A DNA stretch of 64,000 nt, taken from Eubacteriales bacterium. Its GTDB lineage: Bacteria > Bacillota > Clostridia > Peptostreptococcales > Anaerovoracaceae. A program made the translations under genes and the position numbers. A model generated the notes under the pieces. It searched no databases. It saw only the letters and a list, made by a program, of their open reading frames with translations, and was not told where the DNA came from. Positions 1 to 64,000 of the stretch are shown piece by piece; within the stretch, counting starts at the first letter, position 1; each line of letters opens with the position of its first letter. The stretch is taken from assembly GCA_028693645.1 (NCBI GenBank), contig JAQUUY010000002.1:1-64000 (forward strand), given 5' to 3'.

Positions 1-2
1 AT

Positions 3-200
3 AATGCAAAGAAGTATATCGAAGAAGGTAATTTCGGCGGCAAAGGCAGTGATGCACATCACGCAGCAGTCGTAGGAGATACCGTAGGCGATCCGTTCAA
101 AGATACCTCCGGTCCTTCCATCAATATTCTTCTCAAGTTGATGACCATCGTTGCGGTTGTTTTCGGTCCCGTCTTCCTTGCATTCGGCGGATTGATGTAA
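3..200 (+). CDS. hppA: Membrane-bound pyrophosphatase, C-terminal fragment
   Basis: This is the last 65 residues of a membrane H+/Na+-translocating pyrophosphatase, cut by the left edge of the window. The enzyme hydrolyses pyrophosphate and pumps cations across the cytoplasmic membrane. The fragment carries the family's conserved C-terminal stretch ([20 protein letters not shown], then DTSGPSIN) followed by a last hydrophobic helix ending in FGGLM. Whether it is the Na+ or H+ type, and K+-dependent or not, needs the missing part. A rho-independent terminator follows 36 bases after the stop. The enzyme fits the Na+-centred energetics seen elsewhere in the window. Confidence 0.93.
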
Positions 201-235
201 GAACAAACTGCACAAAAATATAACTACAAATTCTA

Positions 236-268
236 AAAGGCGGCCTCGTAAAGAGGCCGCCTTTCTTT
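236..268 (+). terminator. Rho-independent terminator of hppA
   Basis: A 12-bp perfect stem (AAAGGCGGCCTC, 236-247, with GAGGCCGCCTTT, 253-264) and a 5-base loop are followed by a short T-rich tail. It lies just after the hppA stop codon. Confidence 0.9.
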
Positions 269-559
269 GCGCTAAACTCGTTCCTTCTCTTTTTAAACAG
301 TACAAATTGCAGATTTGTGATTTCCTTGCATGGCTTCACCAACTATTTGCTGCGCAAGCAGGGTGAGTTGACAACAGTTCCGACGGTAAAGTTATCTAAA
401 ATCAAGCCTAGCGAACACAAAAAGTATAACTTTCTGAAGGCGAAAAAAATAGAATTCTTTTGACAAAACTGAAACCCACTTATTCCAACCTTCCTGACTT
501 CGCTTTTTCGCTCAAGCTTTTACTGCTCTTCGGGAAATTATCTAAAAGCACTATTCAAA

Positions 560-599
560 AGGAAAAAAGGTATAACATTTTGGCAAAAGTTATACCTTT
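560..599 (-). terminator. Terminator-like hairpin with T-run (minus strand)
   Basis: AAAGGTATAAC and GTTATACCTTT pair over 11 bp. Inside them TTTT and AAAA pair across a 3-base loop with one unpaired A. On the minus strand the hairpin is followed by TTTTTT. It would stop a minus-strand transcript crossing the gene-free stretch, possibly the putP message. Confidence 0.5.
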
Positions 600-798
600 G
601 GGTTGAAAATTATTGAAATTTAGATAACTTTGAAGCGAGAAAAAACACAGGCAGAAGACATTCGGATTGGAAACGTTTAAATTTCAATGTTTTCATCAAT
701 TCGCCCAAAAGCTTCGAAGGACGGGATTTGTGCAAGTTATCTAAAACCACCTTATATGAGGCCATTTTAGATAACTTTAAACAAAAGCTGGATAACAA

Positions 799-888
799 AA
801 ACGCCAGTTCCCCTTCCCCATAGAAATCGTCCGAGTTCCACAAAATTTGAAGAACGAGAGATTCCAACGAAAATAGAAACTGGCGTTT
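799..888 (-). repeat. Inverted repeat AAACGCCAGTT, 68 bases apart
   Basis: Two perfect 11-base arms (799-809 and 878-888) flank 68 bases. Read on the minus strand the distal arm is followed by TTTTTG, 75 bases beyond the putP stop. It could be a large-loop terminator or the closing stem of a small RNA. Confidence 0.4.
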
Positions 889-962
889 AAATGAGCTTTA
901 CGCGAGTTATACATGGGCTAACGTTAGCTATGACGTGATCTGACGGCAGCCAAAATCAGAAC

Positions 963-2519
963 TTATCTAAAATTTCTTGCTTGCTCAAATTCCAGTTTGA
1001 TTTCTTCACTTGGTTCTTCTGTCATTAACGAAATAAACAGTATGAATACACAAGATACAACGAAGGCCGGGAACAACTCATAGATTCCGAATACTCCGCC
1101 CAAGGGTTTAAGAACAAGTTTCCAAAGGAAAACCATACCCGCACCGGAAAGCATTCCTGCAATCGCTCCGGCTCTGGTTGTTCTCTTCCAGAAAAGCGAA
1201 AACAACATGATCGGCCCAAAGGTCGCTCCAAAGCCCGCCCAAGCAAACGACACGACAGTAAAAATAACACTGTTTTCATCCATAGCGATGATCATGGCAC
1301 ATACCGCAATTACGACCAAGGTAATTCGAGAGACGTGCAGTACCGTCCTGTCAGTGGCTTCTTTTCTCATGATACCCTGATAGATACATTTTGAGAATGC
1401 ACCGGCCGCAATGAGGAGATAAGAATCCGAAGAGCTTATCGTAGCAGCAAGGATACCGGCCATAACAAGGCCTGCAACAAGAGGAGCGAAGAAATTAGTT
1501 GAAAGCAAAATGAAAATGCCTTCCGCTCCTCCCTGCGTTCCAAATGCAGTCGGGTAAAGAGCTCTGCCTATGATTCCAATCGAAATCGCAGCACAGAGAG
1601 AAATGCCACACCAAATCACAGCGATACGTCTTGATAGTTTCAATTCGCTTGGATTTTTGATTGCCATAAATTTCATCAAGACCTGGGGCATTCCAAAATA
1701 ACCAAGGCCCCAAGACATGGTTGATACAATCGTAAGCCCGACATAAGGCGAAGCTTCAGCAAAAAGCGGATCACCAAATTCACTGACCTGCTGTATTCCA
1801 TCAACCATTTTCGGATTGGCGATTCCAAAGAAATCAAGGAAACCGGGGATTTGTTGGACGTTTGCGATGACCGCATCGATTCCTCCGGCAGTTGTCACTC
1901 CGACAAATAAAACTGCTACGAGAGAGAAAAACATGATAATTCCTTGCATGAAATCCGATGCGCTTTCTGCAAGAAAGCCTCCGATGAAAGTATACCCGAT
2001 GACAAAGAGTGCTCCTGCAATCATCATGTATTGATACTTAATATCAAACAAGGTGCTAAACAGTTTCCCCACCGTTACGAAACAGCTTGCTGCATAAACC
2101 GTAAAGAACACGAGAATAAACAGGGCTGCAATTGTCATCAAAACTTTTTTGTTTTCTTTAAAGCGATTGCTGAAAAAATCCGGAATCGTAATAGAGTCGT
2201 TCGCGATTACGGTATAACCACGTAGTCTTCTTGATACAAACAACCAATTTAAATAGGTTCCAATCAAAAGACCGATTCCTGTCCATATTGCGTCGCTCAA
2301 GCCATACCAATAGGCAACACCCGGAAGTCCCATAAGCAACCATCCGCTCATATCGGAAGCTTCTGCTCCCATCGCCGTGACCCAAGGCCCAAGCGTTCTT
2401 CCTCCAATGAGATAATTCTCACTGCTTTCATTTGCGCGTCTTGCATAATGCAATCCAATCCCAACGACAACTGCGATGTAGCAGGACATTGAGATTAGAA
2501 TTTGTGCTTTATCAGGCAT
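963..2519 (-). CDS. putP: Sodium/proline symporter
   Basis: This 518-residue sodium:solute symporter (SSS family) closely resembles PutP, which imports proline with Na+ across the cytoplasmic membrane. The N-terminal helix, the ENYLIGGRTLGPW motif after it, the ASDMSGWLLMGLPG stretch and about 12-13 hydrophobic segments are as expected, and the length is normal for PutP. The start is an ATG preceded by AAAGGAG at good spacing. The gene stands alone: the kinase gene upstream ends in its own hairpin, and a repeat-rich gene-free region lies downstream. Proline specificity is inferred from overall likeness. Confidence 0.9.
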   Translation of the reverse strand: MPDKAQILISMSCYIAVVVGIGLHYARRANESSENYLIGGRTLGPWVTAMGAEASDMSGWLLMGLPGVAYWYGLSDAIWTGIGLLIGTYLNWLFVSRRLRGYTVIANDSITIPDFFSNRFKENKKVLMTIAALFILVFFTVYAASCFVTVGKLFSTLFDIKYQYMMIAGALFVIGYTFIGGFLAESASDFMQGIIMFFSLVAVLFVGVTTAGGIDAVIANVQQIPGFLDFFGIANPKMVDGIQQVSEFGDPLFAEASPYVGLTIVSTMSWGLGYFGMPQVLMKFMAIKNPSELKLSRRIAVIWCGISLCAAISIGIIGRALYPTAFGTQGGAEGIFILLSTNFFAPLVAGLVMAGILAATISSSDSYLLIAAGAFSKCIYQGIMRKEATDRTVLHVSRITLVVIAVCAMIIAMDENSVIFTVVSFAWAGFGATFGPIMLFSLFWKRTTRAGAIAGMLSGAGMVFLWKLVLKPLGGVFGIYELFPAFVVSCVFILFISLMTEEPSEEIKLEFEQARNFR

Positions 2520-2574
2520 TATTTTTGCTCCTTTTCTTTATTGAATGTCGTTATACTAATATTGCTTACACAAA

Positions 2575-2604
2575 ACAGAGGATACCATAAAACGGTTCCT
2601 CTGT
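2575..2604 (-). terminator. Probable terminator after the hybrid kinase gene
   Basis: ACAGAGGA (2575-2582) pairs with TCCTCTGT (2597-2604), and an inner ACC/GGT pair extends the stem. On the minus strand TTTTG follows. It lies 30 bases after the kinase stop codon. Confidence 0.65.
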
Positions 2605-2634
2605 AAACCTTAGAATCCATGAATTGAGGCTGGC

Positions 2635-5600
2635 TCAGATTTTCTTTTCTCGTTCTTTCCATTCCCGAAGAGCGTTTAGTGCATCGGAAAAATCAAAATT
2701 CACAATATGCTTTTCCAGTAGTTCCGCAGTGCTTCCAAGGAAGGGCCCAAGGATTTTTTTTGAATCCTCAAACGCATCAATAACTGCCGTATCCTTATTC
2801 CTTAACATAAGTTCTATCTCTTTAAGTAAATCCTTGGCTTCCGCCGAATCCTTGTCAGACAGAAGATTGTTTAGGATAAAAGTTTCTACTTGCGGCAAGT
2901 TTTCATTTAAGTCGCTTATTAACCGGGTCAATTCTTGTGATAACACTTCAAGACTGTTTCTCAGCTGTTCGGGATCGTGCTCTGCTGCGCTGAACTTTTC
3001 GATTTCCGTTGCAAGAGAATGAATCCTTTCTGCACCGAGATTACCGGCAACTCCTTTCAAGGAGTGCACGGCCGCACGTAATCCCTTCTCGTCACTTCTT
3101 TCCAAGCAATCTGTAATCGTCTTGGCATCACTGTCATGACCTTCTGCAAAAAGTCTCAGCAACTTCAGATAAGCAACCGAATCTCCCTGCAAAATACGTA
3201 ATCCCGCATTGACATCGAGGCCTGCGATTTTTTTCAGGTCAGCCACTGCTTCAGGCAAAACACCAGGTTCATTGCTATCAATCGTCTCTTTCTTCTCGGA
3301 AACCTGCGGGACTTTTGATTCATGCAGTTTTTTCTTTGGAGCGACCCACTTTACAATTGCACGAAATAATTCCTCCGGTTCAACCGGCTTTGGCAAGTGG
3401 TCGTTCATGCCCGCCTCAATCCAGCGTCTTCTGTCTTCTTCAAAAGCACTTGCGGTCATAGCCAAAATCGGCACGGTCTGGCCAACGGGGTTCTTTCGTA
3501 TCTCCGTCGTTGCCGTTATGCCATCCATCACCGGCATTTGTATATCCATCAGTATCAAGTCGTAACGAACGGATTCTATGATAGCTACCGCTTCTTTTCC
3601 GTTGTCAACAACGCTAACAATCATTCCCACAGACTCAAGCAGCTGACAAGTCACTTCTTGGTTGATTGCATTGTCTTCCACAAGAAGCACCATAGCTCCT
3701 TTTCGAATGCTCAGTTGTTCCTCAAGTCCCTTTGAATCGATTGCCGGTAGCATACCCGGTATTTCGAGCAATAATTCCGCCAACACATCAAAGAGCGAAG
3801 ATGGCGTCACCGGTTTAGACAATATATGTGCGATACCTGCTCGTTCCAACTCTTCCTTGGCAAGCTGATCTCCGTAAGCCGTAATCATCAACATAAGTGG
3901 TTGGCTTAATAAATCGAGTGAATGCATCATTAAGGCGGTATCAACACCGTCCATATCAGGCATTTTGAAATCCAGCAATATGATTCTATAAGGATCCCCT
4001 ATTTTATCGGCTTCAGCAACTTGTTCAAGACCCGCTTTTCCGGTTTCAGCTATTTCAGGGCGAAACCTTATATCCGAGAGCATTTCAAACAATATCGTAC
4101 TGTCCTCTTTTGAATCATCAATAATCAAAACTCTCATTCCCGCGAAGGATTTAAGATGAGCTGCATTCTGTGGAAGAAGACCCGAAATACCGAACGGGAT
4201 TTCAACGAAGAACACACTACCCTTTCCTTCTTCACTTTCGGCACCAATTGTGCCTCCCATCAGTTCCGCCAAGCGCTTGCTGATGGAAAGACCGAGCCCT
4301 GTGCCCCCAAAGCGTCTGGTCGTCGATTCATCTGCCTGTTCAAAATCATTGAATAAGCGATCAATTTTTTCTTTTGCAATACCAATCCCTGTATCACTGA
4401 CCTCAAAGCGAAGCATGACCTGGTTGTCCGTTTCACTCAACACACGTGCTGTCAGGGTGATTCCACCGCGTTCTGTAAACTTCGCCGCATTTCCAATCAA
4501 ATTTAAGAGGATTTGACCAAAACGAATTCCATCGCCGCGAAGCATCAATGGAATATGATCGAGATCAACACGCAAGAATAGTTTTTTTGCTGCAATATCA
4601 TCATCCATTATACTGCAGAGCTGATCAATCACTCTCGCGGGTTCAAAATCATTGATATTCAATGCAAGTTTACTTGCCTTAATTTTAGAAAGATCAAGGA
4701 TATCATTTATGATGCTGAGCAGATGTCTTGCGGCACCCGCAAGCTTATCAATCTGTTCCGTTTGGCGACGGCTCAGCGGATCCCTTTTAATTAAATGGGC
4801 ATAACCGATGATTGCATTGATGGGCGTTCTGATTTCGTGGCTCATATTGGAGAGGAACGCACTTTTCGCTTGATTCGCAGCTTCTGCCGTTTCTTTGGCA
4901 AGTTCAAGTTCTAAGGTTCTTGAAACGACCATGTCTTCAAGATTTAAGCGATAATCATCTAACTGCTGAGTAATATGGACTTTTTCGGTGATGTCCTGCA
5001 CGGTTCCAAGCCCAACAAGGGGATTCCCTTCGCTGTCAAATTCAAATTCCGCTTTTTCTTCTACCCAAACAATTTCGCCCTTTGAAAGGAGTCTGTAACT
5101 GATATTAAATTCCTCTCCCCTTAATGCCCCATACCAAGCTCTTCCTACCATGTCACTGTCTTCCGAATACACACAAGCCATATAACTTTCGATGCTTTGC
5201 GGAAGGCCTTTTTTGATTCCAAAAATACGGTACACTTCATCGGACCAAATGAATTCATTTTTTCGGATATCAAGATACCAGTGTCCGGTTTTGGAAACAG
5301 ATTGCGCTCGCTTTAAGAAATATTCGCTGCGCTGCAATTCTTCGGCAACTTTGATGCGATCCTTTGTAATAAAGGACATACCAAAATAGTTCGCAACCTG
5401 ACAAAAGAAAGAGATCTCGTCGCTTTCCCAATGGCGTTCACTTTTTCGATAGGAAAAAGAAATCACTCCTCTGTTTCGGCCCGCGGATTCAAGTTTGCAA
5501 AGAAGCAAGGATTTTAAACCCGCAGGTCTCAACTCCTTTTCTTCGAAATCCCGTAGATGAATCTCCTTAATTGATTTTTTCACTATAATGTAGCGGTTGT

Positions 5601-6648
5601 TCTTAATTTGCCAAAATAGCTGTTGGTTTTCTTCCTCCCGCATACTCTGCCCCAAAACATGGATATTTTCGGTGGAATCAAATAAGTCGATACAATCTAA
5701 AACAGTTTGCTCTTCGTTATAGAGCCAAACGGAAACGCGTTCGATATCAACGGCCTTTCCAATCAGTTCTGTTACCGCTACCGCAAATGCATGGATATCG
5801 CCATTGATTCTCGATTCCATTTCCGTGATCTGTCTTATCACATCATTATGGACGCGCAAACGATCCGTTAATGCTTGTTTGTTGATTTCGGTCTGTTTTC
5901 GATCTGTAATGTCACGCACGACGGCAATGATATTGTCCTCAGAAGGTACTCTGCTCATTCTCGTTTCAAAATAGCGTGTCTCCCCTTCTGCTTTAAGGCT
6001 ATATTCATAAATCGTAATTTCGTCCTTTTTCAAGTCCGCGATTGCATCTGCAAATTTTTCTGTGCTTTCTTTCGGAAGAACCTCAAAAATTGTTTTCCCA
6101 AGGAAAAATTCAGGAGGTACATGCAACAATTTTTCCTCTTTTGCTTCATATTCGAGGATTTTTCCCTTTGGATCAAGCACAAAAAAAAGATCCGGCAACA
6201 CTTTGAACAGGGATCGGAGAAGAACTCCGCGCCTGTTTGCATAGGTTTCCGTCTTTTTTTGCGCCGTGATGTCTTGGAGCGTTCCTTCAATCCGTATCGT
6301 TTTTCCGTTTTCTTGGATTGGAGTTCCAATCGCTTGCAACCACTTGCTTTTATGATTAGAAGTTTCACGTTCTATTTCAATGGAATAACACGTACCTTTT
6401 TCGATTGCCTCTGCGAAGGTTTTCTCAAAAAGAGCGGATGACTCCGGCGTAAGACCCTTGCGAATCTCATCTAAAGAAATCACGTCACCAACAGGAAGGT
6501 CATGGAGTTCGAACATTTCATCGCTCCATTCCCCTTCCATGCTATCGAGATGAATAACCCAGCCCCCCACCTTTGCGGTCCGGCAAGCCATAGCCAGCAA
6601 GCGGTTTTCTTTCTTTAAATCTGAAACGCTTTTCTTTTCCTCGTTCAA
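2635..6648 (-). CDS. Multi-PAS/GAF hybrid sensor histidine kinase with two receivers and an HPt domain
   Basis: This very large (1337 aa) kinase has no clear membrane segments, so it is probably a cytoplasmic sensor. Domains in order: PAS at about 20-130 and 145-260, GAF-like at about 290-430, PAS at about 440-560, HisKA with phospho-His 604 (SHEIRTP), HATPase ending in [11 protein letters not shown], a receiver with Asp 893, a second receiver with Asp 1035, and a C-terminal HPt domain with His 1195 (HSLKG). A complete internal phosphorelay is therefore encoded. The chosen start is TTG at 6648, because GAAGG lies 7 bases upstream; a TTG nine codons earlier (6675) has no ribosome site. It follows the response-regulator/HD-GYP gene by about 54 bases, so the two are probably co-transcribed and may form one signalling unit acting on cyclic-di-GMP. 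The ligand is unknown. Confidence 0.9.
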
Positions 6649-6702
6649 CGCTCTACCTTCTTTCTTTCTGTTCAAAGCAGATTTATGTCATAGCGTCCGT
6701 CT

Positions 6703-7863
6703 TTAAGTAAGCCTCGCCGTGGAAAGGGAAAGTGGTACTTCCTCGACCGCATCGCCCATAATCAACAAAATTCGTTCAAAGGCACAGCGTTCATCTTCGA
6801 ATGCATCCACAATATCAGGATCAAAATGTAACCCCTTTTGAGAGAGGATATAATCGATTGCAGACTGAATGTTCCATGGTTTTTTATAGATTCGAACTCT
6901 TGTAAGGGCATCAAAAACATCTGCCAAGGCCATCAACCTCGCAGACAATGGTATTTCTGTGCCTTCGAGTCCATATGGATAACCGCTGCCATCCCATTTT
7001 TCATGGTGGTAAACTGCGATTAGCTCTGCTTCTTCGAGAAACGTTAACGACATCAGCTTCGTTTCACGGACCTTTCCCGCATTTGCCAAAATTGCTCGAT
7101 TGATGGCTTCGCGAATCGCATTTCCTCCGATTTGGCAGTGCTTTTTCATGATTTCAAATTCTTCTTCGGTCAAGGCGGAAGGTTTTAAGAGGATTCTGTC
7201 GGGAATCCCTATTTTTCCGACATCATGAAGCGGGGCGGCTTTCACAATGCTCATAAGATAAGTATCACTGAGCCTCCCGGCATATTTGGGGTTCAATTGC
7301 AATCTCCTGCCGAGAAGCTCAACATAGGCCTGTGTGCGCAGAATATGATCTCCGGTATCGAAATCCCTAGTTTCCGTCAAACCGCTGATAACGCTCATTG
7401 ATACATCTTGGACCAATTGATTTTCCTCAAAGCGTCGACTCACTTCTGCTTCTAACCAAGTGTTTTGATCTTTCAAAAAATCTCTTGCTTGTTTCAATTC
7501 GAGATGCACCCGTACACGTTCGACAACAATCGCCGGTCGAAAAGGTTTCGTAATATAATCAACAGCACCAAGATGAAAACCTTTTTCTTCATCAATAATG
7601 CTGTCAAGGGCAGTAATATATATTACAGGAATCTCTTTTGTTTTTGGATCTTGTCTGAGTTTGCTCAAAACCGCATAACCATCCATCCCCGGCATCACGA
7701 TGTCGAGAAGAATCAATTCGGGGCGTGGTTCAATGTTTACCGCACGAAGCGCATCCTCGCCGGATTTGCAAGCTCTGACATGAAAAAAAGCGCCTAAGGT
7801 TTTACTGAGGACCGATAGGTTAATCGGTTCATCATCGACAATCAGAATGACAGGCTTTTCCAT
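6703..7863 (-). CDS. Response regulator with HD-GYP cyclic-di-GMP phosphodiesterase domain
   Basis: The protein has 386 residues. An N-terminal receiver domain (phospho-acceptor Asp54 in LLDIVMPGMDG, conserved Lys in TKPF) is joined by a short coiled linker to an HD-GYP domain. The HD pair is at 213-214 (HDVGKIG) and HHEKWDGSGYP is at 286-296, so the metal-binding residues look intact. The family hydrolyses cyclic-di-GMP. The ATG start has AGAGGTG six bases upstream. The next gene on the same strand is the hybrid kinase with an HPt domain, the obvious candidate to phosphorylate this receiver. Confidence 0.92.
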   Translation of the reverse strand: MEKPVILIVDDEPINLSVLSKTLGAFFHVRACKSGEDALRAVNIEPRPELILLDIVMPGMDGYAVLSKLRQDPKTKEIPVIYITALDSIIDEEKGFHLGAVDYITKPFRPAIVVERVRVHLELKQARDFLKDQNTWLEAEVSRRFEENQLVQDVSMSVISGLTETRDFDTGDHILRTQAYVELLGRRLQLNPKYAGRLSDTYLMSIVKAAPLHDVGKIGIPDRILLKPSALTEEEFEIMKKHCQIGGNAIREAINRAILANAGKVRETKLMSLTFLEEAELIAVYHHEKWDGSGYPYGLEGTEIPLSARLMALADVFDALTRVRIYKKPWNIQSAIDYILSQKGLHFDPDIVDAFEDERCAFERILLIMGDAVEEVPLSLSTARLT

Positions 7864-8053
7864 TTACACACCTCTTACTTTATGAAACCACTGCCAATAT
7901 AAAAGAAGGCATCCTTTGTCGGAGATGCGCATATCCCTTCCTGCAAGTCGTTGTTATTAAGAAATATTACAAAATATTATTCCCGTTTTTATACTGTTTA
8001 AACGAGAAAGAGGTCTTGGATTTTTCCTTTTTTTTGAAACCCACAAAAATATT

Positions 8054-9085
8054 TTATTGTTTTCTGTTTCTGATTATCTTTAGTATCGGCTTTTCAATCA
8101 AGCCGTAGAGTCCTTCTGTAAAGACCTGATACGCTTTTGCAACAGGTGCCCGTGACAACAGCCAGACAGATGCGAGCGCCAACAGCGCAAGGACAATGTA
8201 GGTAGGGGCATTACTCGCATGAAATTGAGACATATCTTTGATCAAATAACGTATGATGATATGAAAAACGTAAACCGGCATGGTGTTTTGACCGATTTTT
8301 GTTAAAAAAGTCTTCTTTGATGGTAGCAGATTAATAAAGACAAAGATCCAAAGCAGCGCCAACACAGACAGGAAAATACGGACTGCGATTCCCTCAAGAT
8401 CAGAAAGGCCCGAAGACGCATACGAATATTTCATATACCAATTTGACAGATTCCATGGTCGGTAAAAAGAAAGTGCGGCAGTCGTAACGACAACTACTGC
8501 GAATACAATTCCTCCAATCCATTTAGGAATCTTGCGGATACGTTCAATGTGTTCTTTTTGGCAAAAGTACCCAAGCATAAAAAACGGAAGAAAGCCAAAG
8601 GTTCTCGCAAGGGACAAGCGCTCATCAAGAAAAGAAACACAGCCGGAAAGCAGCGATACAAAAACCGTGATTGGCAAGATCCACTTTATTTTCACCAAGG
8701 TCGCCAACGAGATACGATAATAAAATAAAGTCAGAAGAAACCAAAGAGCCATCGTCGGATTAAAAAGATCAAACGTAGCATTGCCGAAAACAAGACAACG
8801 TACAAAATACATAAGCGGCATCAACATAAGATAAGGAAACAATAAGGTTTTAAATGCGGTATCTCTGCATTTAATGACATTCTTTGAAAAAAAGCCGGAA
8901 GCAAAAAGAAAGCCCTGCATAATAAAAGAAAAGGATGCGATATACACAGCACCTTCAAAGGAATTCACATGAAAAATAGTGCCGACACGATAATAATGAG
9001 CCAGCACTACTGAAAAAACGAGAACCGCTTTCATGTTATCAAATAAATAGTCACGTTCCTTGGGAACGCAAAGTTGTTCTTGCAA
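8054..9085 (-). CDS. Acyltransferase family 3 membrane protein
   Basis: This 343-residue integral membrane protein has about ten hydrophobic helices and resembles acyltransferase family 3 (OafA/fucose 4-O-acetylase type). These proteins O-acetylate surface sugars or other extracellular polymers. The N-terminal region (RDYLFDNMKAVLVFSVVLAH) matches the usual opening of the family, with the conserved His at the end of the first helix. The start is TTG with GGGGAGA about seven bases upstream. No polysaccharide genes lie nearby, so the acceptor is unknown. Confidence 0.8.
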   Translation of the reverse strand: MQEQLCVPKERDYLFDNMKAVLVFSVVLAHYYRVGTIFHVNSFEGAVYIASFSFIMQGFLFASGFFSKNVIKCRDTAFKTLLFPYLMLMPLMYFVRCLVFGNATFDLFNPTMALWFLLTLFYYRISLATLVKIKWILPITVFVSLLSGCVSFLDERLSLARTFGFLPFFMLGYFCQKEHIERIRKIPKWIGGIVFAVVVVTTAALSFYRPWNLSNWYMKYSYASSGLSDLEGIAVRIFLSVLALLWIFVFINLLPSKKTFLTKIGQNTMPVYVFHIIIRYLIKDMSQFHASNAPTYIVLALLALASVWLLSRAPVAKAYQVFTEGLYGLIEKPILKIIRNRKQ

Positions 9086-9166
9086 ATGATCATCTCCCCT
9101 ATTGTCTATTTCTTGCTTTTAGTTTATCACAAGCATCTGTTTACAGTCAATCAGGGAGAATATCTC

Positions 9167-9490
9167 TTATCTTTCGCAGTTACAGCTGATATTTCCGGCT
9201 ATGATTTCTTTCCAATCGCCAATCACATCATGTGTCCAACAATCATCTGCGCCTGCCGCTTCTCTCATCGTAAGAGCAAAGATATAGGAAAGTTCCTCTA
9301 CCGTAGCGCCTGCATCCAGAGCCCCTTTAAAGTGTTTTAACACGCAGGGTTTGCTTCGTCCTTTGATGGAAAGGGCAAAGCAGATGAATTGAAATGTTTT
9401 TTCGTCAATCGGCATTTTTTCTTTATAAAGGGCATCGATTTCATCGAGTTTCGCGGTAAACTCAGGGAAAAATTCTTCAAGCATTCTCAT
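9167..9490 (-). CDS. AhpD/carboxymuconolactone decarboxylase-like small protein
   Basis: This 107-residue protein resembles the alkylhydroperoxidase AhpD / carboxymuconolactone decarboxylase fold. The segment GRSKPCVLKHFKGALDAGAT matches the CxxCxxxH active-site helix, except that the first cysteine is Ser46 while Cys49 and His53 are kept. That argues against classic AhpD disulfide peroxidase chemistry and leaves a single-thiol role possible. The gene starts three bases after the stop of a small thioredoxin-like gene, so the two are almost certainly co-translated and may work together in thiol redox. Confidence 0.75.
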   Translation of the reverse strand: MRMLEEFFPEFTAKLDEIDALYKEKMPIDEKTFQFICFALSIKGRSKPCVLKHFKGALDAGATVEELSYIFALTMREAAGADDCWTHDVIGDWKEIIAGNISCNCER

Positions 9491-9492
9491 TG

Positions 9493-9759
9493 TTACTTAC
9501 CTCCAAGTTTCTCTAAAAAAGGTTTGATTTCGGATGGTTTTAATAGTTTACCGGCAGAAACAGCCCGTCCGGAAACGACAAGCGCCGGTGTTACCATGAC
9601 ACCGTAGGCCGCAATCTGTGCAAAATCCGTGACGTGCTCAATTTCAAGATCAAGACCAAGTTCTTTCATCGCCAGTTTTGTATTCTCTTCTAATTCGTTG
9701 CATTTTTTACAGCCTGATCCGAGGACTTTAATTACTGCTTCTGTTTTTTTTTCTTCCAT
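9493..9759 (-). CDS. Small thioredoxin-like redox-active disulfide protein
   Basis: This 88-residue protein has a CKKC active site near the N terminus (GSGCKKC) and the cis-proline TPAL motif of thioredoxin folds. It belongs to the 'small redox-active disulfide protein' group, whose members often accompany ArsP-type permeases or peroxiredoxin-like genes. The ATG at 9759 is preferred over a longer frame because AAAGGAG lies nine bases upstream. It overlaps no neighbour and leads directly into the AhpD-like gene. A similar group of permease genes lies elsewhere in the window (48.8 kb) but is not linked to this pair. Confidence 0.85.
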   Translation of the reverse strand: MEEKKTEAVIKVLGSGCKKCNELEENTKLAMKELGLDLEIEHVTDFAQIAAYGVMVTPALVVSGRAVSAGKLLKPSEIKPFLEKLGGK

Positions 9760-9846
9760 AATGATTAACTCCTTTGCAGAAATAAACAAGCTTTCGACAT
9801 ATTGATGTTTGTCTATATGATAACTGCTGTCAGAATTACTTGTCAA

Positions 9847-10599
9847 TCATTCTTTTTCTACAAAACCTTGCTTCTCAATCTGATATTTTTTATCTTTCAT
9901 AGATAACATCGTATACGCGATTTTCCCCTGTTCGTCATAGCGATGATAAATCATCAATTTTGATTGTTCGGCACCTTCTTCGGAAACAATCGTCACTCCC
10001 CCACAAAAATCCGTCATGTCCGGAAAAGATGCACTGCTCAAAGTCCCACTTTCATTGTTTATCACGAAAAGCGTATTTTTATAACGCGAAACGGCCTCTG
10101 CTCTTCCGTCTTTTGATCCATCCAAAATAGTAAGGCGTTCAACCAAGCTCGGGCGGTCATCAACTTCACCAAAGACCTCTAAAACATGAATATCAGATGA
10201 ATTATAACTGCTTGACCTCGCTGCAAGAGCGACAATGATTTCATCTTTTCCGTCACCAGAAAGATCGGCTGCCAAAACATCCGGCGTATTGTAGCCATCA
10301 AATTTTTTGGAAACATAATCTCCGTTTCCAAAATAAAATTCATAGAATGAGAAGGACGTATTTTTTTTGTCCTCTGCTTCATAATAACTTAGCACTATCT
10401 TATCATCATTCGTTCCAATCCCATCAAGATCTATATTTTCAAGTTCTTTAATCATCTCGCTGCTAAGACCGTTCGCATTCGAATAATGGGGTTTCCCGCT
10501 GCCGCTACAGGCGGTTAAGGACAGCAAAGAAAATGAGAGAGTTATTATTAAAATAATTTTTGTTTTTCCGGCATAGCTCCAGCTGCTTCGACTTTTCAT
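9847..10599 (-). CDS. Lipoprotein with FG-GAP/VCBS-like repeat
   Basis: This 250-residue exported lipoprotein has a positively charged start, a hydrophobic stretch, and the lipobox LTAC with the lipidated cysteine at 31. The mature part contains DLSGDGKDEIIVAL, the calcium-binding loop pattern of FG-GAP/VCBS repeats, and otherwise has no recognisable domain. It would sit on the outer face of the membrane. AAAGGTGG precedes the ATG. It follows the secreted metallo-beta-lactamase-fold gene by 17 bases, so the two are probably one operon of exported proteins. Function unknown. Confidence 0.8.
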   Translation of the reverse strand: MKSRSSWSYAGKTKIILIITLSFSLLSLTACSGSGKPHYSNANGLSSEMIKELENIDLDGIGTNDDKIVLSYYEAEDKKNTSFSFYEFYFGNGDYVSKKFDGYNTPDVLAADLSGDGKDEIIVALAARSSSYNSSDIHVLEVFGEVDDRPSLVERLTILDGSKDGRAEAVSRYKNTLFVINNESGTLSSASFPDMTDFCGGVTIVSEEGAEQSKLMIYHRYDEQGKIAYTMLSMKDKKYQIEKQGFVEKE

Positions 10600-10616
10600 T
10601 TTATAAATCCACCTTT

Positions 10617-12095
10617 CTAAGGGTTACAAATTTTGCATGGGATATAAGCCTCTTCTATCGCATCTTCTCTGTTTTTAAAATAAACAGCACGTCGATCGGC
10701 CACTTTCGATCCTGCTTCGCAGCTCATCGAATGAAACTTCTTACTTTCGGAATTTCCGACAAAAAGTGCTTCTTTTTCCGAAACATAATTTCCGGGATTT
10801 ATAGCACCTCCACTGGTAGTGATGGGAATGCTGATTGCCGCATCAGTTGTCGAACCAAACGCTCCGGCATCAGCGACCGTCAGAGGTACGTCCGCATTAA
10901 ATCTATACGCTTCGCTACCTAACGTCATTACGATGTCGCCCGCACGAAAGGTTCCGTAAACGGAAGACCCTCTCCCTAACAAGCGTTCGATTACAGCCAT
11001 ATTGGGAAGAAGATAGGGATTATTAATTCCTGCTGAGATAATAGAAGCTTCCGGCCTCACAACATCAAGAAATTCTTGCGAAGTAGCTGTTCTAGAACCA
11101 TGATGGCCCACTTTTAGCACGTCAATATCCGAAAACATCGCAAGATTGTTTTTTTCTACGGTGGTTTCAAGATCCCCCATAAATAGTATTTGTGTCTGGA
11201 AATGATCAAGCATACTTACTATGCTGTTTTCGTTTGAAAACGAGTAGCTTCCCTCCATCGGAAGGATTTTGTAAACAGCGCCTCCCCCTATATCAATCGC
11301 CTCATCGGTAACGTTCGAATAGATGCAATCCGGTTCCAATGCTACGGCGTTAGCGTAATCCAAATAATAGGGAGCAGAAGCGCTATTTCCGTTATCGATG
11401 ACACGATCGACCTGATAAAGATGAAAGACTGCCGGGAACCCTCCGATGTGGTCTTCGTGTTCATGAGTCGCCACAACAAGGTCAAGTGCACCGTTTACGA
11501 ACGGGTGAATATAATTGACGACTTTTGCTGCACTTTCGGTACTCCCCGCATCAATTAGAATCTCATAATCATTATAGTCAATGAGGATTGCATCGCCTTG
11601 TCCGACATTGATGAAATGGACACTCAAAGCGCCGCTTGTCGTACCTGTTTCCGGTATTTTCGTATTTACGTATACTGTTTTTTGCGAATCATTCCAAGTA
11701 ACATCAGCGCCAAAGGCAGAAAGAACCGCCCTGATCGGCAAAAACGTTCTTCCGTCTCTAATTTGTGCTACGGTGTCATTTTCAATCATTTCGTCATTTT
11801 TATAAATATATTTTTGTCCAATCGGCGTTTTTACAGTGATTCCGTAAAATTCCGCAATCGCTGTTTTATTTTCCGAATCCCAAGATACCGTGGCTCCGAA
11901 ATCTTCCATCGTTTTACGAAAAGGTACCTGCATCCTGTTTGCCTGATCGATAAAAGGCAATCCCGAACTCTGATCATAAGAAACAGTGCTTCCGTCGATG
12001 GCAATCATCGGATCGTTTGCAAAGGCTTGAGTCCTTGGTATCGCTGCACAAATCAGAATTATGGCTATTATGATGGTGATTTTTTTTGGTCTCAT
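10617..12095 (-). CDS. Secreted ComEC-type metallo-beta-lactamase-fold protein with copper-amine-oxidase N-terminal domain
   Basis: The protein has 492 residues with a signal peptide (about 1-27). A copper-amine-oxidase N-terminal-like beta domain follows at about 30-145, with two WDS/WNDS repeats. The metallo-beta-lactamase-fold domain (about 155-400) resembles the C-terminal domain of ComEC and carries HEHEDH, a GDLE metal ligand and GHHGS. The last ~45 residues (FVGNSESKKFHSMSC...CKIC) resemble a small Ada-type metal-binding module found on secreted nucleases. The architecture suggests an extracellular or surface hydrolase, possibly a nuclease, rather than a channel, since ComEC's membrane domain is absent. 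Catalytic substrate is inferred only. Confidence 0.82.
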   Translation of the reverse strand: MRPKKITIIIAIILICAAIPRTQAFANDPMIAIDGSTVSYDQSSGLPFIDQANRMQVPFRKTMEDFGATVSWDSENKTAIAEFYGITVKTPIGQKYIYKNDEMIENDTVAQIRDGRTFLPIRAVLSAFGADVTWNDSQKTVYVNTKIPETGTTSGALSVHFINVGQGDAILIDYNDYEILIDAGSTESAAKVVNYIHPFVNGALDLVVATHEHEDHIGGFPAVFHLYQVDRVIDNGNSASAPYYLDYANAVALEPDCIYSNVTDEAIDIGGGAVYKILPMEGSYSFSNENSIVSMLDHFQTQILFMGDLETTVEKNNLAMFSDIDVLKVGHHGSRTATSQEFLDVVRPEASIISAGINNPYLLPNMAVIERLLGRGSSVYGTFRAGDIVMTLGSEAYRFNADVPLTVADAGAFGSTTDAAISIPITTSGGAINPGNYVSEKEALFVGNSESKKFHSMSCEAGSKVADRRAVYFKNREDAIEEAYIPCKICNP

Positions 12096-12259
12096 CTTTT
12101 TTTCTCCTGTACTAAATATCGCTTCTCATATTATACACAAATTATGGGGAAACTGAACTCATTTCCGTAAATACGGATTTTACTTTTGATTCGTTTGTAT
12201 CTCAATCACTGCAACGTTATTCACCGATGCATAAAATTGTTTCTCAAGTCATGTATTGA

Positions 12260-12288
12260 TTGACTTTTCTGTCTAATCTACCTATAAT
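12260..12288 (+). promoter_or_regulatory. Sigma-A promoter of the nhaC leader transcript
   Basis: TTGACT (12260-12265) and TATAAT (12283-12288) are separated by exactly 17 bases. Transcription should start near 12295, giving a leader of about 380 bases before the nhaC start. Confidence 0.8.
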
Positions 12289-12294
12289 TATTGT

Positions 12295-12677
12295 AGTACT
12301 TAATTATAACACTATTATTATTTTTATTGTTTCGCAGCCAATTGCTGCGACCGGACTTTGAAAAATCAATATAGGAGCCATAGGGGAACGGTTTTTGTGT
12401 TTATTTTGATGTCAGGGCATTCTTTTATCAACGGTCTTGTGTTTTCGTGGGTACGGCAGCGCAAACAGTGATGGAGATTCGCCGGATATTTGTTTCATCT
12501 CTCACTTGTGAGGATTGATTTATCTTATGTCTTTTCCCGCTATTGTTATTTCTATCATTATTTGTTTCTATTTGTTTCTATCCGCCCAACTATGGTTTTC
12601 ATCTTTGATTTTTTATAGCTCCCGATCATCATTTACTAAACGGAGTTACGGTATATGGTTATTAAAGGAGGAAAAAA
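12295..12677 (+). promoter_or_regulatory. Long structured leader upstream of nhaC, possible riboswitch
   Basis: The transcribed leader is about 380 bases. Visible elements are a hairpin CGCAGC/GCTGCG (12333-12349), an ACCG...CGGT pairing enclosing a purine-rich stretch (about 12349-12393), and a stem GTGA-GAGAT/ATCTC-TCAC at about 12469-12507 that competes with a small hairpin CTCAC/GTGAG (12501-12512). No class could be assigned by eye. Na+- or Li+-responsive classes upstream of antiporter genes are the natural first candidates. There is no obvious intrinsic terminator, so control would more likely be at translation. Confidence 0.4.
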
Positions 12678-12685
12678 ATGGGTAA
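12527..12685 (+). CDS. Possible leader peptide overlapping the nhaC start
   Basis: A 52-codon frame opens at ATG 12527. It encodes a hydrophobic N-terminal half (MSFPAIVISIIICFYLF) and a basic second half, and stops at TAA 12683-12685, eight bases inside nhaC in another frame. The stop lies over the nhaC start, an arrangement that allows translational coupling. The ribosome site is poor (GAGG about 13 bases upstream), so this could be chance. Confidence 0.3.
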   Translation: MSFPAIVISIIICFYLFLSAQLWFSSLIFYSSRSSFTKRSYGIWLLKEEKNG

Positions 12686-14117
12686 AAGAATCCCTATGTG
12701 GCAGATTCTATTAGTATTTCTGGTATTGATGCTGAGTTTGATTTGGACAATACTCAAAACGGGCGGATATGTGCACATGGCTTTAGTTATTTCCGCTGTA
12801 TTTGCTACAATTATCGCAGTCGTAAACGGTTTCAAATGGTCTTATATTGAAAAAGGAATTATTAATAACATCGGAAGATCGATGCAAGCGATCCTTATTC
12901 TTCTTTGCATCGGTATGCTGATTGGCACATGGATTGCCGGCGGTGTAGTCCCTGCATTGATTTATTACGGCTTGATGATTTTAAGCCCCGGAATTTTCTT
13001 AGTTGCAACTTGCCTTATCTGCTCCGTCGTTTCCTTGGCAACAGGAAGCTCTTGGACAACAGCAGGTACTGTCGGTATCGCATTAATCGGCGTCGGTGCC
13101 GGTCTTGGCGTTCCCATTGAAATGGCGGCAGGCGCCATCATCTCCGGAGCCTATTTTGGCGACAAGATGTCTCCTCTTTCCGACACTACCAACCTTGCAC
13201 CTGCAATGGCAGGGTCTACCCTGTTTGACCATGTAAGACACATGATTTTAACAACAGGACCCTCCCTTGTTATCTCTTTGATTCTTTTCGGAATTTTAGG
13301 AATGAAATTCAGTGGTGACGCCGATATGAGTCAGGTCGAAGCTTTGATGTCCACGATGTCAGATAACTTCTACATCTCACCGATTCTTATCATTCCGCCG
13401 CTCCTTGTCATTGCTATGGTAGTCTTTAAAGTACCTGCACTTCCCGGACTCTTTGGCGGCGTAGTGCTTGGCGCACTTTGTGCTCTTATTTTCCAAGGTG
13501 CCAACATCGGCGAACTTGCTACCATCATCACCTATGATGGCTTCGTGTCCGAAACCGGTAACGAATTCGTAGACGCGCTTCTTACCAGAGGCGGATTCTC
13601 CAGCATGTACTATACTGTAGGTCTGATTATCTGTGCGATGTGCATCGGCGGTGTTTTGGATTCGACCAATATGCTTAAGAGCATTTGCGAGCAACTTCTC
13701 AAGCTCTCAAAGGGCACCGGTTCTCTTGTTTTAATCACAATCGTTACCTGTATTATCACAAATATTGCTGCTTCGGATCAGTATCTTTCCATCGTTCTTC
13801 CGGGCAGAATGTACAAAGAAGCTTATGAAGACAGGCATTTAAAAAACAAGAACCTTTCCCGTGTCTTAGAAGATGCCGGAACCCTGACTTCTCCACTTGT
13901 TCCTTGGAACACCTGCGGTACTTATCAGGCAACGACTCTTGGAGTAGCAACAACAGCTTATCTGCCCTATTGCTTCTTGAATCTCATCAACCCGTTTGTT
14001 TCTCTCTTTTATGGATTCACAGGAATCACCATGGAAAAGATGAGCGACGAAGAGTACGAAGCTTGTATGCGTCAGAGAGCTTTAGATGCTGAACTGGCTG
14101 CAAAAACTATGGAATAA
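12678..14117 (+). CDS. nhaC: NhaC-family Na+/H+ antiporter
   Basis: This 479-residue polytopic membrane protein of the NhaC family would exchange cytoplasmic Na+ for external H+. Seen are the typical SSWTTAGTVGIALIGVGAGLG stretch, ISGAYFGDKMSPLSDTTNLAPA, and the late TSPLVPWNTCGTYQA motif. The ribosome site AAAGGAGG lies directly upstream of ATG 12678. The gene stands alone between a sigma-A promoter with a long leader and a strong terminator. Of the three NhaC-like proteins in this window it is closest to classic NhaC; the other two (46.1 and 58.0 kb) form a separate subgroup. Confidence 0.9.
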   Translation: MGKRIPMWQILLVFLVLMLSLIWTILKTGGYVHMALVISAVFATIIAVVNGFKWSYIEKGIINNIGRSMQAILILLCIGMLIGTWIAGGVVPALIYYGLMILSPGIFLVATCLICSVVSLATGSSWTTAGTVGIALIGVGAGLGVPIEMAAGAIISGAYFGDKMSPLSDTTNLAPAMAGSTLFDHVRHMILTTGPSLVISLILFGILGMKFSGDADMSQVEALMSTMSDNFYISPILIIPPLLVIAMVVFKVPALPGLFGGVVLGALCALIFQGANIGELATIITYDGFVSETGNEFVDALLTRGGFSSMYYTVGLIICAMCIGGVLDSTNMLKSICEQLLKLSKGTGSLVLITIVTCIITNIAASDQYLSIVLPGRMYKEAYEDRHLKNKNLSRVLEDAGTLTSPLVPWNTCGTYQATTLGVATTAYLPYCFLNLINPFVSLFYGFTGITMEKMSDEEYEACMRQRALDAELAAKTME

Positions 14118-14144
14118 ACTAATTGTTTATCAATATCAAAAACC

Positions 14145-14174
14145 AAGAAGCGGTGCATTTGCACCGCTTCTTTT
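14145..14174 (+). terminator. Rho-independent terminator of nhaC
   Basis: AAGAAGCGGTGC (14145-14156) and GCACCGCTTCTT (14161-14172) form a 12-bp stem around a 4-base loop, followed by T residues. Confidence 0.92.
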
Positions 14175-14217
14175 AATGTTCTTTTCTTTTCTATGTTGTA
14201 GGAGAGCTCAAATAAAA

Positions 14218-14760
14218 TCAGATTTTTTCATATTTCCAACCGGAAATATCCGAAACCAAAGTTGTATGACTTTTTATAAACGTCCTCAATTCATTGATTC
14301 GAGACTCTTTCATTTCAAATTTTGCTATGATAACTGGCAGTTTTTCTTCAGCAAACAAGAAGAAATGATGGTCACTCTCGACCGTAGGGCTTAGATCGCT
14401 CCATAAATATTCTCCTTGCTTTCCTGCCTCCGGCCAAGAAACCGTGATTCCTTCTTCGTCTAAATTGAGTTCCTGCCTGATATTCATCATGAATTTAGCG
14501 CTTTTATCAAGCATTCGTCCCTCATGGTCGATGACAAAATATGCCGCCGCAAAGACAAGGATTCCAAAAATCCCAAGTGCCTTAAAAAAGGGGAACGGGA
14601 TTTCCGTTTCAGCGAGCAAAAGAAAGCCAAAGGAAATAAGCAAAAGCACGGCTATAGATTTTGTCCTTTTGGGTCTTGCTTTATATAAGTAATAATTTCG
14701 CAGAGCGCCGTAATCGGCCGTACTCGTGATACTTTTTATAAAAAGGGGTTTCGCACTCAT
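14218..14760 (-). CDS. YcxB-like membrane protein
   Basis: The protein has 180 residues, with two adjacent transmembrane helices at about 33-50 and 58-77. A soluble C-terminal part (about 85-175) resembles the YcxB-type domain, with the NLDEEGITVSWP and EYLWSDL patterns typical of that family. Function is unknown. It lies about 30 bases downstream of the nitronate monooxygenase-like gene on the same strand and may share its transcript. Confidence 0.65.
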   Translation of the reverse strand: MSAKPLFIKSITSTADYGALRNYYLYKARPKRTKSIAVLLLISFGFLLLAETEIPFPFFKALGIFGILVFAAAYFVIDHEGRMLDKSAKFMMNIRQELNLDEEGITVSWPEAGKQGEYLWSDLSPTVESDHHFFLFAEEKLPVIIAKFEMKESRINELRTFIKSHTTLVSDISGWKYEKI

Positions 14761-14790
14761 GTTTTCGCCTCCGTCGTTCCGTACCTGTGT

Positions 14791-15891
14791 TTAAATTCCG
14801 GAAAGAACTGCATCCCGATATTCGCCTTTGAGTGATTCGATCAACTCATGCACGGAAACGATTTCTTTGATTCGATAAGCGTTTTGACCGGCAAATGCAA
14901 ATCCGTTTTTCAGGATTCCCTTTTGCGCGTTCATCAGTGCAAGAGCGATACAATACGGGCTTTTTTCATATTCACAAGTTTTAATACACTGGAAGGGGCA
15001 GTGGAAAGGATGCTTTTTGCCCGCTTCACTTTGTTCAAGAAATTCATTCTTAATCGCCCGACCGGGTAGACCGACAGGACTGTGTATAATCATGATATCT
15101 TCTTCCTTGCAGTCAATATAGGTCTGCTTGAAAGCCGCCGAGGCATCACATTCGTGTGTGGCGACGAAGCGCGTACCCATCTGTACCCCGGCTGCGCCAA
15201 GTCTGAGATAGTGTAAAATATCACTTCCGGTATAGATTCCACCGGCTGCAATCACCGGAATCATTTTATTGTATTTTTCTTCGTATTCGCGTACCTTTGC
15301 AATCACTTGGGGAATAATCTTATCAAGTGAATACTCCGGATCGTCGATTTCTTCTTTTCTAAATCCCAAATGACCTCCGGCTAATGGCCCTTCGACTACA
15401 AAAGCATCTGGCACATAATCATATTTTGCGACCCACTTTTTGATGATGATTTCTGCCGCACGTGCGGAGGAAATGATGGGGACAAGCTTCGTCTTCGCAC
15501 CTTTTGAAAGGTACTGGGGCAAATCCAACGGAAGTCCTGCACCTGCAAAAATCACATCGATTTCTTCTGCCACCGCCGTCTTGACCATTTCAGAGAAGCT
15601 TGATAACGCTACCATAATGTTGACTCCAAGGATTCCCTTGGTTAATTTTTTTGCTTTCTGTATTTCCTCTCGCAAGGCAGCCTTTCCGGTTTCAACCGGA
15701 TTTGTCTTATATTCGGGGCGATCAAAACCCAAGGCAGCAACAGCCATAACGCCGATTCCGCCTTCATTCGCGACGGCGGATGCTAACGAGGATAAGGAAA
15801 CCCCCACCCCCATGCCGCCTTGGATAATCGGAGTTTTTGCTCTAAGATCTCCTATAATCAATTCCGGCATAGTCTCTAAGACTGCACTCAT
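14791..15891 (-). CDS. Nitronate monooxygenase / FabK-like flavoprotein
   Basis: This 366-residue TIM-barrel FMN enzyme belongs to the 2-nitropropane dioxygenase family. Visible are the N-terminal PIIQGGMGVG, the GPLAGGHLG stretch with the catalytic-type His, the phosphate-binding VIAAGGIYTG, and GVQMGTRFVAT. Near the C terminus is a four-cysteine insert (CPFQCIKTCEYEKSPYC). A FabK enoyl-ACP reductase is the main alternative, but no fatty-acid genes adjoin it. AGGAGG lies nine bases before the ATG. Confidence 0.82.
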   Translation of the reverse strand: MSAVLETMPELIIGDLRAKTPIIQGGMGVGVSLSSLASAVANEGGIGVMAVAALGFDRPEYKTNPVETGKAALREEIQKAKKLTKGILGVNIMVALSSFSEMVKTAVAEEIDVIFAGAGLPLDLPQYLSKGAKTKLVPIISSARAAEIIIKKWVAKYDYVPDAFVVEGPLAGGHLGFRKEEIDDPEYSLDKIIPQVIAKVREYEEKYNKMIPVIAAGGIYTGSDILHYLRLGAAGVQMGTRFVATHECDASAAFKQTYIDCKEEDIMIIHSPVGLPGRAIKNEFLEQSEAGKKHPFHCPFQCIKTCEYEKSPYCIALALMNAQKGILKNGFAFAGQNAYRIKEIVSVHELIESLKGEYRDAVLSGI

Positions 15892-16031
15892 CTATCTGCC
15901 TCCTAAATTTACTCGTGTATCAACACCCAACAACAACGTGTTCTTTCGCATAGTATATCTTATTTTAGCTGGATTGTATCAATTTATTTTGACAAACTAA
16001 CAAATATTTTTTAGGACTTTCTATTTCACTT

Positions 16032-16694
16032 CTATACGTGCATCCGTTTGTCTAATTCGTCCCTCATGCTTCCCCCATGGAACAGAAAAATGGCTGCAAT
16101 AAAAATGATACTGGAGGCGACACAAAGAATCGATGGGTAAAGCACGGTAACAAGCTGAAACGCAATAAAAGCAACCGGGATAATCCCAAGTACCGCATCA
16201 AGGAAGGCATACATGATGTAGTCTTTCACGCTCAGTTTCATGATTTTTGCCGTTACATACATTACTAAGATGGCCGCTACAAAAATAAAGGGGATGACAT
16301 AGTCTACCGACCAAAAATGCCAGCCGGTCTGCCAATCCCAAAAAAGCGAAAGAAGGGAAACAATGATGACCTGCCAGAGAATGATTTTAGGTATATTGTT
16401 CTTTTTCCGAAGAATAACAGAAAGGCTCAGCCACATACTGGCAAGACCAAATAAAACAAACAGTGGCCAATTAACATCTGTGGGAAAAATCATATAAACA
16501 GCAAACGAAGATACCGCTGCGGTCACTGAGATGAAAAGCATAATGCGGATGGCCAAGTGACTTTGGTAAGTCGGCGGAATCTCAGGATAAACAATTTCTT
16601 CTTTGGGCTCGCCAAGAGAGAGAACGTTTCCGCACAAAGGACAGTTGCTATTTTGACCTCTGATTTGAACTTTGCAATGACTACAGTACCTCAT
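16032..16694 (-). CDS. Zinc-ribbon membrane protein (DUF6320-like)
   Basis: This 220-residue protein has an N-terminal zinc ribbon (CSHC...CPLC, residues about 4-21) followed by six hydrophobic helices. It resembles DUF6320 proteins, which are typically encoded beside an HxxxD acyltransferase and an alpha/beta hydrolase, exactly as here. The start lies 12 bases after the acyltransferase stop, with AAGGGG ahead of the ATG. It is the last gene of a four-gene operon. Role unknown; perhaps it anchors or regulates the lipid-modifying enzymes at the membrane. Confidence 0.7.
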   Translation of the reverse strand: MRYCSHCKVQIRGQNSNCPLCGNVLSLGEPKEEIVYPEIPPTYQSHLAIRIMLFISVTAAVSSFAVYMIFPTDVNWPLFVLFGLASMWLSLSVILRKKNNIPKIILWQVIIVSLLSLFWDWQTGWHFWSVDYVIPFIFVAAILVMYVTAKIMKLSVKDYIMYAFLDAVLGIIPVAFIAFQLVTVLYPSILCVASSIIFIAAIFLFHGGSMRDELDKRMHV

Positions 16695-16706
16695 CTTTTT
16701 CCCCTT

Positions 16707-17987
16707 CTAAAAATTCACAGAAATCTCAATATCGATTCCGCACTCAGACAAAAATTGAAAAAAGTTTCTCTGAATATCTGTTTCCATAAACGGAGAAGTG
16801 AAAGTGATAACCGTCCTGTCACCAAAGGAACACATGTTGATCTGCGGTCTTCTTGCGCCCGTACAAACACCGAACTGTTTCACAAAAGGCTTCATTGCTT
16901 CCGGAAGTGTAATTCGCCCCAAATTGGAGATTGCGGAGCTTATTTTCCTCGCGGATACCCACGCCCCTATTCGCAGAAAAAAATCCTTCAGCGGCAGAGG
17001 AATGAACTTCAAGACGGGATTCTGTCCGAGAGCAATCAATCGATCGAGCTGATTATAGAGCTGTCTTTTAGTGAGATTATTGCGAAAAGCCTTACTAACC
17101 TGATCAATAGTATCTTTCAACTCAAAATTTTCTTTTTCGAATCTGCAGCCGGCGTAAATCGTGCAGAAGAAATTCCTCGTTGTTGCCGACTCAAAGAAAT
17201 TCCGCAAATCAACGGGAACAGATAGCACGACAGGATATTTCCTCATGCGTACCGGCATTTCTCGGTAAATGGAGTAAATCAAAAGAGAAGCGAGAAAAAT
17301 TGTCAACGTCGTTTCATAGGAGTGCGCGAGATCCAGCAGCGAACGCAAGGACATCGAACCTTCTACCACCCGTGTTCTGTTTTCTCCGTTTTTGTTACCC
17401 TTTATATGGTATGCCCGCTTGTACTCTGTGGTCTCTGCAACTTCGCTCTTTCGCTTGAACATATTCGTTCCAACAAAATGCTTCTCAAAACTATCATCAG
17501 CCTTCTTGCTTATTGAGGAAGTCAATTTAAAATCGGGTATTTCTTGTAAAGCGTTTCCGCCGTGAGCAAGCTTCAAATACTCGTAAATCAGGGTTTCCAT
17601 AAATGCAGTTGCTCCGCTTCCGTCGGTAAGCGCATGGAATACTTCAAGATTGATTCTGCAGTTGCAATAAACAACGCGAAACAGCAAAGTATGTCTGTCT
17701 CCCTGATAAATTGGTGCACAAACAGGCGTGTTCTCTTTCTCTGCCTTGGGCGGAATATCACTTTCTTCAAAGTAGTACCAAAACACACCGTGCCTTAAAA
17801 CGGACCGAAACAAAGGAAACCCCCGCAACGCAAGTTCCAATGCTTGCTGGAGGATCTCAGGCTTGACCTCTTCATAGAGTTCACAGGATAAGCGAAATAC
17901 TTTCGGATCTTTGTTACTGCGAACGGCAGGAAAGATCTTTGAAGCATTGTCAAGTCTCGCCCATTGAACTTTTTTGTGCCCTTTCAT
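16707..17987 (-). CDS. HxxxD-type acyltransferase (condensation / alcohol acetyltransferase-like)
   Basis: The protein has 426 residues. The active-site pattern HALTDG (His118, Asp122) and a second-half structural motif near SNLGR match the CoA-dependent acyltransferase / condensation-domain fold, which moves an acyl group from a thioester to an alcohol or amine. It is a stand-alone domain with no carrier protein attached. ATGA overlaps the stop of the upstream hydrolase, with AAGGAG just ahead, so the two are translationally coupled. With the acyl-CoA ligase at the head of the operon it could use the ligase product as acyl donor. The acceptor is not known. Confidence 0.75.
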   Translation of the reverse strand: MKGHKKVQWARLDNASKIFPAVRSNKDPKVFRLSCELYEEVKPEILQQALELALRGFPLFRSVLRHGVFWYYFEESDIPPKAEKENTPVCAPIYQGDRHTLLFRVVYCNCRINLEVFHALTDGSGATAFMETLIYEYLKLAHGGNALQEIPDFKLTSSISKKADDSFEKHFVGTNMFKRKSEVAETTEYKRAYHIKGNKNGENRTRVVEGSMSLRSLLDLAHSYETTLTIFLASLLIYSIYREMPVRMRKYPVVLSVPVDLRNFFESATTRNFFCTIYAGCRFEKENFELKDTIDQVSKAFRNNLTKRQLYNQLDRLIALGQNPVLKFIPLPLKDFFLRIGAWVSARKISSAISNLGRITLPEAMKPFVKQFGVCTGARRPQINMCSFGDRTVITFTSPFMETDIQRNFFQFLSECGIDIEISVNF

Positions 17988-18922
17988 CGGTTCTCCTTAT
18001 CGCATCCGTTTGTTTTATCCAAAAAATGATTGATGATATCGTAGCTTTCGATTATTGCATCGGTATTTAAAGGCAAGGTAAAAAAAGAATGCACGGCATC
18101 TTTAATACGAAAAAGATAGCTTTGATTCCCAAACGCCTTCAATTTCTTTCCATACGCTTCTCCTTCATCACGCAAGGGATCGTACTCCGCCGTGATAATG
18201 AGAGTCTTCGGTTGTCCTAAAAGATCCTCTGCTAAGAGAGGTGCCACCAAAGGACTGTCTTTCTGTTCTTTGGTTTTAACATACAAATCTAAATAATCCC
18301 TGACTTTTTGAGATGTCAGGATATAATCGAAACCATTTTCTATGACCGAAGCAAAAGGCGAAGATGAACTATGATTATTAAACGTAGCTGGACAGATCAA
18401 AATCTGCTTCTCCGGCATAAACTCAGCACGCTCTTTCGCCAATAGAGAAATTGCCGCGGCTAGGTTTGCACCTGCACTATAGCCAATCAAGGTGATTTCA
18501 TCCTGCCTGCAGTGCACGAGTTCAAGGTGTAAAAAAAGCTCACGCGCAACATGATAGCAATCTTCAAGTCCTGCAGGAAACGGATTCTCCGGTGCAAGTC
18601 GATAATCGACAGAGATAACCATCCTCCCCGTCTGCTTTGCCATATTTGCACATACTTTTGTGTAGGATTCGATGTCACCCGTAACCCAACCTCCGCCGTG
18701 GAAAAAAAGGAGAATCCCCGGTTGAAGCTGTTTTTTTACAGGAAAAACCCTTACGGGAATCTCTCTTCCTTCTACCATAATTTGACGATCCAAAACATGA
18801 TAGGCTCGTTTAATATAAGGATTAGCAATGCGATGCACTTTTCGTTGCAGTTTGTAATCCTTTTTTACATCGATATACGGATACGATAACGCTTTGAAAG
18901 CAGCTTTTTTCAACTTGTTCAT
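17984..18922 (-). CDS. Alpha/beta hydrolase, hormone-sensitive-lipase type
   Basis: The protein has 312 residues. The oxyanion-hole motif HGGGW at about 94, the nucleophile elbow GYSAG at about 167, an Asp in the TAEYDPLRDEG stretch and a late His (DAVHSF) give a complete HSL-family triad. No signal peptide is seen, so it should be a cytoplasmic esterase. Its stop overlaps the start of the acyltransferase by four bases. The ribosome site before the ATG is weak, so the exact start is uncertain. The substrate is probably an acyl ester made or used by the neighbouring enzymes. Confidence 0.85.
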   Translation of the reverse strand: MNKLKKAAFKALSYPYIDVKKDYKLQRKVHRIANPYIKRAYHVLDRQIMVEGREIPVRVFPVKKQLQPGILLFFHGGGWVTGDIESYTKVCANMAKQTGRMVISVDYRLAPENPFPAGLEDCYHVARELFLHLELVHCRQDEITLIGYSAGANLAAAISLLAKERAEFMPEKQILICPATFNNHSSSSPFASVIENGFDYILTSQKVRDYLDLYVKTKEQKDSPLVAPLLAEDLLGQPKTLIITAEYDPLRDEGEAYGKKLKAFGNQSYLFRIKDAVHSFFTLPLNTDAIIESYDIINHFLDKTNGCDKENR

Positions 18923-18967
18923 TGCATCGTTTCTTTCTCGACTGATAGATAGGGGGAAATCGCGGTC

Positions 18968-20455
18968 TTATTTTTCCTGTTCTTGCTTTAGGAGACGCTT
19001 TAAGATTTTTCCGGTGCTGTTTTTGGGCAGTGTATCCACGAATTCGATAGAACGAGGCAATTTGTATGCCGCAAGTCGCTCTTTCAAATAAGAAGAAAGT
19101 TCCTTTTGCGTACATTCCTCTCCGTCTTTTAACACCACAAACGCTTTCACCAGTTCTCCTCTTAGTTTGTCAGACACACCAATGACGGCGGCTTCCTTGA
19201 TTTTGGGGTACTGATAAATGACTTCTTCGACTTCTCTTGGATAAACATTGAGCCCGGCAACAACGACCATGTCTTTTTTTCGATCGACGATGAAAATATA
19301 GCCTTCCTCATCTTTTTTCGCGAGGTCACCCGTATGCAGCCATCCATTGAGAAGCGCTTTTTTCGTTTCTTCTTCCTGTTTGAAATATCCCTGCATCACG
19401 TTTTCTCCGCGGACGGCAAGTTCCCCGACTTCTCCAGCCGGCAATTCGACATCATTTTCATCAACAATCTTACATTCCACGTAAGGGATTGGCAAACCGA
19501 TAGAGCCTTCTTTTTGCACTCCGAACGGAGGATTAAAGGACACCGCGGGAGAGGCTTCTGTCAAGCCGTATCCTTCAATTACCGGAAGATTCATGATGTC
19601 ACGAGCCTGTCTGTAAATTTGAACAGGTAACGCAGCTCCACCGGATACCGCAAAACGGAGTTTCGGGAAAGTGATGTGTTTCTTTCCTGCATCAAGCAGG
19701 ACCACATACATAGCCGGGACGCCCATAAAAATCGTAATTTCATCTCGTTGCAGGGATTCAATGACTTCTTTGGGTTGAAAGGATTCCAATATTACAACGG
19801 TGGCGCCGGACCACAAAGGCATAAGAACACACGCGGTGAAAGCAAAGACGTGGAACATCGGAAGTACACACATATACGTGTCATCCGGTCTTGCAGCGAT
19901 TCCAAGATAGCATTGTTCTGAATTAAAAACCAGATTTTTATGCGTAAGCATTGCCGCTTTTTGTTTTCCCGTTGTTCCGGAGGTATATAAGAAAGTGGAG
20001 ATTGCTTTTTCATCAGTGAAGTCATCCATTGGACTTTCAGGTGCCTCAATAACATTTTTCTTAAATTCTTCATCAAGCAAAATCACTTTGATTCCTAATG
20101 CACTTTCGATTTTTTCAATCGAATAGCCTGATTTTTGAAGGATCAAGGGATGTACAACCATATATTTTGCTTCCGAATCTTTCACGATATGAATGATTTC
20201 TTCTATCGTAAGCATGAGGTTGATTGGAACGATAATTGCTCCCGTTCTGACCGTACCAAGATAGGAATAAATAAATTCCGGAGAATTAAGGCAGTTTAGA
20301 ACTACCTTATCTCCAACAGAAACACCTCTTTGCTTCAGATAGTTTGCATAGGCTACTACCATGCGATCAAGTTCTTTATAGCTGATGCTTTCACCTTTAT
20401 ACTTTAAGGCTATCTTTTCACCATCAAAATTTTTTTTATAAATACTGCCGACCAT
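18968..20455 (-). CDS. Long-chain fatty acid-CoA ligase-like AMP-forming enzyme
   Basis: This 495-residue adenylate-forming enzyme has the expected motifs in order: YTSGTTGKQKAAMLTH (P-loop), YGLTEASP, GWLHTGDLA, DRKKDMVVVAG and the C-terminal catalytic Lys in NSTGKILKR. It should activate a carboxylic acid to its CoA thioester using ATP. AGGAGG precedes the ATG. It heads the operon ligase-hydrolase-HxxxD acyltransferase-zinc-ribbon membrane protein, which looks like an acyl-ester or acyl-lipid pathway. Chain length cannot be told from sequence. Confidence 0.88.
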   Translation of the reverse strand: MVGSIYKKNFDGEKIALKYKGESISYKELDRMVVAYANYLKQRGVSVGDKVVLNCLNSPEFIYSYLGTVRTGAIIVPINLMLTIEEIIHIVKDSEAKYMVVHPLILQKSGYSIEKIESALGIKVILLDEEFKKNVIEAPESPMDDFTDEKAISTFLYTSGTTGKQKAAMLTHKNLVFNSEQCYLGIAARPDDTYMCVLPMFHVFAFTACVLMPLWSGATVVILESFQPKEVIESLQRDEITIFMGVPAMYVVLLDAGKKHITFPKLRFAVSGGAALPVQIYRQARDIMNLPVIEGYGLTEASPAVSFNPPFGVQKEGSIGLPIPYVECKIVDENDVELPAGEVGELAVRGENVMQGYFKQEEETKKALLNGWLHTGDLAKKDEEGYIFIVDRKKDMVVVAGLNVYPREVEEVIYQYPKIKEAAVIGVSDKLRGELVKAFVVLKDGEECTQKELSSYLKERLAAYKLPRSIEFVDTLPKNSTGKILKRLLKQEQEK

Positions 20456-20487
20456 AAAAAAGTCCTCCTACAATGCATAAAAAGTTC

Positions 20488-20503
20488 GAATCTTTCAAGA
20501 TTC
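20488..20503. promoter_or_regulatory. Palindromic operator candidate upstream of the acyl-CoA ligase operon
   Basis: GAATCTT-TC-AAGATTC is a perfect inverted repeat 33 bases before the ligase start, between the start codon and a possible minus-strand -10 box (TACAAT, 20512-20517). Its placement suits a repressor site; the regulator is not in this window. Confidence 0.4.
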
Positions 20504-20577
20504 TTAGAATGATTGTACTACAGAATCGGCGCGAATGGAATATGCCTCGCAAAAGAAGGAGCTCTCTCCTTTTTCTA

Positions 20578-20601
20578 AAAAAAACCGACCTTACAGTCGG
20601 C
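20578..20601 (-). terminator. Terminator of the aminotransferase operon
   Basis: On the minus strand CCGAC pairs with GTCGG around a 6-base loop, followed by TTTTTTTT. It begins eight bases after the aminotransferase stop. Confidence 0.85.
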
Positions 20602-20608
20602 ATTTTTA

Positions 20609-21742
20609 TCAGTTTTCAATGGCTTCGATAAAGGCATCTCCAAGAGAGCATCGCAGAGGCCTCCCCAAATCAGCAAAGGTTCTTGTCAAAGCATCAAGTG
20701 CTTCTAACATATATTCAACTCTTGCATTTTCACCCATATGACCTATCCGAAAGACTTGTCCGGCGAGGATATCAAAGCAGCCCCCAAGCATTACGTTGTA
20801 TTTTTCTCTGATTGTCGAAAGAATCTGTTCGTCGGTAAGCCCCTCGGGAATCTTTATCGCAGTGACGGTATTGGAAAAACCTGCTTTAAGGTAAAGTTCC
20901 AAACCTGCTTTTTGTAAAGCACTCCTGGTCGCTGCTGCGATCCTGCGATGGCGTTCAAGGATGTCTTGATCCGCAATCACGTTTTCAATGGCAGCGCGAA
21001 GACTCACGATTTCACTGATTGGTTGTGTATAAGGGAAAAATTTATCCCGATAATAATTCTTGAATGTCAGGATGTTCGCGTAGAAAGAAGCAATTGGTGT
21101 TTTCCTGTTTTCCATACTTGCGATTGCCTTATCACTGACGTATAGCATGGTAAGGCCAACGGCGGCGGATAATGCTTTTTGAGAACCGCCACACAAGATG
21201 TCAATCTTGCTGTCATCAACATTCACGTATTCTCCAAACATCCCTGCCACAGAGTCTACAACGGACAAGATCCCGTACTCAGCAAGCAGATTGCAGATTG
21301 CTTTAATATCATTGAGAACCCCGCTTGGTGTGTCGCAATGAACCACGGTGGCGTATTTGAAATCTGAATCCTTTTCCAAAAAAGCTTTCAATGCTTGCGA
21401 ATCTATCTGTTTTTGATAATCCGAAACAAAAGAAACAGCTGTACCGCCATAAATTTTTACAAAATCCGCAAACCCTTTGCCAAAGATTCCGTTATCAATG
21501 ACTAAAACTCGATCCCCAACTTCGGTCAAGGATGCACAAGCGGCTTCCAGACCCAAGATTCCCTCACCGCAAAGAATATACACATTGTTTTTTGTGTGGA
21601 CAAGTTCTCCAAGCAAATCGCAGGTTTCTTTATAATAATCAAAGAATGCCATATCAAGATCAGGGTTTGTCGTTTCGACGCTCCTTGCCAATCTAACATT
21701 TTCTCTTACTCTGGTGGGTCCCGGGGTCATGATATTATACAT
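20609..21742 (-). CDS. Class V aminotransferase (alanine-glyoxylate / pyridoxamine-pyruvate type)
   Basis: This 377-residue PLP enzyme of the alanine-glyoxylate aminotransferase group begins with TPGPTRVRENV, the substrate-binding N terminus of this family. The PLP Lys lies in CGGSQKALSA, with the preceding Asp in VVDSVAGMFGE. Its start overlaps the end of an ECF vitamin-transporter S component by eight bases, so the two are one unit. That partner suggests a vitamin B6 salvage role, such as pyridoxamine-pyruvate transamination, but this is inference; serine- or alanine-glyoxylate transamination is equally open on sequence. Confidence 0.8.
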   Translation of the reverse strand: MYNIMTPGPTRVRENVRLARSVETTNPDLDMAFFDYYKETCDLLGELVHTKNNVYILCGEGILGLEAACASLTEVGDRVLVIDNGIFGKGFADFVKIYGGTAVSFVSDYQKQIDSQALKAFLEKDSDFKYATVVHCDTPSGVLNDIKAICNLLAEYGILSVVDSVAGMFGEYVNVDDSKIDILCGGSQKALSAAVGLTMLYVSDKAIASMENRKTPIASFYANILTFKNYYRDKFFPYTQPISEIVSLRAAIENVIADQDILERHRRIAAATRSALQKAGLELYLKAGFSNTVTAIKIPEGLTDEQILSTIREKYNVMLGGCFDILAGQVFRIGHMGENARVEYMLEALDALTRTFADLGRPLRCSLGDAFIEAIEN

Positions 21743-22271
21743 TTACGCTCACACCTTTTAATCTTTGAATCATAGGAAATACGATGAGTGCCGCTATCGT
21801 GATCTGCATGAGATTGCCCGGAACAGAACCAAAGGGCGCAATCCAATTTCCATATAAAATCACTTCTGTGAAATAGTATCCAACTATTTTAATTACAAGT
21901 GCAGTGAGGTAAATCGCAATATACGATGCAAGCGGACGGTCTTTCATTTTTTCGGCAATCCAACCTGCTGAATAGCCGATGAGCCCAACGATAACAAAGG
22001 TAAAGGGTGCCCAAGCTGTCCATCCGGAAAGCAAATCAAACAATCCCATTCCGACTGCGCCTGCAATCGCTCCCGTCTTTTTTCCGTAGAGCACTGCACC
22101 AATAAAAAGAGGTACATTTCCAAGGTGGATCAGTCCGCCATTTCCCATAAAAGGTAACCTGATGTTAATGAACATGGTCGCTACTAAAGTTAATGCAATA
22201 AAAAGCGCGTTGATTACCAATAATTTTGTTGTGTTTCTTCCTGTTGTTACAGTCATTTCTGCTGTTTTCAT
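21735..22271 (-). CDS. ECF transporter S component (vitamin uptake)
   Basis: This 178-residue membrane protein has six hydrophobic segments and resembles substrate-binding S components of energy-coupling-factor transporters of the PF07155-like group. The motif GNGGLIHLGNVPLFIGAVLYG and the later GLIGYSAGWIAEK are typical. It would pair with a shared EcfAAT module encoded elsewhere. GGAGAAGG precedes the ATG. The overlapping aminotransferase gene points to a B6-type substrate, since class V enzymes of this kind can act on pyridoxamine; other vitamins such as hydroxymethylpyrimidine remain possible. Confidence 0.8.
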   Translation of the reverse strand: MKTAEMTVTTGRNTTKLLVINALFIALTLVATMFINIRLPFMGNGGLIHLGNVPLFIGAVLYGKKTGAIAGAVGMGLFDLLSGWTAWAPFTFVIVGLIGYSAGWIAEKMKDRPLASYIAIYLTALVIKIVGYYFTEVILYGNWIAPFGSVPGNLMQITIAALIVFPMIQRLKGVSVNV

Positions 22272-22493
22272 TCTTTCCTTCTCCTCTTCTCAGTCCGTAT
22301 CTATAATATGCTCTCCTTCGAAAGACTTTGGAATTGGTACCAGCGCTATCGTACTATATATCTTGCCTCTATAAAATGCATAATTTCTTTTATTTCGAAA
22401 GATACAATCATGTAAAATCATATGCAAAATTTCACTTTTTTCGAATTGTCCTTAAAATCAAGCAATTATTAAAGGACAGTTTGCGAGATCAAA
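22272..22493 (-). other. Upstream region of the ECF transporter operon
   Basis: No gene is seen in these ~220 bases. On the minus strand TCTTTCGAA occurs twice (ending near 22318 and 22396), and a moderate promoter match TTGCAT-N17-TATCTT lies around 22392-22424. No riboswitch was recognised. Confidence 0.3.
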
Positions 22494-22530
22494 GAAAAAC
22501 CGCCTACAAAAAACGTTTTCCGCAGGCGGC
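22494..22530 (-). terminator. Terminator of the EFR1-type ferredoxin gene
   Basis: On the minus strand CCGCCTGC pairs with GTAGGCGG (one G-T pair), loop about 14 bases, followed by TTTTTC. It lies 50 bases after the ferredoxin stop codon. Confidence 0.8.
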
Positions 22531-22579
22531 AAATAACTTATTCTAATATAGTGTTTTCGTTGGCGACCTTTTTTTCTCT

Positions 22580-23392
22580 TTAGAGGAAAAGCTCCGGTTC
22601 GCGTCTCTCAGCAAATTGCTCTTCTAATTGATACTGGTGTCTTAGATATCCTTCATCATCATAATACTTCGCCGATACCGGACACAGCTTGACGCAAGCT
22701 CCGCATTTGATGCAGATGCCAATCAATTTTGACGGATCCTCGGGGTCGATGGAAGACATAGGGCAAACATCGACACAAATATTGCACTTAGTGCAAGCAT
22801 CTGTGGTTTTGGGGGTCACTTTTCTAATATCATAAGGATTCCCTTGTTTGTCTATTGGCATATAATACGGGCGGTACGGTTCACAGCCGTTTACTTTTAG
22901 TACTTTACTTAAATCACCTGCTTTGATTTTTTCGCAGATTGCAACGGCAAACTGCTCCGCAACCAAAATATCTTTTTCGTCCGGTCTGCCGGCGGCAAGT
23001 ATTTTTGAGAAAGAATGCTCTCCGATAAATGCACCTGCGGCAATCGGAAGGAATCCATCTGCTTCAACCAAATCTTTCAGTTCGATCAACGCATCATCGT
23101 AATTGCGATTTCCATAAAGAACAATACAAACGGCATGTGCGCCATTGCCTTCAATCGTATTTATATATTTTAAAAGTACATTGGGTACTCTTCCGGCGAT
23201 AACCGGTACTCCAATTACAACCAAATCATCTTTAGTAAAGGAAGCCACTTGTTCTCTGACAGGTTTCATTGTGAAATCGATTGTCTTGAATTCATCAGCT
23301 CCGGTCAATTCAAGTGCTAGTTTTTTTGCTACTGCCTCAACGATTTTTTTCGTCGTTCCCGTGGCACTGAAATACATTGCATTGATATTCAT
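22580..23392 (-). CDS. EFR1-type flavodoxin/ferredoxin fusion protein
   Basis: This 270-residue protein has an N-terminal flavodoxin-like domain (FSATGTTKKIVEA binds FMN phosphate; residues about 1-165). Two 4Fe-4S clusters follow near the C terminus: CTKCNICVDVCP and CIKCGACVKLCP. This is the EFR1 domain order, common in anaerobic Firmicutes and thought to shuttle low-potential electrons. It ends the minus-strand series after the sigma-54 activator gene, 43 bases from it, so it may be transcribed with the activator. Partner unknown. Confidence 0.85.
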   Translation of the reverse strand: MNINAMYFSATGTTKKIVEAVAKKLALELTGADEFKTIDFTMKPVREQVASFTKDDLVVIGVPVIAGRVPNVLLKYINTIEGNGAHAVCIVLYGNRNYDDALIELKDLVEADGFLPIAAGAFIGEHSFSKILAAGRPDEKDILVAEQFAVAICEKIKAGDLSKVLKVNGCEPYRPYYMPIDKQGNPYDIRKVTPKTTDACTKCNICVDVCPMSSIDPEDPSKLIGICIKCGACVKLCPVSAKYYDDEGYLRHQYQLEEQFAERREPELFL

Positions 23393-23435
23393 AAAATTCT
23401 TTCTCCTTTTTCGGATATGTCCCGCTATATAGAAG

Positions 23436-25550
23436 CTATTTTAAATTATATTTCGTGAGACGATCATAAAATGCGGATCTGCTTAAATTAAGAAGGCGAG
23501 CCGCCGCGCTTTTATTTCCCTTTGCTTTTGTAAGCGCATCAAGAAGGATCTCACGTTCAAACTCATTGAACGAACTGCGATAAGATGCAGGAGCTTCTGC
23601 AAAATCCTGTTCTCCTTGCATGATTTGCGCCGGCAAGTTCTCGGGACAGATTTCTCCCTCCCAAACATAATTTGCCGCTCGTTCGATGGCATTTTCGAGT
23701 TCTCGAATATTACCCGGCCAGTTATAAGATTGCAGGGCTTTTTGTGCAGCCTCATTGATTCCTGTAACATTTGAGCCGAGAATCTCGTTGTACTTCTGAA
23801 TGAAGGCCTCTGCCAAGGGGATAATATCTTCATCCCGCTCCCTTAGCGGAGGTAATTGGAATCCGATGACATTTAGCCGATAAAACAAATCTTCTCTGAA
23901 TGTTTTTTTGGCGATTGCTTCACGAAGATCTTTATTGGTTGCCGCAATGATTCGAACATCGACCGTTTGCTTTTCGGTTCCTCCTACGCGAGTAAATTCT
24001 TTTTCTTGCAGAACCTGCAGTAGTTTGACCTGGATAGACAAGGGCATATCCCCGATTTCATCAAGGAAAATTGTACCCTTATGCGCTCTTTCAAAATAAC
24101 CCGGTTTTCCGTTTTTCAATGCCCCTGTAAAGGAACCCGGCGCATATCCAAATAATTCCGATTCAAAAAGTGTCTCCGGAATCGAAACACAATTTACTTT
24201 TATAAACGGATGCTTTGCTCTGGGGCTCGCTTCATGAATCCCTCGCGCAAACATATCTTTACCGACGCCGCTCTCTCCTGTAAGAAGAATCGTCGAACTG
24301 CTTCTGGCAATGAACATCGCGTCTTTTTTTAACTTCTTAAACTTAGTATTATTGGTAATAATCTGATCAAAGCGGCTGCAATTTGCACCGCGCTTCTCAA
24401 GTTCATCCCGATAATATTCGACCTGTTGATTCAAATAGAACCATTTTCGAGCAATTTCTTCCGTCACCGCATTGTCATTGAGGTAGACCGTACTTACGAT
24501 GCCTGTGATTTCAGCATCCCCATCATTTCCTTTTCGAAACGGAACATGAGATACGATGCACTTTTTCCCATAAATGTCGCATGATTCCACTTCCGCGGCG
24601 CCGGATTCCGTAATTTGTGCAGGGATGTCCGTTTTTAGAAGTTCCTGAATCGGGCTTCCAATGATAGTTTCACAAGCTTGAGAAACCAACTGGCAAGCTC
24701 TTTCGTTGACATATTTTATTGTTCCAAAGATGTCCGAAACAAAGACTCCATCCGACGAAGAGCTCAAAACGCCATCGATGGTGGTCTGCAAATCTTTGAC
24801 CAATTCTAATTCTCGAGCCATCAATTCCATATCAGAAACATCTACAAAAGCAAAACTCATTCCGATTTTTTCGTCATTTTCAATGATTGGAACTTGATTG
24901 ATCACGACAGGTAATGATCGGACGGTTCTTTTTAATCCAATATCAAGTTGATCTGAAATCGTAATCTCGGGGAAAACCTCTTGCACCGACCGGCCTTTTA
25001 CTTCTGAACATTTAAGGCCAAACATCGCTTCTGCAGCAGGGTTCACACGTACGATACGATCTTCCTGATCCGTGATAATAACTCCCTCGTAGTTGATTCG
25101 AAACAAAGATTCTAACATCGCGGAAGAAGCCGTTATAACATTCAGACTTTCACGGAGATACTCCGCGGTACCAATCACACCGACAACTTTATTCCCTCGA
25201 TCAAGAACAACGACATTATCAACAAGACTTTTTGTGACTCGAACGACAAGAGAATACTCGTCATAAGTCCTGTCTACGGTTACAAAAACAGGATTATTGA
25301 CCATATAATTTACACAAGGTGTATCTAAACCTGCTCCTTCAAGCAAGGCTTTAAAGAGTCTTTTTTTAGGAAACACCCCCACCAGATTTTCATCTTCATC
25401 AACGACAGGAAGGGTGCTGATTTTGTATTCCTGATAATATTTGATTACGGTCCTCAAAGTATCACCCAAACGCAGGACTTGAAAATTTTTATTCATCATC
25501 TGTCCTACAGTTAAGCGTGTAGCAGGATCCAAAGAATTGGAAAAATCCAT
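23436..25550 (-). CDS. Sigma-54-dependent transcriptional activator with CBS and PAS sensor domains
   Basis: This 704-residue enhancer-binding protein has two CBS repeats (about 10-135), two PAS domains (about 145-250 and 255-360), and an AAA+ domain (about 395-635). The AAA+ domain has Walker A GESGVGKD at 425, the sigma-54 contact loop GSFTGA at 472 and Walker B TIFLDEIG at 493. A Fis-type helix-turn-helix ends the protein (KSAAARLLNLSRSAFYDRL). CBS domains usually bind adenine nucleotides or related ligands, so energy or CoA-ester state may be sensed. The gene lies immediately downstream of the decarboxylase/acyl-CoA dehydrogenase block, which carries a good sigma-54 promoter at 36159-36175. 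It is therefore the likely activator of that block. No other regulator adjoins the block. Confidence 0.93.
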   Translation of the reverse strand: MDFSNSLDPATRLTVGQMMNKNFQVLRLGDTLRTVIKYYQEYKISTLPVVDEDENLVGVFPKKRLFKALLEGAGLDTPCVNYMVNNPVFVTVDRTYDEYSLVVRVTKSLVDNVVVLDRGNKVVGVIGTAEYLRESLNVITASSAMLESLFRINYEGVIITDQEDRIVRVNPAAEAMFGLKCSEVKGRSVQEVFPEITISDQLDIGLKRTVRSLPVVINQVPIIENDEKIGMSFAFVDVSDMELMARELELVKDLQTTIDGVLSSSSDGVFVSDIFGTIKYVNERACQLVSQACETIIGSPIQELLKTDIPAQITESGAAEVESCDIYGKKCIVSHVPFRKGNDGDAEITGIVSTVYLNDNAVTEEIARKWFYLNQQVEYYRDELEKRGANCSRFDQIITNNTKFKKLKKDAMFIARSSSTILLTGESGVGKDMFARGIHEASPRAKHPFIKVNCVSIPETLFESELFGYAPGSFTGALKNGKPGYFERAHKGTIFLDEIGDMPLSIQVKLLQVLQEKEFTRVGGTEKQTVDVRIIAATNKDLREAIAKKTFREDLFYRLNVIGFQLPPLRERDEDIIPLAEAFIQKYNEILGSNVTGINEAAQKALQSYNWPGNIRELENAIERAANYVWEGEICPENLPAQIMQGEQDFAEAPASYRSSFNEFEREILLDALTKAKGNKSAAARLLNLSRSAFYDRLTKYNLK

Positions 25551-25710
25551 TTTTCTTTTCTCCTTCCTTTCGTTGGGTCAAACTGTTTTAGCGCTCTGCG
25601 AGTCGATTCAAAAATAGACTCGCATACATAGTATAAAAGGAAAGTTACTCATCGTCAAGCAGTCGAAAAGCAGCCTGCTTTTTTCAAAGTGAAATAGTAT
25701 TTATCGAGGC

Positions 25711-25751
25711 CACAAAGGAGCTGACCAATAATATTGGTCAGCTCCTTCTGT
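25711..25751 (-). terminator. Strong hairpin after gcdA
   Basis: AAGGAGCTGACCAAT and ATTGGTCAGCTCCTT form a 15-bp perfect stem (25715-25747). On the minus strand a T-rich stretch follows. It lies about 35 bases past the gcdA stop and ends the decarboxylase block before the activator gene. Confidence 0.85.
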
Positions 25752-25786
25752 GATTCTCACTTTACCTATTATCTAAAGGCTATCAA

Positions 25787-27529
25787 TTAGCCTTTAATAA
25801 CTCTCGGTGTAAGCATCTGATGTACTGCGCAGATGGTCTTCGGATTCTGATAATAGGATCCAACGAACGCTTTGCAGTAATTCCTAAGTTCAGGCATATC
25901 AACGATTTCATCAACCATTCCTGTTTTTGCACAATAGGAAGGTCTGGATTTATCTTGATACTGCTGAATGATGTCATTCATCTTAGCAATCGTGCCATCG
26001 AGCGGCTTGCCCTCTTCCTGATCCTTGACCAGTCTACGAGCATAAGACGCAGCAGCAGCAGTTTCGCCGTGCATTACATAAATTTCAGTAGCAGCGGTTC
26101 CGATTGTGAACGCATTGTTGTTGTTGCCCTGGGGTCCGCCAAGCACATAATGTGCCGCCGCAGTACCTTTTCTGAGAACGATGGTCATCATCGGATTGTC
26201 GGATTGCTCGATAGAATAGATCAGGGACATTCCCAGTCCAAGCATTTCTGCTCTTTCTGCCGTATCACCTACATCAATACCTGTCGTGTCTTGTACCCAG
26301 ATCATTGGAATTCTGTCGCGTCCGCAAAGGGTTACAAACTCATTCATCTTAATGAGTCCTTCACGATAGAGTTTTCCGCCGATGCCCTGATAGTCAGCAT
26401 AGCTCGGATAATCAGTTCCAAGTGCACCCTGATTGTTTGCAATGAATCCGCAAACAAAACCATCAATTTTTGCAAGACCGCAATACATTTCAATTCCATA
26501 GTCAGGTTTGAATTCCATATGCTCACTGTTATCGAACAAACGAGCAAGAACTTCTGTCATGGAATAAGTACGCTTCTGGTTCATCGGTACGAGGCTGTAA
26601 AGGTCTTCTGCAGGATACTTCGGCTCAGCAGGCTCAGCAACGCGGAAGAAGGTCGGATCGTAAGCCGGCAAAGTGCCCATGTAACGCTTGATATCGTCAA
26701 GCACTTCTTCTTCGGTGTCACATACGTCTCTGATAAAGCCGGTTTCGCCCTGATGAATCTCAATACGTCCCGGAGGAGTTGCCTTGAATTTCTTGGTCTG
26801 TTCGATCAAAGCTTCTGCAACTTCGTCATCAATGTATCCCTTGGGGGACATACCGCTGACGATGCCGGCACCGCCTACAGCCATATTGCATTTTTTGTGT
26901 CCGATCAAGATGGTCGGGCTGATGGAATGATAGCCACCGCCTGCGGGGTTCGTTCCATAGATACCAACGATGATTGGAATTCCAAGCTTCTGAAGTTCAG
27001 CATGGCGGAAGAACGGAGTACCGCTTCCTCTACGATTCGGGTAAAGTCTTTCCTGTTCCATGAGCTTTGCTCCGCTGCAGTTAAGAACCCAAACGAGGGG
27101 AAGATGCATTCTCTTTGCGATATCGGTAACACGCAGAACGTTGTCTGCCTGACCGGAGAGCCATGCGCCAGCCATAACTTTGTTATTGGAAGCGATGATA
27201 ATCGCCCATTTGCCGTTGATTTTTCCGAGTCCGTCGATAACGCCTGTATTTCCTTCTTCGTTGAAGAGAGGATCGTAGATTGTGTGGAGCGGACACCATG
27301 TGCCGGGATCTACGAGATAGTCAAGCCTCTGCCAAGCTGTCCATTCGCCTTTTTCGTTCATGGCTTCTGTTGCTTTGCCATTGTTCTTTACGCGATCAAC
27401 TTCCTTTGCGAGTACTTCTTCTTCGGCTTTCAGTTCATCGATATTCTTTTGGAGTGTACGGGGTAATTCTTTTCCGATGCCCGGCATCTCTTTGAAGTAC
27501 GGGTGCAAGGGATATCCATATTGTGCCAT
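25787..27529 (-). CDS. gcdA: Glutaconyl-CoA decarboxylase alpha subunit (carboxyltransferase)
   Basis: This 580-residue carboxyltransferase closely resembles GcdA of Acidaminococcus over its whole length. Shared stretches include YPNRRGSGTPFF, GIPIIVGIYGTNPAGGGYHSI, GGAGIVSGMSPKG, TTGIDVGDTAE and GTAAAHYVLGGPQGN. In that enzyme the alpha subunit moves CO2 from glutaconyl-CoA to biotin on the carrier protein; GcdB then releases it while pumping Na+. AAAGGAG precedes the ATG. It is the last gene before a strong terminator and follows the first acyl-CoA dehydrogenase copy by 51 bases. Methylmalonyl-CoA or other acyl-CoA carboxyltransferases are alternatives, but likeness and gene context favour glutaconyl-CoA. 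Confidence 0.9.
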   Translation of the reverse strand: MAQYGYPLHPYFKEMPGIGKELPRTLQKNIDELKAEEEVLAKEVDRVKNNGKATEAMNEKGEWTAWQRLDYLVDPGTWCPLHTIYDPLFNEEGNTGVIDGLGKINGKWAIIIASNNKVMAGAWLSGQADNVLRVTDIAKRMHLPLVWVLNCSGAKLMEQERLYPNRRGSGTPFFRHAELQKLGIPIIVGIYGTNPAGGGYHSISPTILIGHKKCNMAVGGAGIVSGMSPKGYIDDEVAEALIEQTKKFKATPPGRIEIHQGETGFIRDVCDTEEEVLDDIKRYMGTLPAYDPTFFRVAEPAEPKYPAEDLYSLVPMNQKRTYSMTEVLARLFDNSEHMEFKPDYGIEMYCGLAKIDGFVCGFIANNQGALGTDYPSYADYQGIGGKLYREGLIKMNEFVTLCGRDRIPMIWVQDTTGIDVGDTAERAEMLGLGMSLIYSIEQSDNPMMTIVLRKGTAAAHYVLGGPQGNNNNAFTIGTAATEIYVMHGETAAAASYARRLVKDQEEGKPLDGTIAKMNDIIQQYQDKSRPSYCAKTGMVDEIVDMPELRNYCKAFVGSYYQNPKTICAVHQMLTPRVIKG

Positions 27530-27580
27530 TGTAATTCTCCTTTCGAGTGAATTTATTTCCAGTGAAAAATGATTAGTCGT

Positions 27581-28738
27581 TTATCTGTTGGGCTGATAAC
27601 CAAGCTCAATACCTGCGATGATGCCCATGTGAATGTTCGAAGTTCCTTCTAATGTTTCAAATTGTTTCGCATCGCGAAGCCATCTGCCACAGGGATATTC
27701 TGTCGAATAACCGTAGGAACCATAGATTTTCATTGCCATGTTTGCACCGTGTACTGCGCAGTTGCATCCGAATACTTTCGCAATCGATGTCGCCTGCTGA
27801 CTCGGTAATTTGTTTTCCTTCAGCCATGCTGCTCTGTATACCAAGAACTTCGCTGCTTCGTCTTCCAATTTCATTTCAGCAATCTGCTGCTGAATCATCT
27901 GGAATTTGCCGATTGGCTGGCCGAACTGTGTTCTTTCATTTGCATAGTTTACTGCACCGTCGAGGCAAGCTGCACCAAGTGCTGCTGATCCTGTTGCGCA
28001 ACCCATACGAGTGTTGTTCAACATCCACATGCAGATCTGGAAGCCTTTGTTCAAAGGTCCGAGCAAGTTTTCTTTCGGAATGATCGCATTTTCGAATACG
28101 AGTTCCGAAGTCGGTGCCGGCCACATACCTACCTTTGAGTGAATCGGAATTCTTTCGATTCCCGGTGTATTGTTATAGTCTACGATGAAGCAAGATAAGC
28201 CCTTTGCTCCGCCGCCTTCTGTGGTTGCTGCATAAACAAGTCCGATATCACAGGTGTGTCCGCCCGAAATCCACATTTTGGATCCGTTGAGTACAAAGTG
28301 ATCGCCTTTGTCGGTTGCGAAAGTCTTCATGCTGCCTACATCGGAACCGGAGTTCGCTTCTGTAATAGCAAAGCTTCCTACGGATTCTCCGCTGACAAGA
28401 CCCGGGATGTACTTTTCTTTCTGTTCGGGTGTTCCCCATTCATTGATGGTCATGGCCGGTCCCCAGCAGTTTCCGCTGATTGCCAGTCTCCAGGATGTGT
28501 GAACTTTGGCGATTTCGTATAATGCGGTGACGCCTTCCATCCAACCCATTCCGTTCCCGCCGTATTCTTCGGGAATGCTCCATCCGAGAAGTCCGAGTTC
28601 TCCCATTTTGGTCAGGATCTCTCTACGATAATGATGATTCTCTTCGTCTTCTTCAATAAACGGCGCGATTTCCTTTTCAGCAAAGTTGCGTGCCATTTCT
28701 TGAACCATCTGTTGTTCTTCTGTCAATCCAAAATTCAT
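27581..28738 (-). CDS. Acyl-CoA dehydrogenase, copy 1 (glutaryl-CoA dehydrogenase candidate)
   Basis: The protein has 385 residues with the acyl-CoA dehydrogenase fold: FAITEANSGSDVG and MWISGGHTCD for FAD/substrate binding, and the late catalytic Glu in FETLEGTSNIH. It differs clearly from the butyryl-CoA dehydrogenase at 33.4 kb. Placed between a biotin carrier and gcdA, it is a good candidate for a glutaryl-CoA dehydrogenase of the non-decarboxylating kind, feeding glutaconyl-CoA to the pump. AGGAGG precedes the ATG. It is almost identical to the gene at 34.6 kb, suggesting recent duplication or gene conversion. Substrate is inferred from context. Confidence 0.85.
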   Translation of the reverse strand: MNFGLTEEQQMVQEMARNFAEKEIAPFIEEDEENHHYRREILTKMGELGLLGWSIPEEYGGNGMGWMEGVTALYEIAKVHTSWRLAISGNCWGPAMTINEWGTPEQKEKYIPGLVSGESVGSFAITEANSGSDVGSMKTFATDKGDHFVLNGSKMWISGGHTCDIGLVYAATTEGGGAKGLSCFIVDYNNTPGIERIPIHSKVGMWPAPTSELVFENAIIPKENLLGPLNKGFQICMWMLNNTRMGCATGSAALGAACLDGAVNYANERTQFGQPIGKFQMIQQQIAEMKLEDEAAKFLVYRAAWLKENKLPSQQATSIAKVFGCNCAVHGANMAMKIYGSYGYSTEYPCGRWLRDAKQFETLEGTSNIHMGIIAGIELGYQPNR

Positions 28739-28818
28739 CGTAAAACCTCCTATTAATCACTTACAAGTAATCAATTACTCTTCTCACATTCAAAAAAACG
28801 AATGATTGTTGAACTTAC

Positions 28819-29028
28819 TTATTCGACTTCAGCTAAAGGAGCATCTTCTTCGACTTTATCGCCAACGTTGACAAGGATTGCTTTTACAACTCCTGCTTCT
28901 CCGTATACGACGTTTTCCATTTTCATTGCTTCGAGGATGAATGCTTCGTCATCTTCTGTGACTGTCTGACCTACTGTGAGGTTGATTTCGACGATTTTTC
29001 CTGCCATTGGGCTTGTAATGAATGCCAT
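28819..29028 (-). CDS. gcdC: Biotin carrier protein, copy 1
   Basis: This 69-residue biotinyl domain has the biotin-accepting Lys in EAMKMEN and a full set of flanking beta strands. It lacks the Ala/Pro-rich linker found in typical GcdC proteins, so it is a minimal free carrier. It would ferry carboxyl-biotin from GcdA to GcdB. It lies between gcdB and acyl-CoA dehydrogenase copy 1. Its partner at 35.8 kb differs mainly in residues 17-22 (NLTVGQT here). Confidence 0.9.
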   Translation of the reverse strand: MAFITSPMAGKIVEINLTVGQTVTEDDEAFILEAMKMENVVYGEAGVVKAILVNVGDKVEEDAPLAEVE

Positions 29029-29077
29029 TTTTTGTTCCTCCTTATAATTTTAGATAGTTGAGTGATATTATAGACCG

Positions 29078-29119
29078 GCTGCAGGGTTACTCTCAAAACT
29101 CTGAGAGCAACCGTGCAGC
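29078..29119 (-). other. Long intergenic hairpin between gcdB and the biotin carrier
   Basis: On the minus strand GCTGCA pairs with TGCAGC, and inside it GGTTGCTCTCA pairs with TGAGAGTAACC around a 6-base loop. No T-run follows. It may protect or divide the mRNA, allowing different amounts of carrier and pump. Confidence 0.55.
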
Positions 29120-29147
29120 TGATTTGTCCCATAAATATGAGTTGAAA

Positions 29148-30368
29148 TTACATTAATGGAATGACCGATACATAAATACCTGTGATGATAGCGGTAGTAA
29201 TAACACCGCAGATATTTGCGCCCATTGCGAACTGCAAAATGATGGAACGCTTATTGATTGCGGCCACTTCGTGCTGTGCAATTTTAGCAGTTGTCGGAAC
29301 ACAAGATATGCCTGCAATACCAACAGTCGGGTTGAAGTTTTTGTGATTGATGAAATAAACAAGATAACCACCGCAGATGCCGCCGATTGCAGAGACGGTG
29401 AGTGCAATCAATCCCAAGATTAAAAGAATTAAAACTTTGGGATTCATGATAGTGCTTGCTTCACAGAGAACTCCAAGCATGAGACCTAAGAAGAAGGTCG
29501 CTGCATAAAGGAATACATCTTCAATGAGTTTCGCATATTTAACCAAACCTGATTCTTTGATGGCATTAGCCAAGAAGAAGCTCATAAACAAAGGAGCTGC
29601 TACCGGGAATAATAGAGACAAAACAGTACAGCCAATGATATCAAATGCAACTTTTTCGCCCGAAGTAATCGTTGAAGTCTTTTTGGAAAGTTTGACCACG
29701 ATGCCTCTGTGCTCTTTGGGAATCATTGCACGGATTAAGAACGGATATCCACCATAAGTCAAGCTTAGGTACAAATACGCAATAATCGTAATCGGAACAA
29801 AAAGCTCCGGTGCAAGCATCAAAGAAGTAAAAAGAACCATGGGGCCGTCAGCTCCGCCTACGATAGCAGCGGAAGCAGATTCACCAAAATTCAAGCCCAT
29901 TGCTCGTGCAATCGGGAAGGTTACAATCGAGCCAAGTTCTGCACAAAGTGCAATCAGCATACTGGTGAACGGGAAGCGAAGGACATTTCCTACATCAGCA
30001 ATGATGCCGATTCCCATGAAGACCAAGCAAGCAATCAAGTTGTTTCCAAAAGTAAGCGTATAAATCGGCTGCAAGAAGTCGATCTGAAGGATATTCATAA
30101 GTGCGTTCGTCTCGGTGACAAGAGGCGCTACAAAAAGAGTCCCTGTATCCGAACCGGTAATGGTGGGATCTGTAAAAAACAATACACCGGCATTGACCGC
30201 CGCCATACCAAAGCCCATAGGAATCATGATTAATGGTTCCAGGGTACCTCTTTGACCTGCCCAAACAAGAAGGATGCCGAGAACGATTAATACGATTCTG
30301 GCAATTACGATATCTGTTTCTTGAGCAAAAAATGTTCCAAAGCCTTGGAATAATGTTGCTAAATTCAT
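29148..30368 (-). CDS. gcdB: Na+-translocating decarboxylase beta subunit
   Basis: This 406-residue membrane protein of the OadB/MmdB/GcdB family has about nine to eleven helices. The conserved motifs GGADGPMVLFTS and the ISCVPTTAKIAQ stretch near the C terminus carry the Asp and Ser residues used in Na+ transport. It decarboxylates carboxy-biotin and exports Na+. Its ribosome site GGAGG lies inside the last codons of the preceding 52-residue gene, three bases from that gene's stop, which suggests translational coupling. Na+ exported here could drive PutP and the NhaC proteins. Confidence 0.93.
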   Translation of the reverse strand: MNLATLFQGFGTFFAQETDIVIARIVLIVLGILLVWAGQRGTLEPLIMIPMGFGMAAVNAGVLFFTDPTITGSDTGTLFVAPLVTETNALMNILQIDFLQPIYTLTFGNNLIACLVFMGIGIIADVGNVLRFPFTSMLIALCAELGSIVTFPIARAMGLNFGESASAAIVGGADGPMVLFTSLMLAPELFVPITIIAYLYLSLTYGGYPFLIRAMIPKEHRGIVVKLSKKTSTITSGEKVAFDIIGCTVLSLLFPVAAPLFMSFFLANAIKESGLVKYAKLIEDVFLYAATFFLGLMLGVLCEASTIMNPKVLILLILGLIALTVSAIGGICGGYLVYFINHKNFNPTVGIAGISCVPTTAKIAQHEVAAINKRSIILQFAMGANICGVITTAIITGIYVSVIPLM

Positions 30369-30371
30369 TTA

Positions 30372-30530
30372 CTATGCCTCCTCTCCCTCTTTAACAGCAG
30401 TAACAGCCTCTTTTTTGGCAGAAATACGCTGAATCCCAGCGATAAGTCCCGTCATGAGAGCGGCAATACAACAACCTACGACAATTGCCAAGAAATATAC
30501 TTGTACGGCAAAAGATATTGATTCGCCCAT
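30372..30530 (-). CDS. 52-residue membrane microprotein, possible decarboxylase small subunit
   Basis: The protein begins MGESISFAVQVYFLAIVVGC, with one transmembrane helix (about 8-32) and a short charged tail. Pump complexes of this kind use a small one-helix subunit (OadG/GcdD) to hold the membrane and carrier parts together. This protein is in the right place and about half the usual size, and it lacks the long Pro/Ala tail. AAAGGA lies nine bases before the ATG. The end of the gene contains the gcdB ribosome site. Confidence 0.75.
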   Translation of the reverse strand: MGESISFAVQVYFLAIVVGCCIAALMTGLIAGIQRISAKKEAVTAVKEGEEA

Positions 30531-30566
30531 TTTCTTATTTCCTTTCTAAACTAAAAACACGATAGC

Positions 30567-30665
30567 TTATTTCAGTTCTCTTCTAATGTTGACGACAAAG
30601 ATAGCTACAACAACTGCAAATATCCCTACCATCAGGCCTATGCTCAACGGTGTTAATTCGAACAT
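30567..30665 (-). CDS. 32-residue membrane microprotein
   Basis: A single hydrophobic helix (LSIGLMVGIFAVVVAIFVV) follows a short N terminus and is followed by a basic end. AAAAAGGAG lies nine to ten bases ahead of the ATG, a very good ribosome site. The gene sits 36 bases before the 52-residue gene. It is far too short for ordinary gene calling and would commonly be missed. It may be a second small subunit or stabiliser of the Na+ pump. Confidence 0.65.
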   Translation of the reverse strand: MFELTPLSIGLMVGIFAVVVAIFVVNIRRELK

Positions 30666-30719
30666 GGTATTGATCACTCCTTTTTGTTTTTTGCCACATA
30701 ATAAATAACGATACAAATC

Positions 30720-31463
30720 CTATTCTATAAAAAATCTCCAGGCGCAAAACCACTCTTCGGGATGATTGTCAGGTGGACATCCAATGCACTCTGTTTTGAT
30801 TCTGGAATCGATTGCTCGCGCAAAATTTGTGTACTCTACCATCCCCGCAGATTTGCAAGGATAATCATCCATTCCCTTGCTTTTGCGCGCCGATTGTACA
30901 CGGCAGTCATTCATTTGGAATAAAATACTATTAGGGCGTTCGTCGATAATCGACTGAATGTTTATTTTCGCATACATACGATATTGCAGCGCTTTTTTCA
31001 GGCCTTCTATTCCTGCTTGTTCCGGTAGATTTAGCAAGCGCTTGATTGACCATGCTTCAAATGGCGAAAACCAAGCCCAGCATGAGTCATTGCATCTTTT
31101 CGCATCAAGCATGCCATACTGAGATTCCACAGCCTGAAACCAAACGCCATCTCCGGCCAACCAGTTTATTCCAAGCCCTTCAATAAGCGCCTCGAGCTTT
31201 TCCTTTGGCATATTCAAAAGCGGCTCCGGGATTCCATCAATCAGATCAAATCCAAGCAGTTTTCCCAATCGCTTCAACTGGATGCCTCTGCTCTTATCGT
31301 AAGCCGTTCCCATGATTTCAAGCGCTCTTTCAAAGCCCATCTGGTGTTCTACTTCTTTGAACCACAAAACATGATGCATCACCGTTCGGTGAAACATATC
31401 AATGGCCATTTCAGCTAATTCACGTTGGCTTGTTTCCTGCTCAATTGTTTCCTTTTGTTCCAT
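30720..31463 (-). CDS. DUF6125-type protein
   Basis: This 247-residue soluble protein resembles DUF6125 proteins of anaerobes. It has an N-terminal alpha-helical part (HRTVMHHVLWFKEVEHQMG), a middle WFSPFEAWS motif and a conserved cysteine-rich end (DDYPCKSAG and TECIGCPPD). The cysteines and histidines could bind a metal. It is in line with the flanking genes of the decarboxylase block, between etfA and the microproteins, with a perfect hairpin before it. AGGGGG lies ahead of the ATG. Function is unknown; its setting suggests a role in acyl-CoA oxidation or electron transfer. Confidence 0.7.
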   Translation of the reverse strand: MEQKETIEQETSQRELAEMAIDMFHRTVMHHVLWFKEVEHQMGFERALEIMGTAYDKSRGIQLKRLGKLLGFDLIDGIPEPLLNMPKEKLEALIEGLGINWLAGDGVWFQAVESQYGMLDAKRCNDSCWAWFSPFEAWSIKRLLNLPEQAGIEGLKKALQYRMYAKINIQSIIDERPNSILFQMNDCRVQSARKSKGMDDYPCKSAGMVEYTNFARAIDSRIKTECIGCPPDNHPEEWFCAWRFFIE

Positions 31464-31507
31464 GAAATGAACCCCCTATGGTTCTCTTGAAAAGACTAAA
31501 CCCCACG

Positions 31508-31531
31508 ACGCGGAGTGTTGCCACTCCGCGT
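31508..31531 (-). other. Perfect hairpin inside the operon after etfA
   Basis: ACGCGGAGTG and CACTCCGCGT form a 10-bp GC-rich stem around a 4-base loop, 40 bases after the etfA stop. No proper T-run follows on the minus strand, so it is more likely a 3' stabiliser or partial terminator that lowers expression of the pump genes relative to etfBA. Confidence 0.55.
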
Positions 31532-31571
31532 TGCAGGATAAATTGTCCTTAAAATTCAAGCAACGGTGATA

Positions 31572-32549
31572 TTATCCAAGCTTTTTGAATTCTTCGGTCA
31601 AGAGGGGTACGATTTCGAACAAATCTCCAACGATTCCGTAGTCAGCAAGAGTAAAGATGTTGGCTTCGGGATCCTTATTGATCGCAACGATGACCTTCGA
31701 AGAACCCATACCTGCAAGGTGCTGGATTGCTCCGGAGATTCCGCAAGCGATATAAAGTGTCGGGGAAACGGTTTTTCCGGTCTGTCCGACCTGGAATTTC
31801 TGCTCAATCCATCCGGCATCGACTGCAGCACGGGAAGCTCCAACAGCAGCTCCGATGACATCAGCACATGCTTCGAGGATTACATAATTCTCTGGGCCTT
31901 TCATTCCGCGGCCACCGGAGATGATTACATTTGCTTCGATCAGCTCAGGACGAGCGGAAGCGACAAGTGCAATCTCCTTAACGATAGCTCTGAGGTCAGC
32001 AGCATCGATTTCAGCAGTTTCATTAACTACTTCGGGCTGGCTTGCTTTCGCAACGACGGGGAATGTATTCGGACGAATCGTAGCGAGGATAGGTCTTGCA
32101 TTTGCAGTTACTTCCGCAAACGCTTTGCCGCCATAAATCGGGCGTTTGAAAGTCAAGAAGTTTGCTTCGTCATATTCCATACCTGTGCAGTCAGAAGCCA
32201 TACCAACTCCGAGACGATGTGCAAGACGAGGTGCAAGGTCCTTACCAATAGCAGTATTTCCAAGCAAAACAGCCTGTGGCTCTTCTTTTCTGATGATTTT
32301 ATTCAATGCAGAGGTGTAAGCACCAGTCGTGTAATCAGCCAATTTGTCATCGTCGACAAGAATGACTTTATCTGCGCCATATTCAGCAACAGTTTTCGCA
32401 AGATCAGCAATTCCCTTACCAAGGATTACTGCTACGAGCGGCTCACCGGTCTTATCTGCGATCGTACGTGCCTGGCTCAGAAGTTCGAGCGAGACTTTAC
32501 GGATTTCTAATTTTGTTTGTTCAACAATGATCCAAATTCCTTTTGCCAT
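31572..32549 (-). CDS. etfA: Electron transfer flavoprotein alpha subunit
   Basis: This 325-residue ETF alpha chain has the FAD-binding domain in its second half: SGGRGMKGPENY, VGASRAAVDAG, QVGQTGKTVSP and the late AINKDPEANIF. It pairs with EtfB to carry electrons between acyl-CoA dehydrogenases and other carriers. AGGAGG precedes the ATG, 15 bases after the etfB stop. Its place between butyryl-CoA dehydrogenase and the pump genes suggests it moves electrons from the glutaryl-CoA dehydrogenase candidate to crotonyl-CoA reduction. Bifurcating behaviour cannot be judged by eye. Confidence 0.95.
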   Translation of the reverse strand: MAKGIWIIVEQTKLEIRKVSLELLSQARTIADKTGEPLVAVILGKGIADLAKTVAEYGADKVILVDDDKLADYTTGAYTSALNKIIRKEEPQAVLLGNTAIGKDLAPRLAHRLGVGMASDCTGMEYDEANFLTFKRPIYGGKAFAEVTANARPILATIRPNTFPVVAKASQPEVVNETAEIDAADLRAIVKEIALVASARPELIEANVIISGGRGMKGPENYVILEACADVIGAAVGASRAAVDAGWIEQKFQVGQTGKTVSPTLYIACGISGAIQHLAGMGSSKVIVAINKDPEANIFTLADYGIVGDLFEIVPLLTEEFKKLG

Positions 32550-32564
32550 GTCAATTCCTCCTCC

Positions 32565-33335
32565 CTATATAACCTTTGCTTCTTCGCGCAAAAGTTTTGC
32601 TAATTCCGCAGCCTGCTCAGCGGGCTCACCAGACATTTTCTTGCCGGCTGTACGCGGTGTCGGTAAGCTGAACTTCGGAGCACTCATCTTGCTCGCTACA
32701 TCAGCAGCACTGATTCCAAGGTCTGCAAGAGTTAAAACTTTAAGTTCTTTTTTCTTTGCTTTCATGATACCCATCATGCTCGGATAACGGGGCTCATTGA
32801 GACCTTTCTGAGCAGTGAGAACAGCAGGGATGCTGAGTTCAAGAGTTTCTGTTCCGCCATCGATTTCGCGAACAACAGTAGCTTTGTCTCCCTCGATATC
32901 GAGTTTGAGGATGCTGCTGACGGAAGGAAGATTCAAGGAATCTGCCAAACGAACGGCAACCTGACTCGAACCATCATCTACAGCGATACGGCCTGCGAGG
33001 ATCAGATCATAAGGAATCTGCGCAACCGCTTTTGCAAGGATTTCAGCGACAGCCCATTCATCAACATTTTCTAAGGTAGGATCATTGACTAAAACGCCCT
33101 GATCGCAACCCATAGCAAGTGCAGTTCTGATGGATGCTTCAACTTTATCTCCACCAACGCTGACAACGGTAACTTCTCCGCCAAATTTTTCTTTGAGCTT
33201 GAGAGCTTCTTCAATTGCAAATTCGTCATAAGGGTTAATGACAACGTTTACACCGGTCGCATCGATTTTTCCGCCGGTTAAAACGATTTTTGCTTCTGTA
33301 TCAAAAGTCTGTTTGAGACTAACGACAATATTCAT
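32565..33335 (-). CDS. etfB: Electron transfer flavoprotein beta subunit
   Basis: This 256-residue ETF beta chain opens with MNIVVSLKQTFDTEAKI and contains the NPYDEFAIEEAL and DLILAGRIAVDDGSSQVA nucleotide-binding patterns. It forms the heterodimer with EtfA encoded 15 bases downstream. Its length and order (bcd-etfB-etfA) match the usual clostridial butyryl-CoA dehydrogenase set, although the rest of the classical crotonase/thiolase operon is absent here. Confidence 0.95.
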   Translation of the reverse strand: MNIVVSLKQTFDTEAKIVLTGGKIDATGVNVVINPYDEFAIEEALKLKEKFGGEVTVVSVGGDKVEASIRTALAMGCDQGVLVNDPTLENVDEWAVAEILAKAVAQIPYDLILAGRIAVDDGSSQVAVRLADSLNLPSVSSILKLDIEGDKATVVREIDGGTETLELSIPAVLTAQKGLNEPRYPSMMGIMKAKKKELKVLTLADLGISAADVASKMSAPKFSLPTPRTAGKKMSGEPAEQAAELAKLLREEAKVI

Positions 33336-33364
33336 ACTACTTTCCTCCTTACTGCTCTAATATA

Positions 33365-34507
33365 TTAATCCTTAAGGATATTTGCAGCGACAACGACACG
33401 CTGGATTTCATTTGTTCCTTCATAGATCTGAGTGATCTTAGCATCACGCATCATGCGCTCAACCGGATAGTCACGAGTATATCCGTATCCACCAAGAATC
33501 TGAACTGCTTCAGATGTTACGAAGTTCGCAGTATCGCCAGCAAATGCTTTTGCCATTGCGGAATACTTGGAAACGGGGAGATGCTGGTCAGCCATGTAGC
33601 ATGCTTGATATACGAGAAGACGAGCTGCTTCGATCTGAATCGCCATGTCAGCAAGTTTGAACTGAATGACAGGCATCTGGGAAAGAGTCATACCAAACTG
33701 GGATCTTTCCTTGGAATACTTCAAAGCTTCCTCATATGCGCCCTGTGCGATACCGAGTGCCTGGGATGCGATGCCGATTCTTCCGAAATCAAGAGTAGTC
33801 ATTGCGATTTTGAAGCCCTGACCTTCTTCTCCGAGGAGGTTTTCAGCAGGAATATGTACATCTTCGAAAACGAGTTCATACGTTGCGGAAGATCTGATAC
33901 CCATCTTCTTTTCTTTCTTTCCGAAAGTGAAGCCCGGGGTTCCCTTTTCAAGGATGAATGCAGCGATTCCTTTGTTGCCCTTGCTCTTGTCCATCTGTGC
34001 GGTGATTACATAGGTATCTGCATAATAACCGTTGGTGATGAAGATTTTGGAACCGTTGATGATGTATTCGTCGCCTACTTTAACAGCAGTTGTACGTGTT
34101 CCGGAAGCATCGGATCCTGCAAGTGATTCAGTAAGTCCGAACGCACCCATTTTTTCGCCGGTAGCAAGCGGAGCAAGATACTTTTGCTTCTGTGCTTCTG
34201 TTCCGAACTTGTAGATCGGATTTGCGCAAAGGCTGGAGTGAGCAGAGATTGTAACACCCAAGGATGCATCTACTCTGGAAAGTTCTTCGATTGTGATTGC
34301 ATAGGAGATGTAATCAGCGCCTACGCCATTATACTCTTCGGGGAACGTAACGCCAGCAAGTCCGAGTTCTCCGCATTTTTTCCACAGGTCCATGGGGAAT
34401 TTTTCTTCTTCGTCACGTTCTTCTGCTCCTGGCTTTACTTCTTCTTCAGCAAAGTCACGAACCATTTTACGCATCATGATATGATCGTCATTCAATTCAA
34501 ATTTCAT
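33365..34507 (-). CDS. bcd: Butyryl-CoA dehydrogenase
   Basis: This 380-residue short-chain acyl-CoA dehydrogenase closely resembles clostridial Bcd: [28 protein letters not shown], and the catalytic Glu in [10 protein letters not shown]. It would interconvert butyryl-CoA and crotonyl-CoA using EtfAB, encoded next. AGAGG precedes the ATG. In this setting it probably reduces crotonyl-CoA made by the decarboxylase, disposing of the electrons from the upstream oxidation. Confidence 0.9.
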
Positions 34508-34622
34508 TTTTTATACCTCTCTATTGTTTTATTTTTAAAGCTTCAAGACAAGCAATGAGCTTTTACAGATCATTGCTTGATCTTGCTGCTTTAATTAACT
34601 TTAAATAACGGATTTTTTGTTT

Positions 34623-35780
34623 TTATCTGTTGGGCTGATAACCAAGCTCAATACCTGCGATGATACCCATGTGAATGTTCGAAGTTCCTTCTAATGTTTC
34701 AAATTGTTTCGCATCGCGAAGCCATCTGCCACAGGGATATTCTGTCGAATAACCGTAGGAACCATAGATTTTCATTGCCATGTTTGCACCGTGTACTGCG
34801 CAGTTGCATCCGAATACTTTCGCAATCGATGTCGCCTGCTGACTCGGTAATTTGTTTTCCTTCAGCCATGCTGCTCTGTATACCAAGAACTTCGCTGCTT
34901 CGTCTTCCAATTTCATTTCAGCAATCTGCTGCTGAATCATCTGGAATTTGCCGATTGGCTGGCCGAACTGTGTTCTTTCGTTTGCATAGTTTACTGCACC
35001 GTCGAGGCAAGCTGCACCAAGTGCTGCTGATCCTGTTGCGCAACCCATACGAGTGTTGTTCAACATCCACATGCAGATCTGGAAGCCTTTGTTTAAAGGT
35101 CCGAGCAAGTTTTCTTTCGGAATAACCGCATTTTCAAATACGAGTTCCGAAGTCGGTGCCGGCCACATACCTACCTTTGAGTGAATCGGAATTCTTTCGA
35201 TTCCCGGTGTATTGTTATAGTCTACGATGAAGCAGGATAAGCCCTTTGCTCCGCCGCCTTCTGTGGTTGCTGCATAAACAAGTCCGATATCACAGGTGTG
35301 TCCGCCCGAAATCCACATTTTGGATCCGTTGAGTACAAAGTGATCACCTTTGTCTGTTGCGAACGTCTTCATGCTGCCTACATCGGAACCGGAGTTTGCT
35401 TCTGTGATAGCAAAGCTTCCTACGGATTCTCCGCTGACAAGACCCGGGATGTACTTTTCTTTCTGTTCGGGTGTTCCCCATTCATTGATGGTCATAGCCG
35501 GGCCCCAGCAGTTTCCGCTGATTGCCAGTCTCCAAGATGTGTGAACTTTGGCGATTTCGTATAATGCGGTAACGCCTTCCATCCAACCCATTCCGTTCCC
35601 GCCGTATTCTTCGGGAATGCTCCATCCGAGAAGTCCGAGTTCTCCCATTTTGGTCAGGATCTCTCTACGATAATGATGATTCTCTTCGTCCTCTTCAATA
35701 AACGGCGCGATTTCCTTTTCAGCAAAGTTGCGTGCCATTTCTTGAACCATCTGTTGTTCTTCTGTCAATCCAAAATTCAT
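34623..35780 (-). CDS. Acyl-CoA dehydrogenase, copy 2 (glutaryl-CoA dehydrogenase candidate)
   Basis: The protein has 385 residues and differs from the 27.6-kb copy by a single residue (Val for Ile in FENAVIP). All active-site motifs are intact, including the catalytic Glu in LEGTSNIH. It follows a biotin carrier by 24 bases and precedes bcd and etfBA, so it would be among the first proteins made from the sigma-54 promoter at 36.2 kb. Keeping two almost identical copies suggests high demand or ongoing gene conversion. Confidence 0.85.
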   Translation of the reverse strand: MNFGLTEEQQMVQEMARNFAEKEIAPFIEEDEENHHYRREILTKMGELGLLGWSIPEEYGGNGMGWMEGVTALYEIAKVHTSWRLAISGNCWGPAMTINEWGTPEQKEKYIPGLVSGESVGSFAITEANSGSDVGSMKTFATDKGDHFVLNGSKMWISGGHTCDIGLVYAATTEGGGAKGLSCFIVDYNNTPGIERIPIHSKVGMWPAPTSELVFENAVIPKENLLGPLNKGFQICMWMLNNTRMGCATGSAALGAACLDGAVNYANERTQFGQPIGKFQMIQQQIAEMKLEDEAAKFLVYRAAWLKENKLPSQQATSIAKVFGCNCAVHGANMAMKIYGSYGYSTEYPCGRWLRDAKQFETLEGTSNIHMGIIAGIELGYQPNR

Positions 35781-35804
35781 CGTAAACCTCCTAATTATTA
35801 TAAT

Positions 35805-36014
35805 TTATTCGATTTCTGCTAAAGGAGCATCTTCTTCGACTTTATCGCCAACGTTGACGAGGATTGCTTTTACAACTCCTGCTTCTCCGTATACGACGTT
35901 TTCCATTTTCATTGCTTCGAGGATGAATGCTTCGTCATCTTCTGTGACCATTTGACCTAATTTGATGTTGATTTCAACAATTTTTCCGGCCATGGGGCTT
36001 GTAATAAATGCCAT
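35805..36014 (-). CDS. gcdC: Biotin carrier protein, copy 2
   Basis: This 69-residue minimal biotinyl domain has the same EAMKMEN biotin site as copy 1 and five substitutions, four of them clustered at NIKLGQM. It is the first gene after the sigma-54 promoter. GGAGG lies ahead of the ATG. The two carriers may serve one pump or two carboxyltransferase complexes. Confidence 0.9.
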   Translation of the reverse strand: MAFITSPMAGKIVEINIKLGQMVTEDDEAFILEAMKMENVVYGEAGVVKAILVNVGDKVEEDAPLAEIE

Positions 36015-36158
36015 TTTGGTTCCTCCTTATTTTTTAAAACAATTTGTATAAACATATTCTGGACTTTATTACCTGTGTGGTAATCGTTGTACAATATTTT
36101 TCGTGGATATTGATACAGCATGTTATAAAACCCAGTCTTTGATACCAGCTATATTATT

Positions 36159-36175
36159 CGCAAGAAGCATGCCAT
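36159..36175 (-). promoter_or_regulatory. Sigma-54 promoter of the acyl-CoA / decarboxylase block
   Basis: On the minus strand the sequence is TGGCATGCTTCTTGCGA. The -24 element TGGCATG and -12 element TTGC have GG and GC separated by 10 bases, and the sequence differs from the TGGCACG-N4-TTGCW consensus at two positions. Transcription would start near 36148, about 135 bases before the biotin-carrier gene. The sigma-54 activator encoded at 23.4 kb is the evident partner. Confidence 0.75.
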
Positions 36176-36187
36176 CACAAGCATTTA

Positions 36188-36412
36188 TTGTCCGGAATTG
36201 ATAATTGTTTGTCAATTCAGACATCTTTCTCCCTTTTTTGACCAGACATATCTTTGAATTTCAACAACTTTCGTGATTTTTATTATATTTGATCCTAAAA
36301 AAATATTTTTCTAAAGCTACTTTTTTTCTTTTGAGGGCTGAAGGTTTTTAAACTGTCCTCCTCGAAAGTGTACGGCAAACCGGACAACTGTACGGTTACT
36401 TGTCCGATTGTA
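36188..36412 (-). promoter_or_regulatory. Probable activator-binding array upstream of the sigma-54 promoter
   Basis: A TGT(A/C)CGG motif recurs: TGTACGG at 36369 and 36389 (exactly 20 bases apart), TTGTCCG at 36400, inverted CCGGACAA at 36380, and TTGTCCGG at 36188. CGGACAA (36381-36387) and TTGTCCG (36400-36406) form an inverted repeat around 12 bases. The main cluster lies about 195-235 bases upstream of the -24 box, a normal distance for sigma-54 enhancer sites. TTGTCCGG also occurs at 37888, ahead of the CoA-transferase gene. No gene is seen in 36015-36484. Confidence 0.55.
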
Positions 36413-36484
36413 TGACAAAAAAAAGACAACCCGCAGATTTGATCATTTTCAAATCCGCGGGTCGCCGCACAATGGTGCTTATTT

Positions 36485-37813
36485 TTATTTTTTCGTCCAG
36501 ATTCTAAGTTCTTTTGCTTCAGCAATCAGCTCATCTCTGAAGTCCGGATGCGCAATGGAAATCAATGCTTCCGCACGCTGCCAAGATGTCTTTCCTTTCA
36601 GATTGACCTTTCCGTATTCAGTCACGACGTACTGAACTCCCGGTCTGGTGTCTGTGATGATGGATCCCAAAGTAATCATACCCTTGATACGGGAATGTGT
36701 CTTTCCTTGTTTGTCTGTGAACGTCGAAGGCAAGCAGATAAAGGTTTTTCCGCCCTTTGAATTGTATGCGCCTTCAACAAAGTCAAGTTGTCCGCCGGCA
36801 CCGCTGATAATGTAGGGGCCTGCGCTCTCAGAGCAAACCTGTCCGGACAAATCGATTTCAACGCAGCTGTTGATTGAAATCAGCTGGTCAATTTTCGATG
36901 CCATGAACGGGTGATTGGTATAATCAACAGGATATGCCGCAATGGCCGGGTTGTCATTCATGAAGTCATAAAGCTTCTGTGAACCGGCAGCAAACGAATA
37001 TGCCATTCTGCCTTTATCAATATTCTTACGGCTTCCGTTGACTCTTCCCTTTTCGACCATATCAACAAAACCGTCAACCAACATTTCTGTGTGAATACCA
37101 AGATCTTTCAGGTCGGAATCTGCAATCATGGCGCCAAGGGCATTCGGCATTCCGCCGATACCAAGCTGGATGCAGGAGCCATCATGGATTTCAGATAAAA
37201 CGTGGTCTGCAATTTTTTTATCGATGTCGGAAGGTGTTGCTGACGGCAGGACAGGAAGTCCGCTGTGGCCACCTTCAACAATGTAATCGACTTTCGAAAT
37301 GTGGATATTATGTTCATAACCACCATGAACCTTTGGCATATCTTCATTTACTTCGACGATGACAGTACGTGCGCCATCGATTGCTGCCGCGTAGTGAGAA
37401 ATGGTAACACCAAAATTGAAGTATCCGTGAGCATCCATCGGTGCAACCTGAATCGCAACAACATCTGTCTGTCCGTTTTCTCTAATGTAACGCGGAAGTT
37501 CGGAATATTTGATTGGAAGATAAAAAGCCATATTCTTCTGTGCCAATTTACGTTCGTAGCCGCTCATATGCATGCTGTTCCATGTAAAATGGTCACGATT
37601 CGGATCATTTTCGATAAAAGGCAGGGGTTTCAGAATTACGCCTCCACGAAAATTAACATTTTCAAGTTCTTCTTTACGGCGATCGATTGCATCAGCCAAC
37701 AAGCCTGCAAAGCTTGCGCCCCACGCAAATTCGACCCAGTCTCCGCTACGAATTGCTTTTACAGCTTCATCGGCAGAAACGCACTTTTTTTTGTAATCAG
37801 CCATCATCGTCAT
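36485..37813 (-). CDS. Acetyl-CoA hydrolase/transferase family CoA-transferase
   Basis: This 442-residue protein is of the butyryl-CoA:acetate / 4-hydroxybutyrate CoA-transferase type. Motifs seen are [14 protein letters not shown], the glycine loop [10 protein letters not shown], the likely catalytic Glu in HTEMLVDG, and [18 protein letters not shown]. It moves CoA between acyl-CoA and a free acid without using ATP. The ATG at 37813 is chosen because GAGGTG lies six bases before it; in-frame ATGs 13 and 10 codons earlier (37852, 37843) lack a ribosome site. Placed upstream of the block, it could activate glutarate with CoA from butyryl-CoA or acetyl-CoA. The actual acid pair is unknown. Confidence 0.88.
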
Positions 37814-38093
37814 TTCATTCACCTCTACATTTTTATTTGGCATCAAAGACATAGAGTGTATTTGTTATCACCATGCTGTAAGCGTGATTGTCCGGTCAAC
37901 GTATACCAATTCCACGAAAATCTGATACACTGCTATCAACCTATACCGAAAAAACATTATGCCCCCGATTATAACAAGAGCATGCTTCATGGTGGCATAT
38001 TTATAACCTTTTTGTAATCATCTGTCAATGTTTTTTTTAAATTTCACGCCATCCCAAGGTGAAAATAATCATTTTTGCTACTTCTTCCACTTG
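37814..38093 (-). other. Upstream region of the CoA-transferase gene
   Basis: No gene is seen. TTGTCCGG at 37888-37895 repeats the motif found in the array at 36.2-36.4 kb. A loose sigma-54-like spacing (GG-N10-GC on the minus strand, 37995-38008) is present, but the -24 sequence is poor. No clear sigma-A promoter was picked out. Confidence 0.35.
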
Positions 38094-38876
38094 CTATAAC
38101 CATTGAATATCAGCAAGCTTATGCCTGTTTGGGACGTGAATATACTCCTCGTCTTGAGGGTATCCCATCATCAATGCACCATAAAAATCACAACCTTCCG
38201 GCAATTTCATCATTGTACGAAGCGCCGGAATCGTATTACTGAGCCTTGTCAAATACCCGGCCCAGCAAGTTCCGATGCCTTGGGCTTGAAGCATCAATTC
38301 CACTCCATATAAAGCGATAGCCGAATCTGTCGATGCGTTGATTGCAGTTTTCTTGGCATAAGCAAGCAGCAGAGTTTTTGCATTTCCAACGATTACATTG
38401 TTCCCTTTTTCAAGGATAGACATGATTTCGGGACTTTGCCCCGTTTCTTTAACATATTCAAGGATATGTTTCGTTATTTCATTGATTTTCTCAGTTCCCT
38501 CAATGACAATCCATTTTGTGGGATGTTGATTTTTTGCACTTGGCGCCCATGCCGAAATCTGAAGTGCCTTGTTTAAAATTTCCTTTTCTACTGCTTTCTC
38601 TGAAAAAAAGCGGTACGACCTCCGTTTCATCAAATGGCTTTCGAGCAAACTTGAAAAATCAGGAGGAAGGCAAGGCAAATTTTCTTCCAAAACACCCGGA
38701 AGATCCCCCAACTTGATTGCTTTTTCGGGGCAGGTGGCCGCACAGTGCAAACATTTCATACAGTATTTTTCTCGTGTTACGATTGGTTTATTACCGTGTT
38801 CCTCGAAAACTTTGAAGGGGCATACCGATACGCATTTCATACACCCAATACATTTTTCCGTATCAATAGTAATCAA
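38094..38876 (-). CDS. Ferredoxin-nitroreductase fusion protein
   Basis: This 260-residue protein has two N-terminal 4Fe-4S clusters (CIGCMKCVSVCP and CMKCLHCAATCP, residues about 9-55) joined to a nitroreductase-type FMN domain (from about 75: KRRSYRFF, SAWAPSAKNQHP, GIGTCWAGYL). Such proteins reduce FMN with ferredoxin-type electrons; natural substrates are mostly unknown. The start is TTG with AGGAG eight bases ahead. It stands about 16 bases after a small DUF5661-like gene. Confidence 0.88.
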   Translation of the reverse strand: MITIDTEKCIGCMKCVSVCPFKVFEEHGNKPIVTREKYCMKCLHCAATCPEKAIKLGDLPGVLEENLPCLPPDFSSLLESHLMKRRSYRFFSEKAVEKEILNKALQISAWAPSAKNQHPTKWIVIEGTEKINEITKHILEYVKETGQSPEIMSILEKGNNVIVGNAKTLLLAYAKKTAINASTDSAIALYGVELMLQAQGIGTCWAGYLTRLSNTIPALRTMMKLPEGCDFYGALMMGYPQDEEYIHVPNRHKLADIQWL

Positions 38877-38892
38877 ATATCTTTCTCCTAAC

Positions 38893-39195
38893 TTATACGA
38901 TCTGAATCTTCTTCCCTTTTGGATCTCCTTTAAAGGCTTCCATTGCGTGTTCCCAAGCCTCCAGCCCTATATCGTCATTGTAATAATAGGCGATTTCATT
39001 TAGGTGAGCGAGAGCAATTTTCCCTGTCATCAAGGGATCATCATTTGTTACATTTGTTTGGGCGTCGACTGTTCCGTGTTCTAATTCGATATTGAGCCCT
39101 TCCAAATATTCCTCCGGAGTAAAACCCACTTTGTCGAAGTCAATTCCTAATTTGCCGGCGATTTCCATCGCTTCAGGTAACGTAAACTTTTTCAT
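38893..39195 (-). CDS. DUF5661-like small protein
   Basis: This 100-residue soluble protein resembles DUF5661: an N-terminal FTLPEAMEIAGKLGIDFDK helix pair, ELEHGTVDAQTNVTNDDPLMTGKIALAHLNE, and an acidic, helical end. The ATG at 39195 has AGAAGGAGG seven bases before it, so earlier in-frame ATGs (up to 39285) are not used. Function unknown. It lies between ddh and the nitroreductase gene on the same strand. Confidence 0.75.
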   Translation of the reverse strand: MKKFTLPEAMEIAGKLGIDFDKVGFTPEEYLEGLNIELEHGTVDAQTNVTNDDPLMTGKIALAHLNEIAYYYNDDIGLEAWEHAMEAFKGDPKGKKIQIV

Positions 39196-39314
39196 AATAA
39201 GCCTCCTTCTTTTCATATCATACGACTTCCACCAACGCTTAGTCATTCTGATATTTTTTGGACGATAGCGGCGACTTCCGAACATTATTATACCATATTT
39301 TTTATATGATTGAT

Positions 39315-40304
39315 TTATATAATCGATTTTCTGATTTCTTCTGCTGATCTCGTTGACAAATAGGCAGGCGCAATATCCGCTACTGTTTTAGCTCCCGAAA
39401 CGCCCTCCTGATTCAAACGATAGGCCGCTCTTGAATACGCAATCAGAACATTTGCTGTAAAATCCGGATTGGAATCCAGCTCCATTTTATATTCAATTGT
39501 ATGATTGTGTTCCTCATTCAGGCCTGTTTTTCCGTAGCGAATTACGATTCCGCCATGGGGAAGACCTGCATGATTCTTTTCCAGTTCTTCTGCTGTAATA
39601 AAATGCACTTCCGTGTCGTAATCAGAAAAATAATCGGGCATCGTAACGATATCTTGCTCGATTTTCGCTTTGTCAGCGCCTTCCTCCGCGACGACAAAAC
39701 ACTCTCTTTTGTGCTTTTCCCTTGTCGTAAATTCGGGATTTTCGCCCCGTCTTACTGCATCAATTGCACTTTCAATGGGAACGGTATATTGCTTGGCATC
39801 TTTAACTCCGCTGACTCTTCTGATGGCATCGGAATGACCTTGACTGACGCCTTTCCCCCAAAATGTATAAGTATTCCCTTCAGGTAAAATCGCTTCGGCG
39901 AAAAGTCTGATCAAAGAAAACATTCCCGGATCCCAACCACTTGAAACGATACCAATTTTGCCTGCCTTGCTCGCATTGATGTCGATTGCATTATAATAAT
40001 CCGGAATCTTCGCGTGCGTGTCATAACCGTCAACGGTATTGAACATGCTTGCAAACAGAGGACCCTGCACAGGCATATCAGACATACTGCCACCGCACAA
40101 TACCATTACGTCGATTTTGTCGGTCATATTTTTTGCATCGTCAACATGGTAAGCCTTTGCGCCGTCTGTGATAATTTTTACCGTAACGGGGTCACGTCTT
40201 GTGAACACTCCGACCAATTCCATATCTTTATTCTGCCGAATTCCCAGTTCAACGCTCTTCCCAAGATTTCCATAACCCACGATCCCGATTCTTATTTTAT
40301 TCAT
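39315..40304 (-). CDS. ddh: meso-Diaminopimelate dehydrogenase
   Basis: This 329-residue NADPH-dependent dehydrogenase makes meso-diaminopimelate from tetrahydrodipicolinate and ammonia in one step, giving both lysine and the peptidoglycan cross-link residue. The Rossmann start GIVGYGNLGKSVE, GGSMSDMPVQGP, the substrate-site stretch SSGWDPGMFSL and GKGVSQGHSDAIRR all match Ddh. Length is normal. It is probably a single gene or leads into the DUF5661 gene. Confidence 0.95.
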   Translation of the reverse strand: MNKIRIGIVGYGNLGKSVELGIRQNKDMELVGVFTRRDPVTVKIITDGAKAYHVDDAKNMTDKIDVMVLCGGSMSDMPVQGPLFASMFNTVDGYDTHAKIPDYYNAIDINASKAGKIGIVSSGWDPGMFSLIRLFAEAILPEGNTYTFWGKGVSQGHSDAIRRVSGVKDAKQYTVPIESAIDAVRRGENPEFTTREKHKRECFVVAEEGADKAKIEQDIVTMPDYFSDYDTEVHFITAEELEKNHAGLPHGGIVIRYGKTGLNEEHNHTIEYKMELDSNPDFTANVLIAYSRAAYRLNQEGVSGAKTVADIAPAYLSTRSAEEIRKSII

Positions 40305-40413
40305 TTACTGTCTCCTCATATTTATACATTTTCAACGGGATTTATGTGCTATTATACCTAAAAATGCTGTCTCCGACAAGCGGTCAGCTTAAAACTATGG
40401 TTAAAAGTTCTGT

Positions 40414-40442
40414 TTGACAAAGAGAATTCATCTTGTTAGAAT
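40414..40442 (+). promoter_or_regulatory. Promoter of the riboswitch-controlled transporter
   Basis: TTGACA (40414-40419) and TAGAAT (40437-40442) are 17 bases apart. Transcription should start near 40449, 12 bases before the first aptamer. Confidence 0.85.
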
Positions 40443-40460
40443 CAAATTAATAGAAAAGCA

Positions 40461-40528
40461 ATATGGAACTGACGGATTAGTGGAAATAACCACATGGACC
40501 ATATTGGATAAAGTCGACCGTCTGGGCA
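40461..40528 (+). promoter_or_regulatory. ZTP (pfl) riboswitch aptamer 1
   Basis: The fold matches the ZTP/ZMP riboswitch. ATATGG (40461-40466) pairs with CCATAT (40499-40504), and GTGG/CCAC is an internal hairpin. GACGG (40471-40475) pairs long-range with CCGTC (40518-40522), which continues into the conserved CTGGGCA. The class senses ZMP/ZTP, the signal of low 10-formyl-tetrahydrofolate. Confidence 0.85.
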
Positions 40529-40558
40529 ATGTTTTCTTTGTTCAGGGCGGTTTTTTTT
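40518..40558 (+). terminator. Expression-platform terminator of riboswitch 1
   Basis: CCGTCTGGGCAA (40518-40529) can pair, with G-T pairs, to TTGTTCAGGGCGG (40538-40550), followed by eight T. It uses the same CCGTC bases as the aptamer, so ligand binding should block termination and turn the gene on. Confidence 0.8.
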
Positions 40559-40590
40559 ATTATCCGGAGCAAGAAAACAACTAAAAAATC

Positions 40591-40659
40591 CTATGGAACT
40601 GACGGATACTAGTGGAAAAACCACGTGAACCATAGGTGTTGAAGCCGACCGTCTGGGCA
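40591..40659 (+). promoter_or_regulatory. ZTP (pfl) riboswitch aptamer 2
   Basis: This is a second full copy 130 bases after the first. CTATGG (40591-40596) pairs with CCATAG (40630-40635), GTGG/CCAC forms the inner hairpin, and GACGG (40601-40605) pairs with CCGTC (40649-40653), followed by CTGGGCA. The core bases match aptamer 1, while the stem bases differ with compensating changes, which supports a real fold. Confidence 0.85.
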
Positions 40660-40697
40660 AAGAGGAATCACTCTGCTCAGATGGTCTATTTTATTTC
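40647..40697 (+). terminator. Expression-platform terminator of riboswitch 2
   Basis: GACCGTCTGGGCA (40647-40659) pairs with TGCTCAGATGGTC (40674-40686), allowing G-T pairs, and is followed by TATTTTATTT. It too competes with the aptamer's CCGTC strand. Confidence 0.78.
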
Positions 40698-40739
40698 CGA
40701 GCAGCCTCTTTCCACTTGTTGTAAGAAGGAGATGTTCGC

Positions 40740-41969
40740 ATGAAAAATCGTTGGTTGATCGCGTTATCTGCAATTGGAATCCATATCTGCATTGGCAGTG
40801 TCTACGCTTGGAGCGTTTTGACAAAACCAATCATGAGCCAGATGGGGTTTAGTCTAAAATCAACACAATGGACCTTTTCACTTGCCATTCTGTTTCTCGG
40901 CCTATCAGCAGCCTTTCTTGGAGGATTCGTTGAAAAAATGGGACCGCGAAAATCAGGGCTTTTGTCGGCATGCCTATTTGGCGCAGGCATGCTTGGAACC
41001 GGCTTAGCAATCTATTTGGGCAGTCTTCCCCTGATGTATCTATTCTATGGCGTGATTGGGGGAATGGGTCTTGGAATCGGCTACATTACACCGGTGTCAA
41101 CTTTGGTAAAGTGGTTTCCGAATCGTCGCGGTTTCGCCACAGGTCTTGCCATTATGGGCTTCGGATTTGCAAGCTTACTTGCCGGGCCAATTATGCAGCG
41201 CTTGATTGGATCCTATGGTCTAGTGCTTACATTTGTAATCTTAGGAATCATTTATTTGGCTATCATGGTTGCCGCTTCGCTGTATCTTGCTCCGCCGAAA
41301 AAGACAGAAACGTCCCTTGTAAATTCGCCGGTTCAGAAAACCACGAATTCTCTGACTCAGTTCACCGCAAAAGAAGTTCTTCGGGCATGGCAGTTTTACG
41401 CCCTCTGGTGCATCTTTTTTATCAATATCACCTGTGGGATTGGCCTCCTCAGCGTTGCCTCCCCTATGGCACAGGATGTAGCAAACCTGTCGCCTCAAGC
41501 GGCAGCCTCCATGGTCGGTCTGATCGGCCTGTTTAATGGACTCGGTCGAATTGCTTGGGCTTCTGTTTCAGACTACATTGGCCGGGGAACAACATATATT
41601 GCCTTCTTTTCCATTCAAATAATAGCCTTCTATCAATTATCTTCCACTACAAATGCTTTCGCCTTCCAACTCTTGGTTCTTCTTATCATTACTTGTTACG
41701 GGGGTGGATTTGCTGCGATGCCCGCATATCTCAGTGATTGTTTCGGTACCAAAGAATTGAGTGCGATTCATGGCAAAATCCTTACTGCTTGGGCTTCTGC
41801 CGGAATCGTCGGCCCCTTACTTGTCGCATGGATTCGAGAAGAAACCAGCAGTTATACAAGCACCTTGCATATTTTTTCAATCTGCTTTGTATTTTCCTTG
41901 CTCATTGCAATTTACTTGAAAGTAAAAACAAGCCCTCAACGCGCAAAAGAACTATGCCCTATCGAATAA
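40740..41969 (+). CDS. OFA-family MFS transporter (oxalate/formate antiporter type)
   Basis: This 409-residue, 12-helix major facilitator is of the OFA group. The opening GIHICIGSVYAWSVLTKPI, GMGLGIGYITPVSTLVKWFPNRRGFATG, and the second-half GLFNGLGRIAWASVSDYIGR are typical. Members move oxalate/formate or similar monocarboxylates. AAGGAG lies seven bases before the ATG. Two ZTP riboswitches precede it, so expression should rise when 10-formyl-tetrahydrofolate runs short; import of formate, the source of that one-carbon unit, would be a sensible response. It ends 11 bases inside the convergent flavoprotein gene. Confidence 0.88.
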   Translation: MKNRWLIALSAIGIHICIGSVYAWSVLTKPIMSQMGFSLKSTQWTFSLAILFLGLSAAFLGGFVEKMGPRKSGLLSACLFGAGMLGTGLAIYLGSLPLMYLFYGVIGGMGLGIGYITPVSTLVKWFPNRRGFATGLAIMGFGFASLLAGPIMQRLIGSYGLVLTFVILGIIYLAIMVAASLYLAPPKKTETSLVNSPVQKTTNSLTQFTAKEVLRAWQFYALWCIFFINITCGIGLLSVASPMAQDVANLSPQAAASMVGLIGLFNGLGRIAWASVSDYIGRGTTYIAFFSIQIIAFYQLSSTTNAFAFQLLVLLIITCYGGGFAAMPAYLSDCFGTKELSAIHGKILTAWASAGIVGPLLVAWIREETSSYTSTLHIFSICFVFSLLIAIYLKVKTSPQRAKELCPIE

Positions 41970-42585
41970 AGTTGGTATAAATAATGCGTTCTCTTTCGGG
42001 TTGTGGAACGCCTGCAGCTTTTCCTGCTTCAATGGATTTCAACAACCATGCCATGTTGTTTCCCAATATACGCATAATCTGCATCCCTTCCACATCCTGT
42101 TTGACCTCTTCAGCGTTGGTTCCATGAACCATATTCCAATACCGAGAGGAAACGACCGGCATATTGCTTATCGTAAAATATTTATTGATTTGATCAAAGG
42201 TCGCAGTAGTCCCTGCACGTCTGGCACTGACAACTGCGGCCGCCGGTTTAAAGGCAAAGGCACCCGTTGTTATGTTGCTGTAGAATAAGCGATCCATGAA
42301 GGAACTCAACATTCCCGCGGCCGAGGCGTAATGTACCGGGCTGCCAAAAATAAAACCATCGGCTTGCAGAACCTTCTGCGAGAAATCATTTACGATATCA
42401 TCAATAACGCATTTTCCGGTTTTCAGACAAGAATGGCATGCCAGGCAGCCGGAAATCGGCTTTTTACCAATATGGAATAGCTCGGTCTCAATTCCTTGCG
42501 CTTGCAAAGCCTCCTCCACTGCGCTCAATGCGGTATACGTACAACCATTCACGTTCGGACTTCCATTCACTAATAATACTTTCAT
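41959..42585 (-). CDS. Iron-sulfur flavoprotein / NADPH-dependent FMN reductase-like
   Basis: This 208-residue flavodoxin-fold protein begins MKVLLVNGSPNVNGCTYTAL, the FMN-phosphate loop. It has the compact cysteine motif CLACHSCLKTGKC near residue 46, as in iron-sulfur flavoproteins, plus the GSPVHYASAAG motif. The ATG at 42585 is chosen because AGGAG lies nine bases ahead. It is downstream of the SDR gene on the same strand by 46 bases. Physiological substrate unknown. Confidence 0.85.
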   Translation of the reverse strand: MKVLLVNGSPNVNGCTYTALSAVEEALQAQGIETELFHIGKKPISGCLACHSCLKTGKCVIDDIVNDFSQKVLQADGFIFGSPVHYASAAGMLSSFMDRLFYSNITTGAFAFKPAAAVVSARRAGTTATFDQINKYFTISNMPVVSSRYWNMVHGTNAEEVKQDVEGMQIMRILGNNMAWLLKSIEAGKAAGVPQPERERIIYTNFIR

Positions 42586-42631
42586 CGCCAAACACTCCTT
42601 TCCTTGTTTTACTCTGTTACGAAATGTCGAT

Positions 42632-43414
42632 TTAGAGCCCTTTTGATTCGGGAATGAGCCCGCCGCCATCGAGTACGATTGCTGCGCCTGTAATAAAACC
42701 GGCTTCATCACCGGCAAGATAGGCCGCCAAATAGCCGACATCCTGCGGCACACCAAGACGTCCAACCGGAACACCTTGTCTCAGCAATTCTATAAAATGT
42801 TCCGGATTCTCCGGTTCTTGTTCGTTGGCATATTTTTCAATCATGGGAGTCAGAATGCATCCCGGGCAAATCATATTTGAGGTGATACCGTTGCCGGCAA
42901 ATTCGACCGCCAAACTCTTTCCGAAACCGATTAAAGCGGCTTTGCTCATTGCATACGCGGTATCTCCGCCATCAGAGACATAGTCGCCGGTTACCGATGA
43001 CAGAGTAATGATTCTTCCGTATCCGGCCTTTACCATATACGGCAGCACACACTGGGTAACATTCCAAGGTCCCTTGACATTGATATCCAGATTCGTGTTT
43101 AAATTTTCCTCCGTGGCCTCAAGAAAAGGAGCACATTCCATAACCCCTGCATTATTGACCAGAATATCTATCTTTCCATAGGCGACAATGGTTGCTTCGA
43201 CGGCCGCTTTTACCGCCGCCTTATCTCTTACATCAAGACGAAAACCGATTACATCCCAGCCCTTTTCTTTCATTTCCGCCACAACGCTGTCAACTTCCGG
43301 TCCCCTGCTTGCAACAGCGACCTTTACTCCTTGAGCCGCAAATGCTTCTACGATTCCCAGTCCATTGCCTTTTGTTCCGCCGGTAACGAACGCTACTCTG
43401 TTTTGAAAACTCAT
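42632..43414 (-). CDS. Short-chain dehydrogenase/reductase, UcpA-like
   Basis: This 260-residue SDR has the cofactor motif TGGTKGNGLG, NNAG at about 90, and the catalytic Ser, Tyr and Lys in SSVTGDYVSDGGDTAYAMSK. Likeness is highest to UcpA-type sequences (IDINIKGVWNVT-like stretch and CPGCILTPM). It probably uses NAD(H) or NADP(H) on a small alcohol or ketone. Gene neighbours (iron-sulfur flavoprotein downstream) give no substrate. Confidence 0.85.
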   Translation of the reverse strand: MSFQNRVAFVTGGTKGNGLGIVEAFAAQGVKVAVASRGPEVDSVVAEMKEKGWDVIGFRLDVRDKAAVKAAVEATIVAYGKIDILVNNAGVMECAPFLEATEENLNTNLDINVKGPWNVTQCVLPYMVKAGYGRIITLSSVTGDYVSDGGDTAYAMSKAALIGFGKSLAVEFAGNGITSNMICPGCILTPMIEKYANEQEPENPEHFIELLRQGVPVGRLGVPQDVGYLAAYLAGDEAGFITGAAIVLDGGGLIPESKGL

Positions 43415-43479
43415 TTTCTTTCTCCTTCCGCAGTCATCGCGTTATACAACTACTATTTTCCCTAATTTGCTAAGTATAT

Positions 43480-44442
43480 TTAGAACCAGTATTTCGGAAT
43501 AATTTCCGTCGAAATGTCCTTTTCCCGAAACAAGGTCGACACAACTTCCTCATAATCAGCTATGCGCTCTGCTTTTTTAATCCTTTTCGCCTGCTTTGCA
43601 TGGTCCGGAAAAAGCAAAATCATGTAAGACCAGACCTCTTTCATTTTATGCAATAGATGGGTATCCCCGGAAAGCACTTTTTTGTAATCTGCATATATTT
43701 TATCATGGAATTCTTTCACAATCACTTTATCTGTTTTGTTGTCTCCTAAAATTGCGCCGATTAAGCCCGGATTGATGAGCAAGCCCCTCCCGAGCATCAT
43801 CGTGTCTACATCGGGAAAATCGCCGTGGAATCGTTCAAAGTCCTTAACAGAAAAAAGATCGCCGTTATAACAGACGGGATTTTTGCTGAGACTTAATGCT
43901 TCCTTAAACATCGCATGGTTCGGTTTGTTTTTGTAAAAATCTTTTTGTATTCTCGGATGGATAATCAGTTCCTCCATGGGATATTTGTTATAAATCTCTA
44001 TCAACTCATAAAATTCTTCCGGTTCATCTTTTCCTATCCTTGTTTTAATAGATATCTTTGTGACCGCTTCTTCGAAAACTTCTTCCAAAAATGCATTTAG
44101 TTCTTCTCTCATTGCGAGAAATCCTGCTCCTCGGTTTTTGGAAACTACAGTACGATAAGGGCAGCCTAAATTTAGGTTAATCTCGTCGTAGCTCAATTCC
44201 TTGATTTTCTTTGAAGTATGAATGAAATCCTTGGCATTGTTTGTCAGAAGCTGCGGAATCAGCACGATATTACCGTTGTTTTCAGGGAGGATATCCTTCA
44301 ACTCGCGATTTTTGTAGCGATCGCTTTGATTGGCAAAAATAAATGGCGCAAAATATTTATCGACATGATTGAACAAGGAGTGGTGCGCGTTTCGATAAAT
44401 GTAGCCGGTCAGTCCCTCCATTGGGGCAAAATAAAATTTCAT
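43480..44442 (-). CDS. tRNA-dihydrouridine synthase
   Basis: This 320-residue FMN enzyme of the Dus family reduces uridine to dihydrouridine in tRNA. It has the N-terminal APMEGLTGYIYR, the catalytic Cys in NLGCPYRTV, and LGRGLLINPGLIG for FMN phosphate. The ATG at 44442 has AGAGGGCC just ahead; a start 13 codons upstream has none. It follows a small DUF1285-like gene by 10 bases. Confidence 0.9.
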   Translation of the reverse strand: MKFYFAPMEGLTGYIYRNAHHSLFNHVDKYFAPFIFANQSDRYKNRELKDILPENNGNIVLIPQLLTNNAKDFIHTSKKIKELSYDEINLNLGCPYRTVVSKNRGAGFLAMREELNAFLEEVFEEAVTKISIKTRIGKDEPEEFYELIEIYNKYPMEELIIHPRIQKDFYKNKPNHAMFKEALSLSKNPVCYNGDLFSVKDFERFHGDFPDVDTMMLGRGLLINPGLIGAILGDNKTDKVIVKEFHDKIYADYKKVLSGDTHLLHKMKEVWSYMILLFPDHAKQAKRIKKAERIADYEEVVSTLFREKDISTEIIPKYWF

Positions 44443-44452
44443 AATAGGCCCT

Positions 44453-44890
44453 CTATTCCTCAATCTGCCATTCAGACTCACCGTATTTTATGAAATAGCA
44501 ACCATCTCTCTCAGTTAGATTTTTGCACAGCAAACTAAAACAAGCACGAGACAACTTTGTGTCCGCTTCCCAAAAGAGCGAAACATAGGGTATTTTATTT
44601 TTTATCATGATGTTGCCATTGCCAAGGGGCAAAGAAACTTCTCGCGTGTCATGCAGCTGCAATCGGAGATCACTTCCCTCTTCGCTTAATGAAACTGCAT
44701 AGAAAGGAACATCTTCTACCCTCACAAAATGCTTTTTGTTCTGATAGTCAATATAAAATACACCCTCCTCATCTTTTTTCAGATGAGAGACATACAATAG
44801 AAGGATCTCTTTTCTGCTTGCAAGAATGCCATCAACATACCATTCACCTTCATTATTGATATAAAAATCGGGGTTGCTCAAATACTCCAA
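44453..44890 (-). CDS. DUF1285-like protein
   Basis: This 145-residue soluble protein resembles DUF1285. It contains a DFYINNEGEWYVDG opening, a LYVSHLKKDEEGVFYIDY segment, and HFVRVEDVPFYAVSL. Function of the family is unknown. It is directly upstream of the dihydrouridine synthase, 10 bases apart, and probably co-transcribed with it. Confidence 0.65.
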   Translation of the reverse strand: MEYLSNPDFYINNEGEWYVDGILASRKEILLLYVSHLKKDEEGVFYIDYQNKKHFVRVEDVPFYAVSLSEEGSDLRLQLHDTREVSLPLGNGNIMIKNKIPYVSLFWEADTKLSRACFSLLCKNLTERDGCYFIKYGESEWQIEE

Positions 44891-44946
44891 GATTATTCCT
44901 CCGTTCCCTTGTGCTCATACTTTTTTCAAGAATATTGTAACATATC

Positions 44947-46011
44947 TCACCCAAGGCTACTTAACTTGATGGAAAGGTAGACAATATATGCTGTAACAAA
45001 AACAAATCCCGTTCTCCTTGAAATCCGGCTATAGAAAAAGGCGGGTAAAAATAGCAAGACGGAAGCACTTAGCATGACAAAAAGATCAAAAGAAATGTCC
45101 GCGCTGACCGTTATGGGATGAAGCAGGGCACTGATACCAAGAACAAAAAGAATATTAAAAATGTTGCTACCTATTATGTTGCCAACCGCGATGTCTGTTT
45201 CCTTTTTGTAAACAGCAACTAAACACGTTACCAGTTCTGGGAGTGATGTTCCAAAGGCCACAACAGTGATTCCGATAAACGTTTCGCTCAAACCGAGAAT
45301 GCTTGCGATTTGGACAGCGCCCTTTACAGCTAAATCTGCCCCCCCAATCAAGCACAGCAGCCCAATCAGGAACAAGGCTACCTGCTTCAGTAAAGATTCT
45401 TCTTTGCCGCTGATACTAAGCATATCGGTTTTTTCATCAGAGCCTTTTGCAATTGTATTTTCTTCACATATTTCTTCAAGTAGAACTGCTTCTTGATTAT
45501 CTACATACTCAAAAACTTCACTTTCAAATTCGCTAATAGGCACTTCTTTTTCAAAAGCTTTTTTTGATTTAACAAAAATGTATCCTAAAAATAGTACCAT
45601 TCCTGCCAAAAGAATAATTGCTTCAACCCTTGATAAGGAATAGGAAGTCATAAGCATAATGATTAAACAGAGTTGCACAAAGATAGATATCACGATTTCC
45701 CTTCTTGGGATCGAAGAATCGACTTCAAGGGGAAAGACTAACGCGGTAACGCCAATGACGATTGTAATATTTACAATACTGCTACCGATAACATCGCCCA
45801 AGGTAATCAAATTTTTCCCTTCGATTCCTGAGATTATTCCAATCGCAGCCTCCGGGGCACTTGTGCCGATGGCAATAATAAAAAGGCCGATGATAAATGC
45901 GGGGATTTTTAAGAGCTTCGCTATCTTTGAAGCCGCTTCAACCAAAACATTTGCACCTTTTACTAAAATAACAAGGCCAAGTCCCAACATTATATAATTC
46001 GTAGCACTCAC
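44947..46011 (-). CDS. Calcium/sodium antiporter, CaCA family
   Basis: This 354-residue YrbG-like exchanger has two inverted halves of about five helices. The first-half alpha repeat IGTSAPEAAIGIISG and the second-half FGTSLPELVTCLVA hold the acidic transport residues, and a charged cytoplasmic loop lies between (about 150-215). It would expel Ca2+ in exchange for Na+, or the reverse. The start is GTG with AGGGAG five bases ahead. It adds to the Na+-dependent set in this window. Confidence 0.9.
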   Translation of the reverse strand: MSATNYIMLGLGLVILVKGANVLVEAASKIAKLLKIPAFIIGLFIIAIGTSAPEAAIGIISGIEGKNLITLGDVIGSSIVNITIVIGVTALVFPLEVDSSIPRREIVISIFVQLCLIIMLMTSYSLSRVEAIILLAGMVLFLGYIFVKSKKAFEKEVPISEFESEVFEYVDNQEAVLLEEICEENTIAKGSDEKTDMLSISGKEESLLKQVALFLIGLLCLIGGADLAVKGAVQIASILGLSETFIGITVVAFGTSLPELVTCLVAVYKKETDIAVGNIIGSNIFNILFVLGISALLHPITVSADISFDLFVMLSASVLLFLPAFFYSRISRRTGFVFVTAYIVYLSIKLSSLG

Positions 46012-46090
46012 CTTCTCTCCCTCGTGTCATTCTGGAAATATTAGTTTTAATTATACTATTCTCTTTCAAAAAATGCCAAGCTTTTGGTTT

Positions 46091-47461
46091 TTAGGAGGCC
46101 ACGACAACAATCCCTGCCACCAAATAAAACACCGCGGCAAGGAGAAAAGGAACCGCGACAAGAGGCAATGCCGTCCGAGCATAGTCAACATTTTTTATTT
46201 GTGCAGAATAACAGGCCAAAGTAACTTCTGATCCAAAAAAGCAAAGACAACTGCTTGCAACAGTCGCTGAAATGATAGCTCCGGAGACCAAAAGCAGATC
46301 GCAATCCAACGCGCGCGCAACCGGAATGATGATAGGAAAGGAAATCGCGCAGATTCCCCAAAAATTCCCCGCGGCAAACCCAAGTGCCGATACAATCAAA
46401 AAAGTGATCACAGGCAAAAACGCCGGACCAACTCCTTTTTGTGCAACTCCGATGACAAAATCCGGCAAGCCAAGCAGGGCATTGATGTCACGCAACATAA
46501 ACGCTACAGTAACGATGCTGATGACCCCCATCATATCCTTGAACCCCGCCAAAGTCTTATCCAAATATTCACCGGCTGTCATCAATTTTTGAGGCAAATA
46601 GAAAATGGCACAAAAAAGCAGGCAAGCCAAGGTTCCATATAGGATTTCTCCACTGACAATGGTGATTCCGGTCATCAAGGTGATAGGGATTAAGAAATTG
46701 AGTACATTTCCTTTTTGCTCAGTCTTCCCCTCGCCTTGCAACTCACCCTCGATTTTTTCAGGAGTCATTGTATCTCCCGTTTCCTTTTGCGCCGATAATT
46801 CCCATACTTTTTTCATTGGCCCAAATTTCGGCAGAATATTGGCTGCATACAATGCCCCACAGAGTAAGGCAAGCAAGGGGTAAAACATATACGGAATCGT
46901 GTGGATAAAAGTAATCAAGCCCATCTCTTTTGTGCTTACACCGGTGGAGACGATTTGAGAAGTCATAAAAACACCCCAAGTAGAAATGGGGACGATGACA
47001 CAGAAGGCTGTTGCGGTGATTCCGCATAGAAAAGCGAGCATTTCGCGTGGAATTCGAAAGCGGTCTGTCGCATTACGCATGGCAGAACCGACGGTGAGAA
47101 TAGAAAGCCAATCATCAATAAAAATAACCATCCCGAAAAACCAAGTCGCAAGCAAAGTCGTTTTTGTTCCCTTGCAAAGCTTTGCTACAATGGTTGAAAA
47201 CCCATACAATCCTCCGGAAGCTTCAAAAAGCGCCACCAAACTTCCAAAGGATCCGCAAACCAACAGAAGCCATATCCACAGATCGCTACCGAGGACTCCA
47301 TATATCACATCAATCCATGGTTTTGCGAATCCTTTTCCGTACAAGATAAAAGCACCTACTAAGGTTCCCGCAAGCAAAGAGGCCGTCGTTCGTTTTGTGA
47401 CGAGAACCAAAACAGTCACTACTACCACCGGTAGCAAACTTAAATACCCGTAATGTTCCAT
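46091..47461 (-). CDS. NhaC-family antiporter, subgroup 2
   Basis: This 456-residue NhaC-like membrane protein has the motifs IFIDDWLSILTVGSAMR and ISTWGVFMTSQ, FGSEVTL, and PLVAVPF at the end. It resembles the 58.0-kb protein much more than the 12.7-kb nhaC; proteins of this subgroup may move organic cations or amino acids as well as Na+. The ATG at 47461 is chosen with GGAGGG eight bases before it; an upstream TTG (47467) is too close to that site. It lies 57 bases after uvsE. Confidence 0.85.
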   Translation of the reverse strand: MEHYGYLSLLPVVVVTVLVLVTKRTTASLLAGTLVGAFILYGKGFAKPWIDVIYGVLGSDLWIWLLLVCGSFGSLVALFEASGGLYGFSTIVAKLCKGTKTTLLATWFFGMVIFIDDWLSILTVGSAMRNATDRFRIPREMLAFLCGITATAFCVIVPISTWGVFMTSQIVSTGVSTKEMGLITFIHTIPYMFYPLLALLCGALYAANILPKFGPMKKVWELSAQKETGDTMTPEKIEGELQGEGKTEQKGNVLNFLIPITLMTGITIVSGEILYGTLACLLFCAIFYLPQKLMTAGEYLDKTLAGFKDMMGVISIVTVAFMLRDINALLGLPDFVIGVAQKGVGPAFLPVITFLIVSALGFAAGNFWGICAISFPIIIPVARALDCDLLLVSGAIISATVASSCLCFFGSEVTLACYSAQIKNVDYARTALPLVAVPFLLAAVFYLVAGIVVVAS

Positions 47462-47518
47462 GGCCAATTCCCTCCTTATTTATGCTTTTAAGGCACTCAA
47501 AGATGCTCCATGTTTTCA

Positions 47519-48772
47519 TTATAGCACTTCCATAAAGTAAAGCGAATCCAATAAGTACTTCTGTTGCCAAGTCTCTGCCAGATTCCAAAGCAAGCGTTTC
47601 ATGGCCTTTGTGGAACCGCCCTGACTCACCTTGTTTAGGTTTTGCTGAACGCGCAATCGAGTCTTCTCATCCGCCAATTCCCTGAAATAACCCCACACAT
47701 GCTGTGCGGCATTCACCGCATTTCCAGCTGTGACCGGAGTCTCCATCGCCTCATCAATCAATTGGTAAAACGCAGAGAGCGGATATGACGTCTTGTCTTT
47801 CAAAAGTTGCCTGATCTCATTATAACTATTTGGCGAACGTTCGAGGACCAAATATTTATAACGCTCCCATTCCTTTTCTAATCTTTGAATTTTCGGTGCG
47901 GCAATGGCATTAATACATTTTATCGCAGATAAATTTTTGTCCTTTACTTCCAACATGATGTCCATATCCTGTTGGGGCAGAGCGGAATAAAATTCTAAAA
48001 AATCATCAACAGCCAGTGTCGCAGAATGCGCACCGGCTCGTTTTTCTTTATCGGCTTGAGAGTAATGCAATTTGGGGACTCCGTCGCTTGCTTTCCAAGT
48101 CTCACTGCAACCATGAATCCATTCCGACACCGAACGGGAGTTGTCGCAATTCACTTGATGATGAAGGTTGTCAAACACAACGGGAATGCATTCGCTTTCG
48201 CCGATGCGAAGCACATCGGATATGGTATATTGACGATCGTCGTTTTCGATTACAAGTCGCTTTTGCACGTTTGCATCCAAACAATGGTATTGCTTAATAA
48301 AACGTTTCGTCGCAGCATCCTTATCTCCATAAACGCCCCCGATGTGAAGAATCAGTTTATGTTCTCCACCGAGCCCCATTGCATCCAAAAACCGCGTATG
48401 GTAATGCAAATCGTCGATTGCCCGCGCCACGACGGCTTCATCCGTTGAATTCAGTACGGTATATTGCCCCGGATGCATCGAAAGGCGAATGCCGTTTGCC
48501 ATTGCCTTTTGGCCGAGTTCCTGGAGTTTATCGCCGAATTCCTCCCACCAACGCAATGTGTTTACAGAGTGCGAGCCAAAGGGAATGATATCTGAGCTGA
48601 TACGAAACAGCTTGATGCCGTTTTGTATGTTATAGTCTACTATTCTGTTGAGCGATTCCAAGTTCGTTTCAATTATGCTTCTCAAAACATCAGGAGTCGC
48701 ATTTTTCATGCTGCAAGTCCTCTGTTTTGTGCCTGGGACGCCCACCGTCAGGCATGCGTAGCCAATATTCAT
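47519..48772 (-). CDS. uvsE: UV damage endonuclease UvsE with C-terminal DUF1722-like domain
   Basis: This 417-residue protein has the UvsE/UVDE TIM-barrel in residues 1-300: MNIGYACLTV, FRISSDIIPFGSH, LSMHPGQYTVLNS, LILHIGGVYGDK, LVIENDDR, and VFDNLHHQVN carry the metal ligands. The enzyme nicks DNA 5' to UV photoproducts. Beyond the usual ~300 residues is a ~115-residue helical end (YKYLVLER...YLLDSLYF) resembling DUF1722. GGGGG precedes the ATG. Nearby genes show no repair operon. Confidence 0.9.
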   Translation of the reverse strand: MNIGYACLTVGVPGTKQRTCSMKNATPDVLRSIIETNLESLNRIVDYNIQNGIKLFRISSDIIPFGSHSVNTLRWWEEFGDKLQELGQKAMANGIRLSMHPGQYTVLNSTDEAVVARAIDDLHYHTRFLDAMGLGGEHKLILHIGGVYGDKDAATKRFIKQYHCLDANVQKRLVIENDDRQYTISDVLRIGESECIPVVFDNLHHQVNCDNSRSVSEWIHGCSETWKASDGVPKLHYSQADKEKRAGAHSATLAVDDFLEFYSALPQQDMDIMLEVKDKNLSAIKCINAIAAPKIQRLEKEWERYKYLVLERSPNSYNEIRQLLKDKTSYPLSAFYQLIDEAMETPVTAGNAVNAAQHVWGYFRELADEKTRLRVQQNLNKVSQGGSTKAMKRLLWNLAETWQQKYLLDSLYFMEVL

Positions 48773-48827
48773 CTTTGAATCCCCCTGTTCATTCCACTAT
48801 TAGTGACACAAAAATCTATCAGAGAAT

Positions 48828-49832
48828 TTATAGAAACAAATAACTCAAGGCATTAAAAACATATCCGATTATGATAATTCCGACAGTCACAACGCCGAAA
48901 AATACCGCCAAAAGTTTGGCTTTAACTACCCTTTTCAGCATAATCATGGAGGGGAGAGACAAGGCCGTAACACCCATCATAAAGGACAGGACAGTGCCGA
49001 TTCCCACGCCTTTATAGACCAAGGCTTCTGCAATTGGAAGCGTTCCGAAGATATCGGCATACATTGGTACCCCAACTACTGTTGCAACAATGACCGAGTA
49101 CCATTTATCTTGGCCAAGGACAACGGAAATCACTTCTGCGGGAATCCAGTTATGGATTAAAGCGCCGATTCCAACTCCTACCAGAATATAAATCCAAACC
49201 TTTTTTACAATATCCCTTACTTGTTCCTTTGCAAAATCGATTCTGTCGTTTACTCTCAGTTCAGCCTGTTCCATTTCCAACATTGGATTATTAAAAACAA
49301 AAGGCTCTACATAGTTTTCCATTTTGGCCTTGCTTATAACGCTGCCCCCAATTACTGCAAGGACCAGACCCACAAGAACATAGGCAACCGCAATTTTCAT
49401 ATTGAATATACTGGCCAACAGAAGCATCGAAGCCAAGTCAACCAGCGGAGAGGAAATCAAGAACGAAAACGTCACGCCAATCGGAAGACCTGCATTCGTA
49501 AATCCAATGAAAAGCGGAATGGAAGAGCAGGAACAGAATGGAGTTATGGTTCCTAACAGCGCCGCAAGAACATTTGCCGAGGTGCCTTTATACCTTCCCA
49601 GTATTTTTTTTGTCCGTTCCGGTGGGAAAAAACTCTGTATATAGGATATCGTAAAAATCAAGACGGATAACAGGATAAAGATTTTCACGACGTCATAAAT
49701 AAAAAAGTGCAGACTGCCGCCAAGCCTTTCTGTCACATCAAGGCCAAACACATTTTCAACCAAATACTTAACCAAGTCCGACAGCCACTGCATTTTTAAA
49801 ACCTGACTGTTCAACCATTCAAAGATACCCAT
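48828..49832 (-). CDS. ArsP-type permease
   Basis: This 334-residue predicted permease of the ArsP/YraQ family has about eight helices. The cysteine-rich TPFCSCSSIPLFIGFTNAGLPIGVTFSFLISSPLVD stretch and GVPMYADIFGTLPIAEAL are conserved marks. Members export trivalent organoarsenicals or related metalloid species. It follows an ArsR-type repressor gene by 15 bases and is clearly in its operon. The exact substrate is inferred. Confidence 0.88.
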   Translation of the reverse strand: MGIFEWLNSQVLKMQWLSDLVKYLVENVFGLDVTERLGGSLHFFIYDVVKIFILLSVLIFTISYIQSFFPPERTKKILGRYKGTSANVLAALLGTITPFCSCSSIPLFIGFTNAGLPIGVTFSFLISSPLVDLASMLLLASIFNMKIAVAYVLVGLVLAVIGGSVISKAKMENYVEPFVFNNPMLEMEQAELRVNDRIDFAKEQVRDIVKKVWIYILVGVGIGALIHNWIPAEVISVVLGQDKWYSVIVATVVGVPMYADIFGTLPIAEALVYKGVGIGTVLSFMMGVTALSLPSMIMLKRVVKAKLLAVFFGVVTVGIIIIGYVFNALSYLFL

Positions 49833-49847
49833 ATCAAAGCTCCTCCT

Positions 49848-50198
49848 TTACTTGCAAGCACAACCACATTGATTCAGATATTGGATTTTATCCTTCAGTC
49901 CGTCTCTATCTGCGACAAGTTTCGGATAGGCTTCAATATCATGCATCGTATCTTTCAGCAAGTTTAACAAGATTTTGTTGTTTTGCTTCAACGCATAAAA
50001 AACATATTTTTCTTTTCTTTCGTCTTCTACTAAATTCAAATCTCTAAATTTAGAAAGGTTTTGTGATATTCTCGGTTGAGAAACACCTAATATCCCACTT
50101 AATTGGCAAACGCAAAGCTCTTCCTGATAGAGGAGAATCAACATTCTCAACCTCGTCTCATCTGATAGTAATTTAAATATATTGGTTAATTGATCCAC
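49848..50198 (-). CDS. arsR: ArsR/SmtB-family repressor
   Basis: This 116-residue winged-helix regulator has ELCVCQLSGILGVSQPRISQNLSKF, in which CVC sits in the DNA-recognition region as in ArsR-type As(III) sensors. A C-terminal CGCACK tail adds possible ligands. The GTG at 50198 is chosen: AGGAGG lies eight bases ahead, while an ATG 15 codons earlier (50243) has no ribosome site and overlaps the operator. It should repress its own operon with the ArsP-type permease until a metalloid binds. Confidence 0.88.
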   Translation of the reverse strand: MDQLTNIFKLLSDETRLRMLILLYQEELCVCQLSGILGVSQPRISQNLSKFRDLNLVEDERKEKYVFYALKQNNKILLNLLKDTMHDIEAYPKLVADRDGLKDKIQYLNQCGCACK

Positions 50199-50241
50199 TG
50201 CTGTTTCCTCCTTTGACAAGCAAGCTTTCGGTTTCTTTTTC

Positions 50242-50261
50242 ATATTACTATATGCTAATAT
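50242..50261. promoter_or_regulatory. Probable ArsR operator
   Basis: ATATTA-N8-TAATAT is a perfect 6-bp inverted repeat covering the predicted transcription start, a typical place for an ArsR site. Confidence 0.7.
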
Positions 50262-50267
50262 GATTAT

Positions 50268-50295
50268 ATTATATTCTGTTTTCGCCTTCTGTCAA
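50268..50295 (-). promoter_or_regulatory. Promoter of the arsR-arsP operon
   Basis: On the minus strand TTGACA (50295-50290) and TATAAT (50273-50268) are 16 bases apart, a near-perfect sigma-A promoter. Confidence 0.88.
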
Positions 50296-50302
50296 GCCCA
50301 AT

Positions 50303-50345
50303 AAAAAAGTTGTGGTATTCGATTTCTCAAACACCACAACTTTTT
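50303..50345 (-). terminator. Terminator of the ECF sigma / DUF4179 operon
   Basis: On the minus strand AAGTTGTGGT pairs with ACCACAACTT around a ~15-base loop, followed by TTTT. It lies 13 bases past the DUF4179 gene stop. Confidence 0.85.
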
Positions 50346-50357
50346 ATTACTTTCGCT

Positions 50358-51374
50358 TTACTTTGCAGTATAGTTTACTCCATCAAGTTGGATTCCTGAA
50401 TAGTTTTTTAAATCGACAAGCTCTGTAAAAGAACCAATCACCATTACTTCCTCGTCATCCTCTTGCGCCATTCCCCCCTGGTATCCAAGTTCTTCATCCA
50501 AAGTCCCGTCCTGGTTAATCAGTCTTACCTCTGCGAAGTCTGCCTCCATGCCTTCCACTTTGTAGTAGTATCCGATTGAGGACAACTCAACAAGTTCAAT
50601 TTCTGCTTCCTCCTCAGGATAAAGAGTAATCGCTTCCATGAATTCAGGAATATCAAATTGCATGCTTAACCCTTCAAATTCAATCGTTACAGGCTGTGAA
50701 AGATCTACGTTTTCAAGTTCAAAATCACAGCGATACGCTTTATAGTCCTTGTTTTTATTGTCATCGGTATACTGAAAAATTCCACTTGATCCCTGATTGG
50801 GATCCCCGCTTAGAAAAATAGGTTTTATCGTCATCGGAAAAACGTAATGTTTGTCAGTATTACTATTTATGATTCTTCGGCCTTCCTCTGTAAGAGCCTC
50901 CGTACTTACGACAAAAACACATTGGTACTTGTCCGCAACAATTCCCTCTATATTGAATTTGATGTTCTCATTTTGAACACTTTCAATCGTTTCTACTGTT
51001 CTTTCGCTGTAAATTTGGGTATCATTTCCCCAAAATCGCTGCAATCCATCCATATGTGAAGCTCCGACTGCCACAATGCTGCAAACCATGACGGCCGCAA
51101 TACAAAGCAACGCCCTTCTCATGTGCTTTTTGTTCTTCACTCGGGTAGGATTTCCTACAAGCATTTCTTTTCGTTCGTCCTCCCGCATTATTTCTGATTC
51201 TTCAATCCCCGCCTTTTCGAGTACCTTCCTCTTTAAGAGGAGTTCTTCATCGAGAGAAAGAGTCACCTTGTCTATTCCCGTTAAAAGAGTTTCCGTTTCC
51301 TGTAAAGTCAACTCATCCAAGCCATTTAGCAATTCAACAATATCGTCGGGGGTATTTTTTATATTTTTACTCAT
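50358..51374 (-). CDS. DUF4179-type membrane protein, probable anti-sigma factor
   Basis: This 338-residue protein has a cytoplasmic N-terminal region (about 1-80), one transmembrane helix (about 82-100) and an extracellular beta-rich domain of DUF4179 type. Proteins like this are encoded directly after ECF sigma genes and are presumed to hold the sigma factor. The ATG at 51374 (GGAGG eight to nine bases ahead) overlaps the end of the sigma gene by eight bases, so translation is coupled. Signal unknown. Confidence 0.82.
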   Translation of the reverse strand: MSKNIKNTPDDIVELLNGLDELTLQETETLLTGIDKVTLSLDEELLLKRKVLEKAGIEESEIMREDERKEMLVGNPTRVKNKKHMRRALLCIAAVMVCSIVAVGASHMDGLQRFWGNDTQIYSERTVETIESVQNENIKFNIEGIVADKYQCVFVVSTEALTEEGRRIINSNTDKHYVFPMTIKPIFLSGDPNQGSSGIFQYTDDNKNKDYKAYRCDFELENVDLSQPVTIEFEGLSMQFDIPEFMEAITLYPEEEAEIELVELSSIGYYYKVEGMEADFAEVRLINQDGTLDEELGYQGGMAQEDDEEVMVIGSFTELVDLKNYSGIQLDGVNYTAK

Positions 51375-51936
51375 TTTCAAGACCTCCCATACCATTTCTC
51401 AATTTCTTTAACGCTCTTTCGTAGCGTTTTTCTATTGTTTTCACCTTCATATCCAAATCAATGCTAATTTCTCGAAGAGTCTGCCCTAAATAGTGCTTTC
51501 TGATTAGAATTTCAGAGTCCGGAGATCCGAGAGCTTTGACCGAAGCAATCAATTTTTCTTTTTTCTCGGTCTCTAAAATTCCTTGCTCCACATTTTCATT
51601 TGCAATCAATATGTTTTGCAGGTTGTCATCATACAAAGAAATGTCTTCTTGTCTTTTCGTTTTTTTATGAAACAGATTAATTGCTCTCCGCTTCGTAAAT
51701 ACTGCTAAGAATCCTTTTATTGAACCCTTTTCTAAATCGAGTTTATAGCGATTACAATAAAATTCATAAAATACATCACACACGAATTCTTCGATATCCT
51801 CCTTGCTGCAGGTCCCTAAAAGTTTGCTGTATGCGATTTTATAGACAAAACCCAAATATCTATCTGTTAATTCAGCATATCCTTGTTGTGGGTCTCTATT
51901 TAAAAGAGCTGCAAGCTTTTCATCTGAATCATCCAT
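51367..51936 (-). CDS. ECF-type RNA polymerase sigma factor
   Basis: This 189-residue sigma-70-family factor has region 2 (YLGFVYKIAYSKLLG...KGFLAVFTKRRAINLFHKK) and region 4 (LRKHYLGQTLREISIDLDMKVKTIEKRYERALKKLR-like pattern with a helix-turn-helix). The ATG at 51936 has GAGGAGG nine bases before it; a start 12 codons earlier does not. It is coupled to the downstream DUF4179 gene, presumably its anti-sigma. Target genes are unknown. Confidence 0.9.
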   Translation of the reverse strand: MDDSDEKLAALLNRDPQQGYAELTDRYLGFVYKIAYSKLLGTCSKEDIEEFVCDVFYEFYCNRYKLDLEKGSIKGFLAVFTKRRAINLFHKKTKRQEDISLYDDNLQNILIANENVEQGILETEKKEKLIASVKALGSPDSEILIRKHYLGQTLREISIDLDMKVKTIEKRYERALKKLRNGMGGLENE

Positions 51937-52144
51937 CCAAAGTACCTCCTCATTTTTTCTAAGACGTCTCATCTATTACATTCAAATTTATTTTACCAAA
52001 CCCGACGTCTTTTGTTAAATATGCAAGGAACGTGAATCCTTCAAAATTGTCCTCACCCTTTCTATCATACACCAAATTTTTTCTCAAATGCCAGCTTGTC
52101 GATGGAACTGCTGTTTTGAAGCGCTTTTTATATAAACGAAACGA

Positions 52145-52173
52145 TTGAATTTTATTATAAAAAGTGTTATCAT
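52145..52173 (+). promoter_or_regulatory. Promoter of the ABC-F gene
   Basis: TTGAAT (52145-52150) and TATCAT (52168-52173, preceded by TG to make an extended -10) are 17 bases apart. The start of transcription would be near 52180. Confidence 0.65.
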
Positions 52174-52182
52174 ATTTATTCA

Positions 52183-52211
52183 AGAGCCTATCTATATTGG
52201 CTCTTTTTTTT
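52183..52211 (+). terminator. Terminator-like hairpin in the ABC-F leader
   Basis: AGAGCC (52183-52188) pairs with GGCTCT (52199-52204) around a 10-base loop, followed by a run of T. It lies 20 bases before the start codon of an ABC-F gene, a class often controlled by attenuation in response to ribosome-binding antibiotics. It may be an attenuator or a 5' stabiliser, since the nearest promoter starts almost on it. The rest of 51937-52231 holds nothing else clear. Confidence 0.5.
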
Positions 52212-52231
52212 ACGAAAAGAAAGGCAACAAC

Positions 52232-53968
52232 ATGATAAGAATTGAAAACCTCTCCTACTCCTTCCCACAGAAGGATTTATACAATAAAATTTCATTTACA
52301 TTAGAAGCGGGTCAACATTGTGCTTTTATTGGCGCAAGCGGCAGCGGTAAAAGTACGCTGGTAGATTTGATTATGGATCCGGAACGCTATCTGTTTGACG
52401 GGACATTAGAGATAAACCCTGCTTGCAGAATTGGCTACGTAAGCCAGTTTTCCCAACCCGACAAAACAAAAGACATCACAGTGTTTGAATATATTGCAGA
52501 AGAATTTATCAAGCTGCAAAATGAAATAACTTCGATTTGCAGTGAAATGGAAAGCTCCTTGGACCTCGATCCCTTGTTGGAGAAGTACCAGCAAGCCTTG
52601 GAGGCCTTTGCCTCAATCGGCGGAGATGATTTTGAAAGCAAAATCAACAAAAAACTAAATTTAGCAAAGCTAATCCATCTTAAAGATCTAAGGGTCTCCG
52701 AGCTTAGTGGCGGAGAATTCAAGCTGATTCAAGTAATCAAGGAAATGTTGAACCACCCGGACTTAATGATTATGGATGAACCGGATGTGTTTTTAGACTT
52801 TGAAAACCTCAATGCACTTAAAAATCTCATCAATGCACATAAAGGGATTCTCTTTGTCATTACGCACAACAGATATCTGTTGAATCATTGCTTTAATAAA
52901 ATCGTGCACCTTGAAAACACGGAGCTCCAAGAATTTGAAGGAAGATATATCGACTATAACTTCTCATTGCTCGAACGAAAAATCGAGTTACAGGAACTTT
53001 CTGCTGCCGATACAGAAGAAATCCAGCGAAATGAAGTCTTAATCGACAGACTAAGATATATCTCATCCTACAATTCCGAATCTTCGAGAGGCAAAGCGCT
53101 AAATGCCAGAGTAAAAATACAAGAACGACTGGAAGCACGCAAAATCAAAGCGCCTTTCGTGAATATCAAGCAGCCGGATATCCGTTTACGCACAGATAAC
53201 GAGATTGAAGAAAGCATTGCATTAAAAGTCAAAGGTTACAGTGTCGCCTTTGACGATATTCTTCTGAAAGATGTTAACTTCGAAATCAAGTCCACTGATA
53301 AAGTGGCTCTCATTGGTTCTAACGGTACCGGCAAAACGACTTTGTTCCGAGACATTTATAAAAACAGTCTTCCCTCCATTGAGATAAACGAAAACATTGA
53401 AGTGGCCTATTTATCGCAGCTTCAAGGCGAAATGCTAAACGAGGCGAATACGATACTGGAAGAGTTCTTTGATGCCGGGTTTAAAACAAAGGAAGAAATC
53501 ATCTCACATCTTTTAACCTACGGGTTTGAGGAGGAAATCATCAATCAAAAAGTCGCCGCCTTATCTGGCGGCGAAAAGAACATACTTCAATTAGCAAAAA
53601 TTTCTTCGAGTAAAGCAAACTTCTTGCTTCTCGATGAGCCGACAAGCCATTTAGACACCTATTCGCAAATAGCCCTGGAAAAAGCCATAGAGAACTATAA
53701 TGGCGCCATTCTCATGATTTCTCATGATTTTTATTCCATTTCAAACTGCATGGATTATGTTTTGCTCATTGAAGACAAGACGATTCGAAAAATGAATATG
53801 CGTAAGTTCAGAAAGATGATTTACAGCAGCCATTTTGACCGAGACTATTTGGAGCTTGAGCAAAAGAAAAAACTACTGGAAACGCAAATAACGTTGGCTT
53901 TAAAAGAAAATGATTTTACACTTGCAAAAGTAATTCTGGAAGAGTTGGAAGCTCTGATTTATTCCTGA
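52232..53968 (+). CDS. ABC-F family ATPase
   Basis: The protein has 578 residues with two ABC ATPase domains and no membrane segment. Walker A sites are GASGSGKST and GSNGTGKTT; signatures are LSGGEFKLIQV and LSGGEKNILQLA; Walker B regions are LMIMDEPDVFLD and FLLLDEPTSHLD. The charged linker between them would reach the ribosomal P/E site. ABC-F proteins modulate translation, and some give resistance to ribosome-binding antibiotics. The ATG at 52232 (AAAGG ahead) is chosen over a long upstream extension because the promoter lies in it. Which ABC-F subgroup is not clear. Confidence 0.88.
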   Translation: MIRIENLSYSFPQKDLYNKISFTLEAGQHCAFIGASGSGKSTLVDLIMDPERYLFDGTLEINPACRIGYVSQFSQPDKTKDITVFEYIAEEFIKLQNEITSICSEMESSLDLDPLLEKYQQALEAFASIGGDDFESKINKKLNLAKLIHLKDLRVSELSGGEFKLIQVIKEMLNHPDLMIMDEPDVFLDFENLNALKNLINAHKGILFVITHNRYLLNHCFNKIVHLENTELQEFEGRYIDYNFSLLERKIELQELSAADTEEIQRNEVLIDRLRYISSYNSESSRGKALNARVKIQERLEARKIKAPFVNIKQPDIRLRTDNEIEESIALKVKGYSVAFDDILLKDVNFEIKSTDKVALIGSNGTGKTTLFRDIYKNSLPSIEINENIEVAYLSQLQGEMLNEANTILEEFFDAGFKTKEEIISHLLTYGFEEEIINQKVAALSGGEKNILQLAKISSSKANFLLLDEPTSHLDTYSQIALEKAIENYNGAILMISHDFYSISNCMDYVLLIEDKTIRKMNMRKFRKMIYSSHFDRDYLELEQKKKLLETQITLALKENDFTLAKVILEELEALIYS

Positions 53969-53983
53969 TTTATTCGCTAACCG

Positions 53984-54019
53984 AAAGAGGACGGCATTTC
54001 AGATTTGCCGCCCTCTTTT
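53984..54019 (+). terminator. Rho-independent terminator of the ABC-F gene
   Basis: AAGAGGACGGCA (53985-53996) pairs with TGCCGCCCTCTT (54006-54017), one mismatch, followed by T residues. Confidence 0.85.
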
Positions 54020-54155
54020 CATATCTTCCTTCTCTAAAATAAGATTGTCTTTTCTTCTTTGGGGTATCATCAAAGGGAGAAATCCATCGGAGAAAAACGA
54101 AAACAAAATAATACAATACAACGATTTCATTTTAATAAACCTAAGGGGCGGCTTA

Positions 54156-55451
54156 ATGAAAAACAAATTAATCGCATTGGCAAAGACATTTCTCGCAGAG
54201 CATTACAAGTATCAAAAGGACTGTCGGAGAATCATTTTGATTTATTTGGCCTTGGGTTTGTTGTGGATTTATGCTTCTGACAAAGTTGCATATCTGCTTA
54301 CTCCGGAACCGGAAAACCTTTTGCTTCTAAGCATGTACAAAGGTTGGACCTATGTCGGAGTGACGGCATTGATTTTTTATGCCTTGATAAAAAAGCTCCT
54401 GAAAAAAATAGAATTATCGGAGAGCGAAACGGCTTACCTGATTTTTCATGATGTTTTAACAGAAATATACAACAGGCGATTTTACGAGACGCAAGTATCT
54501 CTTTTGGACAAGGAAGAGAACTTACCCATTTCCATTATACTTGCGGATATTAACGGGCTGAAAGTTGTTAACGATGCCTTGGGTCACCAAATCGGAGACC
54601 AAATTCTAAAAAGAGCCGCAAAAGCAATGCAAGAGGTTTGTCGAAAAAATGATGTTTTGGCTCGTTGGGGCGGGGACGAATTTGTGTTATTACTCCCCAA
54701 AACAACCGCAGAAGAAGCGGAGGTCTTCATCAACAAAATTCAGGAAAACTGCATCTCCCACAGCGAGGAAATGCTTCCCGTAGATATGGCTTTGGGCCGC
54801 GCAACTAAAAACGACAAAGAAACCAGCATATCGGAAATTCTCAAAAAAGCAGAAGATGCAATGTACAAAAACAAGATGGTACAAAGCAAAGGCCTTCGCG
54901 GAAATATCATAAATATGATACTAAAAACATTATACGAAAAGAACCCAAGAGAAGAAGCGCATTCAGAAAGAGTCGGAGAAATTGCTGCTAAAATTGGTGC
55001 GGCATTAGGCTTTTCAGAGATTGCCGTTTTCCAGCTCCAAGCGATAGGACGCCTACATGATATTGGCAAAATAGGAATAGCCGAAGGCATCCTTAACAAT
55101 CCACGGCGGCTTAACGAAATAGAACTGGAAGAAGTGAAACGGCATCCCGAGGCGGGATATCGGATTTTAAGTGCAACAAAGGAAATGACTGAACTGGCCG
55201 ACTGCGTTTTGTCTCATCATGAACGTTGGGATGGAAATGGCTACCCAAAAGGATTAAGCGGTGTAACTATTCCTATCGAAGCAAGAATCATCGCTTTAGC
55301 AGATGCTTATGACGCCATGTCGAGCGAACGCCCCTACCGCAAGCCGCTGCCACCGGATGCTATCTACAATGAAATCAAGAACAATGCAGGGCATCAATTT
55401 GATCCTGCGATTGCTCAAGTTTTTTTAGAAAAAGTAATCAATTCCCTATAG
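54156..55451 (+). CDS. GGDEF and HD-GYP bifunctional cyclic-di-GMP protein
   Basis: The protein has 431 residues. Two N-terminal transmembrane helices (about 26-44 and 63-80) precede a GGDEF domain with an intact WGGDEF at 171-176 and an RxxD inhibitory site (RKND, 163-166). A C-terminal HD-GYP domain has HDIGKIG at 301 and HHERWDGNGYP at 354. It has the residues both to make and to break cyclic-di-GMP; which activity prevails is unknown. The ATG at 54156 follows AAGGGG. Its stop shares the CTATAG hexamer with the stop of the convergent U32 gene. Confidence 0.9.
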   Translation: MKNKLIALAKTFLAEHYKYQKDCRRIILIYLALGLLWIYASDKVAYLLTPEPENLLLLSMYKGWTYVGVTALIFYALIKKLLKKIELSESETAYLIFHDVLTEIYNRRFYETQVSLLDKEENLPISIILADINGLKVVNDALGHQIGDQILKRAAKAMQEVCRKNDVLARWGGDEFVLLLPKTTAEEAEVFINKIQENCISHSEEMLPVDMALGRATKNDKETSISEILKKAEDAMYKNKMVQSKGLRGNIINMILKTLYEKNPREEAHSERVGEIAAKIGAALGFSEIAVFQLQAIGRLHDIGKIGIAEGILNNPRRLNEIELEEVKRHPEAGYRILSATKEMTELADCVLSHHERWDGNGYPKGLSGVTIPIEARIIALADAYDAMSSERPYRKPLPPDAIYNEIKNNAGHQFDPAIAQVFLEKVINSL

Positions 55452-57689
55452 AATCTCTTTATTAAAATGTCCTCTTGTGTCGGTCTCCTTATTAAAGACA
55501 GCTTTATCTGCTCCGCCATTTAATTTATCTAAGGCCTTATTAATGGTTTTCACAACCTGTTCTTTTGATTCCACTGTGAAGTTTAATCTGAATGCCTCGA
55601 TTCCGTTTATGCTTGGTAGCTCATCTAAAAGATTAAGCGTCTTCCCATTAAGAATCGTTGTTGTACAATCGTCATGGCAAATGATAGGGAAGGTTCCATG
55701 CTCATCTTTTAACTCATAGCTATTCTTTTTGCAAACATCGCACTGATTCATTTTTTTCAGCGGACAATATTTTGTAAATAGCATAGGAGCTCTACCATAT
55801 ACAATCATTTCCAGTGCAGGATAGCCCTCATTTTCTTCGTAATAGGCATTCATTAAATCTTCCATTTGTCTCTTATTCAATTCATAAGATAAGGTCACTC
55901 GTTTCGCACCCAATCGATATAATTCATAGCAACTGGTAGAATTAACAACATTAAAAGAATAGTCCGTAACAAAAGGATTCGTTTTTCGGTAGTGATAAAT
56001 TCCGCCATATCCTCCGATTAGTACTTGCCCTTCTTTTTCTTTATAATCGTTCTGGTTTCTTCTAACAACGTTTTCAAAATAAATTTCCTTAATTCCACAG
56101 CTCACGCAGGCATCATACTGTTCCTTCGTTGTTACAGCGGCCGTAAGGTATGGTTTTTCAGGAGCAAAGCTTATTTTTTCTTTGGCGACCAAGGCCTTGG
56201 TTCTTTTATTCTTGCTGTTAAGCTTTAAGTCATATAATCCCTGTACAATATCTCTTCTTGCTACATTTAACATTTTCGATGGAATAAAGGCATTGTGTTC
56301 CTCAAAATCGACATCATGAAGTTCAAATATCGTATCGTTTAATTTTGAAAATTGCTTGATTACCTGCTCTTTCGTTGATGGGTTATTCATTGCTTCACCC
56401 AGGATTTCCTCGCCTTCATAGGAATAATGAAAGCCTAAGCCCTCCGCCTCAATCATCAACTTTGCACCCGGAGATGCATACACGCTAATATCCAGGTTAA
56501 AACGCTTAAATTCTTTTTCCAGTGATGATTCTAACTCTTTATAGTAGAAAGAATCTTTCGTTATATATACTGCATCGCCCTTGGAGAGCTTTTCTTTGAT
56601 TTTGATGTAGCAGACATCCTCTGCTTTGTTGATTAAGTTGCCATCTTTATCATACAGTTTTACAACGTTTAAAATAACATCTTCGTTGTTATGACTGATT
56701 CTGATGATATCGTTTTGATTTAGAGTACGTGTCAGTGTTATTTCATACATGTCTTTCACGCTCTTGCTGATATTTCCAATTTCGTAACCAAAGTTATTCG
56801 GCCTTAAGATGTTTGTGATATCTTTCGGATCTTCATGAAACAAATAGCCTTTCGTAAATGTTCTATTGAATGTTTTACTCAGATTATCTTTATCTACTTC
56901 GGTTATTTTATGATCTAAGGCCATACGATATTTTGATACAACATTAGCAACATACGCAGGCTCTTTCATTCGACCTTCTATTTTTAAAGAATCAATTTCT
57001 TTTAAATCATCGATGTGATCAATTGTGTTTAAGTCCTTCGTAGATAGAATATAGTTTTTCCCTAAAGAGGTCTCTGTTGTCGTATCAATTACTTCATACT
57101 CCTTACGACAGGAACCAACACATCTTCCGCGATTTCCGCTTCGATAGCCGATTAATCCGGACATGAGACAGTTTCCGGAATAAGATACGCATAACGCACC
57201 GTGAACAAAAATTTCTACCGGTATTTTAGCGATTCTTTTGATCTCTTTTACCTTTTCGATCTCAACCTCACGCGCCAGAACAACTCTTTTAGCGCCAAGT
57301 TCTTTCATTAATAAAGTTCCGTCTACATCGTCGATTCCCATTTGCGTTGAACAATGCACGTCCATATCAAGAAAGTTTTCAACTGCATAATCGAAAGCAG
57401 CCAAATCCTGCACGATAATTCCATCCACACCAATTTCATTTAATTCGCGCATCTGTGCTTGCATCTCTTCCCTTTCGCTTTCAAAAACGAGGGTATTCAT
57501 TGTGACATAGATTTTAACATTCCTCAGGTGCGCATACGTAACAGACTCTTTTAACGATTCTAAATCAAAATTTGATGAATATGCACGTGCACCAAATTTT
57601 TGCATTCCTAAGTATATTGCATCACAACCATTAGAAATTGCAGCTTTTAAAGCTTCCATATTTCCTGCCGGTGCTAATAATTCAGTCAT
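55446..57689 (-). CDS. U32-family protein (probable RNA hydroxylase)
   Basis: This 747-residue U32 'peptidase' has the family signature EIFVHGALCVSYSGNCLMSG at about 165-185, further cysteines (GRCVGSC and a late KMNQCDVC), and a middle DUF3656-like region. Relatives such as RlhA and TrhP hydroxylate rRNA or tRNA rather than cleave proteins, and probably use an iron-sulfur centre. The ATG at 57689 has GGAGG five bases before it; in-frame starts at 57701 and 57710 are less well placed. The target RNA is unknown. Confidence 0.88.
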   Translation of the reverse strand: MTELLAPAGNMEALKAAISNGCDAIYLGMQKFGARAYSSNFDLESLKESVTYAHLRNVKIYVTMNTLVFESEREEMQAQMRELNEIGVDGIIVQDLAAFDYAVENFLDMDVHCSTQMGIDDVDGTLLMKELGAKRVVLAREVEIEKVKEIKRIAKIPVEIFVHGALCVSYSGNCLMSGLIGYRSGNRGRCVGSCRKEYEVIDTTTETSLGKNYILSTKDLNTIDHIDDLKEIDSLKIEGRMKEPAYVANVVSKYRMALDHKITEVDKDNLSKTFNRTFTKGYLFHEDPKDITNILRPNNFGYEIGNISKSVKDMYEITLTRTLNQNDIIRISHNNEDVILNVVKLYDKDGNLINKAEDVCYIKIKEKLSKGDAVYITKDSFYYKELESSLEKEFKRFNLDISVYASPGAKLMIEAEGLGFHYSYEGEEILGEAMNNPSTKEQVIKQFSKLNDTIFELHDVDFEEHNAFIPSKMLNVARRDIVQGLYDLKLNSKNKRTKALVAKEKISFAPEKPYLTAAVTTKEQYDACVSCGIKEIYFENVVRRNQNDYKEKEGQVLIGGYGGIYHYRKTNPFVTDYSFNVVNSTSCYELYRLGAKRVTLSYELNKRQMEDLMNAYYEENEGYPALEMIVYGRAPMLFTKYCPLKKMNQCDVCKKNSYELKDEHGTFPIICHDDCTTTILNGKTLNLLDELPSINGIEAFRLNFTVESKEQVVKTINKALDKLNGGADKAVFNKETDTRGHFNKEIL

Positions 57690-57849
57690 TTTTTCCTCCA
57701 TACCCCTCAATTACTTTGATTTTTATGCAGCCTAGGCTGCTTTGAATTTGTCACAGTCGAATTATAACAATTCACACTGCACAACACAAGGACAGTTGCC
57801 AAAACAATGACGTCTGTTTTAGGTCGTGCATAGATTTGCATATACAACC
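57690..57849. other. Intergenic stretch with 14-base palindrome
   Basis: GCAGCCTAGGCTGC (57727-57740) is a perfect palindrome 38 bases ahead of the U32 start codon. It could be an operator. Nothing else is recognised between the U32 gene and the following terminator. Confidence 0.4.
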
Positions 57850-57899
57850 AGATATAAATAAAAACTCTAAACGCATCAAATACAATGCGTTTAGAGTTT
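57850..57899 (-). terminator. Terminator of the 58-kb NhaC gene
   Basis: AAACTCTAAACGCAT (57862-57876) and ATGCGTTTAGAGTTT (57885-57899) make a 15-bp perfect stem with an 8-base loop. On the minus strand TTTTTATTTAT follows. Confidence 0.88.
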
Positions 57900-57983
57900 C
57901 AACTTTGGAAACAATACCCCGTTACATATAATCCCCTCTGTGGTTTTACTTATCGTTTTTTTATATATAACAGTTTGAAGTAA

Positions 57984-59354
57984 CTACATGACAAAACCTA
58001 GCACTAAGAATCCAAGCGCGGCCACTGCGAACGGAACCATAACAAGAGGCACCGAAGTCCTAAAATAGTCAACCGGCGTGGTCTGCGTAGAGGCAGCCGT
58101 TAGGATGACGGTGTCGCTGTAAAGGCAAATATGTCCGCCAAAACATACGGCCGAAATCAAGGCGCCCGATGCCAAGAACAAATTAACATCTAAGGCCGAT
58201 GCCACAGGGATGACGATGGGAAATGCAATAGCTGCCAATCCCCAGAAGCTTCCTGTTCCAAACGACAGTAAACCAATCACGATAAAGACGATCAGCGGAA
58301 GCAACGACGGATGCAGCGATTTCAAAGCGACTTCAATCACCATGTCAATCAGTCCAAGCTGTGTGGTGGCTTCCATAAAGACATAGGCAAGGATAATAAT
58401 GATAATAACCGGTGTCATATCAACAATCCCTTTCATGACAGACTTAAAGAAGCCCACGAAAGAAAAAAGTCGTTGTGGAAGGTACATCACAAGGCAAAGG
58501 AGAAGCGCTGCAAACAGACCGATTACGATATCCTCTTTCCATATCGTAAAGAAAACGACGAGTGCAATCGGCAGAATAAAGTTAATCGCTCTGCGCGGTT
58601 TTCCCTCTGACGCCTTTTCCTCATCCGGCAATTCCACTAAAGCTGCTTTTGCCTCCGGCGAGAATACTTCTCCTGTGGTCAATGCTCTTTCTTCTGCTTT
58701 CTTCATCGCCCCAAACAAGGGTATCACTCCAAGACAGAAAAGAGGAACGGCAATGACTGCCAACCAGCCATAAAGGATGAACGGCATAGTGGATAGGTAT
58801 GCACCAAAAGAAGTCGTTCCCTCTGCAACACCGGATTCAACCATCTGGGTTCCCATAAAGGCCCCCCAAGTGCTGAACGGTATGACGGCGCAAACCGTTA
58901 CACCTGTTGAATTTACAATAAAAGCCAACATTTCTCTTGAGATTTTATGTTGGTCACAAAGATCTCTCGTTGCTGCGCCTACGGCAAGGCAATTAAGATA
59001 ATCATCTACAAATATAATAATACCTAAGATCCACGTGCCGATCAGCGTCTGCTTTCTTGTCTTCAGGATTTTTTTGGCGAGGCCGGAAAAGCCCAACACC
59101 CCTCCCGAATCTCCCATGAGGGCAATCAGTGCGCCAAACAATGCGATGAGGATAAACACCCACTGGCTTCCATCATCTGTGAGTACACCGTAAAGTGCGT
59201 CCTGAAAAGAATTGAAGGCTCCGATGGGATTGCCCTTTGCAAGGACCAGAAATGCGGACAACACACCCACCACAAGGGATAGGAATGTATCCTTGGTCCA
59301 GACTGCTACAACAATCAACAATAAAATCGGAATAAGACTGATGATGCCATCCAT
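57984..59354 (-). CDS. NhaC-family antiporter, subgroup 2
   Basis: This 456-residue membrane protein resembles the 46.1-kb one: IIFVDDYLNCLAVGAATRD, IPFSTWGAFMGTQMV, GTGSFWGLAAIAFPI, and LYSDTVILTAA with PVDYFRTSVPLV at the end. It probably exchanges H+ or Na+ for another cation or an amino compound. The ATG at 59354 has AAAGGAG eight bases before it. It lies downstream of a dipeptidase gene by about 65 bases; uptake of peptide products is conceivable. Confidence 0.87.
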   Translation of the reverse strand: MDGIISLIPILLLIVVAVWTKDTFLSLVVGVLSAFLVLAKGNPIGAFNSFQDALYGVLTDDGSQWVFILIALFGALIALMGDSGGVLGFSGLAKKILKTRKQTLIGTWILGIIIFVDDYLNCLAVGAATRDLCDQHKISREMLAFIVNSTGVTVCAVIPFSTWGAFMGTQMVESGVAEGTTSFGAYLSTMPFILYGWLAVIAVPLFCLGVIPLFGAMKKAEERALTTGEVFSPEAKAALVELPDEEKASEGKPRRAINFILPIALVVFFTIWKEDIVIGLFAALLLCLVMYLPQRLFSFVGFFKSVMKGIVDMTPVIIIIILAYVFMEATTQLGLIDMVIEVALKSLHPSLLPLIVFIVIGLLSFGTGSFWGLAAIAFPIVIPVASALDVNLFLASGALISAVCFGGHICLYSDTVILTAASTQTTPVDYFRTSVPLVMVPFAVAALGFLVLGFVM

Positions 59355-59419
59355 AAAAAATTCTCCTTTCATTCAATTACTTTTGAAATACAGTATATTT
59401 ATATAATAAAGTGGTCATG

Positions 59420-60757
59420 TCATTTAAATGAGTTCTCAGACATGCCAATTTCCCATATCGCCGCTGCAAAGATCCTGCAATTTAGTAGGAGTGCTTCTAT
59501 AGAAATAAATTCGTTTTCCTCATGGCAAGTGTCCTCCTCACCGGGGAACAACGGCCCCCAAGAAATCACATTGGGCATTGCTTTTGCGTAGGATCCTCCA
59601 TACGCGAGGGCATATTCGTTCTTTCTCCCCGACATTTTTTCGTAGGCGCGAGCAAACGCTTGGATGAAAGGTTTTTCTTTGCTCACATATACAGGCGGAA
59701 GATTCTCAAAAGAGGAAATCACACCGCCAAAACTCGCGGCAAGCTTCTCAAAGCTTGTAAGGATTTCTCCGAATTCCGTACCATATACGTATCGAATATC
59801 AAACACTATGGTAGTAGCATCTTTCTCGGTTTTAATCATAGTCGGGGTAAAGATGTTCCTATGCACAAATTCTCCGTTATAGTATTCACTTTCACTGCGT
59901 AATCCTAAGGCGGAACCTTCCCGATCAGTAAAGTATTGCAACAGCATATCAAGCACCTTCGAAAGAGGATTTTCCCGAATCCCCATCTGCGCGAGCTCCG
60001 CCGCCATTTTCAAAATGGCGTTTTCCCCTTTTTCGGGTTGGCAGGCATGCACCGCTTTCCCATTAGCAACATGCCTGTTTCCATTTACGATCGCTTCACA
60101 TTTGCCCGGAACTACATTGTGAGCGCTGCCTGCTTCAAGTTTCGAAATCACCTCATTAACACCAATCGGCAATGTCATGCTTATTGAAGCCACGCCTTTT
60201 TCAATGTTACAAACAGGAAATTCACCATCAGGCGTAAATCCATAGTCGGGAAGAGGAAACTCAGCGACATACGAATTCATATCCTTCCATTCCGATTCTT
60301 CCCGCGTCCCTAATATCAATTGTACTTTTTTTCTGAATGGTTTTTGTTCTTGAAGTCCAAGCGTTTGTACCGCTTTCATCGCATATAAGGCGGCAATGAC
60401 CGGGCCTTTATCATCAACGGCACCGCGGCCATAAAGCAATCCATTTTTTATCGTCGCTTCGAAAGGCAGAGTGTTCCATCGATCTATTTCTCCCTCATTC
60501 ACAACGTCAAGGTGAGCGAGAATACCAAGGACCTCTTCCCCTTGTCCCATCTCAATCAAACCCACTTCACCTTCCAGAAGTGAAGTCGCATGAAAGCCTT
60601 CTCTTTTCGCGTTTTCCAACACATAATCCAGGGCTTTTTTTACTTCAGATCGTTGATCCGTAATGCTTGGAATTTTAATCAAAGCGCTCAACGATTCTAT
60701 CATTTCTTCTTTATATCCATCGATTAGGTGAATCAGTTTTTCATAGATTTCGTCCAT
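59420..60757 (-). CDS. pepV: PepV-like dipeptidase (M20 family)
   Basis: This 445-residue M20 zinc/manganese peptidase is of the Sapep/PepV group, which cleaves dipeptides in the cytoplasm. Metal and catalytic motifs are HLDVVNEG (first ligand), YGRGAVDDKGP, and TREESEWKDMNSY. The late CHEENEF supplies the final ligand. Length is normal. AAGGGAT precedes the ATG. It fits an amino-acid fermenting lifestyle. Confidence 0.92.
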   Translation of the reverse strand: MDEIYEKLIHLIDGYKEEMIESLSALIKIPSITDQRSEVKKALDYVLENAKREGFHATSLLEGEVGLIEMGQGEEVLGILAHLDVVNEGEIDRWNTLPFEATIKNGLLYGRGAVDDKGPVIAALYAMKAVQTLGLQEQKPFRKKVQLILGTREESEWKDMNSYVAEFPLPDYGFTPDGEFPVCNIEKGVASISMTLPIGVNEVISKLEAGSAHNVVPGKCEAIVNGNRHVANGKAVHACQPEKGENAILKMAAELAQMGIRENPLSKVLDMLLQYFTDREGSALGLRSESEYYNGEFVHRNIFTPTMIKTEKDATTIVFDIRYVYGTEFGEILTSFEKLAASFGGVISSFENLPPVYVSKEKPFIQAFARAYEKMSGRKNEYALAYGGSYAKAMPNVISWGPLFPGEEDTCHEENEFISIEALLLNCRIFAAAIWEIGMSENSFK

Positions 60758-60817
60758 GGCAGTTATCCCTTGCTTTCCCCATCGAGTTCACTGTAACTAA
60801 AATGTTATCTCTTCAAA

Positions 60818-60848
60818 TAAAGAATAAACCCCGGAGCAACTCCGAGGT
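60818..60848 (-). terminator. Terminator after the MerR-type gene
   Basis: On the minus strand CCTCGGA pairs with TCCGGGG (one G-T pair) across a 5-base loop, followed by TTTATTCTTTATTT. Confidence 0.75.
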
Positions 60849-60860
60849 CAATGGTTTTTT

Positions 60861-61646
60861 TTATTTAATGGGAGCATAAATTCGATAAAGTGCCATTCGC
60901 TCACCTTGAACATAGTAGTTGGTATTCTCCCAACCAATAATGTCTCCAAGCAATTCATATCCGTTCGCGGCGGCATACTCTATGGTAGGGCGTATCATAT
61001 CCATAAAATCATCACTATATTTGACCTGTGTACAGATACATTTTTCAGCACTTTCTTCGATAACATCCTTATGCAGTGCCTCATCAAGGATATGCGCCGG
61101 TTTATTAATGGAAAGATAACGACAAACCTTGTCTGGCTCTTCATAAATATTGCAGTAAAAAGAAAGTGATACATCGCGCCATTGCTCTTTTGTGAAATTC
61201 ATTCCCTCTCCCAAATAGTGAGCCAAATGGCTTTCTTCATCAAAAAAGCCGGCGTTACGAAGTGTCGGCGGCATGGCGCATATTCGAAATTTCCCGACCA
61301 GTGACAATTCATCCTCATAGTTTTCCTGCCAATCGTCCAAATTTTTTAAAATGCGTTGGTATCTATCAATATTCTCCTGCGCTTCCGCTTTGCGTTCTTT
61401 GATAATATCGCCAATTTTTTCAACTTCCAGCCCCTCAAAAATGGATCTGATATCTTTTAGCGTCAATTCCTGATCCCGATAAAACAAAATATCAGAAAGC
61501 ATCATGACATCGGTAGAGGAATATTCCCAGTAGTTGTTCTGCTCATTCTTTTTCGGTGTGATAATGCCTTCGCGCACATAAAATCGAATCATCTCTGTCG
61601 AGATATCCAAAACTTTGGCGATTTCTCCGACTGTCAGATATATCAT
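60861..61646 (-). CDS. MerR-family regulator with ligand-binding domain
   Basis: This 261-residue regulator has an N-terminal MerR-type winged helix (YLTVGEIAKVLDISTEMIRFYVREG), a coiled coil at about 75-115, and a C-terminal GyrI-like effector domain. Such proteins bind small hydrophobic compounds and activate export genes. The ATG at 61646 is chosen from AAGGAG seven bases ahead. No clear target operon adjoins it, and no MerR-type 19-bp spacer promoter was picked out. Confidence 0.82.
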   Translation of the reverse strand: MIYLTVGEIAKVLDISTEMIRFYVREGIITPKKNEQNNYWEYSSTDVMMLSDILFYRDQELTLKDIRSIFEGLEVEKIGDIIKERKAEAQENIDRYQRILKNLDDWQENYEDELSLVGKFRICAMPPTLRNAGFFDEESHLAHYLGEGMNFTKEQWRDVSLSFYCNIYEEPDKVCRYLSINKPAHILDEALHKDVIEESAEKCICTQVKYSDDFMDMIRPTIEYAAANGYELLGDIIGWENTNYYVQGERMALYRIYAPIK

Positions 61647-61723
61647 TTTTCTTCTCCTTTTGTGCAAGCATTTTATTGTATTTTATCACACATCACAATT
61701 TCAAGATAAGAATTTATTGTATA

Positions 61724-61760
61724 AATAAAAAGAGTGCTCCATTTTTTTGGAGCACTCCAC
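61724..61760 (-). terminator. Terminator of the lipoprotein gene
   Basis: AGAGTGCTCC (61731-61740) pairs with GGAGCACTC (61749-61757); on the minus strand TTTTTATTTAT follows. Confidence 0.88.
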
Positions 61761-61778
61761 TTTACAATTTATTTCATA

Positions 61779-62315
61779 TTACTCTTCAAAATGAATATTG
61801 CTTAGTATTGTTTCATAGTCTGCGGCGATAGAATCGAAGGTACTCGCTTGGTCTCCAAATGTAATAGCATAGGTTTCCTCTCCCACAAAAACATAGACGT
61901 AAACGTACTTCATGTCCATTCCGCTGATGCTGCAAGTAAATGTGAGTTTTCTGGCATCCTTTTCATCTATCTTGATTTCTTCAACCTCTCCTTGAACCTC
62001 AAGATTGTCGAAAGATTTTTGGTACATTGCAAGGGCTTCTTCGACGACTTCATCCAAGGTAGTTCCCGCGAAGGGCTCTGCTTTCGCCATAAAACTTGCC
62101 GTCCCCTTCATATAATGGACAGGGAGAACCGACTCTTCCATTTTCGTCCAACCATCAGGTGGTGCAATTTCGATTGTTGTAGTAGTTTCCGCTTTCTCTT
62201 CAGCTGCAACAGGAGTGCCGGAAACTTCGGGTGCAGACTCCGAATCTTTTTGCCCGCAGGCAGACAAGGTGACCGTCATAATTAACAAAAAACAAAGTAG
62301 CAAGTATCTTTTCAT
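61779..62315 (-). CDS. DcrB-like lipoprotein
   Basis: This 178-residue lipoprotein has lipobox LSAC with the lipidated Cys20. A low-complexity linker (about 22-50) leads into a compact domain (about 52-178) that resembles DcrB/PsbP-like folds. It would be anchored on the outside of the membrane. Function unknown. It is downstream of the SLH-domain gene by 46 bases and has its own terminator. Confidence 0.75.
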   Translation of the reverse strand: MKRYLLLCFLLIMTVTLSACGQKDSESAPEVSGTPVAAEEKAETTTTIEIAPPDGWTKMEESVLPVHYMKGTASFMAKAEPFAGTTLDEVVEEALAMYQKSFDNLEVQGEVEEIKIDEKDARKLTFTCSISGMDMKYVYVYVFVGEETYAITFGDQASTFDSIAADYETILSNIHFEE

Positions 62316-62361
62316 AAAAACCTCCTTAAATTATCTTTCCCTCAACTTTAACATATTTATA

Positions 62362-64000
62362 TTAGTTCATCACATTCTGCAGAAAGCGCCGGAAGATTGC
62401 TGCGACCTGCGCACGCGTTGCATAACCTTGCGGGATGAGTTTATTTTCATTTCCGTAGATTAATTTTGTAGTCACTGTCCAATTCTGTGCGTCTTTTGCA
62501 TAAGTGGAAATGCTGTTGTAGTCTTTGAATTTCGAAATATCAACAGTTCTTTGCTTCGTATCGTAATTTTTATATTTTGCATACTGATATAAAAGAACCG
62601 CCATTTGTTCTCGCGTAACATTTTTTTGGGGATTTGTGCCATCGGAAATACCCTTAGTCATAGCCCAAGAACGCGCCTCATTCATATCTTTTGGGGATTC
62701 CCCATCCATTCGTGCCAACACCACCCAGGCCATCTGCCGAGTCATGGCAATATCCGGTCCAAAAGTGCTGTCCGACACGCCTGAAAAGAATCCTCGACTC
62801 AGGGCATAGTCAATCGATTCCTTCGCCCAATGTCCGCTGATATCATTGAATTTCTCTGTTGCCTCTGTATAACCAACCCCATAGAGGGAAAAATGTCCCG
62901 TCGGAAACAGGATGGCTCCGACCTTTTCATCGTAGACAGAGTTGTTGATGCGGATGGGGTTTCCCTCTTGATCAATATACACACCGAAAAGGCAGCCTAC
63001 CGCCTCCCCAACACCGGGAGTATAAGGAATGGAGAGGATCGCTCTTCCATTTCCAAGCCCTGTAATACCAACTTCTTTCCCGTCTTTCAGCGTGCTGATG
63101 GAGATATTATATACCGGTCTCTTTCCGATTATATCTTTGGCTTCCCTTGGCAGATCCGTTACCGGAGCGATTTTTATGCTAAGATCGCCGCCGCTTTGCC
63201 TCTGGATCTCCTGCAAGGCATTCAGGTCAAGTCCCAAGGAAACAGGGGCTCCTCTCAAAGCAAGACTTCCCACCCCGGCGCGTACAAGATCGTTCAGAGA
63301 GTTTCCTGTCAGTGTGGCTGTGAGAGAACTTGCTCCCTGTGGCATGGCAACATCCAACCCCACGGTAATACCGTTTGTTGTTTTCCCTAAGATTTTATCC
63401 TCTCCCTGCACCTTGGCGAGGAGATCCCCAATCGTTCCCGATGTGATCAAGGCACTGGCAGAACCGTTGTTTTCGAGCCTTGCCTCTATGGATGCGGCTG
63501 CCTCTACAGACTCGTTTGGTTTTGTTTCCACAGTAATACTGTCCGCAGGAGGCGGATTGCTTGCCTGAGAGCCGCTGCCTCCTTGTCCCGTGGATCCATT
63601 AGTCTGTGCTCCGCCGGTTTTGACCCAGACAACACCATCTGCACTGTTTGCCGTAGAATACGTGTGGTACCCTTCTTTGGTAGTTGGCTCGGTGCGATCC
63701 AGAATAGTTCCGTCTTTTGTCTCTCCATTGATTTTGGCATAGGTTCCTCTGGGGTCGATGGCATCTTCTACTGTGACCTCACCTTGAGAATTTACAAACA
63801 CGGCGATGCCATCCTGGCTTTCCTCAGAACAGATCCCCAAAATCAGAGCTTTTGCCTTTTCGTCCACATAAGCGCCATAAGTGAGCCCTGTGGCGGCAGA
63901 AGCGGAAACATTTTGTGCGGTAATCATGCTGTCCTGTCCTGTTGCATAGATGCCTTTCGTGCCGCCCACAACATCGCCGGTTACTATAACCCGGCTTCCA
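62362..64000 (-). CDS. S-layer-homology surface protein, N-terminally truncated by window edge
   Basis: The frame stays open to the right edge, so the N terminus and signal peptide lie outside. About 546 residues are visible. They comprise a repeat-like beta region (GIYATGQDSMITAQNVSA), a Gly/Ser/Asn-rich linker near residue 140, a ~200-residue beta domain, and three S-layer homology repeats in the last ~170 residues (FNDISGHWAKESIDYALSRG, then WAMTKGISDG and a third). SLH repeats bind pyruvylated cell-wall polymers, so the protein should sit on the cell surface. A GTG at 63969 is not a convincing start, since the reading frame continues upstream. Confidence 0.9.
   Translation of the reverse strand, partial: GSRVIVTGDVVGGTKGIYATGQDSMITAQNVSASAATGLTYGAYVDEKAKALILGICSEESQDGIAVFVNSQGEVTVEDAIDPRGTYAKINGETKDGTILDRTEPTTKEGYHTYSTANSADGVVWVKTGGAQTNGSTGQGGSGSQASNPPPADSITVETKPNESVEAAASIEARLENNGSASALITSGTIGDLLAKVQGEDKILGKTTNGITVGLDVAMPQGASSLTATLTGNSLNDLVRAGVGSLALRGAPVSLGLDLNALQEIQRQSGGDLSIKIAPVTDLPREAKDIIGKRPVYNISISTLKDGKEVGITGLGNGRAILSIPYTPGVGEAVGCLFGVYIDQEGNPIRINNSVYDEKVGAILFPTGHFSLYGVGYTEATEKFNDISGHWAKESIDYALSRGFFSGVSDSTFGPDIAMTRQMAWVVLARMDGESPKDMNEARSWAMTKGISDGTNPQKNVTREQMAVLLYQYAKYKNYDTKQRTVDISKFKDYNSISTYAKDAQNWTVTTKLIYGNENKLIPQGYATRAQVAAIFRRFLQNVMN

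Follow-up and report, generated by a model that had tools for sequence, protein, structure and literature searches.

The Gene Block and Its Probable Pathway

Gene content suggests that the organism belongs to a clostridial-type lineage of anaerobic fermenters. The window (the whole 64-kb stretch of DNA that was analysed) carries on its minus strand a block of genes in the order gcdC-acd-bcd-etfB-etfA-DUF6125-two small membrane ORFs-gcdB-gcdC-acd-gcdA, with a sigma-54 activator gene at its far end. The first gene, gcdC copy 1 (35805–36014), encodes a biotin carrier subunit (Pfam Biotin_lipoyl). It is followed by acd copy 1 (34623–35780), for a glutaryl-CoA dehydrogenase nearly identical to that of copy 2, and by bcd (33365–34507), for a butyryl-CoA dehydrogenase whose best PDB relatives are 5ol2, 4l1f, and 1buc. 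The genes etfB (32565–33335) and etfA (31572–32549) are assigned from sequence and conserved gene order, while the DUF6125 protein (30720–31463; PF19620) is found in most homologous blocks. Two membrane-type small ORFs of 32 and 52 amino acids (30567–30665 and 30372–30530) may, as read from their sequences, encode a small decarboxylase subunit and a delta (GcdD-like) subunit, respectively. Beyond them lie gcdB (29148–30368), the membrane sodium-pump subunit (Pfam OAD_beta and Na+-transporting decarboxylase models), gcdC copy 2 (28819–29028), acd copy 2 (27581–28738), and gcdA (25787–27529), encoding the carboxyltransferase subunit of glutaconyl-CoA decarboxylase (PDB 3gf3/1pix, E 4e-235). A hairpin at about 25747–25715 separates gcdA from the activator gene.

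On the other side of the block is a butyryl-CoA:acetate CoA-transferase-like gene (36485–37852), set apart by an intrinsic terminator on the minus strand (36425–36466; an 18-bp stem followed by eight T). Between this terminator and gcdC copy 1 is an intergenic region of 470 bp. The CoA-transferase gene has its own upstream sigma-A-type promoter sequence (TTGACA-N17-TATAAA) and therefore need not belong to the regulon described below.

The best PDB relative of acd copy 2 is the non-decarboxylating glutaryl-CoA dehydrogenase of Desulfococcus multivorans (3mpi), and its best NCBIfam model is GlutCoADH_Des, at 396 bits, under the equivalog cut-off of 470. The residue before the catalytic glutamate has a role in distinguishing decarboxylating from non-decarboxylating glutaryl-CoA dehydrogenases; it is leucine in Acd instead of the valine of 3mpi, and no tyrosine occurs there. 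Acd is probably of the non-decarboxylating (Desulfococcus) type. The D. multivorans enzyme is, reportedly from its structure paper, likewise coupled to a Na+-pumping decarboxylase.

The simplest reading of the block is a route from glutaryl-CoA through glutaconyl-CoA and crotonyl-CoA to butyryl-CoA. The initial annotation had described a Na+-pumping decarboxylase fermentation block; the decarboxylase is indeed there, with GcdA, GcdB, and the biotin carrier encoded together, but the generic label gives way to a glutaryl-CoA route of the 5-aminovalerate/glutarate type. A glutamate fermentation was considered and rejected, since the block lacks 2-hydroxyglutaryl-CoA dehydratase and contains glutaryl-CoA dehydrogenase. 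The same two features separate it from the Na+-translocating glutaconyl-CoA decarboxylase systems of Acidaminococcus fermentans and Clostridium symbiosum, with which it otherwise shares GcdA (3gf3, 1pix), GcdB, and the biotin carrier GcdC. The blocks of relatives additionally contain an ornithine/acetylornithine-type aminotransferase, a second class-III aminotransferase, and a CoA-acylating aldehyde dehydrogenase, all of which fit a conversion of 5-aminovalerate via glutarate semialdehyde to glutaryl-CoA. The substrate may be 5-aminovalerate, glutarate, or a lysine-derived compound. In the window's own genome, aminotransferase and aldehyde dehydrogenase genes lie outside the block on a separate contig (C116); when this operon was tested as a second target, neither a sigma-54 box nor an upstream activating sequence (UAS) was found.

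The gcdC-acd pair is duplicated within the block (36014–34623 and 29028–27581), with 98.4% DNA identity over 1177 bp. This duplication also occurs in the related genome G065, at 99.6% identity. In both cases the two copies resemble each other more closely than they do those of the other genome, a pattern that points to gene conversion or to repeated duplication. Before gcdC copy 2 the window has a sigma-A-like sequence (TTGAGA-N18-TATAAT, 29096–29067, minus strand), suggesting an internal promoter; at the position before its second gcdC, G065 instead carries another sigma-54 box, accompanied by a UAS array.

A Predicted Sigma-54 Promoter and Its Upstream Activating Sequence

The block is preceded by a predicted sigma-54 (-24/-12) promoter, TGGCATGCTTCTTGC, on the minus strand at 36160–36174. 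The sequence TGGCATG-CTTC-TTGC had been picked out from the start for its GG/GC spacing, and a motif scan bears this out exactly: GG and GC stand 10 bases apart within TGGCAY...TTGC, matching the GG-N10-GC consensus. The exact pattern TGGCAYRN4TTGC occurs twice in the 64-kb window, against 0.16 expected, and the other match (12923–12937) sits within coding sequence. In the whole assembly (1.68 Mb in 198 contigs, 89% complete), 10 exact matches were counted vs. 2 for a reversed control pattern; eight of the 10 are intergenic and directed at the downstream gene, mostly on contigs that bear activators. The genome also encodes sigma-54 itself (rpoN; PF00309, E 1e-16). From the position of the box, transcription is predicted to start near 36148 and to produce a leader of about 134 nt.

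Some 200 bp upstream of the box lies an array of TGTMCGG half-sites, arranged just as initially described, two of them exactly 20 bp apart and one inverted. Its core UAS, TGTCCGGTTTGCCGTACA, is a TGT-N12-ACA palindrome on the minus strand (36386–36369), 212 bp upstream of the -24 box, and reads TGTCCGG-TTTG-CCGTACA. The TGTACGG half-sites are at 36369–36375 and 36389–36395, and the inverted TGTCCGG half-site is at 36380–36386. Farther upstream of the core, the additional half-sites (36389–36407) comprise CCGTACA at 36389–36395, 20 bp from its neighbor, and TCGGACA at 36401–36407. Four half-sites thus fall within the 470-bp intergenic region, compared to 0.055 in shuffled sequences, and many relatives show the 20-bp repeat as well. 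With up to two mismatches allowed, the UAS pattern TGTAYGGNNAACCGTACA has a single match in the whole 1.68-Mb genome, which is this core. In the search for UAS sites, a strict single-orientation pattern finds only half of them, and not the window's own, so that the palindromic form was used instead.

Across relatives the core is found again as CCGTACAGTTGTATGNNNAACCGTACAG, and the conserved operator reads TGTAYGG-N4-CCGTACA, with frequent repetition at 20-bp intervals. What stood of the operator first proposed is accordingly the array, and what fell is the single site TTGTCCGG as its unit. Neither the proximal TTGTCCGG (36188) nor an imperfect inverted repeat at about 36187–36222 was seen in the relatives, and both fall outside the conserved element; the repeat had been weighed as a second operator and was given up for its lack of conservation. 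Other TGTMCGG matches in the window (for example at 30502 and 37889) were set aside, having no convincing sigma-54 box. No RNA element was found by Rfam between 35950 and 38200.

The Activator

The protein encoded at 23436–25550 on the minus strand is a sigma-54 activator (EBP). As the initial annotation had it, CBS and PAS domains are present: Pfam recognizes CBS, two PAS domains, an AAA+ domain (PF00158, 230 bits) with the loop GSFTGA, and a Fis-type helix-turn-helix (HTH; PF02954). GSFTGA is an accepted variant of the GAFTGA-type loop (PMC6615313). All 12 orthologs inspected keep it, together with a closely similar recognition helix, SRSAFY-(D/E)-(R/K)-L. Among curated families the best score is that of PrdR, the activator of proline reductase (NCBIfam NF041552), but at 477 bits it stays under the cut-off of 795, and the target of PrdR is prd rather than a glutaryl-CoA block. 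A consensus scan places a candidate sigma-A-type promoter for the gene (TTGACG-N17-TATACT) at 25630–25658 on the minus strand.

The sensory half was modeled as a CBS pair followed by tandem PAS domains (pLDDT 74, pTM 0.45). The matches obtained, AcuB with AMP/ADP among them, are not strong enough to point to a ligand. Adenine nucleotides are frequent ligands of CBS pairs, which makes an energy-state input to the activator plausible.

Conservation Among Relatives

A further 20 genomes of the family have orthologs of the activator (E ≤ 1e-150), and two more have pieces of it; the full-length orthologs are 62–81% identical, and the contig search gave at least one close named ortholog among the matches listed. 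Conservation of the motifs in relatives, named at the outset as the check on the reading, is what was found. Twelve leading regions were chosen solely for their gene position (g66 gcdC0, g80a, g80b, g55a, g55b, four from g25, g8a, g13, and Desulfosporosinus lacus) and scored with thresholds of at least 10 of 12 positions for the sigma-54 box and at most two mismatches for the UAS. In 11 of them a sigma-54 box has a TGT-N12-ACA UAS 69–293 bp upstream (that of g13 is weak, with two mismatches), while 1,000 shuffles per region gave no such pair. Another five regions, drawn from a UAS search, do not count as independent cases, and the choice of several others followed motif matches.

Homologous blocks with the box, kept ahead of orthologous genes, and with the TGT-N12-ACA array occur in many genera of the family as well as in D. 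lacus. The motifs stay constant while spacing (69–293 bp) and flanks vary across these genera, and their conservation is therefore not mere sequence relatedness. In G065, three promoters have the pair: those of the block, of the second gcdC, and of the aminotransferase. In D. lacus the neighbors of the activator are acd-hbd-crt-thl and gcdB-gcdC-gcdA, which make up an oxidative version of the block. Some genomes speak against the reading: in genus g8 (L220, L227) the UAS array adjoins gcdC, with the sigma-54 box located farther upstream, and in genus g30 the genome G029 combines a sigma-54 box with a weak UAS, a search for an activator ortholog finding none.

Perfect UAS palindromes also occur inside the operon, in the gcdB/acd gap of L133 (13877–13894) and just before the activator gene of L039 (6381–6398). 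No sigma-54 box of at least 11 of 12 positions was found beside either, and they possibly serve autoregulation. In L228 (genome G034, 9060–9247), a UAS and a sigma-54 box stand before the gene of a small membrane protein, which by eye looks SatP-like, and before etfB-etfA, a possible further member of the regulon. Directly upstream of the activator gene, L053 (9021–9851), L034 (11908–12738), and L038 (16613–17443) carry a biotin-protein-ligase-like gene, a neighbor that would fit the biotinylation of GcdC.

Proposed Mechanism of Control

The best-supported reading of these data is the standard one for sigma-54 promoters, in which the activator, bound to a UAS some 200 bp off, loops to the promoter and opens it, and it is very probable that the block is switched on in this manner by the activator encoded at 23436–25550. 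Made from its own sigma-A-type promoter, the activator would bind the TGT-N12-ACA array (36369–36412) in oligomeric form and loop to the sigma-54 RNA polymerase held at 36160–36174. Once its CBS/PAS part senses the signal, ATP hydrolysis via the GSFTGA loop would open the promoter and turn on gcdC-acd-bcd-etfBA-DUF6125-gcdB-gcdC-acd-gcdA. The products of the block would in turn carry glutaryl-CoA to glutaconyl-CoA, then with Na+ pumping to crotonyl-CoA, and finally to butyryl-CoA.

Could the promoter and UAS be real but driven by another protein? The genome encodes eight sigma-54 activators, counting this one, and operators of the TGT-N10-12-ACA type are common to many clostridial activators (PMC6615313). 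Control by one of the seven others is nevertheless highly improbable, as the UAS occurs nowhere else in the genome and tracks this very activator: over 351 genomes of the family, it is present (with at most one mismatch) in 13 of the 23 that have the activator vs. 16 of the 328 that do not (Fisher p = 3e-10). The activator gene adjoins the block in many genomes, the UAS is directly beside that gene in G001, G054, and G256, and HTH and UAS are conserved jointly. G252 has the block with neither sigma-54 box nor UAS, and a search for an activator ortholog found none there (best match 39%), although the absence of the activator is not certain because the assembly is 76% complete.

Highly improbable, too, is that the block is transcribed mainly from a sigma-A promoter such as TTGACA-N17-GACAAT (36215–36187), the palindromes binding a repressor or other regulator. 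This site fits 10 of 12 positions of the sigma-A consensus and is overlapped by the imperfect inverted repeat at 36187–36222. Sigma-A-like matches are however not above background in the region (17 vs. 22 in shuffles), and it is the -24/-12 box, not the repeat, that recurs in relatives. Part of the block may still be expressed without sigma-54, given the sigma-A-like sites at 36215–36187 and 29096–29067. As for a chance motif or a functionless ancestral sequence, single motifs of this size do arise randomly in large genomes, as in the 16 activator-less genomes with a UAS match, but a box and UAS that persist in many genera although spacer and flanks change, and that never pair in shuffles, are far from chance and leave that idea a negligible probability.

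Relation to Known Regulons

The proposed sigma-54 control of the block by the adjoining activator matches the pattern of the clostridial regulons reconstructed by Nie et al. (2019; PMC6615313), for example those of CrbR, LeuR, and PrdR. These have one-component PAS activators, mostly adjoining their targets, TGT-N10-12-ACA operators in many groups, often multicopy, 100–250 bp upstream of a TTGGCAT-N5-TTGCT promoter, and acyl-CoA and amino-acid fermentation genes as targets. The 39 regulons cover fermentation and Stickland genes, and CBS is among the sensory domains. None of the 39 tabulated regulons has gcd or glutaryl-CoA dehydrogenase genes, however, and the core TGTAYGG-N4-CCGTACA differs from their operators. 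The view that such control is little described thus holds for a glutaryl-CoA regulon, but not for the mode of control, which is well described in clostridial fermentation operons (PMC6615313). A 2025 survey reports acyl-CoA dehydrogenases and ETF as enriched under sigma-54 in Clostridia, in passages that do not name a glutaryl-CoA regulon (PMC12316311). Within the open-access literature, the target and the assignment of the regulator appear new and the mode of control ordinary. An operator, a regulator, and a metabolic target are hereby given to an activator absent from the 39-regulon survey, and sigma-54 control is linked to a Na+-pump-coupled glutaryl-CoA route to butyrate.

Of the butyrate routes, a review of gut bacteria recognizes four, none via 5-aminovalerate (PMC5133246), and in Clostridium viride 5-aminovalerate goes to valerate (PMC8473912). 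A broader proposal, put forward only tentatively, is that of a dedicated and horizontally mobile glutaryl-CoA regulon, fermentative to butyrate in this family and oxidative in D. lacus. Its CBS-pair/PAS activator would read the adenine-nucleotide or acyl-CoA state to gate the Na+-pumping decarboxylase, and in relatives the regulon would define a 5-aminovalerate-to-butyrate route outside the four recognized pathways. Operator and regulon are directly testable, the system being carried by a named type strain, D. lacus DSM 15449.

Other Elements of the Window and Genome

Elsewhere in the window, on the plus strand, tandem ZMP/ZTP riboswitch aptamers (40455–40534 and 40585–40665; 55 and 57 bits, cut-off 39) lie upstream of a gene for a 409-aa MFS transporter (40740–41969), of the oxalate/formate-antiporter type by reading. 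On contig C69 (L234) of the same genome, sigma-54 boxes at 1655–1669 (minus strand) and 3927–3941 (plus strand), beside another sigma-54 activator, precede genes for 3-aminobutyryl-CoA ammonia lyase and 3,5-diaminohexanoate dehydrogenase, so that lysine fermentation also looks to be under sigma-54 control in this genome.
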